From assembly GCA_015039465.1 (NCBI GenBank), contig MU130079.1, positions 88,150 to 152,149 on the forward strand: a stretch of 64,000 nt of DNA, read 5' to 3'. The notes under the pieces are model-generated. The model made no database searches and was not told the DNA's origin. It worked only from the letters and a program-made list of their open reading frames with translations. This stretch comes from Phlegmacium glaucopus. Taxonomy: Eukaryota; Basidiomycota; Agaricomycetes; Agaricales; Cortinariaceae. Numbering within the stretch: the first letter of the stretch is position 1; each line of letters starts with the position of its first letter. A program made the position numbers and the translations under genes. Below are positions 1 to 64,000 of the stretch, one piece after another.

Positions 1-119
1 GTAAGTAAATGATGAAAGCATTCAAACTCCGACTCCGAAAACGTCAGGCGCCAATCCAGCGCCTAACAGTATTTCGTAGATTGTGAAGTCAATTCTTCAC
101 AGAAAAATTAGAATAAAAT

Positions 120-304
120 ATTCACAGAAAGTTCGGTTCGAACCGGTTCGAACCCGGTTCTCAAAATTTTAGAAATATGAGAACCGAGAACCGGACCGAC
201 AGCCCAAAATCTTTGGACTGAACTGAACTGAACCTGAACCGACGGTTCGGTTCTTTCGGTTCTCAGTTCTTGCGTCGGTTCGGAACCGAACTTTGGCATC
301 ACTA
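120..304. repeat. Right part of a hAT-type MITE (family G, copy A)
   Basis: This stretch is packed with short inverted units GGTTC/GAACC and ends in CTTTGGCATCACTA. That is the same terminal sequence as three complete copies elsewhere in the window (19106-19700, 21262-21856, 54206-54815). The left end is not clear: the other copies are about 600 bp, so this one is either shortened or runs out of the window. Open frames across it are products of the repeat and are not genes. Confidence 0.6.
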
Positions 305-464
305 GCAAAAACTGCTACAACAGTTGAACAACTCCAACAATTTACTGCTGCCATTTCACGCAATCGTTGTCTCTCGACTGGCAGGAAGTCAGAACTGTAT
401 TTGTATGTCAAACAGGCAGGCACTACTCGTACAGACGGTGGTGTTGTGTGAGAAAATAAGGATT

Positions 465-605
465 GGTACCCGTACAATGCTGTACAATACCGTCAACGGC
501 CGTTTTGTGACGGTAATGGACGGTCATTGATTGTCCCGTCCACCGTCTGTCTAGTTGGTCAAGCTGAGCCTTGACGGCACGGGTACGGCAACCGTACTAC
601 GGGTC
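465..605. repeat. Small imperfect inverted repeat with CCGTAC/GACGG units
   Basis: The left end (GGTACCCGTACAATGCTG) and the right end (GGCAACCGTACTACGGGTCC) are roughly inverted copies, and several GACGG/CCGTC motifs lie between them. This looks like a very short MITE or foldback sequence. No convincing target duplication was found, so the boundaries are approximate. Confidence 0.35.
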
Positions 606-838
606 CATCCATTCCGTACTGTACGGTCATGGCGTGCAGCCCTATCGTCAACAGTCCTCTTCAGCTGCAATTTTTCATCTAAACTCAGCCATCTCTTTTT
701 CTTGTGCTTTCTTTCAATGGCTCACTATCGAAAGCCTTTAGAAATTAGGTTGGGCCATAAAGTCATCCACGTCGCAAGATAGACCACCTGCTGAACTCTG
801 TGGCTTGTGCTTGATTTGGAACTCTTTCTTGGAACTCG

Positions 839-968
839 AGGCCGCCATACGTCCTCCTCTTCATCTGAAGTTAACTTCTCTACTATGACACTTGCTCAGG
901 CCTTCTTTCTTGGAGGTGGAAGCTGCCATACGTCCTCCTCTTCATCCGAAGTCGCCTCTACTATGACA
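839..968. repeat. Two-copy direct repeat about 80 bp apart
   Basis: The motif GCCATACGTCCTCCTCTTCA appears twice, each time followed by a similar stretch ending in CTATGACA. On the minus strand both copies read as an acidic SDEEEDVW motif, so the repeat is probably part of the neighbouring coiled-coil gene remnant. Confidence 0.6.
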
Positions 969-1384
969 TTCCCTCGCCATTTCTCTTCCTCTTCGGCCTT
1001 GTCTTGTCGCCTAGAACGCTTCTTCTCACTCGATGCGAGGATTGTGGTAGTCTGTCGACTGTCCTCTTTGGCAACTAATTTTTGCCTCAACTCAGCAATC
1101 TCTTCTTCTTGTGCTTCCTTCAGACGGTTCGCTAGGCTAAGAGCTGCTTGGAGGTCTTCCAGCTCCTTGATCTCCAACTGATCAGAATGCCATCTATCAT
1201 CCCTGGCTTGTTGATCTATCTTGACTTGCATCAGTCCTTTTTCATCAATCTTCTCCATTTCTGCCTGATCTCTAAGCTTGCAAGCAGGGTATCCTTAACA
1301 TCCTCTTTCTTGTCCCAATGCAGTAATTGCTCTGAGAGTTGATCAATTTTCCTCCCAAGCTGCATAATAACCTCTTGTATATTC
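896..1384 (-). pseudogene. Remnant of a coiled-coil, acidic-tailed protein gene
   Basis: The minus strand codes for a charged helical protein. An ATG near 1384 starts MNIQEVIMQLGRKIDQLSEQ. After a frame change near 1285 the frame resumes with MEKIDEKG, continues through a Glu/Lys/Leu-rich segment (EEEIAELRQKL), and ends with KKRSRRQDK, an acidic patch SDEEEDVW and PPPRKKA. Heptad-like spacing suggests a coiled coil, and the basic then acidic tail suggests a nuclear or DNA-associated protein. I do not recognise the family. The frameshift, and a second acidic patch beyond the stop in another frame (839-895), mark it as decayed. It sits among repeats and may come from a transposon. Confidence 0.4.
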
Positions 1385-1930
1385 ATATAAGATTGAAGCT
1401 AGCGAGTGGTCACACGAAACAACCAGGTCAACTTGATATGTATCACGAACCTTAAACAAGGGGGCCCAAGGATCTTAAAAATGACATGGGGTCGGTAAAA
1501 TTTTTTAAGCCATTTGGAGGGACTCTTATGCCCAAATATGGATATGTCAGACCAAAAATGGTAATTCCAAGAAAAACATATCATATTTTTTAGGTATCTA
1601 TGGACACATGAAGGCCAGAAATGAGCCTGCAGTCTGTGTTGGCTTCTTCATTGCACTCAGGACAACATGTGATTATTGTATTACCTTGTAGTGTCATATT
1701 TTATATTTTTCTTTTACTGGTAAATGAACAGTAAATTTCATTTCTTCCACTACTACAGTGTCCCTGAGGCCTTTAAATGAAGCTCAGTGTCTATCTCAAC
1801 AAGTATGGCAATCTAATGGTTGCTACAGGGCATTAAAAATATACTTTTATCTTTTTTTAGTAATTTTTTTTAACTCTATGGAGACCTCAGACCCCTCCCC
1901 CCCCCTACCCCTGGTTCAGGATTCCAATCC
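1385..1930. other. Non-coding, no feature recognised
   Basis: AT-rich sequence with homopolymer runs and no frame that looks like a protein. Nothing further can be supported. Confidence 0.5.
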
Positions 1931-4124
1931 CGGTGATAGGACTGAAAGTTGAATACCTATGGATTATTCAATTTTTCATAATATTATTCTTCAATTGAAT
2001 CAACAAGATCAATAACCCAACCATGAATTAATCTACAAATTGATATTGTAAGGGTCAAAAGTGTTGACTACACTTGTTGATTAAACTGGAAATTGCATAG
2101 TATTAAAAATGTTAAAGCAGCAGATAACTATGATCTGAATTGATCTATTTATCATACTGTTAAATAACACTACAAAAAGTTCAGACTCTAACCATACAAA
2201 ATCCATAATGGTCAAATGAACTACTTGTAATCTAAAGTAACTATCAAGTCTACTACTATGAAGGATTGTTATACAGGTCCTAAGGATAACATCAAGTAAA
2301 ATATCAATAAAAGGTCCTACAATAATGAAGCATGTGATATCATGTGACATTTTGTGACATTTTGTGACATTATGAAACATATGACATCATAAAACAATGC
2401 TCAGTCATCTAGAAACAAGACATGACATCATAAAACAAGGATTTATCATCTAAAAACAAGACATAACATCATAAAATAGCATCAGTAATCATAAAACATA
2501 GACATGACATCACAGACTCTTACTTAATATTGTTTCTCATTTATGTATAAAAGTAGCTAGAAAGCACCAGTAAAATTAGTGAATTTGCACTCTTCCTTTC
2601 TTTCCCAAGTTTCAGTCAGCGCTCTGAATTGGCACAAGTTAGAATGGAATTACAAGTGGACTTGTCCTACTTCACTCAGTTCAAAGAATATTAAATCCTA
2701 AAGGGACTTGTCTTTGTTCTGTTTAAACAAAGAATATTAAATCCTATAGGGACTTGTCTTTGGAGTTGGAATATTAAATCCTTTGTCAGAGTCTGAGGAT
2801 TTTTAATTTTTGTACTATAAAACTAGTGAATTTGCACTCTTCCTTTCTTTCCCAAGCTTCAGCGCTCTGAATTGGCACAAGTTAGAATTGGAATTACAAG
2901 TGGACTTGCTTTGCTTCACTCAGTTCAAAGGGTATTAAATCCGAAAGGGGCTTACCTTTGTTCTGTGTAAACCAAGAATATTAAATCCTTTAGGGACTTG
3001 TCTTGGAAGCAAGGATATTAAATCCTTTGTCAGAGTCTGAGGAGAAATCCTTGTACTATAAAGCTGTCTCACAGTCTGCCTCAGGGACTTTAAATCATTT
3101 GTTGTGGATAGTCAAAGAATATTAATCCCTAAAGGGGCTTGTCTTTGTACTACCAAAATTGGGTTATCATATAGACAAAGGATATTAAATCCTATAGGGA
3201 CTTGTCTTTGGAGTTGGAATATTAAATCCTTTGTCAGAGTCTGAGGAGAAATCCTTGTACTATAAAGCTGTCTCACAGTCTGCCTCAGGGACTTTAAATC
3301 ATTTGTTGTGGATAGTCAAAGAATATTAATCCCTAAAGGGGCTTGTCTTTGTACTACCAAAATTGGGTTATCATATAGACAAAGGATATTAAATCCTATA
3401 GGGACTTGTCTTTGGAGTTGGAATATTAAATCCTTTGTCAGAGTCTGAGGAGAAATCCTTGTACTATAAAGCTGTCTCACAGTCTGCCTCAGGGACTTTA
3501 AATCATTTGTTGTGGATAGTCAAAGAATATTAATCCCTAAAGGGGCTTGTCTTTGTACTACCAAAATTGGGTTATCATATAGACAAAGGATATTAAATCC
3601 TATAGGGACTTGTCTTTGGAGTTGGAATATTAAATCCTTTGTCAGAGTCTGAGGAGAAATCCTTGTACTATAAAGCTGTCTCACAGTCTGCCTCAGGGAC
3701 TTTAAATCATTTGTTGTGGATAGTCAAAGAATATTAATCCCTAAAGGGGCTTGTCTTTGTACTACCAAAATTGGGTTATCATATAGACAAAGGATATTAA
3801 ATCCTATAGGGACTTGCCTTTGTTCTATCAAAAAGCACTATATAATAGTCTAAGAAATTGGACTATAAACTTGTTATCAGAATCATAGTCCAGAGAAATT
3901 TGGACTTTAAACTTGAATCATAGTCTAGAACATTTGGACTTTAAAAGTGTATTGTTGTTTTATTCAAGAGTATACTGGTTATACTTTCAAGGAAACCCCA
4001 ACTTGCACAAAAACAGAGTTTGTTGGTCATTAAAGTTATTGGTTTCTGGATTTGTTGTAGACAAATTCCTAAAAACAGTAATCCTTTGATTACCAAACAA
4101 AAGCAAATTCAATCACATCACCGG
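1931..4124 (+). mobile_element. Non-coding repetitive element E, copy 1 (expanded)
   Basis: A second, inverted copy lies at 42752-44098. The two copies share their outer boundaries: CGGTGATAGGACTGAAAG at the left and CAATCACATCA(C/G)CG at the right, which gives short inverted ends CGGTGAT/ATCACCG. They also share a TATA-like motif (TATGTATAAAAG), a block of ATGACATCATAAAACA repeats and the 3' segment. No protein frame is present. No target duplication is visible, so the class is unsettled. Copy 1 is about 850 bp longer because of the tandem array at 3010-3820. Confidence 0.6.
3010..3820. repeat. 204-bp tandem array inside element E
   Basis: The motif ATAGACAAAGGATATTAAAT recurs at 3171, 3375, 3579 and 3783, a period of exactly 204 bp, with copies almost identical. 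Each unit holds several palindromic blocks of the type GGATATTAAATCCTATAGGG. The copy of the element at 42752-44098 has only one unit. Identity between units points to recent expansion. Confidence 0.9.
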
Positions 4125-4563
4125 GGCCCCCTTGACCTTAAATTTCTGCATGGTGCAATTCAAAGATTTGCAATATTCATTTATCTTTCCAGAGTTGGCT
4201 CTGCTAAACATCACATGAATAAATTTATTCCTTGATATGTAGTCTTGAATGAATGAGTAGATATTTTTGAAAGTGCTGTTCCAAGGTTAGTAGATTGAAT
4301 GATAGGAAGTACTATGATTGTTGATTGTACTGTGTCAAGTCCGCAAGAATCTCTCGCATCTCTGCAGATAGCCATTCAGTTGAACTATTGCCTATAATTG
4401 GTAAGATCAGTGCTAGGGCTATGAGTCAAGTGGTGGGTGCCATGGTTTTTGCAGAGGCATACCTGGGTAGTTTGCAAGATGAGCAAAGCCATAGAAGCAG
4501 CCTCTTTCAACTCTGAAAAAGGAGCAAGTGTCGCAGCCTCTATGACCAGAGGTAAGACCAGAG
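4125..4563. other. Non-coding spacer
   Basis: Sequence between element E and the solo LTR. No convincing gene or repeat was seen. Confidence 0.4.
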
Positions 4564-4568
4564 CTGAG

Positions 4569-4980
4569 TGTTAGGGGACACCCGACTTTAACCCAAACCT
4601 CAACTTTAGAATCATACACCCCGCCTTTCCGACGACCTCTGACCTTCTGTCCAACTCCGCTTCCGTCACTGGTTGACTCCGGAACCCCATAGTTCTGCTC
4701 CAACTCCAATCCTCTGATTCACTCCATCTTTTATTTCTATTTTTCATATCGCACCATTTCTTATTTAATTAATTAATTATTATTGTATCATTGCTTTATT
4801 TATTTTATATCTCTGTTATGTCCATATTAGTACTTAAACACCCCCAGCCTAGCAGGGATCCCCATCCTTTCCTCTTTGGATCCCCTGCTAGGTAAGTCAC
4901 TTGTAGATATATTTTCTGATCTATTATTAACTTTGGATCCCCTGTTAGTTGACTAAGTCAGCATTGCAGTTGCCCTAACA
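4569..4980. mobile_element. Solo LTR, family T, copy 1 (412 bp)
   Basis: It begins TGTTAGGG and ends CCCTAACA, the TG...CA inverted ends of an LTR. It is flanked by a perfect 5-bp target duplication CTGAG (4564-4568 and 4981-4985). A second copy of exactly 412 bp in inverted orientation lies at 47873-48284 with its own duplication. No internal retrotransposon genes are present, so it is a solo LTR left by recombination. It contains palindromic blocks around GGATCCCCTGCTAGG and a TTAATTAATTAATTA stretch. Confidence 0.9.
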
Positions 4981-5460
4981 CTGAGCCATTCAGTGAAGCT
5001 TCTGTCCAGTCAGGACATTCATCATGCAAGGGGGCACCAGGATCAGAAAAAAATACCTGGTGTTGATTTTTTTGTTAAGGGCTTTCTGGCTGGACTAACT
5101 AACTAACATAAGCAAGTTATGTCTATATATGGTAATTTTACATAATTATTTAAATATTACAATTATTTCTAAATTTAGATGTATATGATCATCAATTCAG
5201 CCATCGAAAAAAAAAAATGCTGCTTGATCTACTACCATCACACAACCAAATTTTCCCACGCTTTCAATGTGCTGGAAAAGGTGGTCTCAAAGATATTGTG
5301 TAGCATCACAGTAGAGTAGAAGCATAATAAAGCAGATACATTCACGACTTACTCCACCATGAGGTACATAACAATGCCCCTCATGCCTTTGGGATCAAAC
5401 ACATGAGTCACCAGAGCCACCGCGGGCACCACAAGCAAGACATGCGATGACTTAACCAAA

Positions 5461-7244
5461 GTGACAGACTTTGAGGTCAAAGACACCCGCTCAGCCAAGC
5501 TATTCTTAACCAATGAGGAAGTCAAACATGAACATGCAGAACTGTCAATGGAAACACTGAGCACTTTAGCCATGGATTTATCTCAGAACATTAAATCAAT
5601 CAAACACGCAGCGGAAGCATTTAGAGCTCTGGCCTTCCTAATAAATGACACACAATTGAAGAATACTATGGAAATCATCACGGATATGATAGCTAAATCA
5701 ATCAGCACAGCAACCAAAAGGACATGCACTGAACTTGAAGATGCAACAGAACAACTGACAGAAGCGTCACTAATCATATACACCACAGTAAATGAATTAC
5801 GGGAAGAACACCATAGTGTTATCGTCAAACTAAAAGGAGCATTAGAAGCAGCAGAGATAGCAGGAGCAGTGGAAAAGGAAGGGCAGAAGAGAGGGTACAC
5901 CAGGACAAACACAGACGGAATAGAGGAGAGTACAGAGACGTACGCAGAAAGGACAAGAAGATTCATTCCAACACCTCATGCCCAGGTAGTAGCCAAGGCA
6001 GAACTTCAGAAGAGGAGGGTATGGATGACCAGAGCAGTGGGTATGGAAGGTGACAGGATGAATGAGCTATCCAGAAAGCAATTAGTTGAAAAAGCAAACA
6101 TGGCAATCGAACTCATGGACATACCAGCATCAACCAAACCGGAGGAGGCAAGGTTTGTAGGGGCAAACAAGATGAATGGGTGAGCATCAGGGGATATCAT
6201 TTATGAGATGAATTTGAATGTAGCGGCAGAGTGGATCAAAGAGAAGGAGGTTATGATGCTGTTCATAGGCAAGATGGGGTCTACGGTGGACTTCAGAGCA
6301 CAAACATTTGAAGTGGTGTTTGACTGGGTACCAACATCATTCAAGCTAGAACACAAAGAAACATGGGCATACAAGGAACAGCCATTTGCAAAGCAAGATG
6401 GATCAAACCGCTGCACATGCAGTCGCCAGGGCAAAGAACAGCTATCATGATACTAGGTTTCACTATGCGAGAAGACACCAACACCGCAATCAACACAGGA
6501 CTATTTGTAGAAGGAAAGAAGGTGTGGGGAAGGAAACAAACACAGGAACCAAGAAGGTGCCTCAAGTGCCAATGCTTTGGCATGCATAAAGCATCACAAT
6601 GTGTGGCCATCCACAAAACATGCGGTTGATGCGTGAAGCAACACAAAACCAACAGTTGTCTAGTAACGCTACAAAGTGAAATGGAATGCTCAAACTGCAG
6701 GGGGAACAAAAAGGAACAGAGTACAGGGCATGGAGCAGCAGACAGAAGATGTCCGATTTTCCTAGAAAAAGTCAACAAAATGAATCATATGCACCAAGAA
6801 AACAGGTACAAATTCTTTTGTACAACCGACCCATCAACATGGGAAACCGTTGAAGGATACAACAATCTAGGAGCAGAGGGGGAGGAACATGGTCAAAGGA
6901 GAGGAGCATTCAGGAAGGACAACACATCTAACTATCATGATGGAGGAGGAACAGGTAGACTAGCAGGAGGGCAACGAGGCAGAGCAAACACACAGAGAAC
7001 CAGAGACAACAGGTGGGAAGGATTCAGGGAGGAAGTGAGATCAAACAGAGGTAGAGATGCAGATAACTGGAGGGAAGGACCACGCTCTGAGGAGAATAAG
7101 AAGGTTGGAAAGGAAATAGAAAGGAAAAAGGAAGCAGGAAAAAGAAGCTATAGGCAAGACACACACAAAAACAAAGACCAATGCAAACCACACTCGTCGA
7201 GGCATGGGCCAACAAAGATACAAGATCTTGGGCAGAGCAATTAG
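5461..7244 (+). pseudogene. LINE-1 ORF1 (gag-like, zinc knuckles), broken
   Basis: The ORF1 product of LINEs coats the element RNA. Here a helical N-terminal part (about 5461-6183) is followed by a stop. Frames then shift through 6208-6450 and 6363-6629 to 6633-7244. A zinc knuckle of the type C-L-K-C...H...C is visible near 6560, and further Cys/His clusters (CSNCRG, HGAADRRCP) near 6690-6750. They match the three-knuckle layout of LINE-2 ORF1. The C-terminal part is strongly basic and rich in Arg, Glu and Lys. Several frameshifts and stops make it non-functional. A short upstream start (MSHQSHRGHH at 5383) resembles the LINE-2 start but is out of frame. Confidence 0.75.
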
Positions 7245-7250
7245 AAGAAA

Positions 7251-9135
7251 TTGATGAAGAGACTGAAAGAGACAGACAAAACCTATCCAGCGCATTATCC
7301 TATGTCTAATACAAATGAACCAAACACATCATGGAAGCTCAAAATCTGGCAGCAAAACATTAACCAATCTTTAGAAGGACAATTGGACCTATTGCAATCA
7401 TTAAAAAGCAATGAATACAACATAGCAGTGCTACAAGAACCACACATAGACTTTTTGGGACAAACCAGAGCAAATCCCCACTGGACAGTGGTATACCCGA
7501 AAAATCATCTAGAAAATCCAAACAAAACCAGATCAATAATTCTAGTCAATCGAAAACTATCCACGAACAATTGGGCAGAGATACCATTGCCATCATCAGA
7601 CGTATCAGGGATACAGATGCATGGCAAATTTGGGGGAATATGCATAATCAACATTTATAACAATTGTGAACACAACAGAAGTTTAGAGGTGGTGAAGGAA
7701 TTTATGAGGGAGGAAAGGAGAAGGATAGGAAGGAACCGGGAGGAACAAATAAATGAGCGGTACATCTGGTTAGGGGATTTCAATTGTCATCATCCAATAT
7801 GGGACAAAGAAAGGAACGTTCACCTATTCACAAGGGCAGCGCTGGAGGCAACGCAACCATTGCTCAATTTAATCAAAAAATGAGAATGGCTCTACCAAAG
7901 GATATTCCAACGCTAGAAGCCTGTGCGACAAAGAATTTCATGTGGGTGGACAATGTATTCTGCTCAGCGGAACTGAGCGGGGTGTTCATCTACTGCAGCA
8001 CCAAACCACACCTACATCCACGAAAAACAGACCACATGCCAATAATAAGCATACTGGAGATAGAACCAAAACGCACAACACATATAGACAAATTCAATTT
8101 CAAAATGACAAACTGGGAGGAATTTCAATCGTCATTAGAGGATGGATTGGTGATCATCAAAGAACCAGAAGCACTCACATTGGTAGAACAGTTTCACATC
8201 AAACTAGCACAATTGGACAACACAATCAAGGCGGCGATACTGAAACGTGTTCTGTTGACAAAACTCAGTCCATATTTGACGAGGTGGTGGACCAAAGAGC
8301 TAGGAAAGCTAAAGAAGGAAAAGGAGAAGTGGGCTAGGAAATCATATGGAAGAAGGGCATCAGAAGAAGATCCAGTACACGAGGAATACAGACAAGCACG
8401 CAACAAATACTCACAGGCAATTTGTGACACAAAATTAGAACACTGGACCAAATGGCTGGAATTGTTAGACAAGGAGGGGATATGGACAGCAAACAGAATG
8501 ACATCTGGGCCAGCCATAGATGGAGGAAGTTGCAGAGTGCCGACGTTACAAATAAGAGACCCGATAACCAAGGAAGTAACACAGGAAGCATACACCAACA
8601 AATACAAAGGCAAGATGCTATACAAATTGTTCTTTCCTGTTCGCACAGCAGCAGCAATAGACAAACCTATGGAACAGTATCCACTGGAGAAGTGGACATA
8701 CACGCCAACCACTGATGAACAAATTCATCGAGCGATCAAAAAAATGAAACCGTGGAAGGCGACAAGATCAGGCACTACTCCAAATTCAGTATTCATCCAC
8801 ACGTGCGAAATGCTAGTACCACACCTTGGACCACTATTCAGAGCCACGGACACACTCAAAACATATCCCAACAACTGGAAAATAACTGAAACACCGGTAT
8901 TGAAGAAACCAGGGAAGCCAGACTACATGCGAGCCAACGTGTGGAGACCCATAGTTTTAACCAACGGATACGCGAGGCTGCTGAATAGTTGTAAAACAGA
9001 GGACCTGGTCCTAATGTGTGAAAAGACAGGGATCTTGCCAAGTAATCACTTTGGCGGCAGACCTGGGAGGGCGACCACCGACTCCATCCATCTAATGGTC
9101 AAACTGGTCAAAGATGCATGGAGAAGAGGAAACAT
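7251..9135 (+). pseudogene. LINE-1 ORF2, endonuclease and first half of reverse transcriptase
   Basis: The frame begins near 7310 with KIWQQNINQSLEGQ and shows the APE-type endonuclease motifs: LQEPHIDF (about 7430), LGDFNCHHPIWD (about 7770) and TDHMPI (about 8030). A frameshift at about 7880 moves the protein to a second frame that runs to 9135. There the reverse transcriptase starts (KKPGKPDYMRANVWRPIVL and FGGRPGRATTDSIHLM). The frame ends abruptly in DAWRRGN, where the LTR-like element is inserted; the next codons are found at 10021. It is a relic because of the frameshift and two insertions. Confidence 0.85.
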
Positions 9136-10016
9136 TGATAGGATCCATATAGCCTCTAGGTTCGTAAACTGGTTATTTTTTGCGATTTAACAACTTCACA
9201 GTATACGTGGATGCCTTGCGGGTACCAACTTTGTTTGCACTCTCATTCGTGGTTCTCACACATCCTTCGCACCTCGCACAACACGATATAGTCCTCGCAT
9301 GACCTTCGCACATCACTTCTACGACCTTCATAACTATCCAAAGCACCCTCGTTTCTCTTCACATTTCAGACTTCAACATATCTTCAGTTCTCTCAGTCAA
9401 TATTTGAACTTAATCATTTCATCCCTTCGCAACCACACTTTCGCACAGCCACTATCTAATCTCGCGGTCTTTCACGGCTCGCATACACATCCCTTTCACT
9501 AGTTTTATCATGGTCCGTGTTATTTTCAACTTACTTTCTTTTGACTTTCCATATATATTATTTTATCATCTCCTTCGAAACAGGAGGTCATTCAACTGAC
9601 CTCCTTACTCATCACTTTTATTTTTACTTTATCTCCTATTCCTTCATTACCAAACTACTGGGTTCATGTGACTTTGCATTAGCTCAATTTTTACATTACT
9701 GTTTCGCATATCCGCACCTGGTTAGTTTAGAACTCTTGTATTAAGTATCCATAGCAAGTAGGAGGCAAGGTGAACAAGAAATGGCCAGAGTTTTGATCCC
9801 ATAAACCTTGCAGCAACGTTCTAAAAACAATAGTCTCATTCTTTAAGCTACTTCGCGCACTGCGTTCTCGTTCGCGAACTTCGCTATCTTCGTGACCTAA
9901 TTCTTCTTGCATATTTCAATACTGCGAACTTCTCTTTGAATTCTATCGAGGAAAACTACATTAACCCCTCTGAACTATGTTACTACTTGTGGTCTGATCC
10001 CACCGCTAGTACATCA
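9136..10016 (-). mobile_element. LTR-like element S1, copy inside LINE-1 (881 bp)
   Basis: The ends are TGATAGGATCC and GTACATCA, that is TGAT...ATCA. It interrupts the LINE-1 reverse-transcriptase frame between codons that rejoin cleanly. The flanking 4-bp duplication is ACAT (9132-9135) and ACGT (10017-10020), one transition apart. The copy at 30361-31681 is 880 bp once its internal MITE is removed and has a perfect 4-bp duplication. TG...CA ends, a short target duplication and no coding capacity fit a solo LTR. The orientation given is relative to copies starting TGATGTACC and is arbitrary. Confidence 0.75.
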
Positions 10017-10127
10017 ACGTGGCTTCACTACTTTGTCTGGATGTGAAAAGCGCATTTCCAAGTACAGCTGTGGACGTACTAAGACACAAAATGAGGATGA
10101 ATGGAATTCCATTGGGACACGTGGAAC
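10017..10127 (+). pseudogene. LINE-1 reverse transcriptase, middle exon-like piece
   Basis: This 111-bp island between two insertions codes for ASLLCLDVKSAFPSTAVD, which is reverse-transcriptase motif A (LDVK.AFP; compare FLDVKGAFPSVNIDR in LINE-2 at 13970). It ends with MNGIPLGHVE. The same reading continues at 16411 with LGHVEWLERRLEGRR, because the last 16 bases are the target duplication made by LINE-2. Confidence 0.85.
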
Positions 10128-10256
10128 GCTTCTTGATCTAATACCACCACCATATCGAATTCTTCCCACAGTTTCACCACCATTGAACTTGGGGGCCAGT
10201 ATCCTAGACCATAGAACAGCGTAGCACTTCTGCCATACTACTCCCGAAATTACACT

Positions 10257-12164
10257 ATGTCGTACACCAATAATACACAACCTCAGACGAGGCAGAAAAG
10301 CGCCGCAGCTACAGCCAAAAAAACGAGAAGAGAGCTCGAAGATGCTGAAAGCTTCATTATGGACGTCCGTAATAAAGACCAAGCTCTAATGTTATTGCGT
10401 ACACAGAATATCTCGTTCCTGGTGAGCCTACCAACCTCATAGATCTTTCATTTGCCCTCTTGCAGTTCACTGGGGCAAAACTTGCTAAAACCCCAACTGA
10501 TATCATCAGAGCATTCGCGTTCATCATGACTGATACTGCTTCACATCACATAGCCGAACATCTAGTCACCTCGGTCAAAACACAACTGCTTGAGCAAATG
10601 GAACTTTACAATACTCAAGTGGAAACCATGAGAGACGCGGTAGAAAACGTGACTAGAGCCGCTAAAGATATCACCACATCTATAACGGATCTCAAGGACG
10701 ACTGTACAGACATTGCAGACAAAATCACTCAAGTCACACTAGAGCTTAGCGAAAAAACTACAGTCACTACAGTTACACCATCAGCAACAGTGTGGTCATA
10801 TGCGGAAATTGCGCAATCTCAACAGATCCCTAAAATACACCTTGCCGTCATCACACGTGGTCAGTCTAACAACCGACAAGTATTGATGCAAAAAGACTCT
10901 AGGTTCACAGACACGGCTTTGGACAAATTAACTGAGAAAGAACTAGTCGCCAAAGCCAACATGGCTCTCAAATTAATGGAGGACGACCTCATAGACAAAC
11001 CTACTGACATCAAATTTATTGGTGCAAAAAGAACGAGAAACAGCGATACTCTATACCAATTGTCAACAAAAGAAGCAGCGGACTGGATAAGACAACCCGC
11101 AATCCAAGTTCAATTTGAATCACACTACGATGGGACTTCTAACATTAAAAACCGGCTTTTCTACACCGTAGTGGAATTTGTCCCTACCACCTTCAAGCCG
11201 GGTCTAGCCTCCACTCACACAAAAATTGAAGACGACAGTGGCCTGATCCCTGGGTCCATTGCCTCTTCCAAATATATCAAGCCTATACAATTGCGCAGTG
11301 AAACTCAACGAGTCGCCCACGTCATTATAGGATTCAACAACAAACTTGCAGCCAATCACGCCATCGAACACGGACTTTTCATGGAAGGTAAGCGTGTCAT
11401 GGCACGGAAGCTTCTCCCAGAACCAAAATGCTGCCTGAAATGTCAAAAACTTGGTCACCTCACACCAGAGTGTAAAGCTACCACAGATACCTGCGACAGA
11501 TGTAGCGGTCAACATAGTATTAGGACCACCACCTGTCTTCTCAACGACACAGCAAGATTCACATGTGCTAACTGCCCAAGCGCATTAGCAAAGGGTCACG
11601 GCACAGCTGACAGGAATTGCCCTTTTTTCATTAAAGAAACCAAAAAGTTACACTCACCTATACCCAAAACTAAATACAGATTCTTCCCCACACAAACCAA
11701 AAACTTGGCGCTTACTCATCGAACAAGAAACCCCGGCGTTAGAGCTTGACCAGCCACGTCACACACACCCTAACCACAATACAACTCACAACAACCCTTA
11801 TAGCAGTCTACCTCTGTGTTGTCCAGCAGACACCATCCCCACATCACAGACCACCTTGTCCAACGACTGGCAACCTGTAAATCATCGGCGGGGCCAGCAA
11901 AACCCTAATATAGAACCGCTAGGCACCAAAAAAGACGCAGCAAATCCCAGATGGCCATCAAAGCCAGTACAACACACACTGCCAGGCATCTTCTCCCAAA
12001 TGCAACGCAATAAGGAAGCCAGAAATGGGCAGCCTGCCCCCCCGCTACCTACCGGCCTCACAACTATGTCATGGGCGGATATGGACCCAGACGATCAAGA
12101 CATCAGTCCTATCCCAGAATCGTCGCAGTTATCCTACGTCATGGATGCCATCAATGGAATTTGA
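10257..12164 (+). pseudogene. LINE-2 ORF1 (gag-like nucleic-acid-binding protein)
   Basis: ATG at 10257 starts MSYTNNTQPQTRQKS. A frame change near 10445 leads into the long frame to 11749, and another leads into 11856-12164. The protein has a helical N-terminal half and then three zinc knuckles near 11430-11630: CLKCQKLGHLTPEC (CX2CX4HX4C), CDRCSGQHSIRTTTC and a CANCP...HGTADRNC cluster. The C-terminal part is Pro/Gln-rich and ends in MDAINGI. The last codons overlap the ORF2 start (ATGGAATTTGA at 12154), suggesting coupled translation in the active ancestor. ORF1 proteins bind element RNA in the retrotransposition particle. Confidence 0.8.
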
Positions 12165-12900
12165 ACAACGCCCTTTCAGAATCCGGCAGCAGAACATTAA
12201 CAAATCGCTCATTAGTCAACTAGACCTTTTACACATGACTTATGCCTTATTCAGGAACCTTATATTGACTTCAACGGAATGTCTAGAGCCAACCCTCACT
12301 GGTCGGTAGTATACCCAACAAACACACAAAAAGCACCCTGACAGCACTCGCTCTCTAATACTAGTCAGCACAGAGCTCACGAACAACTCGTGGAAACAAA
12401 TACCAATCGACACCCCAGACATCACGGCCATAGAAATCAGCAGCCATTTTGGTATGCTTCACGTCTTTAATATTTATAACGACGTCAAGCACAACGATTC
12501 ACTATCACATCTATCTAATTATATGAGAGACGCAGGTCATCAACATTGTCTCAATCTACCTCTGGCGACGCTCTGGATGGGGGACTTCAATCGTCACCAC
12601 CCTATCTGGGACAAACCACGTAATGAGCACCTCTTCACAAGACACAACCTTGACTTGGCCCAGCCGCTTCTCAACATGCTGGGACGGCATCACATGAAAA
12701 TGGCTTTACCACCACTCATCCCAACTCTAAAAGCTCATGGCTCAGGCAATCTCACAAGGGTCAACAATGTATTCTGTTTGGAAGACATGCTTGACGGTAT
12801 CATCAAATGCAATACCGATGATGCTAACCGGCCCGTTAAAACCGACCATTTCCCTATTGTGACGGAGATGGATATCCAGACGCTCAAAGACGCTTGGAAG
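12154..12900 (+). pseudogene. LINE-2 ORF2, endonuclease domain
   Basis: The frame starts MEFEQRPFRIRQQNINKS, matching RQQNIN/WQQNIN at the same place in LINE-1. About 20 codons seem to be missing after LDLLHM compared with LINE-1. A shifted frame gives LIQEPYIDFNG and NPHWSVVYP, and the frame at 12454 gives MGDFNRHHPIWD and TDHFPI. These are the catalytic motifs of the APE-type nuclease that nicks target DNA. The deletion and at least two frameshifts break the domain. Confidence 0.8.
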
Positions 12901-14899
12901 CCCAGACGCAATTTCAGAGAAGTAGACTGGAAAGAACTAACCAAATCCTTACAGGTTCAACTTAATAATTTCCCTCCGCCAGCCAAAATCCCCTCTAAAC
13001 AGGCCTTCAATGAATCACTCAAAAGATTGAATGACGCAGTCCAACACGCCATAGAAGAAAATGTCAAGCTATCACACCCCAGCCCATACTCCAAACATTG
13101 GTGGAACAAAGATCTTGAAACAGCTAAGAAGACTACAAGACATCTAGGAGCCAAATCCAAACAGCATCGACTGAACCAACAACATCCAGTACATGAGGAA
13201 TATCGGAGGCAACATAACGACTACGCTGAAGAAATCAGGAAGGCTAAAATTGATCACTGGGCAGAGTGGCTAGAAGGCATGGACAAATTGAGCATTTGGA
13301 AGGCTAGCAGACTGGTCACTGGGCCAGCCACTGACGCAGCCAAATCTAGAGTACCTACTCTACAAGTAATCAATCCCATGACAAAGAGAGTCACGTGCAA
13401 AGCTATTGACAATGATAGCAAGGGTAAACTGCTTTATAAAATGTTCTTCCCGAAACCCAACCCACTAACACCTCCTATTCCATGTGATATCACATACCCT
13501 CCACCTAAATGGTCTTTCATCAATATCATGGACAAACAGATACATTGCACCATTAAGAAGCTGAAACCATTCAAAGCTACGAGAAAAGACACGACACCAA
13601 ATAGTGTGTTCATTAATGCTAGAGAAGTACTAGTCCCATACCTTGGTCCCCTGTTTTGAGCCACTCATACACTTAGGTATTACCCAAACGATTGGGCCGT
13701 TATGGACACACTGGTCATGAAAAAACCAGGCAAAACTGACTATACTGTGCCTTCAGCATGGCGTCCCATTGTCCTCTCTGACAGGATGGCCAGGCTGCTT
13801 AATGCCTGCCATACAGAAGATATCGTAACAATGTGCGAAAAACTAGATATTCTACCTTGCAATCACTTCAGCGCGTGCCCAGGGCGGACAACAACCAACT
13901 CTCTTCACCTCCTCACAAAGACTGTTAAAGATGCCTGGCGCAAAGGGCTTATGGCCTCAGCGCTCTTCTTGGATGTCAAAGGAGCTTTCCCAAGCGTCAA
14001 CATTGACAGACTTACCCACAATATGCATATGAAAGGTATACCAAAAGAATACACCTTTTGGATGAAACACAGACTTTCGAACTGCCAGACCTCCATCGTA
14101 TTCGACAACCACAGGACAGCCCTGTTTGCGGTTAACAATGGCCTCGATCAAGGCAATCCTTTCTCAGGAATCTGTTACCTCATTTATAACGCTGACATTC
14201 TTAACATTCCTAACCCCAAAACAGGCGAAACGATCCTTTTATATGTTGACGACGTGGCAGTCATAGTCATAGGAAAAGACTTTACCGAAACACACCAGAA
14301 ACTACGAGAAATCATGAATCACTCATAAGGCATTCTAGAATGGGCCAGACTTCACAATTGTGAATTCGGCATTGATAAATTCCAACTCCTCGACCTGACA
14401 AAACACTCAATCCCACACACTTTTATCCGCAACAAACGCTCACCCATACCTAGAAGCAACTTCATTCTCAGTCAACACCGTATTAAATCAGCAGAAACAG
14501 CAAGATTCCTAGGAGTATTGGTCAATAACAAACTCTCTTGGAAAGCACAAGGTGCAGCTAGCTGCACTTGCCAAAGGCCAAGATTGGCTCATCCAATTCC
14601 GCCGACTAATCTACAAATCCCACGGAATATCAGCTACAATATTACGCCAACTATACCTCGCCATCACAGTTCCTAGGATGCTATATGCAGCTGACATCTT
14701 CCTTACCCCACAACATAAAGTCGCCACAAGCGCGCGGGGCAAAGGCAACAACACAGCCAACATCACCAAACTTGCCAGAATTCAAAGACAGGCAGCTATC
14801 ATGATTACGGGCGCTATGCGAACTTCACCCTCTGATACGTTAGATGTGATGGCTAATCTCCTTCCTTTTCATCTTTTAGTAGACAAATTTTTATATTGA
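12454..14899 (+). pseudogene. LINE-2 ORF2, reverse transcriptase domain
   Basis: Motifs in order: KKPGKTDY...WRPIVLSDR (about 13720-13780), FLDVKGAFPSVNIDR (motif A, about 13970), NNGLDQGNPFS (motif B, about 14140) and LLYVDDVAVI (catalytic YVDD, about 14240), followed by FGIDKFQLLDL and the thumb region. The catalytic residues are intact. Stops at 13657-13659 (TGA), 14326-14328 (TAA) and 14897-14899 (TGA) sit where LINE-1 or the context expects Arg or another sense codon, and look like C-to-T changes. A small duplication (GCAGCTAGCTGCA) near 14550 shifts the frame. Confidence 0.88.
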
Positions 14900-14911
14900 G
14901 CCACTCTATGC

Positions 14912-16063
14912 ATGGCCACACTTCCCCCTAACCACGCATTATATAAACCAGTCAAGAATACAGCTCAACGCCTAGTCAAACGACACCCGGTGCCACTACA
15001 TATACTTTTTCATACTTATAACATCAAACCGTCACTTATCAAAAACATCAATACAGTCCGTCAAAACAACAAATGGTCACCAAACTTTACAACTAGGATT
15101 GCAGATACAAAGCAGGAAGCAATAGAAGAGGAGAGAGTGGACAAGGCAGACAGAAGAGTGTACTCAGATGGATCAGGGATGGATGGCAAAATAGGAGCCA
15201 GAGCAGTCTTATTTCAAGGGAGGAACGAAAAGAAAGCAGTCAATTATCTGCTAGGTACCAAGGAACATCACACAGTATATGAGGGAGAAGGCGTAGGAGT
15301 GATCATAGGAATGAGGCTGTTACTAAAGAAACGGAACATCAGGACCGCAACCATTGGGCTCGACAACCAGGCCATTATTAAAGCCATCAAACTGACTAAA
15401 CCGGCACCTGGTCACTACCTCGTTGACGAATTACACTTAGCAATCAACACCATCTGCAAACAACACAGAGGCATTCGACTCACGTTCAGATGGACGCCAG
15501 GTCACGAGGGCATAGAGGGGAACGAAAGGGCAGATGAGGAAGCAAAGAGAGCGATTACGGATGCAAACATTCAACCAGCCGACCTACCCAAATTGTTACA
15601 AAAGCAACTCCCATACAGCAAAGCAGCCTTATGGCAATCTTTTCATGTGAAATTGAAAGCACTGGCTCAGAAGGAATGGCTAGCATCACCGAGATACGAC
15701 TACTCCAAACACATCCTGCCTACAGCACCCACATCCAAATTCCTGTCGCTTACACGTACCCTTTCTCGCAAACACACGTCCATCCTTACTCAGCTCAGAA
15801 CTACGCACGCCCCACTCGCTGAACATTTACATCGGATTGGAAAAGTTAACTCCCCTCTGTGTCCCATATGTCTCCAGCACGATGAAACGGTCCTACACTT
15901 TCTATTACAATGCCCTGCGCATGCCCAACCATGCTCAGTGTTACTGGCCAAACTAGGGCCCACAGCTTGCAATGTCTCCAAGTTGCTCAATACTCCGACA
16001 GCACTGAAACCTCTTTTCCAGTACATCAGGTCAACGCAGAGATTCACTCAAATCCTGACGTAA
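14912..16063 (+). pseudogene. LINE-2 ORF2, RNase H domain and C-terminal zinc cluster
   Basis: This is a 383-codon open stretch continuing the polyprotein. RNase H residues are visible: YSDGSGMDGKIG (first Asp), YEGEGVG (Glu), GLDNQAIIKAI (second Asp) and TPGHEGIEGNERADE (His/Asp box). The C-terminus has CPICLQHDETVLHFLLQC, a Cys/His cluster typical of this LINE group. RNase H would remove element RNA from the hybrid. The domain itself is unbroken, but upstream stops separate it from the reverse transcriptase. Confidence 0.9.
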
Positions 16064-16410
16064 CTATCTACTTCAATGTCCGTCATAAAGACAGCAGTCA
16101 TATGCTTTGTGCCTCATCGCTTGTCCCTACCCGCACTCCAACGGACCCATCATTCCCTAACCTTGTCCGCCACCACATCACCTACTTTATTTATCTTATT
16201 TATTCTAACGATGCTGATGACGTTTTAGCACTTATTCCTTAGTACCACTTTCACATTGAAACCCACTTGTGGGAGTCTCACGCAGTTGTCACAGTTCTTT
16301 AATAGTTACCTTTAAACCCATAAGTGGTTTATAATTGTGTACACACTCTCTAGCATATGGTTCGCCACATTGGAGAATAAAATAGGATTAAAAAAAAAAT
16401 TTAAAAAAAA
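16064..16410 (+). other. LINE-2 3' UTR and A-rich tail
   Basis: Non-coding sequence after the RNase H stop. It ends in AATAAAATAGG and then A-runs directly before the right target duplication. AATAAA at about 16377 could serve as a polyadenylation signal. Confidence 0.7.
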
Positions 16411-17090
16411 ATTGGGACACGTAGAATGGTTGGAGAGAAGGCTAGAAGGAAGAAGGACAACATTGGTTTTCAACAACTTCAGGTCCGAACCTTTCAACAT
16501 TGAAGGAGGACTGGATCAAGGAGACGCCCAGTCACTAATAGCTTGGTTAATATACAACTTATCCATATTGAAGATATTCCAAAAGGAACTCAACAAGACG
16601 GGCCTGCTATATGTCAATGACACGGCAATCGTGACAACAGGAGCAAACTTCAATATCATGCACGAAAAACTAAAAAAATTATGAACAGAAAAGACGGCGT
16701 AATGGATTGGGCCAACGTACATAACTGCTCGTTTGGGCTAGACAAATTTCAGCTCCTAGATCTATCGCATCAAAAAATCAAAGACCCACTCAGACCACGT
16801 AAAAGGATACCACTACCAAGGAAAGCTTTGCTACTCAACGGACAGAGTATCAAATCAGTTTCATCGGTCAAGTTCCTAGGTCTACACATAGACAGAGAAT
16901 TAAGGTGGAAAGAACAGATTGCGGCAGCACTAGGGAAAGGAAGAGAGTGGCTAAGACAATGTGCGAGGTTAGCCAAACTAACAGGAGGAGTGTCAGGAAG
17001 ATACATGAGGAGATTGTACCTATTGGTGGTAAGACCCAGAATGCTATATGGTGTTGACTTTACAGTGAGACACAGTACTAAATTCTTCCA
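16411..17090 (+). pseudogene. LINE-1 reverse transcriptase, 3' part
   Basis: It continues the LINE-1 frame after the LINE-2 insertion: LGHVEWLERRLEGRRTT, FNIEGGLDQGDAQS (motif B) and LLYVNDTAIVTTG, where the catalytic YVDD is YVND, an Asp-to-Asn change that should kill activity. A frameshift at about 16680 leads to MNRKDGVMDWANVH and FGLDKFQLLDL, then a thumb region ending in RPRMLYGVDF. Homology to LINE-2 stops at about 17085, next to a 24-bp palindrome. Confidence 0.85.
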
Positions 17091-17111
17091 ATTGGAATTC
17101 CAATTGGAAAG
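17088..17111. repeat. Perfect 24-bp palindrome at the LINE-1 breakpoint
   Basis: Two TTCCAATTGGAA units follow directly on each other, making a perfect palindrome where LINE-1 homology ends and Helitron-like sequence starts soon after. It may mark the junction of an old rearrangement. Confidence 0.6.
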
Positions 17112-17157
17112 GGTGGGGGACCATAAAGACCTCTGCAAACACACTCACTTGTGACAG

Positions 17158-17934
17158 GGAATTCAGTGTGCTGGAAATCATGAGCTATTTGATGGGATGG
17201 GGTGATCAATTTGAATCGCATCACTATGTTGCTATCTACCCAGGAGCAATAATGGCTGCATTACAGGCAAAATACCCATTATTGGGGAACTCGAGGTAAG
17301 TTTCATATAAAGTGATGGTTGCTTTGTAGCTGAAGTGAATTCACATCATTTGCCAGTGACCAGGATCAGAACCACATGGTTACAATGGTTTCTGGGGTCA
17401 TGACCTTAAGGGATCAACTGAATGAATACATGTTTTGTGGAGGAGAGATGGTGGCAATGGATCTTTTCACCTTTCTGCTCAACACATATGATGCTGCTAA
17501 TCCTCAAGAGAGCACATCTGATGGGGATCCAAGATGCGTTGGAAGGCTGCTTAATGACCATGTGCCATATCAACAGGGCTTCAATAAGACAGGACACTGT
17601 TGCATTTTTCAAACAGAATGTCATGAGACCCTACCACATTTCATGGGTGGTTGGATGCCAAGGAATGACGGACCAAAAGACAGACAACTCTATTGTGCAA
17701 GTATGCTTTGTCTGCTAAAGCCTTGGACCAATCTTGGTGATCTGAAAACAGAGGAAGACACATTTGAAGAAAGCTTCAAGCATTTTGTGGCAGGGGCCAA
17801 GAAGAAGACACCTGATATTCTTGAAAACACTCAATATTACTATGAATGCTACAATGGTGCCAAAGAATAAAACGAGCAGCAGGATGATGAGAATATAGAG
17901 AGAACAATGGATATTGATCAAGAAGTAACCAGGT
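17158..17934 (+). pseudogene. Helitron protein fragment (between Rep-like and helicase parts)
   Basis: The first exon-like part reads EIMSYLMGWGDQFESHHYV and AALQAKYPLLGN. It is followed by an intron-like GTAAGTTTC...GACCAG (about 17296-17362) and the frame 17376-17870. That frame has the block VPYQQGFNKTGHC, then FMGGWMPRNDGPKDRQLYC, then MLCLLKPWTNLGDLK and NTQYYYECYNGAKE. From memory this order is characteristic of fungal Helitron proteins just upstream of the PIF1-type helicase. A related block (MLTLFKPWRSSQDLK) occurs at 25991 on the minus strand. Neither the Rep nor the helicase domain is present here, so it is a fragment. Confidence 0.7.
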
Positions 17935-18532
17935 GTGGATATGCAAAACAGTAATGTAAAATTTGAGCTAATGCGAAATCACATTGACCCAGTAGCTTGG
18001 TAACAAAGAATAGGAGACAAAGTAAAAATAAAGATGATGAGTAAGGAGGTCAGTTAAATGACCTCCTGTTTTGAAAGAATGATAAAAATATATATATGGA
18101 AAGATGAAAGAAAATATTTGCAAAACAACACAGACCATAATAAAACCAATGCAAGGGATGCATGGAGAGGTAAGGAATGTGTTCACAAACTGTGAAACAC
18201 TGCAAGATTAGATAGTGGCTGTGCAAAGATGTGGCTGTGAAGGAGTGAATATGGCTAAGTCCACTGTGGCTAGTGAGAGTGGTAGATATGTTGAAATACA
18301 AAGTGTGAAGAGAACTGAGGGTGCTCTGGATAGTTATGAGGGTCATATAAAGGATATGCGAGACATGTGTGAAGAGTAGGTGATATTGTAGGACTTGTGA
18401 ATGATAGTGCAAGGGTTACTGACAACTGTGGACAAGAGTGTGTGTGATAATGGTAACCGCCGAGTGTCTGCAAAGTTGTTAAACCATGAAAATAACCTGT
18501 TTACAAACCTAGAGGCTATATGGATCCTATCA
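17935..18532 (+). mobile_element. LTR-like element S1, 5'-truncated copy
   Basis: It matches 31085-31681 in the same orientation, including GAGGTCAGTT(A/G)AATGACCTCC and the end GGATCCTATCA. The first roughly 280 bp of the element are absent and the left edge abuts the Helitron fragment. It ends 8 bp before another, diverged element of the same family. Confidence 0.75.
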
Positions 18533-18540
18533 TCCAAATT

Positions 18541-19873
18541 TGATGTACCAGCGGTGAGGACAGACCACAAGTAGTACATAGTTTGTGGGGTTGATGTAGT
18601 TCTCTTCAATAGGCAATAGTGAGGTTTTATGAGGTGCAAAGGTTTGCTTTAAAGTGCGAGATAATGCGCAGAAAAAGCAAAGTTTGCAGGATGATTTTAA
18701 AGGAGTGCAAGAGTAGCTTAGTATGATGTTCCAAAGGTGGGATCAAAACTGTGGTAATTTTGTCCATTCTCCTGTCCACTTTACCTTACTTGCTCCTGCT
18801 AATAATATACTAACTAGCAAATAGCTAAGTGTGGAAAGGTGAAATAGAAATGTAAAATGCAGGTAAAAGTGGAGTCACATGGGTCCGGTATTTTGGTAAT
18901 GAAACATAGGAGATAAGAGCCAAATAACGGAGACAAGATAAAAATAAAGGCAATGAGTAATAAAGTCATCTGAGTGACCTTCATTGGAAGTGTGTTTAAA
19001 GATTGTGAGAACTGCTGGTAACTGTGAATGATAATGTGAATGTTGGTGATGACTGCAAGTATCTGCAATGATCTGCAAGTATTTTGTGATGATCTGCAAG
19101 TATGTTGGTGATGCCAAAGTTCAGTTCAGTTCAGCTTAGTAGCATTTTTTGCTGAACTGAGAACTGAACTGACTAAGTTTTTCCTGAACTGAACTGAACT
19201 GTTAAAGAACCGGTTCAAACTGAACTGAACTGAAGAACTGTTATAAATTCTATATTTTACCCATTATTGGAAATTTTATGGTCCAAGGACCATCCTTAGG
19301 CCTTAGGCACTTAATTTCTTCTCATATGTGATCTCAGGACCCCTTGAGGATATATAACACCACTGATTTGTATTTATGTTTCAAAATGGATAATGCTAAT
19401 ATATGACATAATCACATCATATACCAAGTCTGGCCATTATCTCCTTCCTCAGTCATTGTTTTACTCCCAAAAGGACTTCCAAATTATTTTTACATCACTG
19501 AAGAACTAATTTCCAGGAAACATAAATCAATATATGGGAATTTCTCACCCTTCCAGGACCTGGCAGTTCAGCAGTTCAGTTCAGTTTGAACTGGATGAAC
19601 TGCCAATTCTCAAGATGCCTGAACTGAACTGAACTTTTGAGTTCAGTTCAGTCAGTTCAGGTTCAGTGAGTCAGTTCAGAACTGAGATTTGGCAACACTA
19701 GAGTATGTATGATGATCTGAAATGATGTGCAATGATGTGCAATAATCTGCAAGTATCTGCAACAATATGTGAGCATCTGCGAGTATCTGTGAACATCTGC
19801 AAGTATACTGCGGAGGTTGTGAAACCGCGGAAATGGTGAGTTTACATCCCTAGACGTCTCCTGCATCCTATCA
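18541..19873 (+). mobile_element. LTR-like element, variant S2, interrupted by MITE C
   Basis: It begins TGATGTACCAGCGGTGAGG and ends GCATCCTATCA, like S1, but the interior is diverged and carries a minisatellite built on ATCTGCAATG/ATCTGCAAGTA. It is about 730 bp after removal of the MITE at 19106-19700. A sister copy lies at 48716 to about 49700. No clear target duplication was found, so the insertion may have been rearranged with the adjacent truncated S1 copy. Confidence 0.65.
19106..19700. mobile_element. hAT-type MITE, family G, copy C (595 bp)
   Basis: The ends are TGGTGATGCCAAAG and CTTTGGCA(A)CACTA-like, and the 8-bp target duplications are AAGTATGT (19098-19105) and GAGTATGT (19701-19708), 7 of 8 matching. 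Next to both ends are arrays of GAACT/AGTTC. It is inserted in the minisatellite of element S2. It is nearly identical in its middle to copy D (54206-54815). An 8-bp duplication and TAGTG-type ends are hAT features; the transposase must be supplied in trans. Confidence 0.85.
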
Positions 19874-19933
19874 ACCCCTCTGTTTGCTGTCTGTACTTTG
19901 GGCCTAAGAATTTAACTTGGACACAATGGCGGC

Positions 19934-20523
19934 TAGTGTTTGGAAGTCCAGTTGCAGGACTGGAAAATGACTGCAAAAGACTGGACCAGACTGCAAAAGA
20001 CCGGACCAGCAGTCCGGTTTTTTGGTTTTTGAGAAGCAAAGACTGGAAAAAGACCGGTATCGAAAGACTGGTCTTCGGTTTTAGGACTGGTCTGAACCAA
20101 TAGTTTTGTAGCCCTTTTTTTTCCTTTAAAACAAGATAAATACGGTATTTATTAGCCAAATATTCACTGAGAAAGAAATAAAACAGTGAAAATGTACACA
20201 AAATAGTAGGACACAAATAATATCACCATAAAATTGTCAATTCCCAATGAAATTTAATGTTCTTGGGCTTATTCTAAAGGTATAGATTACATCTACATAT
20301 CTGTTTGATGTTATATATGAAAATATGACCAGTATTTGTCAAAAGTCTGGTCCTGGACAGTCTTGGACCAGGACTGGTCTAGGACTGCAAAAAACCGATG
20401 TGGACCAGTCCTAATCGGTCCAGTCCGGTCTTTTGACCTTCTAAAAGCTTAGTGGACCAGTTGCAATCCCAGTCCTGTCCAAAAATACCAAAAAACCAGA
20501 CTGGACTGGACTTCCAAACACTA
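19934..20523. mobile_element. hAT-type MITE, family H (590 bp)
   Basis: The inverted ends are TAGTGTTTGGAAGTCCAGT and ACTGGACTTCCAAACACTA, perfect over 19 bp, with a perfect 8-bp target duplication ATGGCGGC (19926-19933, 20524-20531). Many GGACTGG/CCAGTCC units lie next to the ends. No coding capacity. Of the elements in the window this one has the cleanest target site. Confidence 0.93.
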
Positions 20524-20590
20524 ATGGCGGCTGCTGCTCTTTGCCTATTCCTGAATTTCCTAGTCTGAGGTCCCCAAAACTTTCTCATCT

Positions 20591-21150
20591 TTGATGTATC
20601 TGGTGTCCATCTACCAAGTCAAAGTTGACCTTTGTGGATGTCAACCAGGCTATGAACTCAACAAACAAACACAATTGCCTCGAAATAAGTACCAAGATTT
20701 CATCAAAGATTACATTGATAAATGGGGGGTAAGTCCTATTGATATCAACATCCAACAACTTTTATCAATACAGAACATGACGCTATTGTTAGGAGGACCC
20801 TGGGCTATGTTTTCCCCCAACATTATTCAAGTATGGGGAAAAATGGTTGAGAAATGGGAAGATGATCTGAGTGCTTCAAATCCACATGCTGAGCTGGTGA
20901 CAGGTAACAATTTCTTGATGTTCTTACAGCCGCTTCTGATGGCAAAAGTCTGAAAATCACAAAAGAGGAAAGTGCTGATGAGGACTTGGGGATCATCAAT
21001 CAGGAGCTGATGAGGCTGAAGGCATTGGAGGGTGACGATGGCTTAGATATTGAAGAAACCCTTCAGGTATTGATTGTCAAGCCAACAATGATTTTTTGAC
21101 TACGATGACTATTATATGTATCTTTTCTTTTTATAATGGATAGGGGACCA
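20591..21150 (+). pseudogene. Unidentified multi-exon gene fragment
   Basis: A frame opens with VDLCGCQPGYELNKQTQL and DYIDKWG. It could be spliced at GTAAGTCC...TACAG (about 20729-20774, 46 bp) into NMTLLLGGPWAMF, and continues with WGKMVEKWEDDLS. After TGACAG a 26-bp GTAACA...TTACAG segment must be removed to join an acidic frame (TKEESADEDLG, KALEGDDGLDIEETLQ) that ends at GTATTG (about 21066). I do not recognise the protein. Codon sense and splice-like sites suggest a real former gene. It may have been captured by a mobile element. Confidence 0.4.
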
Positions 21151-22080
21151 GAATTGCAGCTGGAATGAGAGGACAAGTAAAATGAACTGTGGTATTGAGA
21201 TACGCATTGAAAATGAGCTGTAGGGGAATCAAAGAACAAATGAAATAAGGCATGGTATGCATAGTGTTGCCAAAGTTCGGTTCAGTCCGGTTCTCACCCT
21301 CAATTTTGAGAACCAAGAACTGGAACTGATGAGAACTGGCAGAACCAGTTCCTGCTAGTTTGGTCCAGTTCCAGAACCGGTTCAAACCAAGAACCGCTAC
21401 AAAAAATAGAAATACATTAAAATTATGTTTTAGACCTACATAAAATTATAAATAATGTTATATCATCAGATTTCATGCACAAATAATGCTGTCTATGCAT
21501 ATTTCTGTAGTATTAGGTGCTCAGAAGTCCAATAAATGGCTGGCCATGGGTGCTGATTGGCGTGAGATCACTGAGAATTTACCCGTTGTCTAAAATTAGC
21601 AAGCTAGCTTCGCATGTATTTTTTTTAGTTGAATTGTGGGTCCAATGTAACTCAAGTTATAATTAATATTACATGAATTTGGTGCTGATACCCCCCGTAT
21701 TTACTGACAGTTCAGTTCCAGTTTGAACCGGTTCTCAAACGGTTCTCAAAATCTCAAAATTTTCAGAACTGAGAACTGAACTGTCAGTTCCACACGGTTC
21801 TGTTCGACCAGTTCCAGTTCTCTGAAGCGGTTCTGAGCTAAACTTCAGCAACACTAGGTATGTGGGATGAGATACCAATTGAAAGAGGATGCCGTACAGG
21901 CATAGAGTTGCAACTGAAATGAACAATGGTAAGGATGAGATACCAAATAAAATACCTAAGAATGAGACAATGATTGAAATGAACATGGTAAGAATGAGAT
22001 ACCAATTGAAAGAGGTGCCACAGGGTGCCGCAGAGGAATGAAATTAAGCATGGGTAAGGATGAGATACCAGATGTGTGGG
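21150..22080. repeat. Degenerate repeats of GAGATACCAATTGAAA type
   Basis: The phrase GGTAAGGATGAGATACCA and variants recur at about 21890, 21930, 21990 and 22055, and related sequence lies at 21150-21260, left of MITE B. Units are about 60-70 bp and strongly diverged. No protein is supported here. Confidence 0.5.
21262..21856. mobile_element. hAT-type MITE, family G, copy B (595 bp)
   Basis: The ends are TAGTGTTGCCAAAGTTC and a matching right end ...GCAACACTA, with 8-bp target duplications GGTATGCA (21254-21261) and GGTATGTG (21857-21864), two transitions apart. Subterminal GGTTC/GAACC arrays resemble copy A at the window start more than copies C and D. It has the same length as copy C. Confidence 0.85.
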
Positions 22081-22722
22081 GAGAGGATTCATGAAAAGCA
22101 AACAAAAAAAAATTTACACTTCAACCAAACCATGCAGACCAACTATGTTGGGGTTTCATCTCTATCTTCTAACTCATAGGATAGGGCTCACATTGCCCTC
22201 CATTGCAGATTTGTGAGCAGTTGAGGGTTCTTGGTGGTGATGCACATTGTCTATATTGATCATGGGATAGATGAGAGGGTCCAGTGAATTTCCGAAATTG
22301 ATGCCTAATTTGTCTTGTCAGATCATCCATAAGCAGCACATGATGAGAGGACATCTTTGCAGGACAGCAGCGACGGCAAAGGGTGATCCAACCTATATGA
22401 TATAACATTTCATTTTAAAGTAAATTATTTCATAAAAGAATTACAATTTAAGATTGTTGTTTTTATTTTGTTTTTGTGCTATATGTATTTCAACTTTGTC
22501 AAGTGATATCACATGGGTATCTTATATTCTTGTACTTTTACTTATTGGTAATGTACAAAATGTACAAAATGATGTTGTTTTTTTTTGCTATTAGCATGAA
22601 ATATTTTTCCGAAAGAACCTTGTGAGTACAATACATGAATGAAATATTTTATCAAGTGAATTCAAGCTTATTTCAGCTTTGATCAATTACTAGTATCAAA
22701 AAATTATTATTTATTCTGTATC
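22081..22722. other. Spacer downstream of the Helitron coding region
   Basis: AT-rich. A short minus frame (22169-22408) with CRRCCPAK is not convincing. The Helitron 3' terminus (CTRR after a hairpin) may lie here, for example near the CTAG at about 22690, but I could not confirm a hairpin. Confidence 0.35.
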
Positions 22723-22994
22723 TTATTCTTCTATATAAAAGGCTATAATTGCCTTGTATTGTCCATCATGTGTTTTTAATTGATCTAAATTTTCTACATC
22801 TACTAGAGATTGTTCTCTTTGACAATTTGAACAGGTCATTTGTCCATCATGGTACCAAATAATAAAATTTTCATCAACAAGTTTTGTAGTAAAATGATTT
22901 CCATTAGTGTATATAATTCCTTTTAATATATATTGTTTTGATGAATTTGAAACATTAAATATCAGATGGTTGTTTTTTTTGAAGATGTACACCA
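22723..22994 (-). pseudogene. Helitron C-terminus, end of a USP-like peptidase domain
   Basis: The frame from about 22994 reads MVYIFKKNNHLIFNVSN, then YILKGIIYTNGNHFTTKLVD, IIWYHDGQMTC and a stop at about 22725. Y-x-L-x-G-I-I-Y and GNHFTT resemble the histidine box of ubiquitin-specific proteases, and WYHDG the following W/D motif. It is the direct continuation of the domain found in reversed form at 22995-24543. The upstream residues MDSYYYQMDLL...IPP read in this frame from 23085 are an artefact of the reversed segment. Confidence 0.65.
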
Positions 22995-24543
22995 TTATAG
23001 GGGGGATTGTAAGTTTTCTGAGAAACCCTAAGGTCGGGTGTAAGTTCACTTGTAAAAGGTCCATTTGATAGTAATACGAATCCATACGGATAATACTATT
23101 CTTTGTTACTACGTTGTCTTGAAACGTAATGATTTCCAGTTCTTCGAATACAACATCCTACCCTGTGATATGTCCCGGGTGTCCCTGTTTTACATAATCT
23201 TTGTAATATAAATCTTGACCTTTTAGGTGGTTTTGGCCATGTTAACGGTGTAAATGGACTTTTACATTAAGGTTACTGGTTCTGTAGATTTTGTTATTTT
23301 ACGTCAGACGGGTTACTGACACTTTATTTATATGAGTCTGTCGTTCATTTATAAAATGGTTTAAAAAGATACTGTCTGATACGTAGGGTTCCGTTTTGAG
23401 TATGGGTATTACAACAATTAGAATCAGTAACATTTTTTAAAGTTAACCAGATATGTACAGATAGTGTTTCAAGTTCACGTCGTCCTTGAGAGTAATAACC
23501 CTCTAAATTAAGGTGGTTTTAAGGTGTTCCTAATAGACCTGTAAATGCAGTTCTTAAGTCTCTTAATTTGGAAGACTTACTATAGTGTTACTTTCAAATA
23601 CTCCCGGTATATTTATTTAGTATGAACCCTGGTAATGTATTGGGTTACTATATATTTATAGTTTGACTTACATTTTAATTTTTTCTCTGATTACTAAACG
23701 TGGTATCAAGCTTTACCCGACTTTCACTTTCAAAATAAATTTTTTTCCTTCTTCTACCATGTACCTTAGAGTTAGAAATATTTTTGGAATAAGTAAGACG
23801 TAGATTGTTCTTTTTATTGTTTAATTTAGTTTTTGAAGGTTAAAGTGTATGTGATCTATATCTATATTCAAATCTTTTTAGTTGTTTTTTTTACTCTAAT
23901 AGAGGTAATGAAGGATTGTTACATACATGAGTTAGTGGTAATCCGGAATGGAACCTGTCGGAACTGATATCAACACGTATACTAAGTAACGAATGTCACG
24001 AAGTGGTATATACCTTACTTCCAGTCAACTTTGTATTTCGTATGAAACTTTTACCTTGTGTTATAGATGTTGACGAGGTAAGTTTAAAAGAAAACAATAG
24101 AAGGTTAGTTACATGTAAACTTTGTTAGACACTATTTAATTCTTATTATAACTTAGCATGGATAGGAAATGTTATAGTTAAACCTTTTTTAATATGACTA
24201 TATCTACTTAATTAGTCTCTTTAATGGAGTTTCTTTAGTATACCTTGTAGTTTAAACGTTACAAATTTTACATTAAACTGTTAGTTATTTCTTATAAGTA
24301 TAAAAGTTCTAATGTGGTGACAACCAACCACAAGACGTCTGATACTTTTTAATGTCGTATGTAGTAGATAGGTTGTTATGAACTTAAAATTTTAATTGTT
24401 TTGTTTTGTTTTTTGATTGTTTTTTACGGGTTTTACAAAATCTAGGTTCTTTTTTCTTAAAGGTGAGATATTATGAGTTAATTAATTATTTGATGGAAGT
24501 GAAAACTATAAAAGAGATCGAGGAACCTAACTATAGTTATTAA
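22995..24543. other. String-reversed segment: helicase end plus USP-like domain
   Basis: Neither strand has an open frame here. Reading the simple complement left to right, without reversing, gives about 516 codons with one stop (at 23739-23741). The motifs are those expected at this point of a Helitron. Helicase end: FPGKLSLCLGMPIMIRNND, ATELCITKGQEAYVVGWD, MTDYASQGKTHTHNVV and SGHLRQEFREL. USP-like part: LDYSCAYDSLL (candidate catalytic Cys), two CxxC pairs (LQCLKC, KCPKC) and LPSLLIFSLAPW. The segment equals the reversed, uncomplemented + strand. The left edge is between about 22,985 and 23,005; the right edge is the N gap. This is most likely an assembly error. Confidence 0.9.
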
Positions 24544-25459
24544 NNNNNNNNNNNNNNNNNNNNNNNNNNNNNNNNNNNNNNNNNNNNNNNNNNNNNNNNN
24601 NNNNNNNNNNNNNNNNNNNNNNNNNNNNNNNNNNNNNNNNNNNNNNNNNNNNNNNNNNNNNNNNNNNNNNNNNNNNNNNNNNNNNNNNNNNNNNNNNNNN
24701 NNNNNNNNNNNNNNNNNNNNNNNNNNNNNNNNNNNNNNNNNNNNNNNNNNNNNNNNNNNNNNNNNNNNNNNNNNNNNNNNNNNNNNNNNNNNNNNNNNNN
24801 NNNNNNNNNNNNNNNNNNNNNNNNNNNNNNNNNNNNNNNNNNNNNNNNNNNNNNNNNNNNNNNNNNNNNNNNNNNNNNNNNNNNNNNNNNNNNNNNNNNN
24901 NNNNNNNNNNNNNNNNNNNNNNNNNNNNNNNNNNNNNNNNNNNNNNNNNNNNNNNNNNNNNNNNNNNNNNNNNNNNNNNNNNNNNNNNNNNNNNNNNNNN
25001 NNNNNNNNNNNNNNNNNNNNNNNNNNNNNNNNNNNNNNNNNNNNNNNNNNNNNNNNNNNNNNNNNNNNNNNNNNNNNNNNNNNNNNNNNNNNNNNNNNNN
25101 NNNNNNNNNNNNNNNNNNNNNNNNNNNNNNNNNNNNNNNNNNNNNNNNNNNNNNNNNNNNNNNNNNNNNNNNNNNNNNNNNNNNNNNNNNNNNNNNNNNN
25201 NNNNNNNNNNNNNNNNNNNNNNNNNNNNNNNNNNNNNNNNNNNNNNNNNNNNNNNNNNNNNNNNNNNNNNNNNNNNNNNNNNNNNNNNNNNNNNNNNNNN
25301 NNNNNNNNNNNNNNNNNNNNNNNNNNNNNNNNNNNNNNNNNNNNNNNNNNNNNNNNNNNNNNNNNNNNNNNNNNNNNNNNNNNNNNNNNNNNNNNNNNNN
25401 NNNNNNNNNNNNNNNNNNNNNNNNNNNNNNNNNNNNNNNNNNNNNNNNNNNNNNNNNNN
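24544..25459. other. Assembly gap (916 N)
   Basis: A run of N. By gene order it should contain the N-terminal half of the Helitron helicase, including the nucleotide-binding motifs. Confidence 0.99.
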
Positions 25460-26712
25460 TTTTCAAAGTTTTCAGTGTAGATATAGTTGATGTGTAGTTA
25501 ATTTTTTTCACAGTGGATAAATTTTCTCAATATTGTTTTACAATACTTTTCCACTGAGCTCCAGTTTTGTGGACAGCTGGATGAAATTCACAAACATTTT
25601 GTTGTGATTTTGTATCTCCTGTTTGATCCAGCCAGCCAGCTTGGTTCATCATCATTTCCATCTCAATCATTTGTTGGGTTTTTTTAATGGTAATAGGACC
25701 TAAAATATTTTGATCACCATAATCTTCTTCAAAATTGGAATTTATTCCAAAATTGTCATTATAGTTTGCAATTGTGGATGATGTTTTTTCTCCACCCTCT
25801 ATATTTGATTGTTTTTTTAGTATTGCATGATAGTCATCCCTTTCATGTAGACACTCATAATGTGAATTAAAGTTGTTCATAATTTTTTTATTTTCAATAT
25901 TAAATTCATATAATGCAAATGCTTCAGTCCAAGTTTGATCTATATTTTTTAGATCTTGACTACTCCTCCATGGCTTGAAAAGAGTTAACATTGTTGAACA
26001 ATAATATCCTAAGTCTCCTTTATCACGTCAAGGTAGTGAACCACCAATAAAATTCAAGATATAAGTGTTTGATTGTGAAGGAATACATTTTACTTTGTGA
26101 GTATTTCTCTGAGTGTGACCTGGTAAAAATTGTAGGTATGTTGGGTCTTTAGTTTTCTGTTTAGCATTTACTTTTACTGATAATTTCGTCCAATCATACA
26201 ATGATAACTTCTTATAAGCTTCAGGGCGGTATTTATAATCATCTATCTTGGATGAAACTATATAATCTTTGCCATTTTGTGATATTAGCAATTTCTCATC
26301 ATTTGGATCATCATCAATATGCATAATATTTTCATCATCATCATCATCATTGGAGTTTTTATATTCACCTGTATATTTAATTTCTTCATTTGAATCATGT
26401 TGTTGAATGTGTATATTTTCATCACTATATATTTTTCACCACCTCCAATAAACAACTTTTGATGATCAATATCCATTTCATTATCATTGTTAGGAAACAT
26501 ACAACTATTATCTTTAGATGCATCTATGGTATTTGTATTTTTTGCATGTTCATCAATATCCATCTTTTCCTCACTGTGTGATAATGGTTTAATTTTATCT
26601 TGAAACAAATTATCTATATTTTCTTCAACAACAATTGATGTATTGTTATTGGAATCAGAGTTTCTAATATGATGAACAAATGACTTCCACCAAAATGGAA
26701 TGAATTTATGTG
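25460..26712 (-). pseudogene. Helitron middle region, from the DHYT block to the pre-helicase block
   Basis: The minus strand resumes at 26712 with YTSHKFIPFWWKSFV, the direct continuation of the frame broken at 35108. An acidic linker with MDIDEHAK and EMDIDHQ repeats follows, then YKYRPEAYKKLSLYDWTKL and FLPGHTQRNTHKVKC. After a stop near 26030 it continues with MLTLFKPWRSSQDLK, NSHYECLHERDD and a segment before the gap (MKKINYTSTISTLKTLK). The blocks PGH...TH and TLFKPWR correspond to the pre-helicase blocks in the fragment at 17158. A frameshift near 26330 and the stop make it a pseudogene. Confidence 0.7.
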
Positions 26713-27189
26713 AGGTATAATGGTGGGCAATGCCTATTACAGATTTGGCAGTGTTACGTCACATCACATTGCCAAATGCATGACAAAGTGTGAAACACTT
26801 GAAACATAGCTTGCTCACTCAGTTCTGCATCATCCTGGATGATTTATTTTGTATGATAAATGTATTATAGCATCATAGGAATATATAGTGAATGAATTTT
26901 AATCATAAAAATGGTAATGAAGTGGTTTTTTGAGGTGGCTGTGCTTTCTTTATCTGTGACAATCAAAGAAATTTGATTGCGGTCTATGTTAGGTACAGGC
27001 CATCTCTAGTTAGTTTTCCGTTTAAGTCTATTGGCCACTATAGGCCACTTTTCCTTCTTTCTAAATGTTTTCCCTTGCTTCATCCATTGTCGTGTTTTAG
27101 TATATATAGCGGACATGATTCCTGAAATTTTCCTTGTGTTCTCAATTTTTATCTCACACATAGCTCGTTAGGCTCCTGCCTCAAGCTCT

Positions 27190-28324
27190 ATATCTTTTCA
27201 CAGGCACCATTCCACATCCTGACCTACGTCGTGGACCTGGTGGTCGTTTTCTTAGTCGAGCCCTTAGCATTGATCCCCACTTTGATCCAGTGGCACCCGT
27301 TTCAGCTCCTATTCCCATTGAGAATTCCCAAGTACCATTATTCCCTGCAACAATTTTGCCTTCCGAGCCTGATATTTCATCTGTCCCTCTTTCCGTCATG
27401 TCCGACCCTGTTAACTCCCAGGCCCCCGAGCCTGCGACCTCCTCTATGGTTACTAGCCTCCCGGAATTTGGGGCTCCATCGGTAACCTCTGTAAATTTCT
27501 CCTTGGAGGCTTTCACATTGTTACTTCAGCGCTTAGGGTCCCCACCCACTCAGCCGAATGGGGCCATCCCAGTCACTCCCCCTACACTGTCTCTCAACCC
27601 CCCCCCTTTTCATTCCTCTGCATCTTCAGTAATCCCTATTGGTGAGTCTCTATATGACTTGTTTCCTCTTGTCGAGACAGGTACCATTCTGGAGATCACA
27701 AAGCACACTTTCAAACCCCTCGATCTTTTTAAGCTCGACCCAACATTACATGACAAAAACATGGACTTAAAGACGACTCTGGATCTTGAAAATGGCTCCA
27801 TTACAGCTAAAGCAAAGTCTGGTTCCCTCCGAGATTACCCTCAATTCACTTCCCTCCTCGAGCCCCTGATGGTGTATTTTAATATACTTTCCGCTTATGC
27901 TGCATCATCCGGTAATGTCGATGCTACATACGCCATTGCCCAGGGAACCTGCCTCTATGTGCAACACTTATCAACGCTAAACTGCTCCTACACTTGGCAT
28001 GCTGTCCTTCAGTACCATAAGGCCTTTTTCCTTCTCCGTTGCCGTGAAATGGCAAGAGGAGATTATTCCGGTTGGACGCGTTCAGATGGACAACTGATGA
28101 ACACCCATTTATACCATCAAATCTGTTCCTCTTCCTCTGGCTCTGTACGGACCAGTACTCGCCCGGCCCCTGCTTCGAAACAACTGCCAATTTCCCAGCA
28201 AACATGTTATTCCTTCAATAAGGGGTCATGCCCGAGTTCACCCTGCCCATCTGGTTGGATTCACAAATGCCAGAAATGCGATGATCCCAACCATGGTGCT
28301 CATGCCTGCACCAAATCCACTTAG
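27190..28324 (+). CDS. DIRS-like element, gag-like protein with Cys/His C-terminus
   Basis: The open frame runs from about 27200 (IPHPDLRRGPGGRFLSRAL) to a stop at 28324; the first ATG is not obvious and a CACAG 3' splice-like site lies just upstream. The N-terminal part is Pro/Ser-rich. The middle is a compact domain (KHTFKPLDLFKLDP, DYPQFTSLLEPLMVYFNIL, HAVLQYHKAFFLLRC). The C-terminus has a cysteine cluster (CYSFNKGSC...CPSGWIHKCQKC...HGAHAC). This is the layout of gag-like proteins next to tyrosine-recombinase retroelements, with the cluster probably binding nucleic acid. A TATA-like TAGTATATATAGC at about 27098 could be its promoter. Confidence 0.65.
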
Positions 28325-28336
28325 GTCTTTGGCAGA

Positions 28337-29536
28337 GTGAAACAGGTGTCCAGGTCCTCCACCTTTCACTCACGCCACCTAGATGAGCCTGCAATTTCTT
28401 TCCCTGGTCTACCCCAAAATTCCCTGTCCTTACCACACTCCGAACTTTTCCCCCCTTTTTCAATACCTCCTTCACAACCTAATACAGACCCTCGTTGCAA
28501 TCTGCCAGTCCTACATTCTCCAATTCCGCCCCGCGTTTTCACCCCCCTCATTTATAATGCCTGGGATTTCTATCTTTCTGACTATCCTGATAAAATTTTT
28601 GTATCAACTTTACTTCACATAATTCAATTTGGTGCATGCATTGGTTTTGAAGGACTGGAGGTCGTTCACCCTTGCAAGAACTTGAAGTCTGCTCTTGAAA
28701 ATTGCGAATTTATTGACTTGTCCATCAAGTCATTATTGTCGGATGGTCATATTCGGGGTCCATTTTTGACTCCTCCACTCCCTTCTTTACGATGCTCCCC
28801 GTTGGGTGTGGCTACTCGTAAATGTTCCTCCAAACTATGGGTGATCAATCACCTTTCCTGGCCAGAAGGGTCCTCTGTCAATGATGGCATCGCGGATTCC
28901 GAGGCTCTCATTTCTTATGACATGTTTGAACGAGCTATTGACGATCTCATAGCATCGGGGCCTGGTTCCCTGATGGCCAAACTGGATCTTAAAGATGCTT
29001 TTCATCACATCCCTATTAGGGAAGCGGATTGGCATCACATGGGGATCTCCTGGGAGGGAAAGCTCTATTTTTGTATTGTTCTAACTTTTGGGTTGCATTC
29101 GGCACCGTATATTTTTAATCTCTTTGCTGAGGCACTGCATTGGATAATACAGCGCCATATACCTGCCTGCCTTCGTCACTATCTTGACAATTTCTTATTA
29201 CTTTTCCACCCCTCTGATTCCTTATGCTATGGGACAGCTGCTGTGGAATGGGTTAAGGCTTTAGGTTGCAACCTTGGTCTGCAGTTTCAGGACTCCAAGA
29301 CGGTGTGGCCTGCAACCTGTGTCGAGTTTCTTGGCCTAGAATTGGATTCGGTAATGATGGAAGCTTGCCTTCCTGCCGATAAACTTTCTTACCTCAAGAA
29401 CCTCCTCTTTGTATGGTCTCGTAAACGGACAGCGGTTCTCTGGGAGGTGCAGGAACTAGTAGGTTTCTTGCAGTTTACCTCTCAGGTCATCCCCCGGTCT
29501 CGTTCCTTTTTCGCCGCCTCATTGATTTCTCAATGA
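28337..29536 (+). CDS. DIRS-like element, reverse transcriptase
   Basis: This is a 399-codon frame. It has SPLGVATRKCSSKLWVINHL, KLDLKDAFHHIPIREADWH (motif A), LTFGLHSAPYIFNLFAEAL (motif B) and HYLDNFLLLF (motif C). It then shows CVEFLGLELDS and a thumb region, ending near RSFFAASLISQ. The sequence style (LDLKDAFHHIPI, FGLHSAPYIFN) is that of the DIRS group. Motif C is YLDN (29180-29191) instead of YLDD, so the second catalytic Asp is lost and the enzyme is probably dead. It begins 12 bp after the gag stop in another frame. Confidence 0.85.
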   Translation: MKQVSRSSTFHSRHLDEPAISFPGLPQNSLSLPHSELFPPFSIPPSQPNTDPRCNLPVLHSPIPPRVFTPLIYNAWDFYLSDYPDKIFVSTLLHIIQFGACIGFEGLEVVHPCKNLKSALENCEFIDLSIKSLLSDGHIRGPFLTPPLPSLRCSPLGVATRKCSSKLWVINHLSWPEGSSVNDGIADSEALISYDMFERAIDDLIASGPGSLMAKLDLKDAFHHIPIREADWHHMGISWEGKLYFCIVLTFGLHSAPYIFNLFAEALHWIIQRHIPACLRHYLDNFLLLFHPSDSLCYGTAAVEWVKALGCNLGLQFQDSKTVWPATCVEFLGLELDSVMMEACLPADKLSYLKNLLFVWSRKRTAVLWEVQELVGFLQFTSQVIPRSRSFFAASLISQ

Positions 29537-30008
29537 AATTCAAATCTCCTTTCTCCCGTCTCTATATTCCATCCAGTGCCCATTACGATATCAACTGGTG
29601 GCAGCATTTCTGCAGCCCATGGAACGGGATTCGTCTTTTATGTTCTTCCGGACCATCATTTGATTTGTATACTGATGCCAGTGGCCGCAAGGGGCTGGGT
29701 GGAATTTTTAATTCCTTCTGGTTCTCTTCTTGGACCCCTCGCCGTTTTCAGGACTGGGACATCCAATTTAAGGAGATTTATGCAATTCTCCAAGCTATTC
29801 TCCGCTGGGGCGACCTTTGGCATGGACACCACATCAACATTCACTGTGACAATTAGGATGTGGTCGCCTGGTTGAATTCAGGAACCTGCCGTTCATCTCA
29901 TTCAATGCCAATCGTGCGCTTGATCTCCATGATGGCTGCCTGTCTCCAATTTTCCTTTTCTTGTGTTTGGATCCCATCTAAAGTGAACGTGCTCGCTGAC
30001 ACTGCTTC
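29533..30008 (+). pseudogene. DIRS-like element, RNase H domain
   Basis: It overlaps the reverse-transcriptase stop by a few bases. It reads INWWQHFCSPWNGIRLL, then FDLYTDASGRKGLGGIF (first Asp), FKEIYAILQAILRWG (Glu) and INIHCDN (Asp). A TAG stop at 29854-29856 falls right after CDN, where a Gln or similar codon is expected. The frame continues DVVAWLNSGTCRSSHSM, FSCVWIPSKVNVLADTASC and APWLL. No methylase domain was seen, so the order is RT, RNase H, recombinase. Confidence 0.75.
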
Positions 30009-30360
30009 TTGTTTTCAGTACAATCACCTCTTCCAGCTGGCCCCATGGTTGCTCAAGGCCTCCTTGCCTCCGAAATCCCACCTTACTGGTATGAGGCGCA
30101 CTCTCACCTCTCTCGACGGGTCGGCTTCTACTTATGGCATGGCCTCGCATCCAGCACTCGGAAAACATATTCTTCTGGTCAGCGCTCCTACATCAACTTC
30201 ATATGGGTTCGCCCCTCCCTCCTCATCCAGCCAGGCCAGTTCCTCCCAGCCACCCCTCAAGGAATACTCGAATGGGTCGCTTTCCTCGGCGACTGCAGGA
30301 TTATGCCCAAAACCATTAAATCCTACATCTCCAGCGTTCGTTCCTTACATGTCAATGCGG

Positions 30361-31681
30361 TGATGTACCTGCGGTGGGATCAGACCGCAAGTAGTATCGT
30401 AGTTCGGAGGGGTTAGTGTAGATTTCCTCGATAGAATTAAAGAGAAGTTCGCGGTATTGAAATACACTAGACGAGTAGACCGCGAAGATAGCGAAGTTTG
30501 CGAACGATAACGCAGTACACGAAGTAGCTTACACTGCTGGCACTGGGTGGTGTTTCCCTTAGAAAAACTTATTTTTAGAAATGTTTTGTCATTTCCAAAT
30601 AATTTCTCTCATGAAAACACAAAAAGTATTTCTGAAGGAAAAATTCTAAAAATACATCATGTGTTTCTCATGTGTTTCCCAAAGATAAATCTTATGTTTT
30701 TTAAAGGTTTTCCTTTCAGAAACAGTGGGGAAATACCTATTTCACCAATCACTAAGTGGAATAGGTGTTTCCCTGCTGTTTCTGAAAGGAAAACCTTTAA
30801 AAAACATAAAATTTATCTTTGGCAAACACACGAGAAACACCTGATGTATTTTTAGAATTTTTCCTTCAGAAATACTTTTTGTGTTTTCATGAGAAAAATT
30901 ATTTGGAAATGACAAAACATTTCTAAAAATAAGTTTTTCTAAGGGAAACACCACCCAGTGCCAGCAGTGTTAAAGGATGAGACTATTGACTTAGAACGTT
31001 GCTGCAAAGTTTATGGGATCAAAATTCTGGCCATCTCCTGTTCACTTTTTCTCCTACTTGCTACAGGTACTTAATACAAGGGCAACAAGCTAGCCAGGTG
31101 CGGATATGCAAAACAGTAATGTAAAAATTGAGCTAATGCGAAGTCACATGGGCCCAGTACTTTGGTAACAAAGAAATAGGGGATAGAATAACAATAGAAG
31201 TGATGAGTAAGGAGGTCAGTTGAATGACCTCCTGTTTCGAAGGAGATGATAAAATAATAATATATATAGAAAGTTAAAAGAAAGTAAGTTGAAAACAGCA
31301 CAGACCATGATCAAACCAGTGAAAGGGATGTGTATGAGAGCCGTGAAAGACCGTGAGATTAAAGAGAAGCTGTGTGAAGATGTGGTTGTGAAGGAAAGAA
31401 ATGGTTAAGTCCAGTATTGATTAGAGAAAGCTGAAGATACGTCGAAGTATGAAGTGTGAAGAGAACCAAGGGTGCATTGGATAGTTATGAAGGTCGTAGG
31501 AGTGATGTGCGAAGGTTATGCAGGGACTATATCATGTTGTGTGATGTGCAAAGGATGTGCGACAACCGCAAATGAGAGTGCGAGTGAAGTTGGTATCCGC
31601 GAGGCATCCGCGTATACTACGAAGTTGTTAAATCGCAAAAATAACCAGTTTACGAACCTAGAGGCTATATGGATCCTATCA
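30361..31681 (+). mobile_element. LTR-like element S1 inside the recombinase gene
   Basis: It begins TGATGTACCTGCGGTGGG and ends GGATCCTATCA, with a perfect 4-bp target duplication GCGG (30357-30360, 31682-31685). It is 880 bp long without the 438-bp MITE at 30532-30969 and its 3-bp duplication, against 881 bp for the copy at 9136-10016. TG...CA ends and no genes suggest a solo LTR of an otherwise unseen retrotransposon. Confidence 0.8.
30532..30969. mobile_element. Fully palindromic MITE (438 bp)
   Basis: The left arm starts CACTGCTGGCACTGGGTGGT and the right arm is its near-perfect reverse complement, ending CCAGCAGTG. The arms meet around 30745, so almost the whole element is one hairpin of about 205-bp arms. 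The target duplication is TTA (30529-30531, 30970-30972), and the uninterrupted site exists in the S1 copy at 9136-10016. TTA duplications fit PIF/Harbinger; CACTG ends would also fit CACTA-type elements. Frames on both strands code for the same peptide because of the symmetry and are not genes. Confidence 0.93.
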
Positions 31682-32619
31682 GCGGGCCTCCCTTTTGACC
31701 CATGCGAATCCCCCACAATCCAGCGAGTCATCAGAGGTATCAAATGTTACTATGGCGAGTGGCAGCGTAACCCAAAATTGCCTATCACCATCAACATCTT
31801 CCAAAAGCTTGCAGCTGTCCCAGGAGACCTCACAACAATCAGTGATGCCAATTTTAATGCATTTATAAAACTGGCCTGGGCAGGTTTTCTTCGCTGTGGC
31901 AAATTCACCCTTCCTAGTGGGGAAAAATTTGACCCCACAAGGCATCTTACTCGCTCTTCCATCAAATTTCTTCCTGGAATCATGGCTCCTACCCACATCC
32001 GCCTTGTTCTTCCTGCTTCTAAGACAGATCCATTTCGCAAGGGAGTCTCTATCCTCATTGCCCATGCCCCTGCGACCGCGGATTCTACATGTGCTGTCTC
32101 TGCCCTCCAGTACCTTTTCCAGTTGTCCCCACAACCCCTTTCATCACCTCTCTTTACAGACAGCGCAGGCGAACCCCTGTCTCAAAATTTTTTCATATTG
32201 CTTCTCAAATCTCGACTTGCAAAAATTGGTTTAGATTCATTGCTATATTCTGGTCACAGTTTCCGGCGAGGTGCGGCCTCCTCAGCTGCTGCTGTTGGCT
32301 ACTCCAACTATGAGATCCAGCTTTTAGGCCGCTGGCGTAGCGACGCCTATAAACTATACATTGATGTTCCCCCTGAACGCATCCTTCACCTCTCCTCTCA
32401 TCTCCATTTGGCCCTCGCACTAGTTCAGCCTCCTGAGCCTCTGTCTCTTCCCTTCACTAGTCTGTTGGCTTGAGCTCAACCCCTTTCCCATCTCACAACC
32501 AACAAATCTATTCTTTGATCCCAATAGTCACCGCACGATTAGTAAGATATATCCCTTTCCATTATTTCGGTTTTTCTTTTTCCATTTCTTCTCTTCCACC
32601 AAACCAAAACATAGATGAT

Positions 32620-34585
32620 GGACTGAAACTTCCAGGCAATATAACACTTTTATTATTCATTTCTGCAACGTGTTTTGGTGATGTGAAATTCTCTACTATG
32701 TATTTTAAATATTTTCCAGCAGTTATTTTATTTTATTGCACACTCAGGACCTTGCAAATGAACAATTTCTACCCAAATACCTGCCAAAATGCCATTTTTG
32801 CAACTTAACACTTCAGAAACTGGTTTATGTAACTTGTCTTGGTGATGTGAAATGTTCTAATATGTATGTTTAATATTTCTCAGCAATCACATTTTTTTCT
32901 TTCACACCCAGACCCTTATAAATGATCAGTTTCCACCCAAATTTCTGCTAAAATCCAGTGTTGGCAACTTCTAGCCTATAGAACACATCTAAAACTGGTT
33001 TCTGTATCTCATATTACTGACACAAAATAGTGTACCATGTATTACAAACATCTCTCAGGAGTTAGAATTCTTTATTTCACACTCAAACCCTTAAAAATGA
33101 GTGAGCTACTGCCAATTCCAATACAAATTTGAAACTTCCAGCCTATAGAACTGTTCATAAACTGGTCTTTGTAGCTATTCCTGTACCAAAAATTATCTAT
33201 GGTGTGTCAAAAATATTCCTGAAGAATTTCATTATTTTATTTCATACTTAGAACCCTACAATTAAGCAAAACCCACCTAAATCCCTGTTAACATCAGGAA
33301 AAATGACTTCTGCCCTAGGCTGTCCTGAAATGTCCTGGGGTGCCCCAGGCAGCTCAGGGCACTCAGGTCAAGAGGTTGCCCTGGGGTGCAAGTTACCTAT
33401 GTATGAAAAGTCTTAGGCTGTCCTGGGGCAACCTGAGGCAACCTGAGAGCGCCCTGAGGCAACCTGAGAGCATCCTGAGGCAACCTGAGAGCATCCTGAG
33501 GCAACCTGAGAGCATCCTGAGGCAGCCTTAGTCCCTTTGGATCTGATGCTAGAAAACATATATAAACCAGATATTTGAGTGGTCTCACACAACAGAATAA
33601 TAATAATAATAATAAAATTATATTCAATTATTCTAAACATCATATATACAAGTATAACACTAGGGAAGTAGGAAATAAGAAAACAAAATTGTGAGTGGTT
33701 TATATATCTTTTGGATGGCACACGGACCATGGGTCACATGATCACAGATGGGCATGATTTCAAGCATATGGTACTGGGTCAGGGTAGATTACATAAATTC
33801 CAAAAAAGGAAAATTTTTAAAGATGATAGAGAATTGTTTTAGGGCCCTGAATATGTTTAAATTATATTAATAGCTCTCCTTATGGAGAAAACTGCAAAAT
33901 ACTTTCCTGGACGCGGTGGTCAAAGATTTTCTAGCAAAATTCATAAATTCTAAGGGACTCCCAGGGCCTCCTGATGTGATTTAATCCAGATGGTCAATGC
34001 ACCAGGATACACTAAAGGTGTCCTGAGAAAATGGTTGACACTCAAAACTTTATCTATGCTGTCCTAGGTTGTCCTGAGGTGTCCTTGGATAAGTGTGTAA
34101 CACTCAAATTTTACCTGTGCTGCTCTAGGATGTCCTGGGGTGTCCTGGGGTGTCCTGGGATGTCCTGAGTAGTAATGTGATACTAACAAATTACCCAAGG
34201 CTACCTAGGGCCAAAATCATTTTTCCTGATGAAATTGCAATTTTTAAGACTTCCAGCTTATAGAACTCTTCAGAAACTGGGTTCTGCAACCTATCATAGT
34301 GACAAAATATACTCTACCATGTATTCTCAGCATTTCTTAGGAGTTAGATTTTTTTATTCTGCTTTCAACCCCTCACAACTGAGTGATCTTCTGCCAATTT
34401 CATCCAATGTGTGATGTTTGAGACTTCCAACCTATAGAACACTTCATGAACTAGTTTCTGTAACTCATATTGGTGATAAGAAATGCTCTACAATGTATCC
34501 TAAACATTTCTCAGAAGTCTAATCTTCTGATTTTACAGGTTGAGCTTAATAAAACAAGTGATCAAGCCAATACCAGCCAAATTGA
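32620..34585. repeat. Diverged tandem repeats of about 160-185 bp
   Basis: The phrase CTTCCAGCCTATAGAACTCTTCA...AAACTGGTTTCTGTA, followed by a TACCATGTATTxTAAACATTTCTCAGGAGTTAGA block, recurs at about 32624, 32810, 32968, 33135, 34249, 34423 and 34590. Copies differ by 15-25% by eye. The array is split by a CCTGAGG/TGTCCTGGGG-rich block (33300-34210). No genes. Confidence 0.7.
33300..34200. repeat. CCTGAGG/TGTCCTGGGG minisatellite block
   Basis: At 33425-33530 a 21-bp unit (GCAACCTGAGAGCATCCTGAG) is repeated about five times. At 34055-34165 units of TGTCCTGGGG repeat, and a TAATAA run lies near 33600. Open frames here read the repeat (LRQPES) and are not genes. Confidence 0.85.
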
Positions 34586-34880
34586 AGTTTCTAAGGAATA
34601 GAACTCTTCAACAACTCATTTCTTGGATTTGTTTTGGTGGGAGAATATGTTATATTCTTGATTCTAAACATTTTGTTGGGAGTGGAATTTGTAATTTCAT
34701 GCGCCAAGTATGAGATATTGGGTGGTAAGAGTCCATATCTCATACTTGGAGCATGAAATTACAAATTCTACTCCCAACAAAATGTTCAGAATCAAGCTTA
34801 TAACATATTATCCCACCAAAGTAAATCCCAGAAATGAGTTGTTGAAGAGTTCTATACCTTAGAAGTTTCAGCCATCAATT
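34575..34880. repeat. Large imperfect inverted repeat
   Basis: The left arm CCAAATTGAAGTTTCTAAGG... through CATTTTGTTGGGAGTGGAAT pairs with the right arm ATTCTACTCCCAACAAAATG... through CCTTAGAAGTTTCA. The arms are about 140 bp and the loop is around 34715 (ATTGGGTGGTAAGAGT). It abuts the tandem repeats and looks like an inverted duplication of their last unit. Confidence 0.8.
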
Positions 34881-35107
34881 TGGCTGGGGAAACATGCATC
34901 CAGACACAACAGTACAAATTTACAAAATTTGATTTATTGTAGCTGATTCACATTATATTTTTATGGATATACATCACTGAAAGTCCCCTCTGGGAGTGTT
35001 GTACAGAGAGGGAGCTCAGTGTCTCAGTTTCTGAGATGTGACATATGTGTGACACATGCCAAGCCAGATGTCACAGGTGACAGGCATTGCCCACCACCAG
35101 GTATAAT

Positions 35108-36092
35108 GATCAGGGTTTTGTAAAAGGTACATAGCTGCCATAGGACTTCCAATTTCCATTTTTGTTGATAAAGCATTGACAATCTTTGAAATTATTTTGT
35201 GTGCATCATCTGTTTGTGAAGGATCATCATGTTCTAATTTTGAATTTTTATCTAAAATATTATAAGCTGTTGAGAAGATTTGATGTGTTTTTAGAACAGG
35301 TTTACTGATATAATCAGTAACATATGAAATAACAGCTTTAATTGATGTCCCAGAAAGCATACTTGTAACATCTGTATTACATCTACAAAGATAAGTTATA
35401 CAAGGTGATATTGTATTTAGCATACTCTCTGTTTTTTTTTATATTAATATAACCATCCTCAGCATTCACTGTTGTTTCAGGTACAATAGGTCATGGGAAA
35501 TGTGCTTTACAAACACCATCTTTGTTCATACATCCCTTTGGTTTTAAGGGGGATTTATTTATATCATTAGAGTTACATTTGTGTACATTTGACCTTAATA
35601 AGATGTCATCAATTGTTTCTTCAAATTTTACCCACCAATTTCTTAATGGTTGGCATCCAATGCAATTTGTATGTTCCTTTGAATTACAAGGATCAGGGGG
35701 TTCTTCAGGCATAGTTTGTGTTGGATCTTGATATTGTGTTTGTGCCAATTGATTGTATTCTTCTTGGACAAGAGGTTGAATTCCTGTAAAATCACTTATA
35801 ATATTTGTGGGTATTTTGGATTTTACATATTCCATTGATCCTGTTAAAATTCACCTTTTTGACAACCCTCAAGGTATTGTATTAGGCTTTTTTGGAACTC
35901 ATTGTCTTTTTCCATGAGTTTGTCTTGAATTTCTTGTGGTGAAAGAGTGTTTTCAATCCATAACACTGTGTGTAAATGTAGTGTTAATTGTCCTTGCTGT
36001 TCCACCGCCCCATAATATCCAGCTGTATTACCATATAGTCCTGAATGATCAGTTCCAATTCCAAGGACATGCTTGATGAACATGGGGATCAT
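35108..36092 (-). pseudogene. Helitron Rep-like HUH region and downstream block
   Basis: The minus frame 36092-35844 reads FIKHVLGIGTDHSGLYG, then GYYGAVEQQGQLTLHLHTV; HLH fits a HUH nuclease motif. After a frameshift, 35835-35491 has HTNCIGCQ, SNVHKCN and KGCMNKDGVCKAHFP (zinc-binding). Then 35423-35108 has CRCNTDVTSMLSGTSIKAVI, YVTDYISKP, KIVNALSTKMEIGSPMAAMY and LLQNPDHYT, where the Mutator-like element cuts in. Rep nicks and joins DNA strands during rolling-circle transposition. At least two frameshifts are present. Confidence 0.8.
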
Positions 36093-37149
36093 TAGATCAA
36101 AAAATTGTGCTGCAGCTACAGGATTTTGTGCTACAAGTTGATTTCATTCATTTGCTGTTCTTAAATCAGGTTTAAATTCAATGTCTTTCTTTATCTGCAT
36201 AGTATAAAGATATTGGGTGTCAATTGTCAGCAGGTGATAATGTTATAAACCATGAGGGTGCACCCAGTTGTGATATCATGGACCATATCTCATTTCACAT
36301 ATATTTTTTACATGTTATTGAACCTTTTACAAATCCCCCTACATGATCCAAGTCCTTCAAAAGATCAAAACAAGCTTTTTCTTCAGTAGATTTAGAATTA
36401 AAATGTTCTCCAATTGAAAGCTTGTCACTGATGTTCTTTAATATGTCAATATTTAGGGATTTCAAGTGTTTAGATATTTCAGGCCATTTTTGTCTTTTAG
36501 CTAAAAGGAAACTACCTGTGACACCTGCTTTTAGCTGTTCATGATTAAATGCAATCATTGGAAAATAAAAGTAAGTTTGAAAGTGTTTATCATGATACAT
36601 AAGAAGATTGAGTTTATGAGTGGTCTCTGATATCATGCCAAAGTGACACTTTTGACCAATTCCTCCATAACCATATGGGAATAGCCAGGGAAACATTTGT
36701 GGATATGCCTGTGGATTATCATACATTGATTGGGGTTTGGAATCATGACTAATGCCTAATGTACATCCATTTTCAGCTAAATGTTGTAATGCTCTTGCTT
36801 TCAAGCTACTCAGAGACATATGTTCATATTCAGGACCAGTTAAACCATGTACTGTAAATGGACATGGTCCATTAGTTGTTCCTTCTTCAGCTTCATTATC
36901 ATAAACACTCATTGCAGTTGCTATTTTATTTCCACAATTTGGATCAGATATTGAATATTGAATTTCAACTGGGACTCCTGCTAGAGGATAACTATTAAGA
37001 TTTTCAAGAGAAATAGATAGATCTTTATAGTCAACATAATTTAATTTTAACCATTCCAATGCATTTTTTACATTATTTCTATGTACTAGCATTGGTGTGC
37101 ATTTAATGTCATCATCAGTGGGCTTGATAGGTCCTTGAAATACAAACAC
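36093..37149 (-). pseudogene. Helitron region upstream of Rep
   Basis: The minus frame 37149-36295 contains LKLNYVDYKDLSISLENL, LAGVPVEIQYS, KARALQHLAENG and the block YPQMFPWLFPYGYGGIGQ. That block is a hallmark of fungal and animal Helitron proteins as I know them. It continues through HDKHFQTYFYFPMIAFNHEQ to DLDHVGGFVKGSITCKKYM. Beyond the stop the next codons still read NEIWSMISQLGAPSWFITLS, the first Rep motif, with an in-frame TGA in the following ADN*HPI. The gene is dead here. Confidence 0.8.
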
Positions 37150-37260
37150 CAGAATTTCATTAATATCTTGTCAGCTGGGAGATAATGCATGATAAACTTT
37201 TACCATGGGGTTAGAAAACATTATTACATTGGCAATCATTTTTGCACGTCCTGATGAGAC

Positions 37261-38372
37261 TCAGACTAGACATCTGTTATGTTGAATCCTTGATATCAAC
37301 ATTTTTTCTGCAAATGTCAGGTCTTGTAATACCAATGGTACTGCACCTATACAGAAAGAATTAGCCAAAGATTGAGGTGGTTTTTTACCTTTTTTCAAAA
37401 AGGTTTGACAAGATTTGCATATATGTTGACAATTTTCAGCTAATATTGGACCTTTTAACAGTAAAATCGGGTCTGATGTGTGTAGTCTTTCATGTTGACC
37501 AATGTTACCAGGTGATAGAATATTTAAATCACAATCAATTTCAGTTAAAAGAAGCATATTGTTAAGAGGCACTAATTGACCACAAACAGTGCAGCCTCCT
37601 TCAACTAATTTGTTTGGTATAGTGTCTTTACAAAAGCCTTTAACAATTTTCTCAATTAAAGATGCTGAAGGGGGATCTGGAGGAAATTTTGATGATAAGA
37701 CAGATTTTAAAGTGCTGAAATCTTTGTCATTCTTGTGTTCAAGAGATGGTAAAACAGGTTTTGAAGTACTGAAATCTTTGTAACTTTTATGTTCAAGAGA
37801 TGGTAAAACAGGTTTTGAGGTACTGAAATCTTGGTCATTCTGATTCTTAAGATATATGGTCTTGACTTTAGGTTTAATTTCAGCAAGAACAGAGACATAT
37901 TCTTCACATTGATGACAGTGATGATCATAAAAATGTGATAACATTGTATTTTTTGTGATTTTTTTGGTATAGGTATGTTATGTATGACATTCAATTCTTG
38001 TAACTCAATAACATTCAAACAAAGTGATAGCTGTGCCAAGGGAATCTTGGAAAAAAATAAGGAAATATTGAGATCTGTTTGAATAACTGTTGTATTATCA
38101 GAATGTTTGTAACCCTTGAATTCAAATTGTTTATTTTTGCAATATTCAAGATCATATGTTACAGAAGTATTGGTATAGCCATGGAGATGTTTATAAACAA
38201 TATCACCATTAACTGAAGTTTGATGTCTCCTGCCAGTGCAAAAAAGGTTTTTAAAATTGTCTTGAGTATCAAGAAATTTATTCATACAGGAATATGTTGT
38301 TAGGTTGTTAGTTTTGTTTTTTGTCTTTTGAATGTATTTTTTTTGTCTGGAGACACCATAACTATATGACAA
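37261..38372 (-). pseudogene. Helitron N-terminal Cys-rich region with internal repeats
   Basis: The start MSYSYGVSRQKKYIQK at 38372 runs to about 37950 (LSLCLNVIELQELNVI). There an A-rich run shifts the frame to MLSHFYDHHCHQCEEY. Two and a half copies of KDFSTSKPVLPSLEHK follow (60-bp DNA repeats at 37700-37850). Next come GGCTVCGQLVPLNNM, HICKSCQTFLKKGKKPPQSL, ANSFCIGAVPLVLQ and LISRIQHNRC. The CxxC pairs and the ANSFCIGxVP...RIQHNRC block match, from memory, the DUF6570-like region of fungal Helitrons. Confidence 0.75.
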
Positions 38373-38399
38373 GGTTGAAATATAATTTAAATGTTGTTC

Positions 38400-39890
38400 A
38401 AGCCAATAGTTAAAATGGTTATGCTTTCACATGTAATTGTGATAAAGTGAAACATAAAGGTTGTTACATTTGAGGTCGGTTGAAAACACAGTGAAAGTGA
38501 AATATAGGTGATGTGTGTGACAACATATGGATGTTTTATTTTTGTATCTGTATTTATATTGAACTACATCCCATCATAGGGTACATTTGAATTTCATAAT
38601 GTTATGATGCAATATGATGGGACTGAGTGTGTAAAGCTCAGTTTCATAATATTGAGTATGCAACATTACATGTTGCACTTCATGTGTTATCTGGTGTTCC
38701 GAGTAACAGTGTTCAAGAATTCCATAATTGAATTCCTTTAGGACAGGAAGTTCTAAACAAAAAAGAAAAAAAAGAAGGAAAGGAAAGGAAAAGTGTAAGG
38801 ATATGACATTTAAATGTGCTGACGTTGCATTCATACCAATATATTGCATTATAAACGTCAACAGAATGCAAAGTATTTGGATTATAGACATCTGATGATG
38901 GAGGAAGGAGAAAACTTTCAGACAGATCTTGAGACACCTTGTGTAAAAACAAAAATAAAAACAAAAACAAAAAGGACAAACATTTGTCAACAAGTATTTA
39001 TTGGCAACTTATTGTTGATAGTTGTTTACAATTTTTGGTTTGCTACATTGCGTTCTTATTAAGTTATTGTCTTCACTATCTTCTTTCAAGCCTTAAAAAT
39101 ATCCATGGATTATATATTGCTATTGGGTATGATCTTCCATGATCTATGCACTAACTATCTTGTGATGATAATAGCCTTGATATGATCCTGTCTTGAATTG
39201 GAATGCAATGTAGTTATTCTGTACTTTAGACAGCGTACATGTTGTCTTATTTTTGCAGAGGATGACCTTGACATGATAATTGCTTTTAAATTGTACCATT
39301 GCTGTATTGCTATATAAACAAGATTTATTTTTTATGCAAAAATGATTTAAATCAATTAGCTGAGCATACTGATAGTAAGATGATATAGGGTATTAAAGAA
39401 TTTGGTGATACCTCTTGATGGTGAATTATCTTAGTCTCCTATCAATGTTCCATCATGATGTAGTCATTTTTTATCTTATCTTAGTTCAAGATGCTGACAA
39501 TCCACATATTGTATGGTATTGTAATATACAGTATTATTTGACATAATTTATCAATATTTAAATGTCAACTTTTTTTGCACAGTCAAACTTGAGTGACAGT
39601 CCTAAAGTCTCAGCTTTTCTCTGATACTAACTATTCATACCACAATCTCCTTAAAGTCACAAAATATGGTTCCTCAGCCAGTCATGTTATTTTTATGATA
39701 ATGAATGGAATCATATTTTAAAATCACAATTGTTTTTTATTGCACTTTTTTGGCAATATATACAAAGTAAAATAATATTTTATGCATGAGTTTTTCGGAA
39801 TGCAGACATGTCAGAGTTAAAACCATGCTTTTTTTTCTGTATTTTTGGAGGAGGGCAATCAGAATAAGACGAGTTGGAACTATTATCTTC
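38400..39890. other. AT-rich region, no gene recognised
   Basis: Long AT-rich stretch with A-rich and polypyrimidine runs. The frames at 38574-39142 are biased translations of such runs. The 5' end of the Helitron (TC on the minus strand) should lie here but could not be placed. Confidence 0.4.
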
Positions 39891-39989
39891 ATCGTGTTCT
39901 GGTGCTGTATGAAAAAAATAAAATAGTAATGATCAATGTCAAATTATGAAATGGATTCAAGATTGGAACACATACTAAATTGATCCAAA

Positions 39990-41690
39990 TCAAAATGGCA
40001 ATCAAGACCTGAAAAAAAATGTTGATCTGCAAGGTTTTTGCCTTCCTCCAATAATCAATGATTGTGGAATTTTCCTTGTTAGAAACTTCAAGTTCACTAA
40101 TGGTGAACTCTGTGATGTCAAAATCAAAGTATTTGGGATGAATCCAACAATGTTTGATGCAGCATCATAAATCATTTGGTATCCCAGCGCAACATTGATT
40201 AGCTCTTTCCAAAAAAAATTCTCAAAGTCAGAAATAACATGTGGATGTTTGTTACCAAGCACTTTAGAATACTGTATAATGGCAATAATGTTATTTGCAT
40301 CCTAATGTATAATAGATGAACACATACAAGAGAGAGTTTGTATCGTTGGACATAGAAGCTAGAAAGGTGAATTTGTGCTTCTTGGAGAAGGAATATGGGA
40401 CTAATAAGAAGGGTGACTTGAAGTGGGAGACAGAGATTATTGATTTTTTGATTATCACCAACAAGCTTTTCAAGAAAAATGGAAAACTGGTCTTTTTCAT
40501 CATTGTTGGAGACAAACATCATTCTATTGATATAATTGTTTTTGAAATGAGGACACAAGAAAAATTAATCAAGTATGACTGATGGTGTAGTAATATCTTT
40601 GAATGCTTCCAATGTTCCAGGTAAATCAGGAATACTCTGCAGAATAGTAAATTGAATGGTCGCAATAATTATAGAGTATTAATTTTGATAGTACATACAA
40701 TAATATCAGGATTATGATCCAACATAAACACAATGTGCATGGCAGGAAGTTGCATATTAAAAAGACTTTTGTCGGCAGCTATATTTGAATGCAATTGGAA
40801 CAAAGCATGTAATTGTTTTATGGGAAGATCCATGGAAGCAACATTAACGCTCGTTTTTGCCTTATGTGTGGTGAAGTTATGACAAAATTTTCTCAAGATC
40901 GAGGTCCAATCACCCAGTGTACACAGAACTTTCTGTTTCTCATAAGGACAATTCAAAATAAAATCAGCAGATTACTTACCTCGTGTTTTGTAAAATCAAC
41001 TTTCATTTTCTTGTGCAAAGGAGGGAGTAACATATTTTCTGTCACTTCCAGACTGGATATGACATCTAAAAGCCGATAGGCGCTCAATAAGCTGCAAAAT
41101 TTGTTTCCTTTCTCTTTTGTTTTTAACAATGATCTTCTTGCTTTGAAATTGCAGTAGGGGATAATGCCAACATTGAATCAATGTTCACCACTCATAGTAG
41201 TGCTTTCAACAACAAATTGTGAATGCTTTGTGATTTTAGAAAGGTGTCATAATGATCAACTGAGTCTGCCAAACCCTAATATCAAAAGATGGGTACAAAT
41301 TATCAACTTGTATCCAATAAAATTTCAATAACATACAAGTGCATAGTGTGCATTTCCAAATTTATCATAAATTGATGTTGGTACCATTGGCAACAAGGTA
41401 TACCATGGAAATGAAGTAAGAAGCAAAGATTGAACTCTGAGTGAAGGGTCAATTACTTGATGTTGATCTTTGGAGTTTTCATTGGTTGTGAGTGCAGGGC
41501 AATCTAGTTCCATAGTAATATCTACATCAGTATTCAGTAGCTCTTGAGGGTTAATACCAAATTGGCTAGTATTAATGTCAAAGGGGGAGATGATGTTAGA
41601 TGATTATTGTGGAGGACCGGAGAATGAGGGGGCTGAGGACGTTGGGCCTGGTTTTGAGAACTAGTATCGGTTGATGAGGACATTAAGTTT
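39990..41690 (-). pseudogene. Decayed multi-exon gene of unknown function
   Basis: The minus strand starts with ATG near 41683 (MSSSTDTSSQNQAQRPQ). A shift at a C-run leads into FDINTSQFGINPQELLNTD and MELDCPALTTNENSKD, up to a splice-like site at GTATGTTATTG (about 41335). Further exon-like pieces are LADSVDHYDTFLKSQS, IERLSAFRCHIQSGSD and KVLCTLGDWTSILRKFC...MHIVFMLDHNPDI. The last piece is preceded by an intron GTAAGTAATC...AAACAG (about 40980-40933) and followed by GTATGTAC...CTGCAG into IPDLPGTLEAFKDITTPSV and a stop near 40578. The family is not recognised. Frameshifts suggest decay. Confidence 0.4.
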
Positions 41691-41699
41691 ATGTTCAAT

Positions 41700-42575
41700 T
41701 GACTAGACACTGTGATTATAATGATGAAAATATTTCAATGTAAAAATTTCAGTGGACCTACTTTATCAACTGATCTGAAGCAGAGCAAGTTGATCTTTTC
41801 AATTTTCTGTTGTGTTAAGGGTAGGCTTAACCCTTAATCTCAACATCCATCAACACAAAGAAGTACATGGATATAGTACAGTTATAAGCGCTAAACTTTC
41901 TCAATAACCTTTAAGCTTTTCTTCATTTACATAAAAATATAATTCACATCAATCACCTATGGGTATTTTGATTCCAACTATGGTAAATATCAGCACACTA
42001 TCAGATAAGATAATGAGGCCCAATAACCTTGAAATGTTATTTGGCCTAAATTATGAATTGAATTGATCAGTGGTATATCTCAATGGATTTAGAACAAATT
42101 GATAGTGATTCGTGTATCTATAACTTTCCATCCGGTGATATATTTTTGTCTAACTATACTCTGCCTTTTTTAGATTGTTGGATTGGACCATGAGATCATA
42201 GAGAACTAACAAGTACATTTTTTTGGTCTTTTTCACATATTTACTACTGGCTCTTGAGTTCTTCTCATAGTCAGTCTGATTAAGACATTATTCAATCTTC
42301 AGTAGGAATGGTCAAACATATATACACATATGATTGTCAGTGATTGATTGTTGATGGGTATTTATACATAAGAGTCAAGCTGTATTTATACTTTTTAAAG
42401 TTTTGAGAGACTGATACAACTATTTGTCGATAGATATCACCAAAACATCATTTCAAATTTTTACATTTAATGGTAAGGTAAGGCATGCTGCACATTTTTT
42501 ACTATCATAGAAGCAATCCTTGGCAAAAATTTGACCAACACAAATTCTCTGAACTGGATAAAAATAAAAATCTGT
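41700..42575. other. AT-rich spacer, nothing recognised
   Basis: No coding sense or clear repeat was seen upstream of the MITE at 42586. Confidence 0.4.
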
Positions 42576-42585
42576 ACCGCATGTT

Positions 42586-44352
42586 GAGGACTTTACACTC
42601 CCCCACATTGTCCGGCCGGAATTCCGCCAGACTCCAGAAAAGTCCGGTCAGAGTCTGGTCAGAGTCCAGTCAGAGTCCGGTGGAAGTCCGGCAGAAGTCC
42701 AGTGGAAGTACAAAACATGCCTGTATCCCCTCCTAACCTAAGAACGCGCTACCGCTGATGTGATTGAATTTGCTTTTGTTTGGTAATCAAAGGATTACTG
42801 TTTTTAGGAAACAAATCCAGAAACCAATAACTTTAATGACCAACAAACTCTGTTTTTGTGCAAGTTGGGGTTTCCTTGAAAGTATAACCAGTATACTCTT
42901 GAATAAAACAACAATACACTTTTAAAGTCCAAATGTTCTAGACTATGATTCAAGTTTAAAGTCCAAATTTCTCTAGACTATGATTCTGATAACAAGTCTA
43001 TAGTCCAATTTCTTAGACTATTATATAGTGCTTTTTGATAGAACAAAGGCAAGTCCCTATAGGATTTAATATCCTTTGTCTATATGATAACCAATTTTGG
43101 TAGTACAAAGACAAGCCCCTTTAGGGATTAATATTCTTTGACTATCCACAACAAATGATTTAAAGTCCCTGAGGCAGACTGTGAGACAGCTTTATAGTAC
43201 AAGGATTTCTCCTCAGACTCTGACAAAGGATTTAATATCCTTGCTTCCAAGACAAGTCCCTAAAGGATTTAATATTCTTGGTTTAAACAGAACAAAGGTA
43301 AGCCCCTTTAGGATTTAATACCCTTTGAACTGAGTGAAGCAAAGCAAGTCCACTTGTAATTCCAATTCTAACTTGTGCCAATTCAGAGCGCTGAAACTTG
43401 GGAAAGAAAGGAAGAGTGCAAATTCACTAATTTTACTGGTGCTTTCTAGCTACTTTTATACATAAATGAGAAACAAAATTAGGTAAGAGTCTGTGATGTC
43501 ATGTCTATGTTTTATGATTACTGATGCTATTTTATGATGTCATGTCTTGTTTTTAGATGACTGATCATTGTTTTATGATGTAGATGACTGATCATTGTTT
43601 TATGATGTCATGTCTTGTTTCTAGATGACTGAGCATTGTTTTATGATGTCATATGTTTCATAATGTCACAAATGTCACATGATATCACATGCTTCATTAT
43701 TGTAGGACCTTTTATTGATATTTTACTTACTGATGTTATCCTTAGGACTTGTATAACAATCCTTCATAGTAGTAGACTTGATAGTTACTTTAGATTGCAA
43801 GTAGTTCATTTGACCATTATGGATTTTGTATGGTTAGAGTCTGAACTTTTTGTAGTGTTATTTAACAGTATGATAAATAGATCAATTCAGATCATAGTTA
43901 TCTGCTGCTTTAACATTTTTAATACATACTATGCAACTTCCAGTTTAATCAACAAGTGTAGTCAACACTTTTGACCCTTACAATATCAATTTGTAGATTA
44001 ATTCATGGTTGGGTTATTGATCTTGTTGATTCAATTGAAGAATAATATTATGAAAAATTGAATAATCCATAGGTATTCAACTTTCAGTCCTATCACCGCG
44101 CAGACAGAAAATATCCCCATCCCTAAATATTAATCCCAAGCCCTAAACCCTAACCCATAACCCTAAGCCTAACCTCTAAATCTAAATATAACCCTAAATT
44201 CTATCAAAAGTCCGGCGGACTGTGACCAGACATACAGTCCAGGCATTTTTCTACTTTCACTGGACTCTGACCAGACTCCGACCAGACTCTCACCGGACTT
44301 TTACCGGAATTTTAGTGGAGTCCGCCGGACAATGTGGGGGACTGTAAAGTAC
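42586..44352. mobile_element. MITE family F with 10-bp duplication, interrupted by element E
   Basis: The ends ACTTTACACTCCCCCACATT (left, from about 42589) and the inverse of ACTTTACAGTCCCCCACATT (right) are flanked by the 10-bp duplication ACCGCATGTT (42576-42585, 44353-44362). Each arm carries degenerate tandem units such as AGTCCGGTCAGAGTC. Between the arms is a telomere-like stretch (CCCTAAACCCTAACCC at about 44150). Element E copy 2 (42752-44098) is inserted inside, so the original MITE was about 420 bp. A sister lies at 52053-52409. Duplications of 9-11 bp are typical of Mutator-like elements. Confidence 0.85.
42752..44098 (-). mobile_element. Element E, copy 2 (one repeat unit)
   Basis: Inverted copy of 1931-4124 with the same outer ends, but 1,347 bp long because it holds only one 204-bp unit where copy 1 has nearly four. 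It sits inside MITE F. No target duplication could be identified, which leaves its transposition mechanism open. Confidence 0.75.
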
Positions 44353-44777
44353 ACCGCATGTTCTATAGAACAAATGAGCTTGTTTTATCAACCATCAGAA
44401 TAGCCAAACTGCCAAACTATTCAACAATAAGGATAAAAACAGATCACAAAACACTTGAAGTCTTGTAGATTCAATTTTATATCATTCTTTTATGTGCTTC
44501 TAACCATTCTCAACCAGGTCGTTCTTTCAATCATAGATTTTGATCAAGATGGAATTAACAAACAATGGCAATGACAAAACCAGCAATAACTCTTTTGGAA
44601 AGGTTGAAGACGCTAACAGGAGGTTGAAGACATTAACAGACCTTCAAATCATTGACGTGTAATTGAAACACAGTTATTATGTAACACTGTTTCATAAAAA
44701 ACAGGACAAGACATAATGTTATTTAATTTTTGTCCTATCATGTATATAGTTCCATGGCAGAAAATTAGGAAATTTTA

Positions 44778-45125
44778 CTACCAGCTAGACCTTTTTGCAA
44801 AGGGCTAGCACAACAGAAATCTTGCAAGAATTTTGTTGTTTTCCAGAAAACCAAAAACTGACAATGGCAAGAAGTAGATATCAACTTTAGTTTATTAGCA
44901 GCTAGAGCCCTTTGCAAGGGGGCCCTAGCACAACAGAAATCTCACAAGAACTTTTGTTGTTTGCCAGAAAACCAAAACAGACGATGGCAAGAAGAAGTGG
45001 ATAGGAGAAATCATCACTTTTAGTTTATTAGCAGCTAAAGCCCTTCGCAAGGGGGCCCTAGCACAACAGAAATCTCGCAAGAATGTTTGTTGTTTGCCAG
45101 AAAACCAAAAGCTGACGACAATAAG
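44778..45125. repeat. Three tandem units of about 120 bp
   Basis: The motif CTAGCACAACAGAAATCT(T/C)(G/A)CAAGAA recurs at about 44808, 44926 and 45057, each preceded by TTAGCAGCTA(G/A)AGCCCTT and followed by TTGTTGTTTxCCAGAAAACCAAAA. Copies are well conserved. Non-coding. Confidence 0.8.
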
Positions 45126-45266
45126 AAGATGAACAGAGTCAAATTTAAACTGACCTAAAGTAGCAGAACATTCAACATGTCACGTTATTTATTTCTCATG
45201 CGATCAGATCATAGATAATAATTTGAATGTGTCACACAATCAGATTAAATGTAGATAAAGATTTGC

Positions 45267-46929
45267 ATGAAATGTTCAGACCTCATGGCTTCTGTTCCCA
45301 TTGTCCACTGTACATTCCGTGTTAGAAATGCCATTGTTTCCTACAAGAATACCTGTGGCGATAGCACACCCAGGACTACCATCAAAGGACAAACTCAAGT
45401 TACAATTGGGAAAACACCAAAGTTTAAAAAGGTAGCTGCAACCAACGACATAGATACTGGTGTTTTGTTGTTCAAAATGGAAGGGGAACAAATACTGCCT
45501 GGAAGTGTAAGTGTTTTGTTACTTTATTTTATCATTTGGTACTCATCATGTCATGTTGCTTGCATTTCTGAATTAAACGATATTTCTAGTGGTGTAGCGG
45601 CTGTTGAAACAGTGGTACAACAATCCTCTGTACTTTGTGTCAGATCAACTCAATATGCACGGAATGTATCGACTTTGAATCAGAAAAGGACAATCCTGAC
45701 CCTATCCTATTCGAATGTCTGTCTTGTTTCTTGAAGAAAAATAAATTTGGTGAATTTGTGGGTTGATTTTAAAATATTGATTATCCATTGATGTGAATAC
45801 ATGTTTTAGCCATTTAAATTCCATAGTACCTCATCAACTAGACAGAATTGGCCTCAGGTGCTAACCACACCACTCGCAATTATCTCAATCCACCTCAAAA
45901 GAATGAACAACACACCTAGTGTCATCACCTATTATCATCTTCTACCCTGGCTTCAGGAGAATCTTGTCCATGTCAATCTCAATTTTAGTTTCCAAAGCTC
46001 GGACAATGATTTTGAGTCTTGTTTAAATACAATGTTGGATAGATTCAAATTTGGTGACCTAAAAGAGTATGTAAAATCTCAATCTCAATATGCTTCATTC
46101 TAAGACCTTATGATCCAGATGGTGTCGCTTTTTGATTTTTATAACATCACATTCTGATCCAAACACTGGATACATACACATAGGACCCAATAATATTGGA
46201 TCGGTTCCAATTGAAGAGGTATAAATTTCGATTTTTAAACTTTTAAATTTAAGCAACGTTTCTGAAATTGTAACTTTAGCTTTTAAATGTTGTTTTTTCA
46301 ACACGCTTTCAAAATATTTTAAGACGTAGCGATTCAAACATTCTGAGTCTCCTCTCCTGTGGCGCTCTGTCAACTCGCGAAGATTCCAAGGGAGCAGTTA
46401 AGGAATTTGCAAACAGGTACAATACTTTCCATTTTTTAAAACATCTGAAATATAATTCAACAGGGAGTTATTTGGCAAAATCATATGTTTTGATCAACCC
46501 AACTTTCAAACATTTTTCATCCATGGATTTGTCATGGATCTTGGGTTACATCATTTCATTTACAATTGTACAAAGCTCAATAATCTTCTCCTTGACCAAC
46601 AGGAATTGGGAGCACATACCAATATTGTTGAGTTTCACCCTCAGAATGTTTCAACCTTCAAATGGAGTCATCCCGGTTCACGACCAATCGGAGTGGGCAT
46701 TTCTAAACAGTGCCACTGCTGTGGTCGGCTCAAAACCATGAATCCGACAGTCAGCATGGATAATTTAAAAGTAGTCCTCAAATGTTTGCAATGCAAATCT
46801 ATGAACACATACAATTTCCCAACTGGTTGGAAATGGGTTCATGGTCCAGCCAAGAGGGATGAGTGTGGTAGTTGGATGGTTTTTGTTGATTCAGAGGAAA
46901 ATACAAATGTGATGGATACAACTTGGTAA
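45267..46929 (+). pseudogene. Unknown multi-exon gene with cysteine clusters
   Basis: Exon 1 reads SVPIVHCTFRVRNAIVS to EGEQILPGS (45508), followed by GTAAGT...TTCTAG (to 45599). A later exon has ILCTLCQINSICTECIDF and FECLSCFLKKNKF, two CxxC pairs each, up to GTGAATTTG (45750). The next exon starts at 45810 (FKFHSTSSTRQNWPQ) and runs to YVKSQSQYASF. Then, with a T-run frameshift, TGYIHIGPNNIGSVPIEE. After GTACAAT...CAACAG (46416-46462) a frame to 46929 contains HTNIVEFHPQNVSTFKW, CHCCGRLK, VLKCLQCKSMNTYNF and KRDECGSWMVFVD, then GTAAGTTG. Repeated CxxC suggests zinc binding. The family is not recognised, and a stop and frameshift suggest decay. Confidence 0.45.
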
Positions 46930-47742
46930 GTTGAACATTTTATACTTCAATTGTTTCGTTAATGACAATCTATTCCAACATTTTATACTTCAACAATGTA
47001 GAATCTGTTAACCTGTAACTCTTTGTACTCAACCCATTTCATTACTCTTGATATCTTGTTCCTTCATGCAATATAACTATTTGGTCTTCTTTACATATGG
47101 TGTCTTTCTACCCTTTGTAATTTCACCAATTCTTCACATTTATGCTGTGTCACATATCTTGTTTTGATCTTATGATTTGTGATCAATAACAAAGAAGAAA
47201 GGAGAAAAAAACAAGACAGAACTATTATTAATAAACAAATTATTTCTGTTATCGGTGTCGAGAAAATGAACAAGCAAACAAAGGCAAACAAATCGATGTT
47301 GGCACCTTCTTGTTGTCCTATATTTGTTGCTAAAGCCTATAGCCATAGATTTTCAATTGTTGACTGTTAAGATGAATATGAAAAGATACAAATTTGGTAT
47401 CTCTTTATTCAGTAGGCAATGGAAGGTATACAAAACTGATAGGGACAACGGTCAGACTATTTATGGGTTGAATTAAAGCAAAAAAAAGGTGAAGTGAATC
47501 AGATGACTATATAGAATGCCAACAAGGGGAACCATGTTACATGTCAACACCAGAAGATGATAAAAGGTAAATAAGAACAAAGGAAAAGTTATATCAGGCA
47601 ACTCAAAAATATTTGATGGAAAATGTAGGGATAATCCAACACTCCAAATTGAAGACAAAAAAATGAAATTCAAAGATATGGTGTGCCAAGCACAATGACA
47701 AAGAGAATGCTGGTAGCAAGATGTACATTTGTTATGTCATCC
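46930..47742. other. Spacer, nothing recognised
   Basis: AT-rich sequence between two convergent gene remnants. The short frames here have no protein-like composition. Confidence 0.4.
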
Positions 47743-47872
47743 GATTACTTCTTATATGAAGAAACACTATGACCAACTATAACGCAGGAACCAGTGGGTA
47801 TCTCCCCAGGGAAAGTAGGAAGCACATTGCCAAGGTCATTGAAATTGATGTCTTCATTAATATTGACATTTT

Positions 47873-48284
47873 TGTTAGGGCAACTGTGACGCTGACTTAG
47901 CCAAGCTAGCAGGGGATCCAAAGTTAATAATATTTCAGAAAAGATATCTACAAGTGACTTACCTAGCAGGGGATCCAAAGAGGAAAGGATGGGGATCCCT
48001 GCTAGGCTGGGGGTATTTAAGTACTAATATGGACATAACAGAGATATAAAATAAATAAAGGAATGATACGATAATAATTAATTAATTAAATAAGAAGTGG
48101 TGTGATATGAAAAATAGAAATAAAAGATGGAGCGAACCGGAGGATCGGAGTCAGAACGGAGTTATGGGGTTCTGGAGTAAACTGGTGACGGAAGCGGAGT
48201 TGGATGGAAGGTCGGAGGTTGTCGGAAAGGCGGAATGTATGATTCTGAGGTTGAGGTTTGGGTTGAAATTGGGTGTCCCTAACA
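47873..48284. mobile_element. Solo LTR, family T, copy 2 (412 bp)
   Basis: Inverted relative to copy 1 at 4569-4980 and of identical length. The ends are TGTTAGGG and GTGTCCCTAACA. The perfect 5-bp target duplication is ATTTT (47868-47872, 48285-48289). It interrupts a minus-strand coding frame that rejoins without error when the LTR and one ATTTT are disregarded. Confidence 0.92.
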
Positions 48285-48715
48285 ATTTTGGCCGTCAAAA
48301 ACTGGGACTGATATCAAATTAATAACATCCAATAGTTTATGCATAAAAGATATACTGATATCTGTGAAATATAATGCACCACAAGCACGTTCAACAGGAG
48401 TATTGTTTGTCTTGGCACAGCGACCAGAAAGAGGACTAAGACTAGTGTCTGGAAAGTTCAGAGGCGCAGAAATGCTCTCCAGCAAAGTCAAAAATGATAG
48501 TGCTGATTTGTAAACCTGTGCGATCATCTTGGGCTCATCAAATATTGTGGTGATAAAACAGCAGTAGTGTTCCCACTCTTGACCATGGAATAAGATGCTG
48601 ATCAACTTATAGGTCTTTCCTTTGGCATGGATCAGGCTCAAATCAGTACAGTATCCAGTAATGATGGCCACAGCAGGTTTCTTTCCAATGAAGGCTTCAT
48701 GATGGTGATGTACCT

Positions 48716-49700
48716 GCGGTGGGGACAGACTGTTGAGAATTGGGGCATGACCAAATTAGGAAAGGCCACCGTGAACAAAGCGGGATGGGTGACCATGCCA
48801 CAGATGCTGCCACATCCATTGTACCACCGTAATATAAATACTTCACATTTATGTAGACAAACCTCAGTTGTTATATCAGTGACTGAGGTACGATATCTTC
48901 TTCCATTTCTTTACTTTCTTCACTTACTTATATTTACTGTACCTAGTGTCACCATCATTATCTAGGTACAGTAGACTAATCTATAGTCGTTATATCAGTG
49001 ACTGAGTGTCACCATCATTATCTAGGATCTAGATTCCAACACAGACCGCAAGTAGTACATAGTTTGTGGGGTTGATGTAGTTCTCTTCAATAGGTGAAAG
49101 TGAGGTTTTATGAGGTGTGAAGGTTCACTTTAAAGTGCGAGATGATGTGCAGAAAAAGGCGAAGTGTGCAGGATGATTTTAAAGGAGTGCAAGAGTAGCT
49201 TAGTACAATGTTCCAAAGGTGGGATCAAAACTGTGGTAATTTCATCTGTCCTCCTCTCTGTTACCCTACTTGCTACTGCTAATAATATAGTAACTAGCAA
49301 TAGCTAAGTGCGGAAAGGTGAAACAAGAATGTAAAATGTAGGTTAAAGTGGAGTCACATGGATCCGGTAAATTGGTAATGAAACATAGGAGATAAGAGCT
49401 GAATAAAGGAGACAAGATAAAAATATAGGTGATGAGTAATACAGTCACCTGAGTGACCTTTGTTTGAGTCATGTTTAATGATTGCAAGAACAGCTGGCAA
49501 CTGCGAATGATAATGTGAATGTTGGTGATGACTGCAAGTATCTGCAATGATCTGCAAGTATTCTGCAATGATCTGCAAGTATGTGCAATGATCTGCAATG
49601 ATCTGCAATGATCTGCAAGTATCTGCAACGATATGTGAGCATCTGCAAGTATCTGTGAACATCTGCAGGTATACTGCAAAGGTTGTGAAACTGTGAAAAT
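48716..49700 (+). mobile_element. LTR-like element, variant S2, interrupted by a solo LTR
   Basis: It begins TGATGTACCTGCGGTGGGG and continues after the insertion at 48731-49041 with CCGCAAGTAGTACATAG, matching 18541-19873 including the ATCTGCAATG minisatellite (49540-49680). The right end is shorter than in the sister copy, or diverged. A possible 4-bp duplication ATGG flanks it (48712-48715 and about 49699-49702). Confidence 0.65.
48731..49041. mobile_element. Solo LTR, family U (311 bp)
   Basis: It begins TGTTGAGAATTGGGGC and ends GATTCCAACA (TGTTG...CAACA), flanked by the 5-bp duplication CAGAC (48726-48730, 49042-49046). It is inserted in element S2. Inside, GTTATATCAGTGACTGAG and GTGTCACCATCATTATCTAG each occur twice. 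No genes. Confidence 0.85.
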
Positions 49701-49857
49701 GGTGCATTTCATTAAATATAGATGTAGCATATTTACCATGAAGGAGGAAGATTCTTGTATTGTGGACGCAAATGGATGTCTTGAACATCGACAAAAAGGG
49801 ATTCATCCTTTTCTGGCAAGGATCTATAGACAGAGTTAATTGAATAATATAAATTGC

Positions 49858-50830
49858 ATCCTGATAATGTTACTTGATAGTGAAATTATCAAAATCTTCA
49901 AGATAAACCTTCTTTGGTTTTGAGGGGGGTACAGGCATAACATTTTTTGTGTTAATGTCAATAAACAGATCCTCATCACCATCATCTGCAATATGACTCT
50001 TTGATCCTCTGGTAAATTTATTGTCATGTTTACTGATTTGGCTGCAAATTCAATGGGGTCAGCACTTATGTTGTAAAAAAGAAATAAATGTATTACTCAC
50101 CGAGACTTGCCAAAAGCAAGTTGCATCTCTTCCTCATCCCAATCATCAGATATCTCATCTTCATCTTTGTCATTTTCAGCTTTGATATCAGAATGGACAT
50201 TAATCTCTGATTTCACCTTTCCTTTCTGGGGACATGAAGGAGTAGAAATCTGTGCAGAATGCTGTATACCACACGATGGCGATGCAATTCTGATCCAAAC
50301 CATCAGTAAACAAATGTTATTATTGAAATGAATTTTTACTCAGCATCAATCTCATCAGTGTCATGTTCATGGAAACATAATTTCTTCTTTAACGGTACAT
50401 TGGCTGTAACATTGATATCCTCACTGTTATCTGGAATCAACTTTTTTTTTGACTAAATTTGCAATAAAATATTGTTAGTATAAAATGGATACAATATCTG
50501 ATACTCACATTCCAGTCACACTCCATGTTGTTATCCTGTCTACGTTGGATACAGAATCATTGATATGATTGGCCAGTTTCCCATGAAAATTTGTGCTAAA
50601 CAATTAGTATCAGTATTAAAGTACTAGAATACACTCACAATGTGTCTTGTTCTCTATGGATGTTAATCAGCTGATATTCAAATCACATCATATGTAGGAA
50701 GCTTACCGTTTAGTTTTTCCTTTTGGAACTGGTCTATTAAAATGCACTGTCATCAAGGAAAGCAATAAATAAATGTATATATATACCATGCTGCAGAATT
50801 CTTTGCCTGTATATCAACGCTAAACAATAA
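49858..50830 (-). CDS. Unknown multi-exon gene, acidic C-terminal half
   Basis: Minus-strand exon-like pieces, each followed by a consensus donor, are: HFNRPVPKGKTKR (then GTAAGC), LINIHREQDTL (GTGAGTG), NFHGKLANHINDSVSN...TTWSVTG (GTGAGT), KKLIPDNSEDINVTANVPL...DTDEIDA (GTAAAA), IASPSCGIQHSAQ...KSEINVHSDIKAEND and DEISDDWDEEEMQLAFGKSR (GTGAGTAAT at 50096). The last exon reads SKSHIADDGDEDLFIDINTK and KKVYLEDFDNFTIK with a stop at about 49872. Small exons, short introns, a basic N-terminal piece and acidic stretches suggest a nuclear protein. The family is not recognised. The 5' end is uncertain. Confidence 0.45.
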
Positions 50831-50839
50831 AGGTCAAAA

Positions 50840-51420
50840 AAAACACAGAATAGTAAGATGAGGATGTCACAATTTGAGAGCACCATTATCAGAACCCACA
50901 GGAGATACAGATCATTCTTTTTGCTTAGAGATACACATTGGCCATGTTGACATGAGAAGATATTATGAGTGGTATAGGAAGGAAGACAGTAAACACAATC
51001 TTTAAATAAGTGGAATCACTACTATTTAATCTATGGTGTACATACAATAAAACCAAATACAAGGGTGGTATTGAATGGCCTGTGTGTTTAACAATAAAAG
51101 CACTGCTAGCCAGATCATGGCCTTAGCATCTCAACAGCACTATCCCAACCACTAATTTGAAAATTGGTATATAGAAAATCCACAGAAAAGCTCGAAGTAT
51201 TTACGAGTAAAGTATTGTTAGACATCAGCCCTGAAAACTAGATCCGAAGACTGGATACCAATAGAATACCAATAATACAGACCGTTGATACACTGTCAGT
51301 ACGCTAGGTGCTGTACTAACTGAGGTGTGATGTGGTTTGGGGCTTTGGTGGCCTAAACACTGAGTCAAGTATATGCAGAAAGGTTCCAACTAAGGTAGGG
51401 TGACGAGATATGAGATGAGT
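50840..51420. other. Spacer, nothing recognised
   Basis: AT-rich sequence without a coding frame or clear repeat. Confidence 0.4.
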
Positions 51421-51429
51421 GAAACAAGG

Positions 51430-52570
51430 AGCGATGTAATGACAAAAGGGCAATGAAGTAACGATGTGGCGACGCAGTGACAAAGGGGAGACGCAGTGAC
51501 AAAGGGGTGACGTAGTAACGAAGTATAGTTGCTGTATGGGCAACTCACAGTAAAAATGCAATGAAATGAAGGCAAACGACAAGAGAGACAATGACAAGAC
51601 TTAACTCCATACTCTGGAGAGAGAGGCGAATCCCTTCCTCTTGTTCTGTAACTAAGTTACATGGGTTTTTATAGTAGAGGTGATTAGAATAAATGGGGAA
51701 ATGAAGCACAAGGTGTGTGGAGTAAATAGCATCAAAAGCATAAGGAGTTAAGTGAGAAAATACAAAAAGTCACACCATAAGATAAAAGGAGCATGGAGAA
51801 TAACTGGTAGCTAGGTAACAGTAAAATAATGCAAACATGATTTTGGCATGGTGAGGGGATGCATAAAAGTAGGAATGATAGGAAATCAAAAGAAGCGAAG
51901 TGATGCGCAGCATGGGCGACTTTTAGGAAAATGGGTAATGATGAAGATGGTGAACAGGGTGGAAAGGGTGATGTAGCAACAAGAGGGGTGACATAAGACT
52001 GAAAGGTGTGACATAGTGACAAGGGCAATGTGGCAATGAGAGGGGCAATATGAGGTCTTTACTCTCCCCCACACATTCCGAGCGGGTCCGAGCGGGTCCG
52101 AGCGAACTCCGAGCAGAATCCGAGCAGAATCCGACCATATTCTGACCAATTTTACATCAAATTCATTATAACCACCTAGCATCAATATACTGCCCTAACC
52201 TCTTAAATAAACCTTAATCCTAACCCTAAATAGACTCTAACCAAACCTTAACCTAACCCTAAATGAGGTCAGAAGTTGGTCAGAATTTGGTCGGATTGCT
52301 CGGAATTTGGTCGGAATTTGGTCAGAATTTGCTCGGATTGCTCGGATTGCTTGGACCTGCTTGGACTTGCTTGGACTTGCTCGGAATGTGTGGGGGAGGG
52401 TAAAGTACTGGGCAATATGGCGACTAGAAGGGCGACATAGTGACTAGAGGGGCGACATGGCGACTAGAGGGGCGACATGGCGACTAGAGGGGCGACATGG
52501 CGACTAGAGGGGCGATGTAGCGATGAGAGGGGCGACGTAGCGACTAGAGGGGCGACATGGCGACAAAAGG
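51430..52570. repeat. GCGAC/GTGAC-rich minisatellite region
   Basis: Short units such as GTGACAAAGGGG (51470-51530) and a 20-bp unit GGCGACATGGCGACTAGAGG (52430-52560, about seven copies) mark this as minisatellite DNA. The frames across it (for example 51316-52185 and 52464-52796 on the minus strand) read the repeats and are not genes. MITE G2 is inserted at 52053-52409. Confidence 0.8.
52053..52409. mobile_element. MITE family F, copy 2 (357 bp)
   Basis: The left end CTTTACTCTCCCCCACACAT and the right end (inverse CTTTACCCTCCCCCACACAT) are flanked by a perfect 10-bp duplication GGGCAATATG (52043-52052, 52410-52419). The arms are degenerate tandem units (CCGAGCGGGTCCGAGC; GGTCGGAATTT). The centre is telomere-like (CCTAACCCTAAATAG, CCTAACCCTAAATGAG). 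It is the same design as 42586-44352. Confidence 0.9.
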
Positions 52571-53450
52571 GCAATTCCAGTTGGTAGAGCATAGCCATGT
52601 TCATCAGCATAAGGGGACGTCGGTCTGGGCAGTGGACGTGCCTACGACTCTTAGACGAGTGAGCATTACCAAATATGAAAAAAGCATGACTATACACGTG
52701 ACCGATGGTGAAAGGAAGCGAAAGGGAGGCAGAACACATAATGTCGTCCGGGTACTGCCGGAAAAGGGGGCGATCATACAAGCGAAATATAGCCAAGGCA
52801 TTTAGGAAGCTTCTAGGACAGTAGGGGCGATGACCAAATAGCCAGAGACTTATCTATGCAATAAAACAGCAAATAGTCGGTGTACGAGGCAACGTGGAGC
52901 GATGTCGCTGCCAAAAATGCAAAAAACAAAGGCAGGGAACCAGCATGTTCATCACCATCACCATTCTTTTGCCCAAACAAATGTTATGAATCCAATGGAG
53001 ATCATTGTTAAATCATTATATTATTCACATGGACAAATTTAAAGTATTTAACACTAATGATGCTAAATTCACACAAGGTTCCATGATTTAAATTACCAGT
53101 GCTAACAAAAAGTGGAGAAATGGTTAACGGACTCCAAAACTAATAGAATATGCTGTTCTGAGAACATAATGGATCAGATTATTTAGGAATTATTCACATA
53201 AAGACAAAACAACAACCTAATAGTATTCCTCTCATTGTGTTTCCATTCATCAGTAACATGGACAAAAATTATGATAGCTTTGCTGCAAGTAAGTTCTGTT
53301 CTACATAGTCAAATAAAGATTTCTCATCCAGTATAAATAGAGACCACACTTTCAAAAATTTCTACAGAATATCTCAAGGGAAATGAAGACAATACTGTCA
53401 GATATGATCACCTATCACTTTTCAAGGCCAGGCCTATCTGTGTAATATTC
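52570..53450. other. Spacer with a weak open frame
   Basis: A plus frame 52557-52805 (VEHSHVHQHKGTSVWAVDV) has mixed composition but no recognisable domain or splice sites and begins within the minisatellite. I do not call it a gene. Confidence 0.3.
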
Positions 53451-53459
53451 AGATAACTT

Positions 53460-54900
53460 TTGTGTTGATCAATTGCAGTCTGAAGGGATACCAAATGTGT
53501 CCTTTTGGGAATCCTATGACCTACAGGCTAGTGAAGATTGGAGAGGGATCATCAGAATTTGAAGAAGCAACATTTACGGTTCACAGTGTTATACTTGATA
53601 AGGACCTCCCACCAATCTGGCTTGACATGTATGATGCATTTTTATTTCACTTTCATCGTGGTGATCACATTTCCATAGCCATACGCTAAGAGATGAACAG
53701 AGCAAGAACAGATATGCAAAATTTATATGACAATATGTCACTGTGACAGGTATTGGCCTTGAAGAGTTCAGCAAAGTACTATCGGGACTCACAAGAGTAC
53801 ATCAATATTTTGAAGATTTATTACCAGCTAACAAGCTCAAACAATTGGAACCATTTTCCATTAACGGCAACCTCACATTAGCCTGTCATACAAGATATTT
53901 TCAATCACATCATCATTGCCAATCAGCAGATCCACCTCCCTTTGGGCCAGGGGTAGATCCAAATGATGATATAAAGCAAATTGGCGGTGACCTATATATC
54001 CACACAGAAGATAATGTTGTTCAATATCTTGCAAGGAAGATTGAAACAGGACAGTCATTGAAGTAAGTTTACTTTGGAAACTATGGACCCAATGATCTTA
54101 CTTGAACAATAGATATACCAACATACATCCCATCCAATTCCAGAGAGGTGATATTGTCAAAGTCACTATTTCTTTTTTTTGTGTTCAAACTTGATTCAGC
54201 AAGTTAAGTGATGCCAAAGTTCAGTTCAGTTCAGTTCAGCAGCATTTTTTGCTGAACTGAGAACTGAACTGACTAAGTTTTTCCTGAACTGAACTGAACT
54301 GTTAAAGAACTGGTTCAAACTAAATTGAACTGAAGAACTGTTATAAATTCTATATTTTACCCATTATTGGAAATTTTATGGTCCAAGGACCATCCTTAGG
54401 CCTTAGGCACTTAATTTCTACTCATGTATGATCTCAGGACCCCTTGAGAATATATAACACCACTGATTTGTATTTATGCTCCAAAATGGATAATGCTAAT
54501 ATATAACATAATCACATCATATACCAAGTCTGGCCATTATCTCCTTGCTCAATCATTGTTTTACTCCCAAAAGGACTTCCAAATCATTTGTACATCACTA
54601 AAGAACTAATTTCCAGGAAACATAAATCAATATATGGGAATTTCTCATCCTTCCAGGACCTATCAGTTCAGCAGTTCAGTTCAGTTCGAACTGGATGAAC
54701 TGCCAATTCTCCAGATGCCTGAACTGAACTGAACTTTTCAGTTCAGTTCAGTTCAGTTCAGTTCAGTCAGTTCAGGTTCAGTGAGTCAGTTCAGAACTGA
54801 ACTTTGGCATCACTAGACAAGTTCAAGATGATGACAGCGTTAAGGATGTTACCATTGCTTGATGACAAATTCTGACAAGTATGAATTTTTACCCATTTTG
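53460..54900 (+). pseudogene. Unknown multi-exon gene with a MITE in its 3' part
   Basis: After a TTGCAG acceptor (53479) the frame reads SLKGYQMCPFGNPMTYRLVK and SSEFEEATFTVHSVILDKDL, then PPIWLDMYDAFLFHFHRGDH, with a stop at 53689. A second frame (53743-54063) reads TGIGLEEFSKVLSGL, ANKLKQLEPFSINGNLTL, ADPPPFGPGVDPNDDIKQ and EDNVVQYLARKIETGQSL up to GTAAGTTTAC. Downstream, after a TTCAG acceptor at about 54199, a short exon (QVQDDDSVKDVTIA) is split by MITE D. The family is not recognised. The stop between the two main parts may be an unrecognised intron. Confidence 0.4.
54206..54815. mobile_element. hAT-type MITE, family G, copy D (610 bp)
   Basis: The ends are AAGTGATGCCAAAGTTCAG and CTTTGGCATCACTA, and the 8-bp duplications are AGCAAGTT (54198-54205) and GACAAGTT (54816-54823), 6 of 8 matching. 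The middle is almost identical to copy C (19106-19700), and the AGTTC array at the right end is a few units longer. The insertion lies in or beside an exon of the gene at 53460. Confidence 0.85.
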
Positions 54901-55410
54901 ATGATCGAAGAATATTTCTGATTGTACGCTACAGAAAGCACAGGAACATGAGGTCAAAGATTTACTTACCCCAAGACTTGAAAATGTACATATGAAGTGT
55001 TGTCTTGTGGAAACAGAGGACATGCCTACCTCAGTAAAATTCTCATGTATGGATCTGACCTAATTATTGTTATATTGAAATAAATATATAAATAATAATA
55101 ATTGCTTGTTAATGTATCAAATTAAAGTGACATATCCATCTCTAACTTGACTATCGTGTTGAACATTTGGACTATCTTAATCCATAAAGGTATTACATCA
55201 AAGTTAACAATAGTTGCAGAGAGACAGTGATCACAGTTGTATCATGAGTACACTTATGTAAGTTGAGATAATTATTTTGCCTAGCATTACTATTCAATCC
55301 CACCGAGCTGAGCAACCAGATAAATATATATCAACATGCCATTCCTAACGGCTAATTATTTACAGTTGTTTATAAACAATAAGCACCAACTGGTTTTTAT
55401 GTACCGGCAT
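54900..55410. other. Spacer, nothing recognised
   Basis: AT-rich sequence without coding sense. Confidence 0.4.
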
Positions 55411-55412
55411 TA

Positions 55413-56097
55413 GGGGAATTCAAAGTAAATGAAGCAACGGTTTCAAAACCATTCACTTTTGTTGATGAGATTTTGAAGCAGTTCAACTTTGATCCGTTGA
55501 GTAACCATGACTTTACTTTAATTTTGAAGTAACTTCAAATCCAGTGGGGTTTAAAACACATCAAGACACTCTGATGATGGAGTCGTTATGATGAGACGAC
55601 AAGGCATAGATAGAGATGTAGATAGCATATACAAACTTTATCCCCTCCCATCAGTCAACTGATTGACATGCCTCATATCACAGAACGTCAGTAAAATGCA
55701 AATGCACTTCTTGATACAGTTCTTGACCTTGGAATTGGCAACTTTAGCCTTTTCTACAATGAGCTGGGCCTTAAATAGGCTGGTAGGTAATGGAGGTGGT
55801 AAATCAGTCATAGATAGAGTAAATTATATTTCAGGTTATTAAGATTAAATGTAAATGAGAGACTGAAAGGCAAAGACTCATAGACTCAATAAACACATCA
55901 CATTGACAGTCATTTCCAGGGCAATTCAAACGCTGCTGCAACCAGGTCTCCCTGACCATCATCTCCCTGACCATCAGAAAAAGTAAAGTTGCAACAATTT
56001 GAAGCCACTGGTTTACATCATTTGATGGAAAAGTGACTAAAAAGAGAAAGTGAAGCAATGGTTTTGATACCACTGCTTTGTTTACTTTGAATTCCCC
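55413..56097. mobile_element. TA-flanked MITE with GGGGAATTC ends (685 bp)
   Basis: The inverted ends GGGGAATTCAAAGTAAA (left) and TTTACTTTGAATTCCCC (right) are perfect over 17 bp, and similarity continues inward (GAAGCAACGGTTTCAAAACC against its inverse). TA is on both sides (55411-55412, 56098-56099). TA duplications fit Tc1/mariner-type transposition. No coding capacity. Confidence 0.8.
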
Positions 56098-56099
56098 TA

Positions 56100-57267
56100 T
56101 CTACTAAATACCCCTTTTCTCATCCTTCCCTTCATACCAAAGTATGTCTCACCCAACCATGTGTCTCGTATTGAGAACATTGTCTCGTTGGAATCTTTCC
56201 GGACTGGGGACACTCTTTGCATGTGTCCACCTAACTAGCTTATGTACCAGTAGCTGCCTGTGTAACCTAGCCATAAACAATATTAAATAGATTTTTTATT
56301 CTAAGTGAATGCAAGAAACGAGCATGAATGTCTGCATTGATCTCTCAGATCAAATCTTCCTTTGATAACATAACGTTCAACTAAATTGAACTTATTATTG
56401 GTCACTGTATGTCGTAACACAGATATAATGAAAACCTAAGTACTGTAGGCTTCCAAAACAGAGTAGTCACCAAAAAAACGACAGCACTCCATAGAATTAT
56501 ATTACAATCTATGATTATGTTCACTTATATTTTTCTGACACACCCCAAAGGCACCACAATGGTTTCTTTGCCTTTCTTGTAACACCTTACATCAACCATA
56601 TGCCCAATAATTCTCTTATTTATTGGCATTATTGGCAGGTAGAAATAAAGTTGAACTTATATTCACTCACCCTGCTCTTTGCTTGGTACATCCCTAAACT
56701 GCATGAAATAGCTTTAAAAAATATAATATAAGCAGATCAATAGATATACCTTATATTGTCCTGTGGCCTGGTTCAGAAAGAGATATTGAAATTGAAATCA
56801 TGAAGAAAAAGAAAGAACAGAAAACTTAACTTACCCCAATAACATGTTCTTTCTTCTTCAGGACCGTCCAATACCTAGGTACATAGGTACTGATCTCCCA
56901 TTCTGAGTTTGCATTTACTCAAAATTCTATGTAGTATCCTTTTCCGATAGCGCCCATATTTCCAAATAAGTTGTAAGGAAGATTATGAATAATTGACAAA
57001 TGAAAAGAATTAGAACGAGCAAAATCAAAGATAGTTATGAGGTAAAGCTAAAATATCTTATTCGACTACAAAGAATAAGTAACATTATATATTGACTATT
57101 CCATTAAATATAGTGAAAAAAATTAATATAACATGTAGACGCCTGTCATAAATGATCATGACCATATTTTCACGTGATGTGCAAGGATTTGTAAGACAAG
57201 AATGAAGAATTTACGGTAATACAAAAGGGGAAGATATTGAAGAAGAGTATAAGAACAAGTCTTTACT
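56100..57267. other. AT-rich spacer, no gene recognised
   Basis: No frame longer than background and no clear repeat between two MITEs. Confidence 0.4.
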
Positions 57268-57269
57268 AC

Positions 57270-58120
57270 AGTTGCAGACAACCAAACACAACAATTTTGA
57301 TATCTCAGGATCAGGAAGTTTTTTGGGACAAACTGATTTCAGATTTGGATTCAGCAGGTTGAAATACATCAAAAAACATGTCTCCGAAGTTTCTCCCACA
57401 ACCCTTCAAGTTAGGGTGGCCAAATTTTTTGGACCAAAAGTTGTAAAAAAATGTATGCTACCTCGGTTCAGAATGGCACCAGTCGACATCATTGCTCTGT
57501 TATAAACCTGTCAATGTTGTTTTTGTTTCAACAGCCCATGTGGCTGGCTTTCAAGTGGACTCTAAATGCTATAATTCAAGTTTTTTGAGGGCTACCATTG
57601 CAAGGAACCTAAAACATGATCATACCTACTAAGTAGTACTAGTATACCACCGCAGTGGCACATCATGGTTTTAGACAATGTCAACAATGAGAGGGAGAGA
57701 GAGAAAACAAAAGCTCCTTGGAAAGATGAAGACGGAGACCAAACCGAGACATGCAGAAATGAAATGTCACGTGAAAGCCAAAATCACATACTTTTACCGA
57801 TGTCACAGAGTGTCACAGGTATTTTGTTCCATTTTTTTCTGCCACAACCCTTAGTCTAAACCCAAATCAGCAAACATAATCATGTTTATCTCATCAAAAG
57901 CTTTTGATTTAGCATTTCTCACATTTTTCCCAATTTTTTTGGGGGGAGTGGCCAATTTTGGGGGTTTGTCAGCCCAAAAATTTTGATCTAAGGAAATCGG
58001 CACGTAGAAATATGTTCATTAGGGTGCAATATACATGTTTCAACAGTTTTTGACTATTCTGAATGTTTGTGGCAGTGTGCATAATTCATCAAAATTGTTG
58101 TGTTTGGTTGTCCGCAACTG
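57270..58120. mobile_element. Tc1/mariner-type non-autonomous element (851 bp)
   Basis: The left end CAGTTGCAGACAACCAAACA and the right end (inverse CAGTTGCGGACAACCAAACA) match over about 31 bp with one difference, and a TA lies on each side (57268-57269, 58121-58122). The CAGT start and TA target are Tc1/mariner features. The interior frames (for example FGFSRLKYIKKHVSEV at 57345) do not resemble a transposase. Confidence 0.88.
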
Positions 58121-58353
58121 TACGTAAGACTCGTAATCATGGCCAGCTACTCGGATATACTTACGTAATATTGAGTATAGCCGAGCTAATCAGTGCGACA
58201 GTCAGCCTGTCACTACATCGATGATCATATATCAATCATATCTTACCAAAGTTACAGTCAGGCAGTGTGGGAGAGATGGAACGATTTCCCATGCCAGGAA
58301 TAAGCGCCTTCTAAGTTCTTTCTCTCTGCAGTCTCCCCTAGGCATTTTGAGGA

Positions 58354-61300
58354 ATGATTATACCCATCTTCGATGTATCTGGGGTTACTGGCGCATCAGG
58401 CACCTCGGGCACGAGTCGTGGTCACTCTAGGGCTTCTGGCGGGGACGGTCTGGGGGGCGGCCACGGCACTGGTGGCCGATGTGGCACATCCGCTGGCACC
58501 ATCGCAGTGCGACTTACTACACCAACAACTACCGCGAACATTCCCAAAAATGTGGTCCTGCCTAACCCCATTGACGCGGATGTGAAGCTCGACGCTTCCA
58601 TCGTCCATACCGCTGGCCAGCTGAAAAAGATGGATACTATACTGAAGATTGACTCGGGGGGGTCGATGTCCTTTTTTACTCTGGGCGGACACGGTGGCAA
58701 TGGTGGCAATGGTGGCAATGGCCAACATGGAGGACATGGATACGAGTATGGCGCTTTTCTTGTACTCTCCTTCAATGAATCCATTTCTGAATACGCTTGG
58801 AGAACAGTGGGAGGGATGCAACTTCATACAGTGATGGTACTGATGGTGGTCGTGGTGGTAACGGAGGAAATGGCGGTAACGCAGGTAAAGGCGGTGATGG
58901 TGGATCTGGAGGAACCATTCGAATCTCTGCTCTTAAAGCCGACACTCATCTCTTTGTGCTCTGTGGTACCACCAAGTATTCTTGCGGAAGAGGGGGTTCA
59001 GCAGGGACACCAGGGATCAGAGGCAAGTCTTTTCAGGGTTATCTTACTATGTCCTTTGTCTGAAATCAACTTCTCCATCAGGCACTGGAGGAAGTGGTGG
59101 GAAAGGCGGCTCGTCATACACGTATTCATATAAGGTTGGAGAAGAAACATATTGGAAGACAAATCCCGGTGGCCACGACGGCCCATCTGGGTGGGATGGT
59201 ATCGATGGTAAAAGGGCCCTGCCAGGCCGGGATGGGCAAGACGGGGCGGTCCACTTCGTAGTACACGACGGCGAGACCCACCTGAAATATGACCGCATCT
59301 TCAATCTGAATCTCCTCAAATTCAAACTTGTACCAGTAAAACAAGATGGAATCATCGAGCCGGGATGCAGGGTTCTCGTTTCATCCATAAAGATTAGGAA
59401 CGACGGCGGGATGCCGACACCCACGACGCGGAATGTGCTTGCGTACATCAAGCCTGATGACTGTGGGCCAGCTATGCTGCATCGCCCGAGCTGGGTGGTG
59501 TCTGAAGGCTACGATCGTTTCGTCTCACTCCCCCCGGGCTTGGAACCCGATGTTACTACCGTTGTGCAATGTGCTACATTCAACCGCACACCCGACGGAA
59601 GTATTGCACCGGAGATCAATGCAGCGGGAGAGTATCTTGCATTCTGCGTTGCTCCGGTCGATCCTGTCCTCGCGTTGTCCACTCTTCCAGATCGGCACCT
59701 CCGTGGTGAAGTGTTCAAGGTCACCGCATCACTTACGATCAGGGCACAGATGACACCCTTTGGTAGGGATTTTGACGCGTTTATCAACCCAATGCCGTTC
59801 CCCATAACCTATCCTGTGAAAATGAGCCCTGTCGCCTGTTTACCCTCCCTTCTGCCTGGTGGCAATACCCTTGTGAAGTTCTCGGTCTCCAACGTGGCGC
59901 TCAGGGGGTATGGAGAGGATAGTAAAATAGGGCGGGTGGTGATCGTCAAAGCCACTTATACCGGCGGAGATTTGGGCGCTTCCAAAGTGCAGTTCGTTCC
60001 AATCGTTGACGGGAATCCTACTAGTCCCATTGCCCTCAATCAATTGACACAAGTCTTATGGCCCATACCACACCTCTCAGCTGGGGAGACATGCAACCTA
60101 TCAGGACGTCTATCGTTATTGGAGGATGCCGAACCTTACACCACGGCAGACTTCTCGGTGGATCTCCTCCTCGGCGAGATCTGCAATCCCAGCAATGCTA
60201 TCAGAATCCAACGTCGCCAAATCAGTGTCTGTACATCCACAGTGTACAAGAAGACTCCTAACTCAGGCACCCTGCTCGTGGTCAATCCACAAACGACGAA
60301 GGAGGAGCTTAAAGCCTGGGAGGAATTGGCTAGGTTCATATTTGGTGAGAATAATCCTGCTGGAGTCGTTGACGTGTGGGACATCTCGCAGGAGGGGGAC
60401 TTTGATCTCAATGCCGTCCTGATGAGCGGCTCGACCCTCATCGAAGACTGGCGATCTTGCACCATCGTCGTCCTGGACAACCCTTTCGACAATTTCAGGA
60501 CACGTACTGCCAACGAGAGGCAGGACGATAGTGCACTGCAATATGTCAACCCAGATCAACTCACCGAGGCTGCGTTGTCTAACGGCACGCATTTCTGCAT
60601 CGTTTCGTCACTGCTCGAGAAGTCGGCTGCGCAGGATCAACACTTGGTAACGCCACAGAGAGGGATTGACTTCACTTCCTCGATGGCCTTTGAGACTGTT
60701 CGTCATCTCTTGGATCCATTTGCCATCGAACCAACATCATTTGTGGTATATGGAAATTCAAAGGACTTCGTTGCAGCGGAGGTTAACGTCCGGGTTGACA
60801 ACACCCCCATGCCCAAAGGATTCTGGTCCACGAAGCACCAGCCACCCATACATCAAACAGATTCGAATCCACCTCAGGCATACACGCGCGTGGAACGCAT
60901 TATCCTAGTACAAAGGGCCAAGCCATTCAAATCTCTGAAAAAAGTGGTGAAACTCGCAGCTTCTCTGCGGAAGGAACTATTGAGAAAGCATCCAGAACGG
61001 CGGTACACTCTCTCGGTGTGTCATTCTCGGGAGATAGGACACGTCTTGCTGCAAGCTTGTTGTCAGATTCCGCCAAAGATGCAAGCCGCTATTCGTGTTC
61101 GTCGTTTACTGGATGTGTTGTCACTCTCATCCCGTATCACGCTCACAGCTGCGCCAGCCTCTCCTGTTGACAAAATGGCGTTATCCCCGAATGCTGCAAC
61201 TATCCACACGCCCGCATTCATAAAATCTCCCCAGGTCACCTCAGCGTTTGTCCAGAGTATTCCATACGCATGTCGACTCGCTCTCTATGTTGAAGCGTTG

Positions 61301-62140
61301 TGCACACTTGATTTATCGCCTTCAATGAATGATGAACAAAGAGCTGGAGTATTAAGGGCAAGTCTGCTTGCGGATTTGGCATGTGAACAGGAAGTGTTAC
61401 GATTGAAGAAACGAAATCATGGGCTGACAGAAGCCTGCTTCAAGCTGCTGATGCCACGGCTAAGCGCATTTTGTCAGATTGATCTGCCTGCCATGCCTCT
61501 GGAATCTGCGGGAAGACATCACCTCTTGGCTCTTCTGACAGACTTGAAAGCGTACATGGCATCCAAATTCTCCTGGTATCAAGGGATTTTTCCTGGCTAC
61601 CGTTCTTCCCGGGTCACTAAGGTGTCCAATAATTTGATTGACGGTTTTATGTCTCGCATTTTTTCCTCTAAATCTTCAGCAAAGAAACACATTGCAGCCG
61701 CTTCATCCAAGACCCTGAAAGAGTGGAAGAAAGATTTGAAGTCAACGAAAAAGTCACTTAGCAGGAGTGGCAACCCAAACCAACTTGTTGTCACCCTTAA
61801 AGGACGTGCCCTCGCTGCTATTCTTGGAAGTGTCGCCTGGGGAGAAAATAAGTGGTCTGACGATCCCAATAATCCTGTCTCGGTTGCAGGAAGCGTCTGT
61901 ACCGAGTTCGGCATGCTTTTCACTCCTGAATCGTTCACAGCTTGCAGGAACCCCGCATCCTTTGGTCATCCTACGACAGCAGAAGCTGCTAGTGGCAGTG
62001 GGCTAGGCTCCATCACCCATAACAGAGACTCAACGGTGGTCACTAACTCGTCAATTATCCGAAAGGCAACGATCACGTCGAGGAGCACCCTCAACAAACG
62101 GCTAGCATCTGACTTCACATCTAGTCTACACTCAGATTGA
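58354..62140 (+). CDS. Glycine-rich collagen-like protein with large C-terminal domain, 3 exons
   Basis: Exons 58354-58745, 58808-59022 and 59082-62140 give 3,666 bases, that is 1,221 residues and a stop. Intron 1 is GT-AG (62 bp) and intron 2 is GC-AG (GCAAGT donor, 59 bp). The first 310 or so residues hold collagen-like Gly-x-y runs (GGNGGNGGNGQHGGHG, GGRGGNGGNGGNAGKGGDGG, GGHDGPSGWDGIDG) around a short beta-rich segment. The rest is a non-repetitive domain with beta-rich parts (VVVQ, VKFSVSNVALRG) and a C-terminal helical part (KTLKEWKKDLKSTKKSLSR). There is no clear signal peptide or membrane segment. From memory the layout resembles fungal collagen-like proteins with a DUF7932-type domain; this is unverified. 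GC-richer and unbroken, it looks like a host gene. Function unknown. Confidence 0.85.
58746..58807 (+). other. Intron 1 of the collagen-like gene
   Basis: GTATGG donor and AACAG acceptor. Splicing joins GGA-TAC-GA to T-GGG-AGG and brings the second glycine-rich block into frame. Confidence 0.8.
59023..59081 (+). other. Intron 2 of the collagen-like gene (GC-AG)
   Basis: GCAAGT donor and CCATCAG acceptor. Splicing joins GIRG to TGGSGGKGG and keeps the frame. Without it the frame stops at 59061. GC donors are a known minority class and usually have exactly this GCAAGT form. Confidence 0.8.
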
Positions 62141-62920
62141 ACGCAAGGATATACACATCTAGACTCGGAACCAGGTCGAGACTAGTGATGGTTCAGACTC
62201 GAGACCACTCAAAACTAGTGATGGTAATCCTTACTGGCCAGGGGTTTTGGAGGGTAATGGTTAGGGGTATAGAAGGGTCTGGGGGTCTTCCATTCCGCCC
62301 ATAGTGTACTGTATTCAACTATGTTTCTCTTTTATTGTTTACTCTCTTTACTTTCCATTCAAGACCGTTTGATTTGATTCTGTTACCCCCAATTTATGTA
62401 AGCTTAAACAGTGAAGCTGATCACAATCTTGAAATATGAACGTTTCAACGCCAGCATGATCTCCTCAAACATCGAGACCGAACCGAGTCTGGTATCCACT
62501 GAAGTAATTAATGTCGAGAAACAAAGACTCGGAGTATGTGTCTTTCTTCTCTTAGAACTCACTTCGTTGGCTTAACTCTTTATCAAGAATTACTCAAACA
62601 ACCAGAAGATGCTGTACGTTTCTGTGTCTGTGGGCTTGTCAACTGATGCCAATCAAGTTTGTAGGTTCGATGAGAATTACAACCTTGCATCAACACAATC
62701 ATTAAGGAAGTTGTTTAGTCAACCATGTATCTACAACGATCGGTGCAGCCGCTGGTGAGGATTTCACGGCTTTGATGGTATCTCAGTTGACTCTTTCCTC
62801 TTCAACATTACAACACTAGCTGTCAACGCCGAACTGCTCGACTTTTTATGTTCGGTACCCATGCTGCTCATTGCAAGTCACTTGTATAACCGGTAACATC
62901 ACCACATTTCTTCTTAACGA
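62141..62920. other. 3' flank of the collagen-like gene
   Basis: Intergenic region with two near-repeats of ACTAGTGATGGT (62182, 62213). No gene was recognised. The convergent gene on the minus strand ends at about 62925. Confidence 0.5.
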
Positions 62921-62924
62921 CAAC

Positions 62925-63482
62925 TTTCCAGACAACTTTGAGAAGTCGAGGAGGTAGTCGTCGAACCACCCAATACAGAAGAATGAAGGGAACAAGGTCT
63001 AGTAGCAGACATAGGAGCCAGTTTCTTCGGATCCACAACTGGTACCGGAGGAGTAGCAACACCAGCACCCCTAACAGTTCTCTTCCCCTCGTTGTTCGAA
63101 TCCGACTCGTAGACTTTGAACTACCCGCATTACTAGCCACAGAAGTAACCGAAGTACTGGACCCCCTCGTTTGTTCACTAATAGGAGAATTGGCTTTTGA
63201 TTTATCACCACTGCCACTGCTGGGTGTACGCATACTGATAGTAGATGCACCAGACCCTGGACGAGATCGTGCAGTGGGAGTTAAACAAACGCTGGTGCTG
63301 GCTGTATGAAACGTGGCTGTACTGTCGGTTGCACTTGAAAGACTGGATATGGAACGGTTCTTGGATGTGGTAGATAGACGGTGGAGTAGTCTAACTGGAC
63401 TCCTAGCTAGGGCTCGTAGATGCGTCGAGCTGGTTAGCGTTGCACGTAGCAGCAGGAGGTAAGCGGTGATGTTACCTTGCTG
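62925..63482 (-). CDS. Ser/Thr-rich protein, 3' exon(s)
   Basis: After a TTTACAG acceptor-like site at about 63483 the minus frame reads through LTSSTHLRALARSPVRLLHR, LSTTSKNRSISSLSSATDS, TASTSVCLTPTARSRPGSG, MRTPSSGSGDKSKANSPISE and QTRGSSTSVTSVASNAGSS. A frame change near 63110 leads to YESDSNNEGKRTVRGAG, VATPPVPVVDPKKLAPMS, SVLGGSTTTSSTSQSCLES and a stop at about 62925. The Ser/Thr/Arg-rich, low-complexity character suggests a disordered regulatory protein. The opposite-strand frame (62938-63309) is its shadow. The frame change may be a missed intron or a sequence error. Confidence 0.5.
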
Positions 63483-63893
63483 TAAAGCAAGGTCTCACCG
63501 GGGTCTAAATTCAGGGTCTTTTAAGTTCACGTGAATAAACACAAATAAACACTCCACTGTGTCGTCCTGGTCTGAATTCGCTAAAGACACCGAAAGTTAA
63601 ACGAAAGTTTGTAGTTATTTGTTTTAAGGCTTTAACGACCTCCTTAACATAATTGAAGCCACATTTAACGCCTTGAAAGCCTCAAAGACAAAGCTGACAG
63701 TTGTAAGTAACTTTCTCTCTCCCAATTCCCTCCAATTCTCATAAAAAAAAAACCCGTAAATCGAAGAAACGCAACCGCAACGAAACACGTGAGTTGGAAG
63801 TCACGATATTGCGGTCATGCGTTATTTGTTGATTTCGCAGATAGACATCTCTCATCGATAGACGTCTATCCCTCCTTTGCCATAAACACTTAC

Positions 63894-64000
63894 AACACTC
63901 GCTTCCATCTGCCTCGACTGTCATGCGCTATTAAATAGTTCTCTCTTGGTTCAATGGCGGTGAGCTTGCTTACTGACGTCTGGGACCTCAGCGTGCTCAT
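63894..64000 (-). CDS. Probable first exon of the Ser/Thr-rich gene (partial)
   Basis: An ATG at the very end of the window (63998-64000, minus strand) starts MSTLRSQTSVSKLTAIEPRE and continues to KRVL, where a consensus donor GTAAGTG follows (63893). This could be exon 1 of the gene at 62925-63482 or of a separate gene whose upstream region is outside the window. Confidence 0.4.

Follow-up and report, generated by a model that had tools for sequence, protein, structure and literature searches.

Can a stretch of fungal DNA hold a coding sequence that opens only when its complement is read from left to right, and if so, does the peculiarity lie in the DNA or in the stored sequence? One locus in the genome assembly of Phlegmacium glaucopus (60.5 Mb, 259 contigs) raises this question. 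We analysed it in a window of 64,000 nucleotides, positions 88150-152149 of contig C45. A preliminary description held that 22995-24543 of this window had been string-reversed without complementing. Complement-only homology over the whole length and flanks in normal polarity bear this out for a slightly longer block, 22968-24543 (1576 bp; C45:111117-112692; no strand assigned), recognised by homology, open frame and dinucleotides.

Polarity and extent of the block in the window

As had been described, 22995-24543 has no ordinary reading frame: the longest open run in its six ordinary frames is 65 codons. Read from left to right, the complement shows a single stop in 516 codons and contains both of the motifs quoted beforehand, and the other 11 frames of the four readings (as given, reverse complement, complement and reverse) have 25-57 stops. 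Chance frames of up to 212 codons occur in uncomplemented readings elsewhere in the window, against 268 for the longest of the segment, and proof was therefore sought in homology and not in frame length.

With blastn, the complement of 22968-24543 matched a normal-polarity copy on C91 over its whole length (95.2%) and a copy on C214 in two pieces (97.6% and 97.5%) with extra C214 DNA between them. Further identities were 80.9% (C188), 80.6% (C72), 80.0% (C25) and 75.4% (C9). The sole match of the block as given was an equally reversed block on C65. A tblastn search with P0001, the protein of the C72 relative, gave E 4e-174 on the reversed string, as the preliminary description had anticipated; on the given string, with both strands searched, no hit was better than E 6.6. 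As a control, the whole window was complemented and compared with itself and 33 other loci, which gave 20 matches inside the segment and one outside it (59 bp, 80%). The dinucleotides of the block also differ from those of the rest of the window, with ratios of 7.75 versus 0.53 for CG/GC, 1.38 versus 0.74 for TA/AT and 0.52 versus 1.34 for CA/AC. No complement-only match of the block was found within the window at E <= 1e-5 that could serve as a mirror-repeat partner, and the block is not a mirror repeat of the H-DNA type.

The letters of 22968-24543 run backwards without being complemented, i.e. the block is reverse(T), where T is the true sequence. Against the C214 locus L004 (blastn), the left flank rises to 463 and the block in complement reading falls from 2610 to 464, whereas the mapping of a collinear complement would rise. 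The base due after 22967 is therefore stored at 24543, and on the evidence of this order the relation of the block to T is reverse(T) and not complement(T). Collinearity with the normal copies returns, to the base, once the order of the block is undone in place. On the left, the break is resolved to the base (22967|22968, against 463|464 on C214); on the right, the block stops at a gap of 916 N (24544-25459), at which the preliminary description had correctly placed the segment. Its end coordinate thus stands, and its start was 27 bp late.

Both flanks have normal polarity. The left flank (22401-22967, minus strand) holds the coding end of the Helitron family and sequence past it, and is 94-97% identical by blastn to the copies on C214 (L004 and L009), C91 and C65, every alignment stopping exactly at 22967. 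To the right of the gap, 25460-26600 (minus strand) holds the upstream part of the Helitron protein, with an ORF at 25527-25991 on the minus strand; 25460-25870 is 97.6% identical to the C91 copy in ordinary polarity (blastn). The C91 copy has 1043 bp (L008 3023-4065) in place of the 916 N, so the patch is rightly placed and about the right length.

Helitron content and neighbourhood

On its true coding strand, the minus strand, the block encodes the C-terminal portion of a protein of the Helitron helicase type, interrupted by one in-frame stop. Helitrons characteristically have 5'-TC and CTRR-3' termini and a 3' hairpin, and insert between A and T. A PIF1-type helicase domain, which marks Helitrons, was found in the C72 relative, where P0001 is an open frame of 888 residues with PIF1 (PF05970) at 181-405 (E 3e-30). 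The block aligns to residues 500-886 of P0001 with 72% identity. The Helitron helicase content claimed earlier is thus upheld through this relative, with the correction that the block covers the portion past the PIF1 core; its own two pieces gave no Pfam match at E <= 0.001. Helitron_like_N (PF14214) was found in a more distant element on C250, the helicase part of which is 38% identical. By its homology to a protein with a PIF1 domain the block resembles known Helitron transposons, and as far as found the element itself is ordinary; only its storage is faulty.

A Helitron N-terminal region lies in normal polarity at 35000-38372 (minus strand) and is 64-71% identical to the C250 copy. The only Pfam hit in the N-terminal ORFs of the window was DUF6570, which was found in two of them. 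It probably represents the 5' portion of the Helitron to which the block belongs, or of a sister element. About 9 kb separates the C-terminal part (22401-26600) from the N-terminal one, both on the same strand, and a reverse-transcriptase element occupies 27290-32473 on the plus strand between them (RVT_1 at 28337-29536, E 4.6e-12); the two parts are perhaps a single Helitron split by insertion.

The window contains further repeats. A high-copy repeat with internal units of about 204 bp lies at 1931-4000 and 42750-44098, thus in both orientations within the window, and occurs at dozens of places in the genome. One or two degraded elements, LINE-like by the look of their ORFs, cover 5461-16063, with RVT_1 at 13702-14328 (E 2.7e-17). 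Large ORFs with glycine/histidine-rich repeats and DUF7932 (PF25560; E 4.9e-11) at 58354-62140 are likely a host gene.

Recurrence in the assembly

The preliminary description had suggested a scan of the assembly for uncomplemented reversals beside gaps. Our sample yielded 17 further reversed blocks, some of them touching no gap. Together with the window block, and counting only those that have complement-only alignments, this gives 18 homology-supported blocks spread over 15 contigs. Thirteen adjoin N gaps (8 on the left, 5 on the right), one reaches a contig end and four are gap-free in the sense that no gap is touched within the stretch examined. Gap or contig end thus coincides with 14 of the 18 blocks, in five of them by a composition model for the last stretch.

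Left of gaps, the block at C65:16318-16943 lies in the same Helitron element as the window block and has a different endpoint: the sequence is normal to position 1500 of locus L002, reversed over 1501-2126 and then N, with a base-exact break at 16317|16318. C250:15210-15781 has 572 reversed bases and a break (15209|15210) collinear with C195 901|900. At C21:185220-187176 and C26:176396-179271 the stretch nearest the gap was assigned by the composition model. The block at C220:345112-345162, one base short of its gap, rests on a 51-bp alignment (E 6e-17) with a break at 345111|345112. C189:244470-245233 is collinear with a copy on C62 to about 4 bp, and C106:287370-287954 breaks at 287369|287370 against C62 2218|2217. 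Right of gaps, C21:187907-188417 breaks at window-equivalent 2029|2030 with 2 bp shared, C220:346848-348791 and C226:214147-216450 have their stretches nearest the gap from the composition model, and C45:7890-8503 and C203:241898-242233 are each collinear with C62 to about 4 bp. C45 opens with 7889 N (1-7889), and 7890-8503 are its first real bases.

The block reaching a contig end is C243:301957-304104, where the stretch nearest the end comes from the composition model. Those touching no gap are C128:310637-311739, C105:728840-731082, C237:846907-850144, with normal sequence starting 2 and 28 bp from its ends and no N, and C224:119306-121500, which runs to the end of the stretch examined. Identity to the C62 copy was 98.8-99.1% for C45:7890-8503 and the C189 and C203 blocks, and four blocks in all are 98.8-99.5% identical to a normal copy. 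In this C62 family the breaks lie near one position (L065 2114-2218) in all four blocks with a resolved break.

The 18 blocks are a sample found mostly by seeking reversed repeats, so 13 of 18 describes where reversed blocks lie and not the share of gap edges affected. Complement-only queries with other repeats led to three places in one case, all examined; in another, 30 matching pieces fell at 12 candidate places. Among the 10 contigs matched by this second query, places were examined on C21, C26, C243, C237 (one of two) and C128. The complement-only form of C45:7890-8503 had 40 matches (40 of 41 candidates scored); as given it had 12 candidate places on 12 contigs, itself included, and those on C45, C189, C106, C224 and C203 were examined. 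Both places from the as-given search with the window block were examined, and the C250 block was found by chance through a normal-polarity match.

On C45 itself we read 1-40000, 83035-86306 and 86650-152175, which hold four gaps and seven gap edges when 86307-86649 is counted as part of one gap. Two of the seven edges are reversed (7890-8503 and the window block) and five are normal, the call at 86027 resting on an indirect argument.

The composition model, a fourth-order Markov detector of polarity, picks up the window block; its low scores are unreliable, with known false alarms, and it missed the 51-bp C220 block as well as the C250 block when 222 bp of the latter were in view. Window 1-627 (score 16.8) was rejected as a reversed candidate: of its 220 candidate matches as given, 40 were scored, and at least 39 lie at other places, against 10 for the complement only. 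Two mutually matching stretches, C250:18974-19298 (24.6) and C45:85800-86027 (13.4), were read, indirectly, as normal; their polarity is opposite to that of C51:65429-65771 (L066). When window 1-640 is searched complement-only, this last locus matches best (97% to 299-640), although most relatives of that stretch match as given; it is itself probably a further reversed block, outside the 18. Odd dinucleotides at 62-64 kb of the window were likewise dismissed, the relatives being in normal polarity. Scores of 27.5 and 19.1 were obtained for C45:34495-35308 and C9:318622-319445. C128:307177-308574, right of a gap, scored 72.8 without homology support and is outside the 18. At the right edge of the C65 gap, 379 bp (C65 24557-24935; L039 6158-6536) matched in neither polarity among the loci compared; they have an internal inverted repeat and a reversal-like composition in the first 300 bp.

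Origin and consequences of the reversed blocks

The same error occurs at many other places in the genome and is therefore a data-handling fault and not biology; it is systematic and no biological feature. We are close to certain that the blocks are an artefact of assembly software, namely repeat patches from gap filling or end extension with the strand operation half done. Contigs would have broken at repeats, and a later gap-filling or end-extension step would have written repeat-derived patches into the gaps. For part of them, an opposite-strand patch would have been complemented with its order left unreversed, or a patch already correct would have been reversed, leaving reverse(T) in place beside the remainder of a gap or across a closed one. 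Both routes give the same product and are indistinguishable here. The polarity, the collinear breaks (several of them base-exact), the gap adjacency and the recurrence on both sides of gaps were observed directly; gap filling as the step, and the half-done strand operation, are what we infer. Gap adjacency, collinear breaks and the 17 further blocks thus support the gap-filling or scaffolding error first suggested for the window.

Reversed blocks occur on either side of gaps while several repeat edges are normal, which agrees with a fault that hits some patches and spares others. The four blocks on C128, C105, C237 and C224 that touch no gap, and the five normal edges on C45, count against this account, as does the reliance on the composition model, with its false alarms, for the last stretch of five blocks (C21 left, C26, C220 right, C226 and C243). 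The C237 block, with its close normal flanks, looks as a wholly closed gap would be expected to look, and breaks near one position in the C62 family are expected if contigs stop at a repeat edge.

Our analysis rests on a single genome copy, and the reversal might have arisen after deposition, solely in that copy. This is unlikely, since nothing would make a later file operation stop at gaps or at one repeat position (L065 2114-2218).

A biological process, such as 3'-to-5' polymerisation or parallel-strand copying, could in principle have written reversed, uncomplemented DNA. The blocks are many and situated in repeats, and such polymerisation by an 'invertase' has been proposed along with swinger DNA (PMC4942731; title cited in PMC7027195). 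However, a process of this kind would not respect N gaps, where 13 of the 18 blocks end, one more ending at a contig end, and the blocks occupy the sites of normal sequence in normal copies, four of them at 98.8-99.5% identity. Swinger DNA resembles the blocks in that known sequence is matched only after an uncomplementary transformation. However, its A<->T+C<->G rule, as set out in the relevant part of PMC4942731, gives complement(T) in collinear order, whereas the blocks are reverse(T) in place and, by their mapping, would not qualify as a collinear complement.

Known polymerases and repair also use antiparallel strands, and a biological origin is very unlikely. The version in which parallel-strand or 3'-to-5' copying in transposons put the blocks into the living genome, where hard read joining then broke the assembly, is scarcely credible. 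An ordinary inversion, or the inverted insertion of another Helitron copy, has practically no probability: inversions are frequent in transposon-rich DNA, but the reverse complement that they leave, as the preliminary description had argued, would show in blastn, and the given block was refuted as one both there, where it matched only the reversed C65 block, and in tblastn. The preliminary description had taken polarity to rule out all biology, which stands for inversion and is softened here to the grade given above for other biological origins.

The artefact reading remains to be set beside known assembly faults. Gap-filling errors and local misassemblies in drafts are alike in their N gaps, contig ends, repeats and systematic occurrence, but the usual errors known are wrong repeats, collapses and true inversions (reverse complement), whereas here strand polarity itself is broken. 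Among the papers listed by narrowly worded searches of the open-licence literature, none described an assembly error of this kind.

An identical string operation is used to make null-model genomes. In the parts of these papers that concern it, a reversed human genome was compared with a protein set and 19 spurious matches were counted (PMC9004415), and score thresholds were set with a reversed tomato assembly (PMC4981986). There it is deliberate, covers the whole genome and estimates false matches, whereas the blocks here are unintended, local and within the assembly. The practice presupposes that sequence of this kind finds no matches, and where an assembly carries the fault, a reversed genome is weaker as an empty null. 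Where uncomplementary ('swinger') DNA is reported from databases, such blocks are also a plain alternative to test.

Complement-only homology search, with skewed dinucleotide ratios such as CG/GC as an aid, is a simple way to scan for the fault; it allows this assembly to be flagged and further products of the same pipeline to be checked. Ordinary homology search is blind to reversed blocks, and annotation, masking and mapping should treat them as unknown, apparently lineage-specific DNA. In this way they would hide transposons and genes, disrupt reading frames next to gaps and inflate the genome with false 'orphan' sequence.
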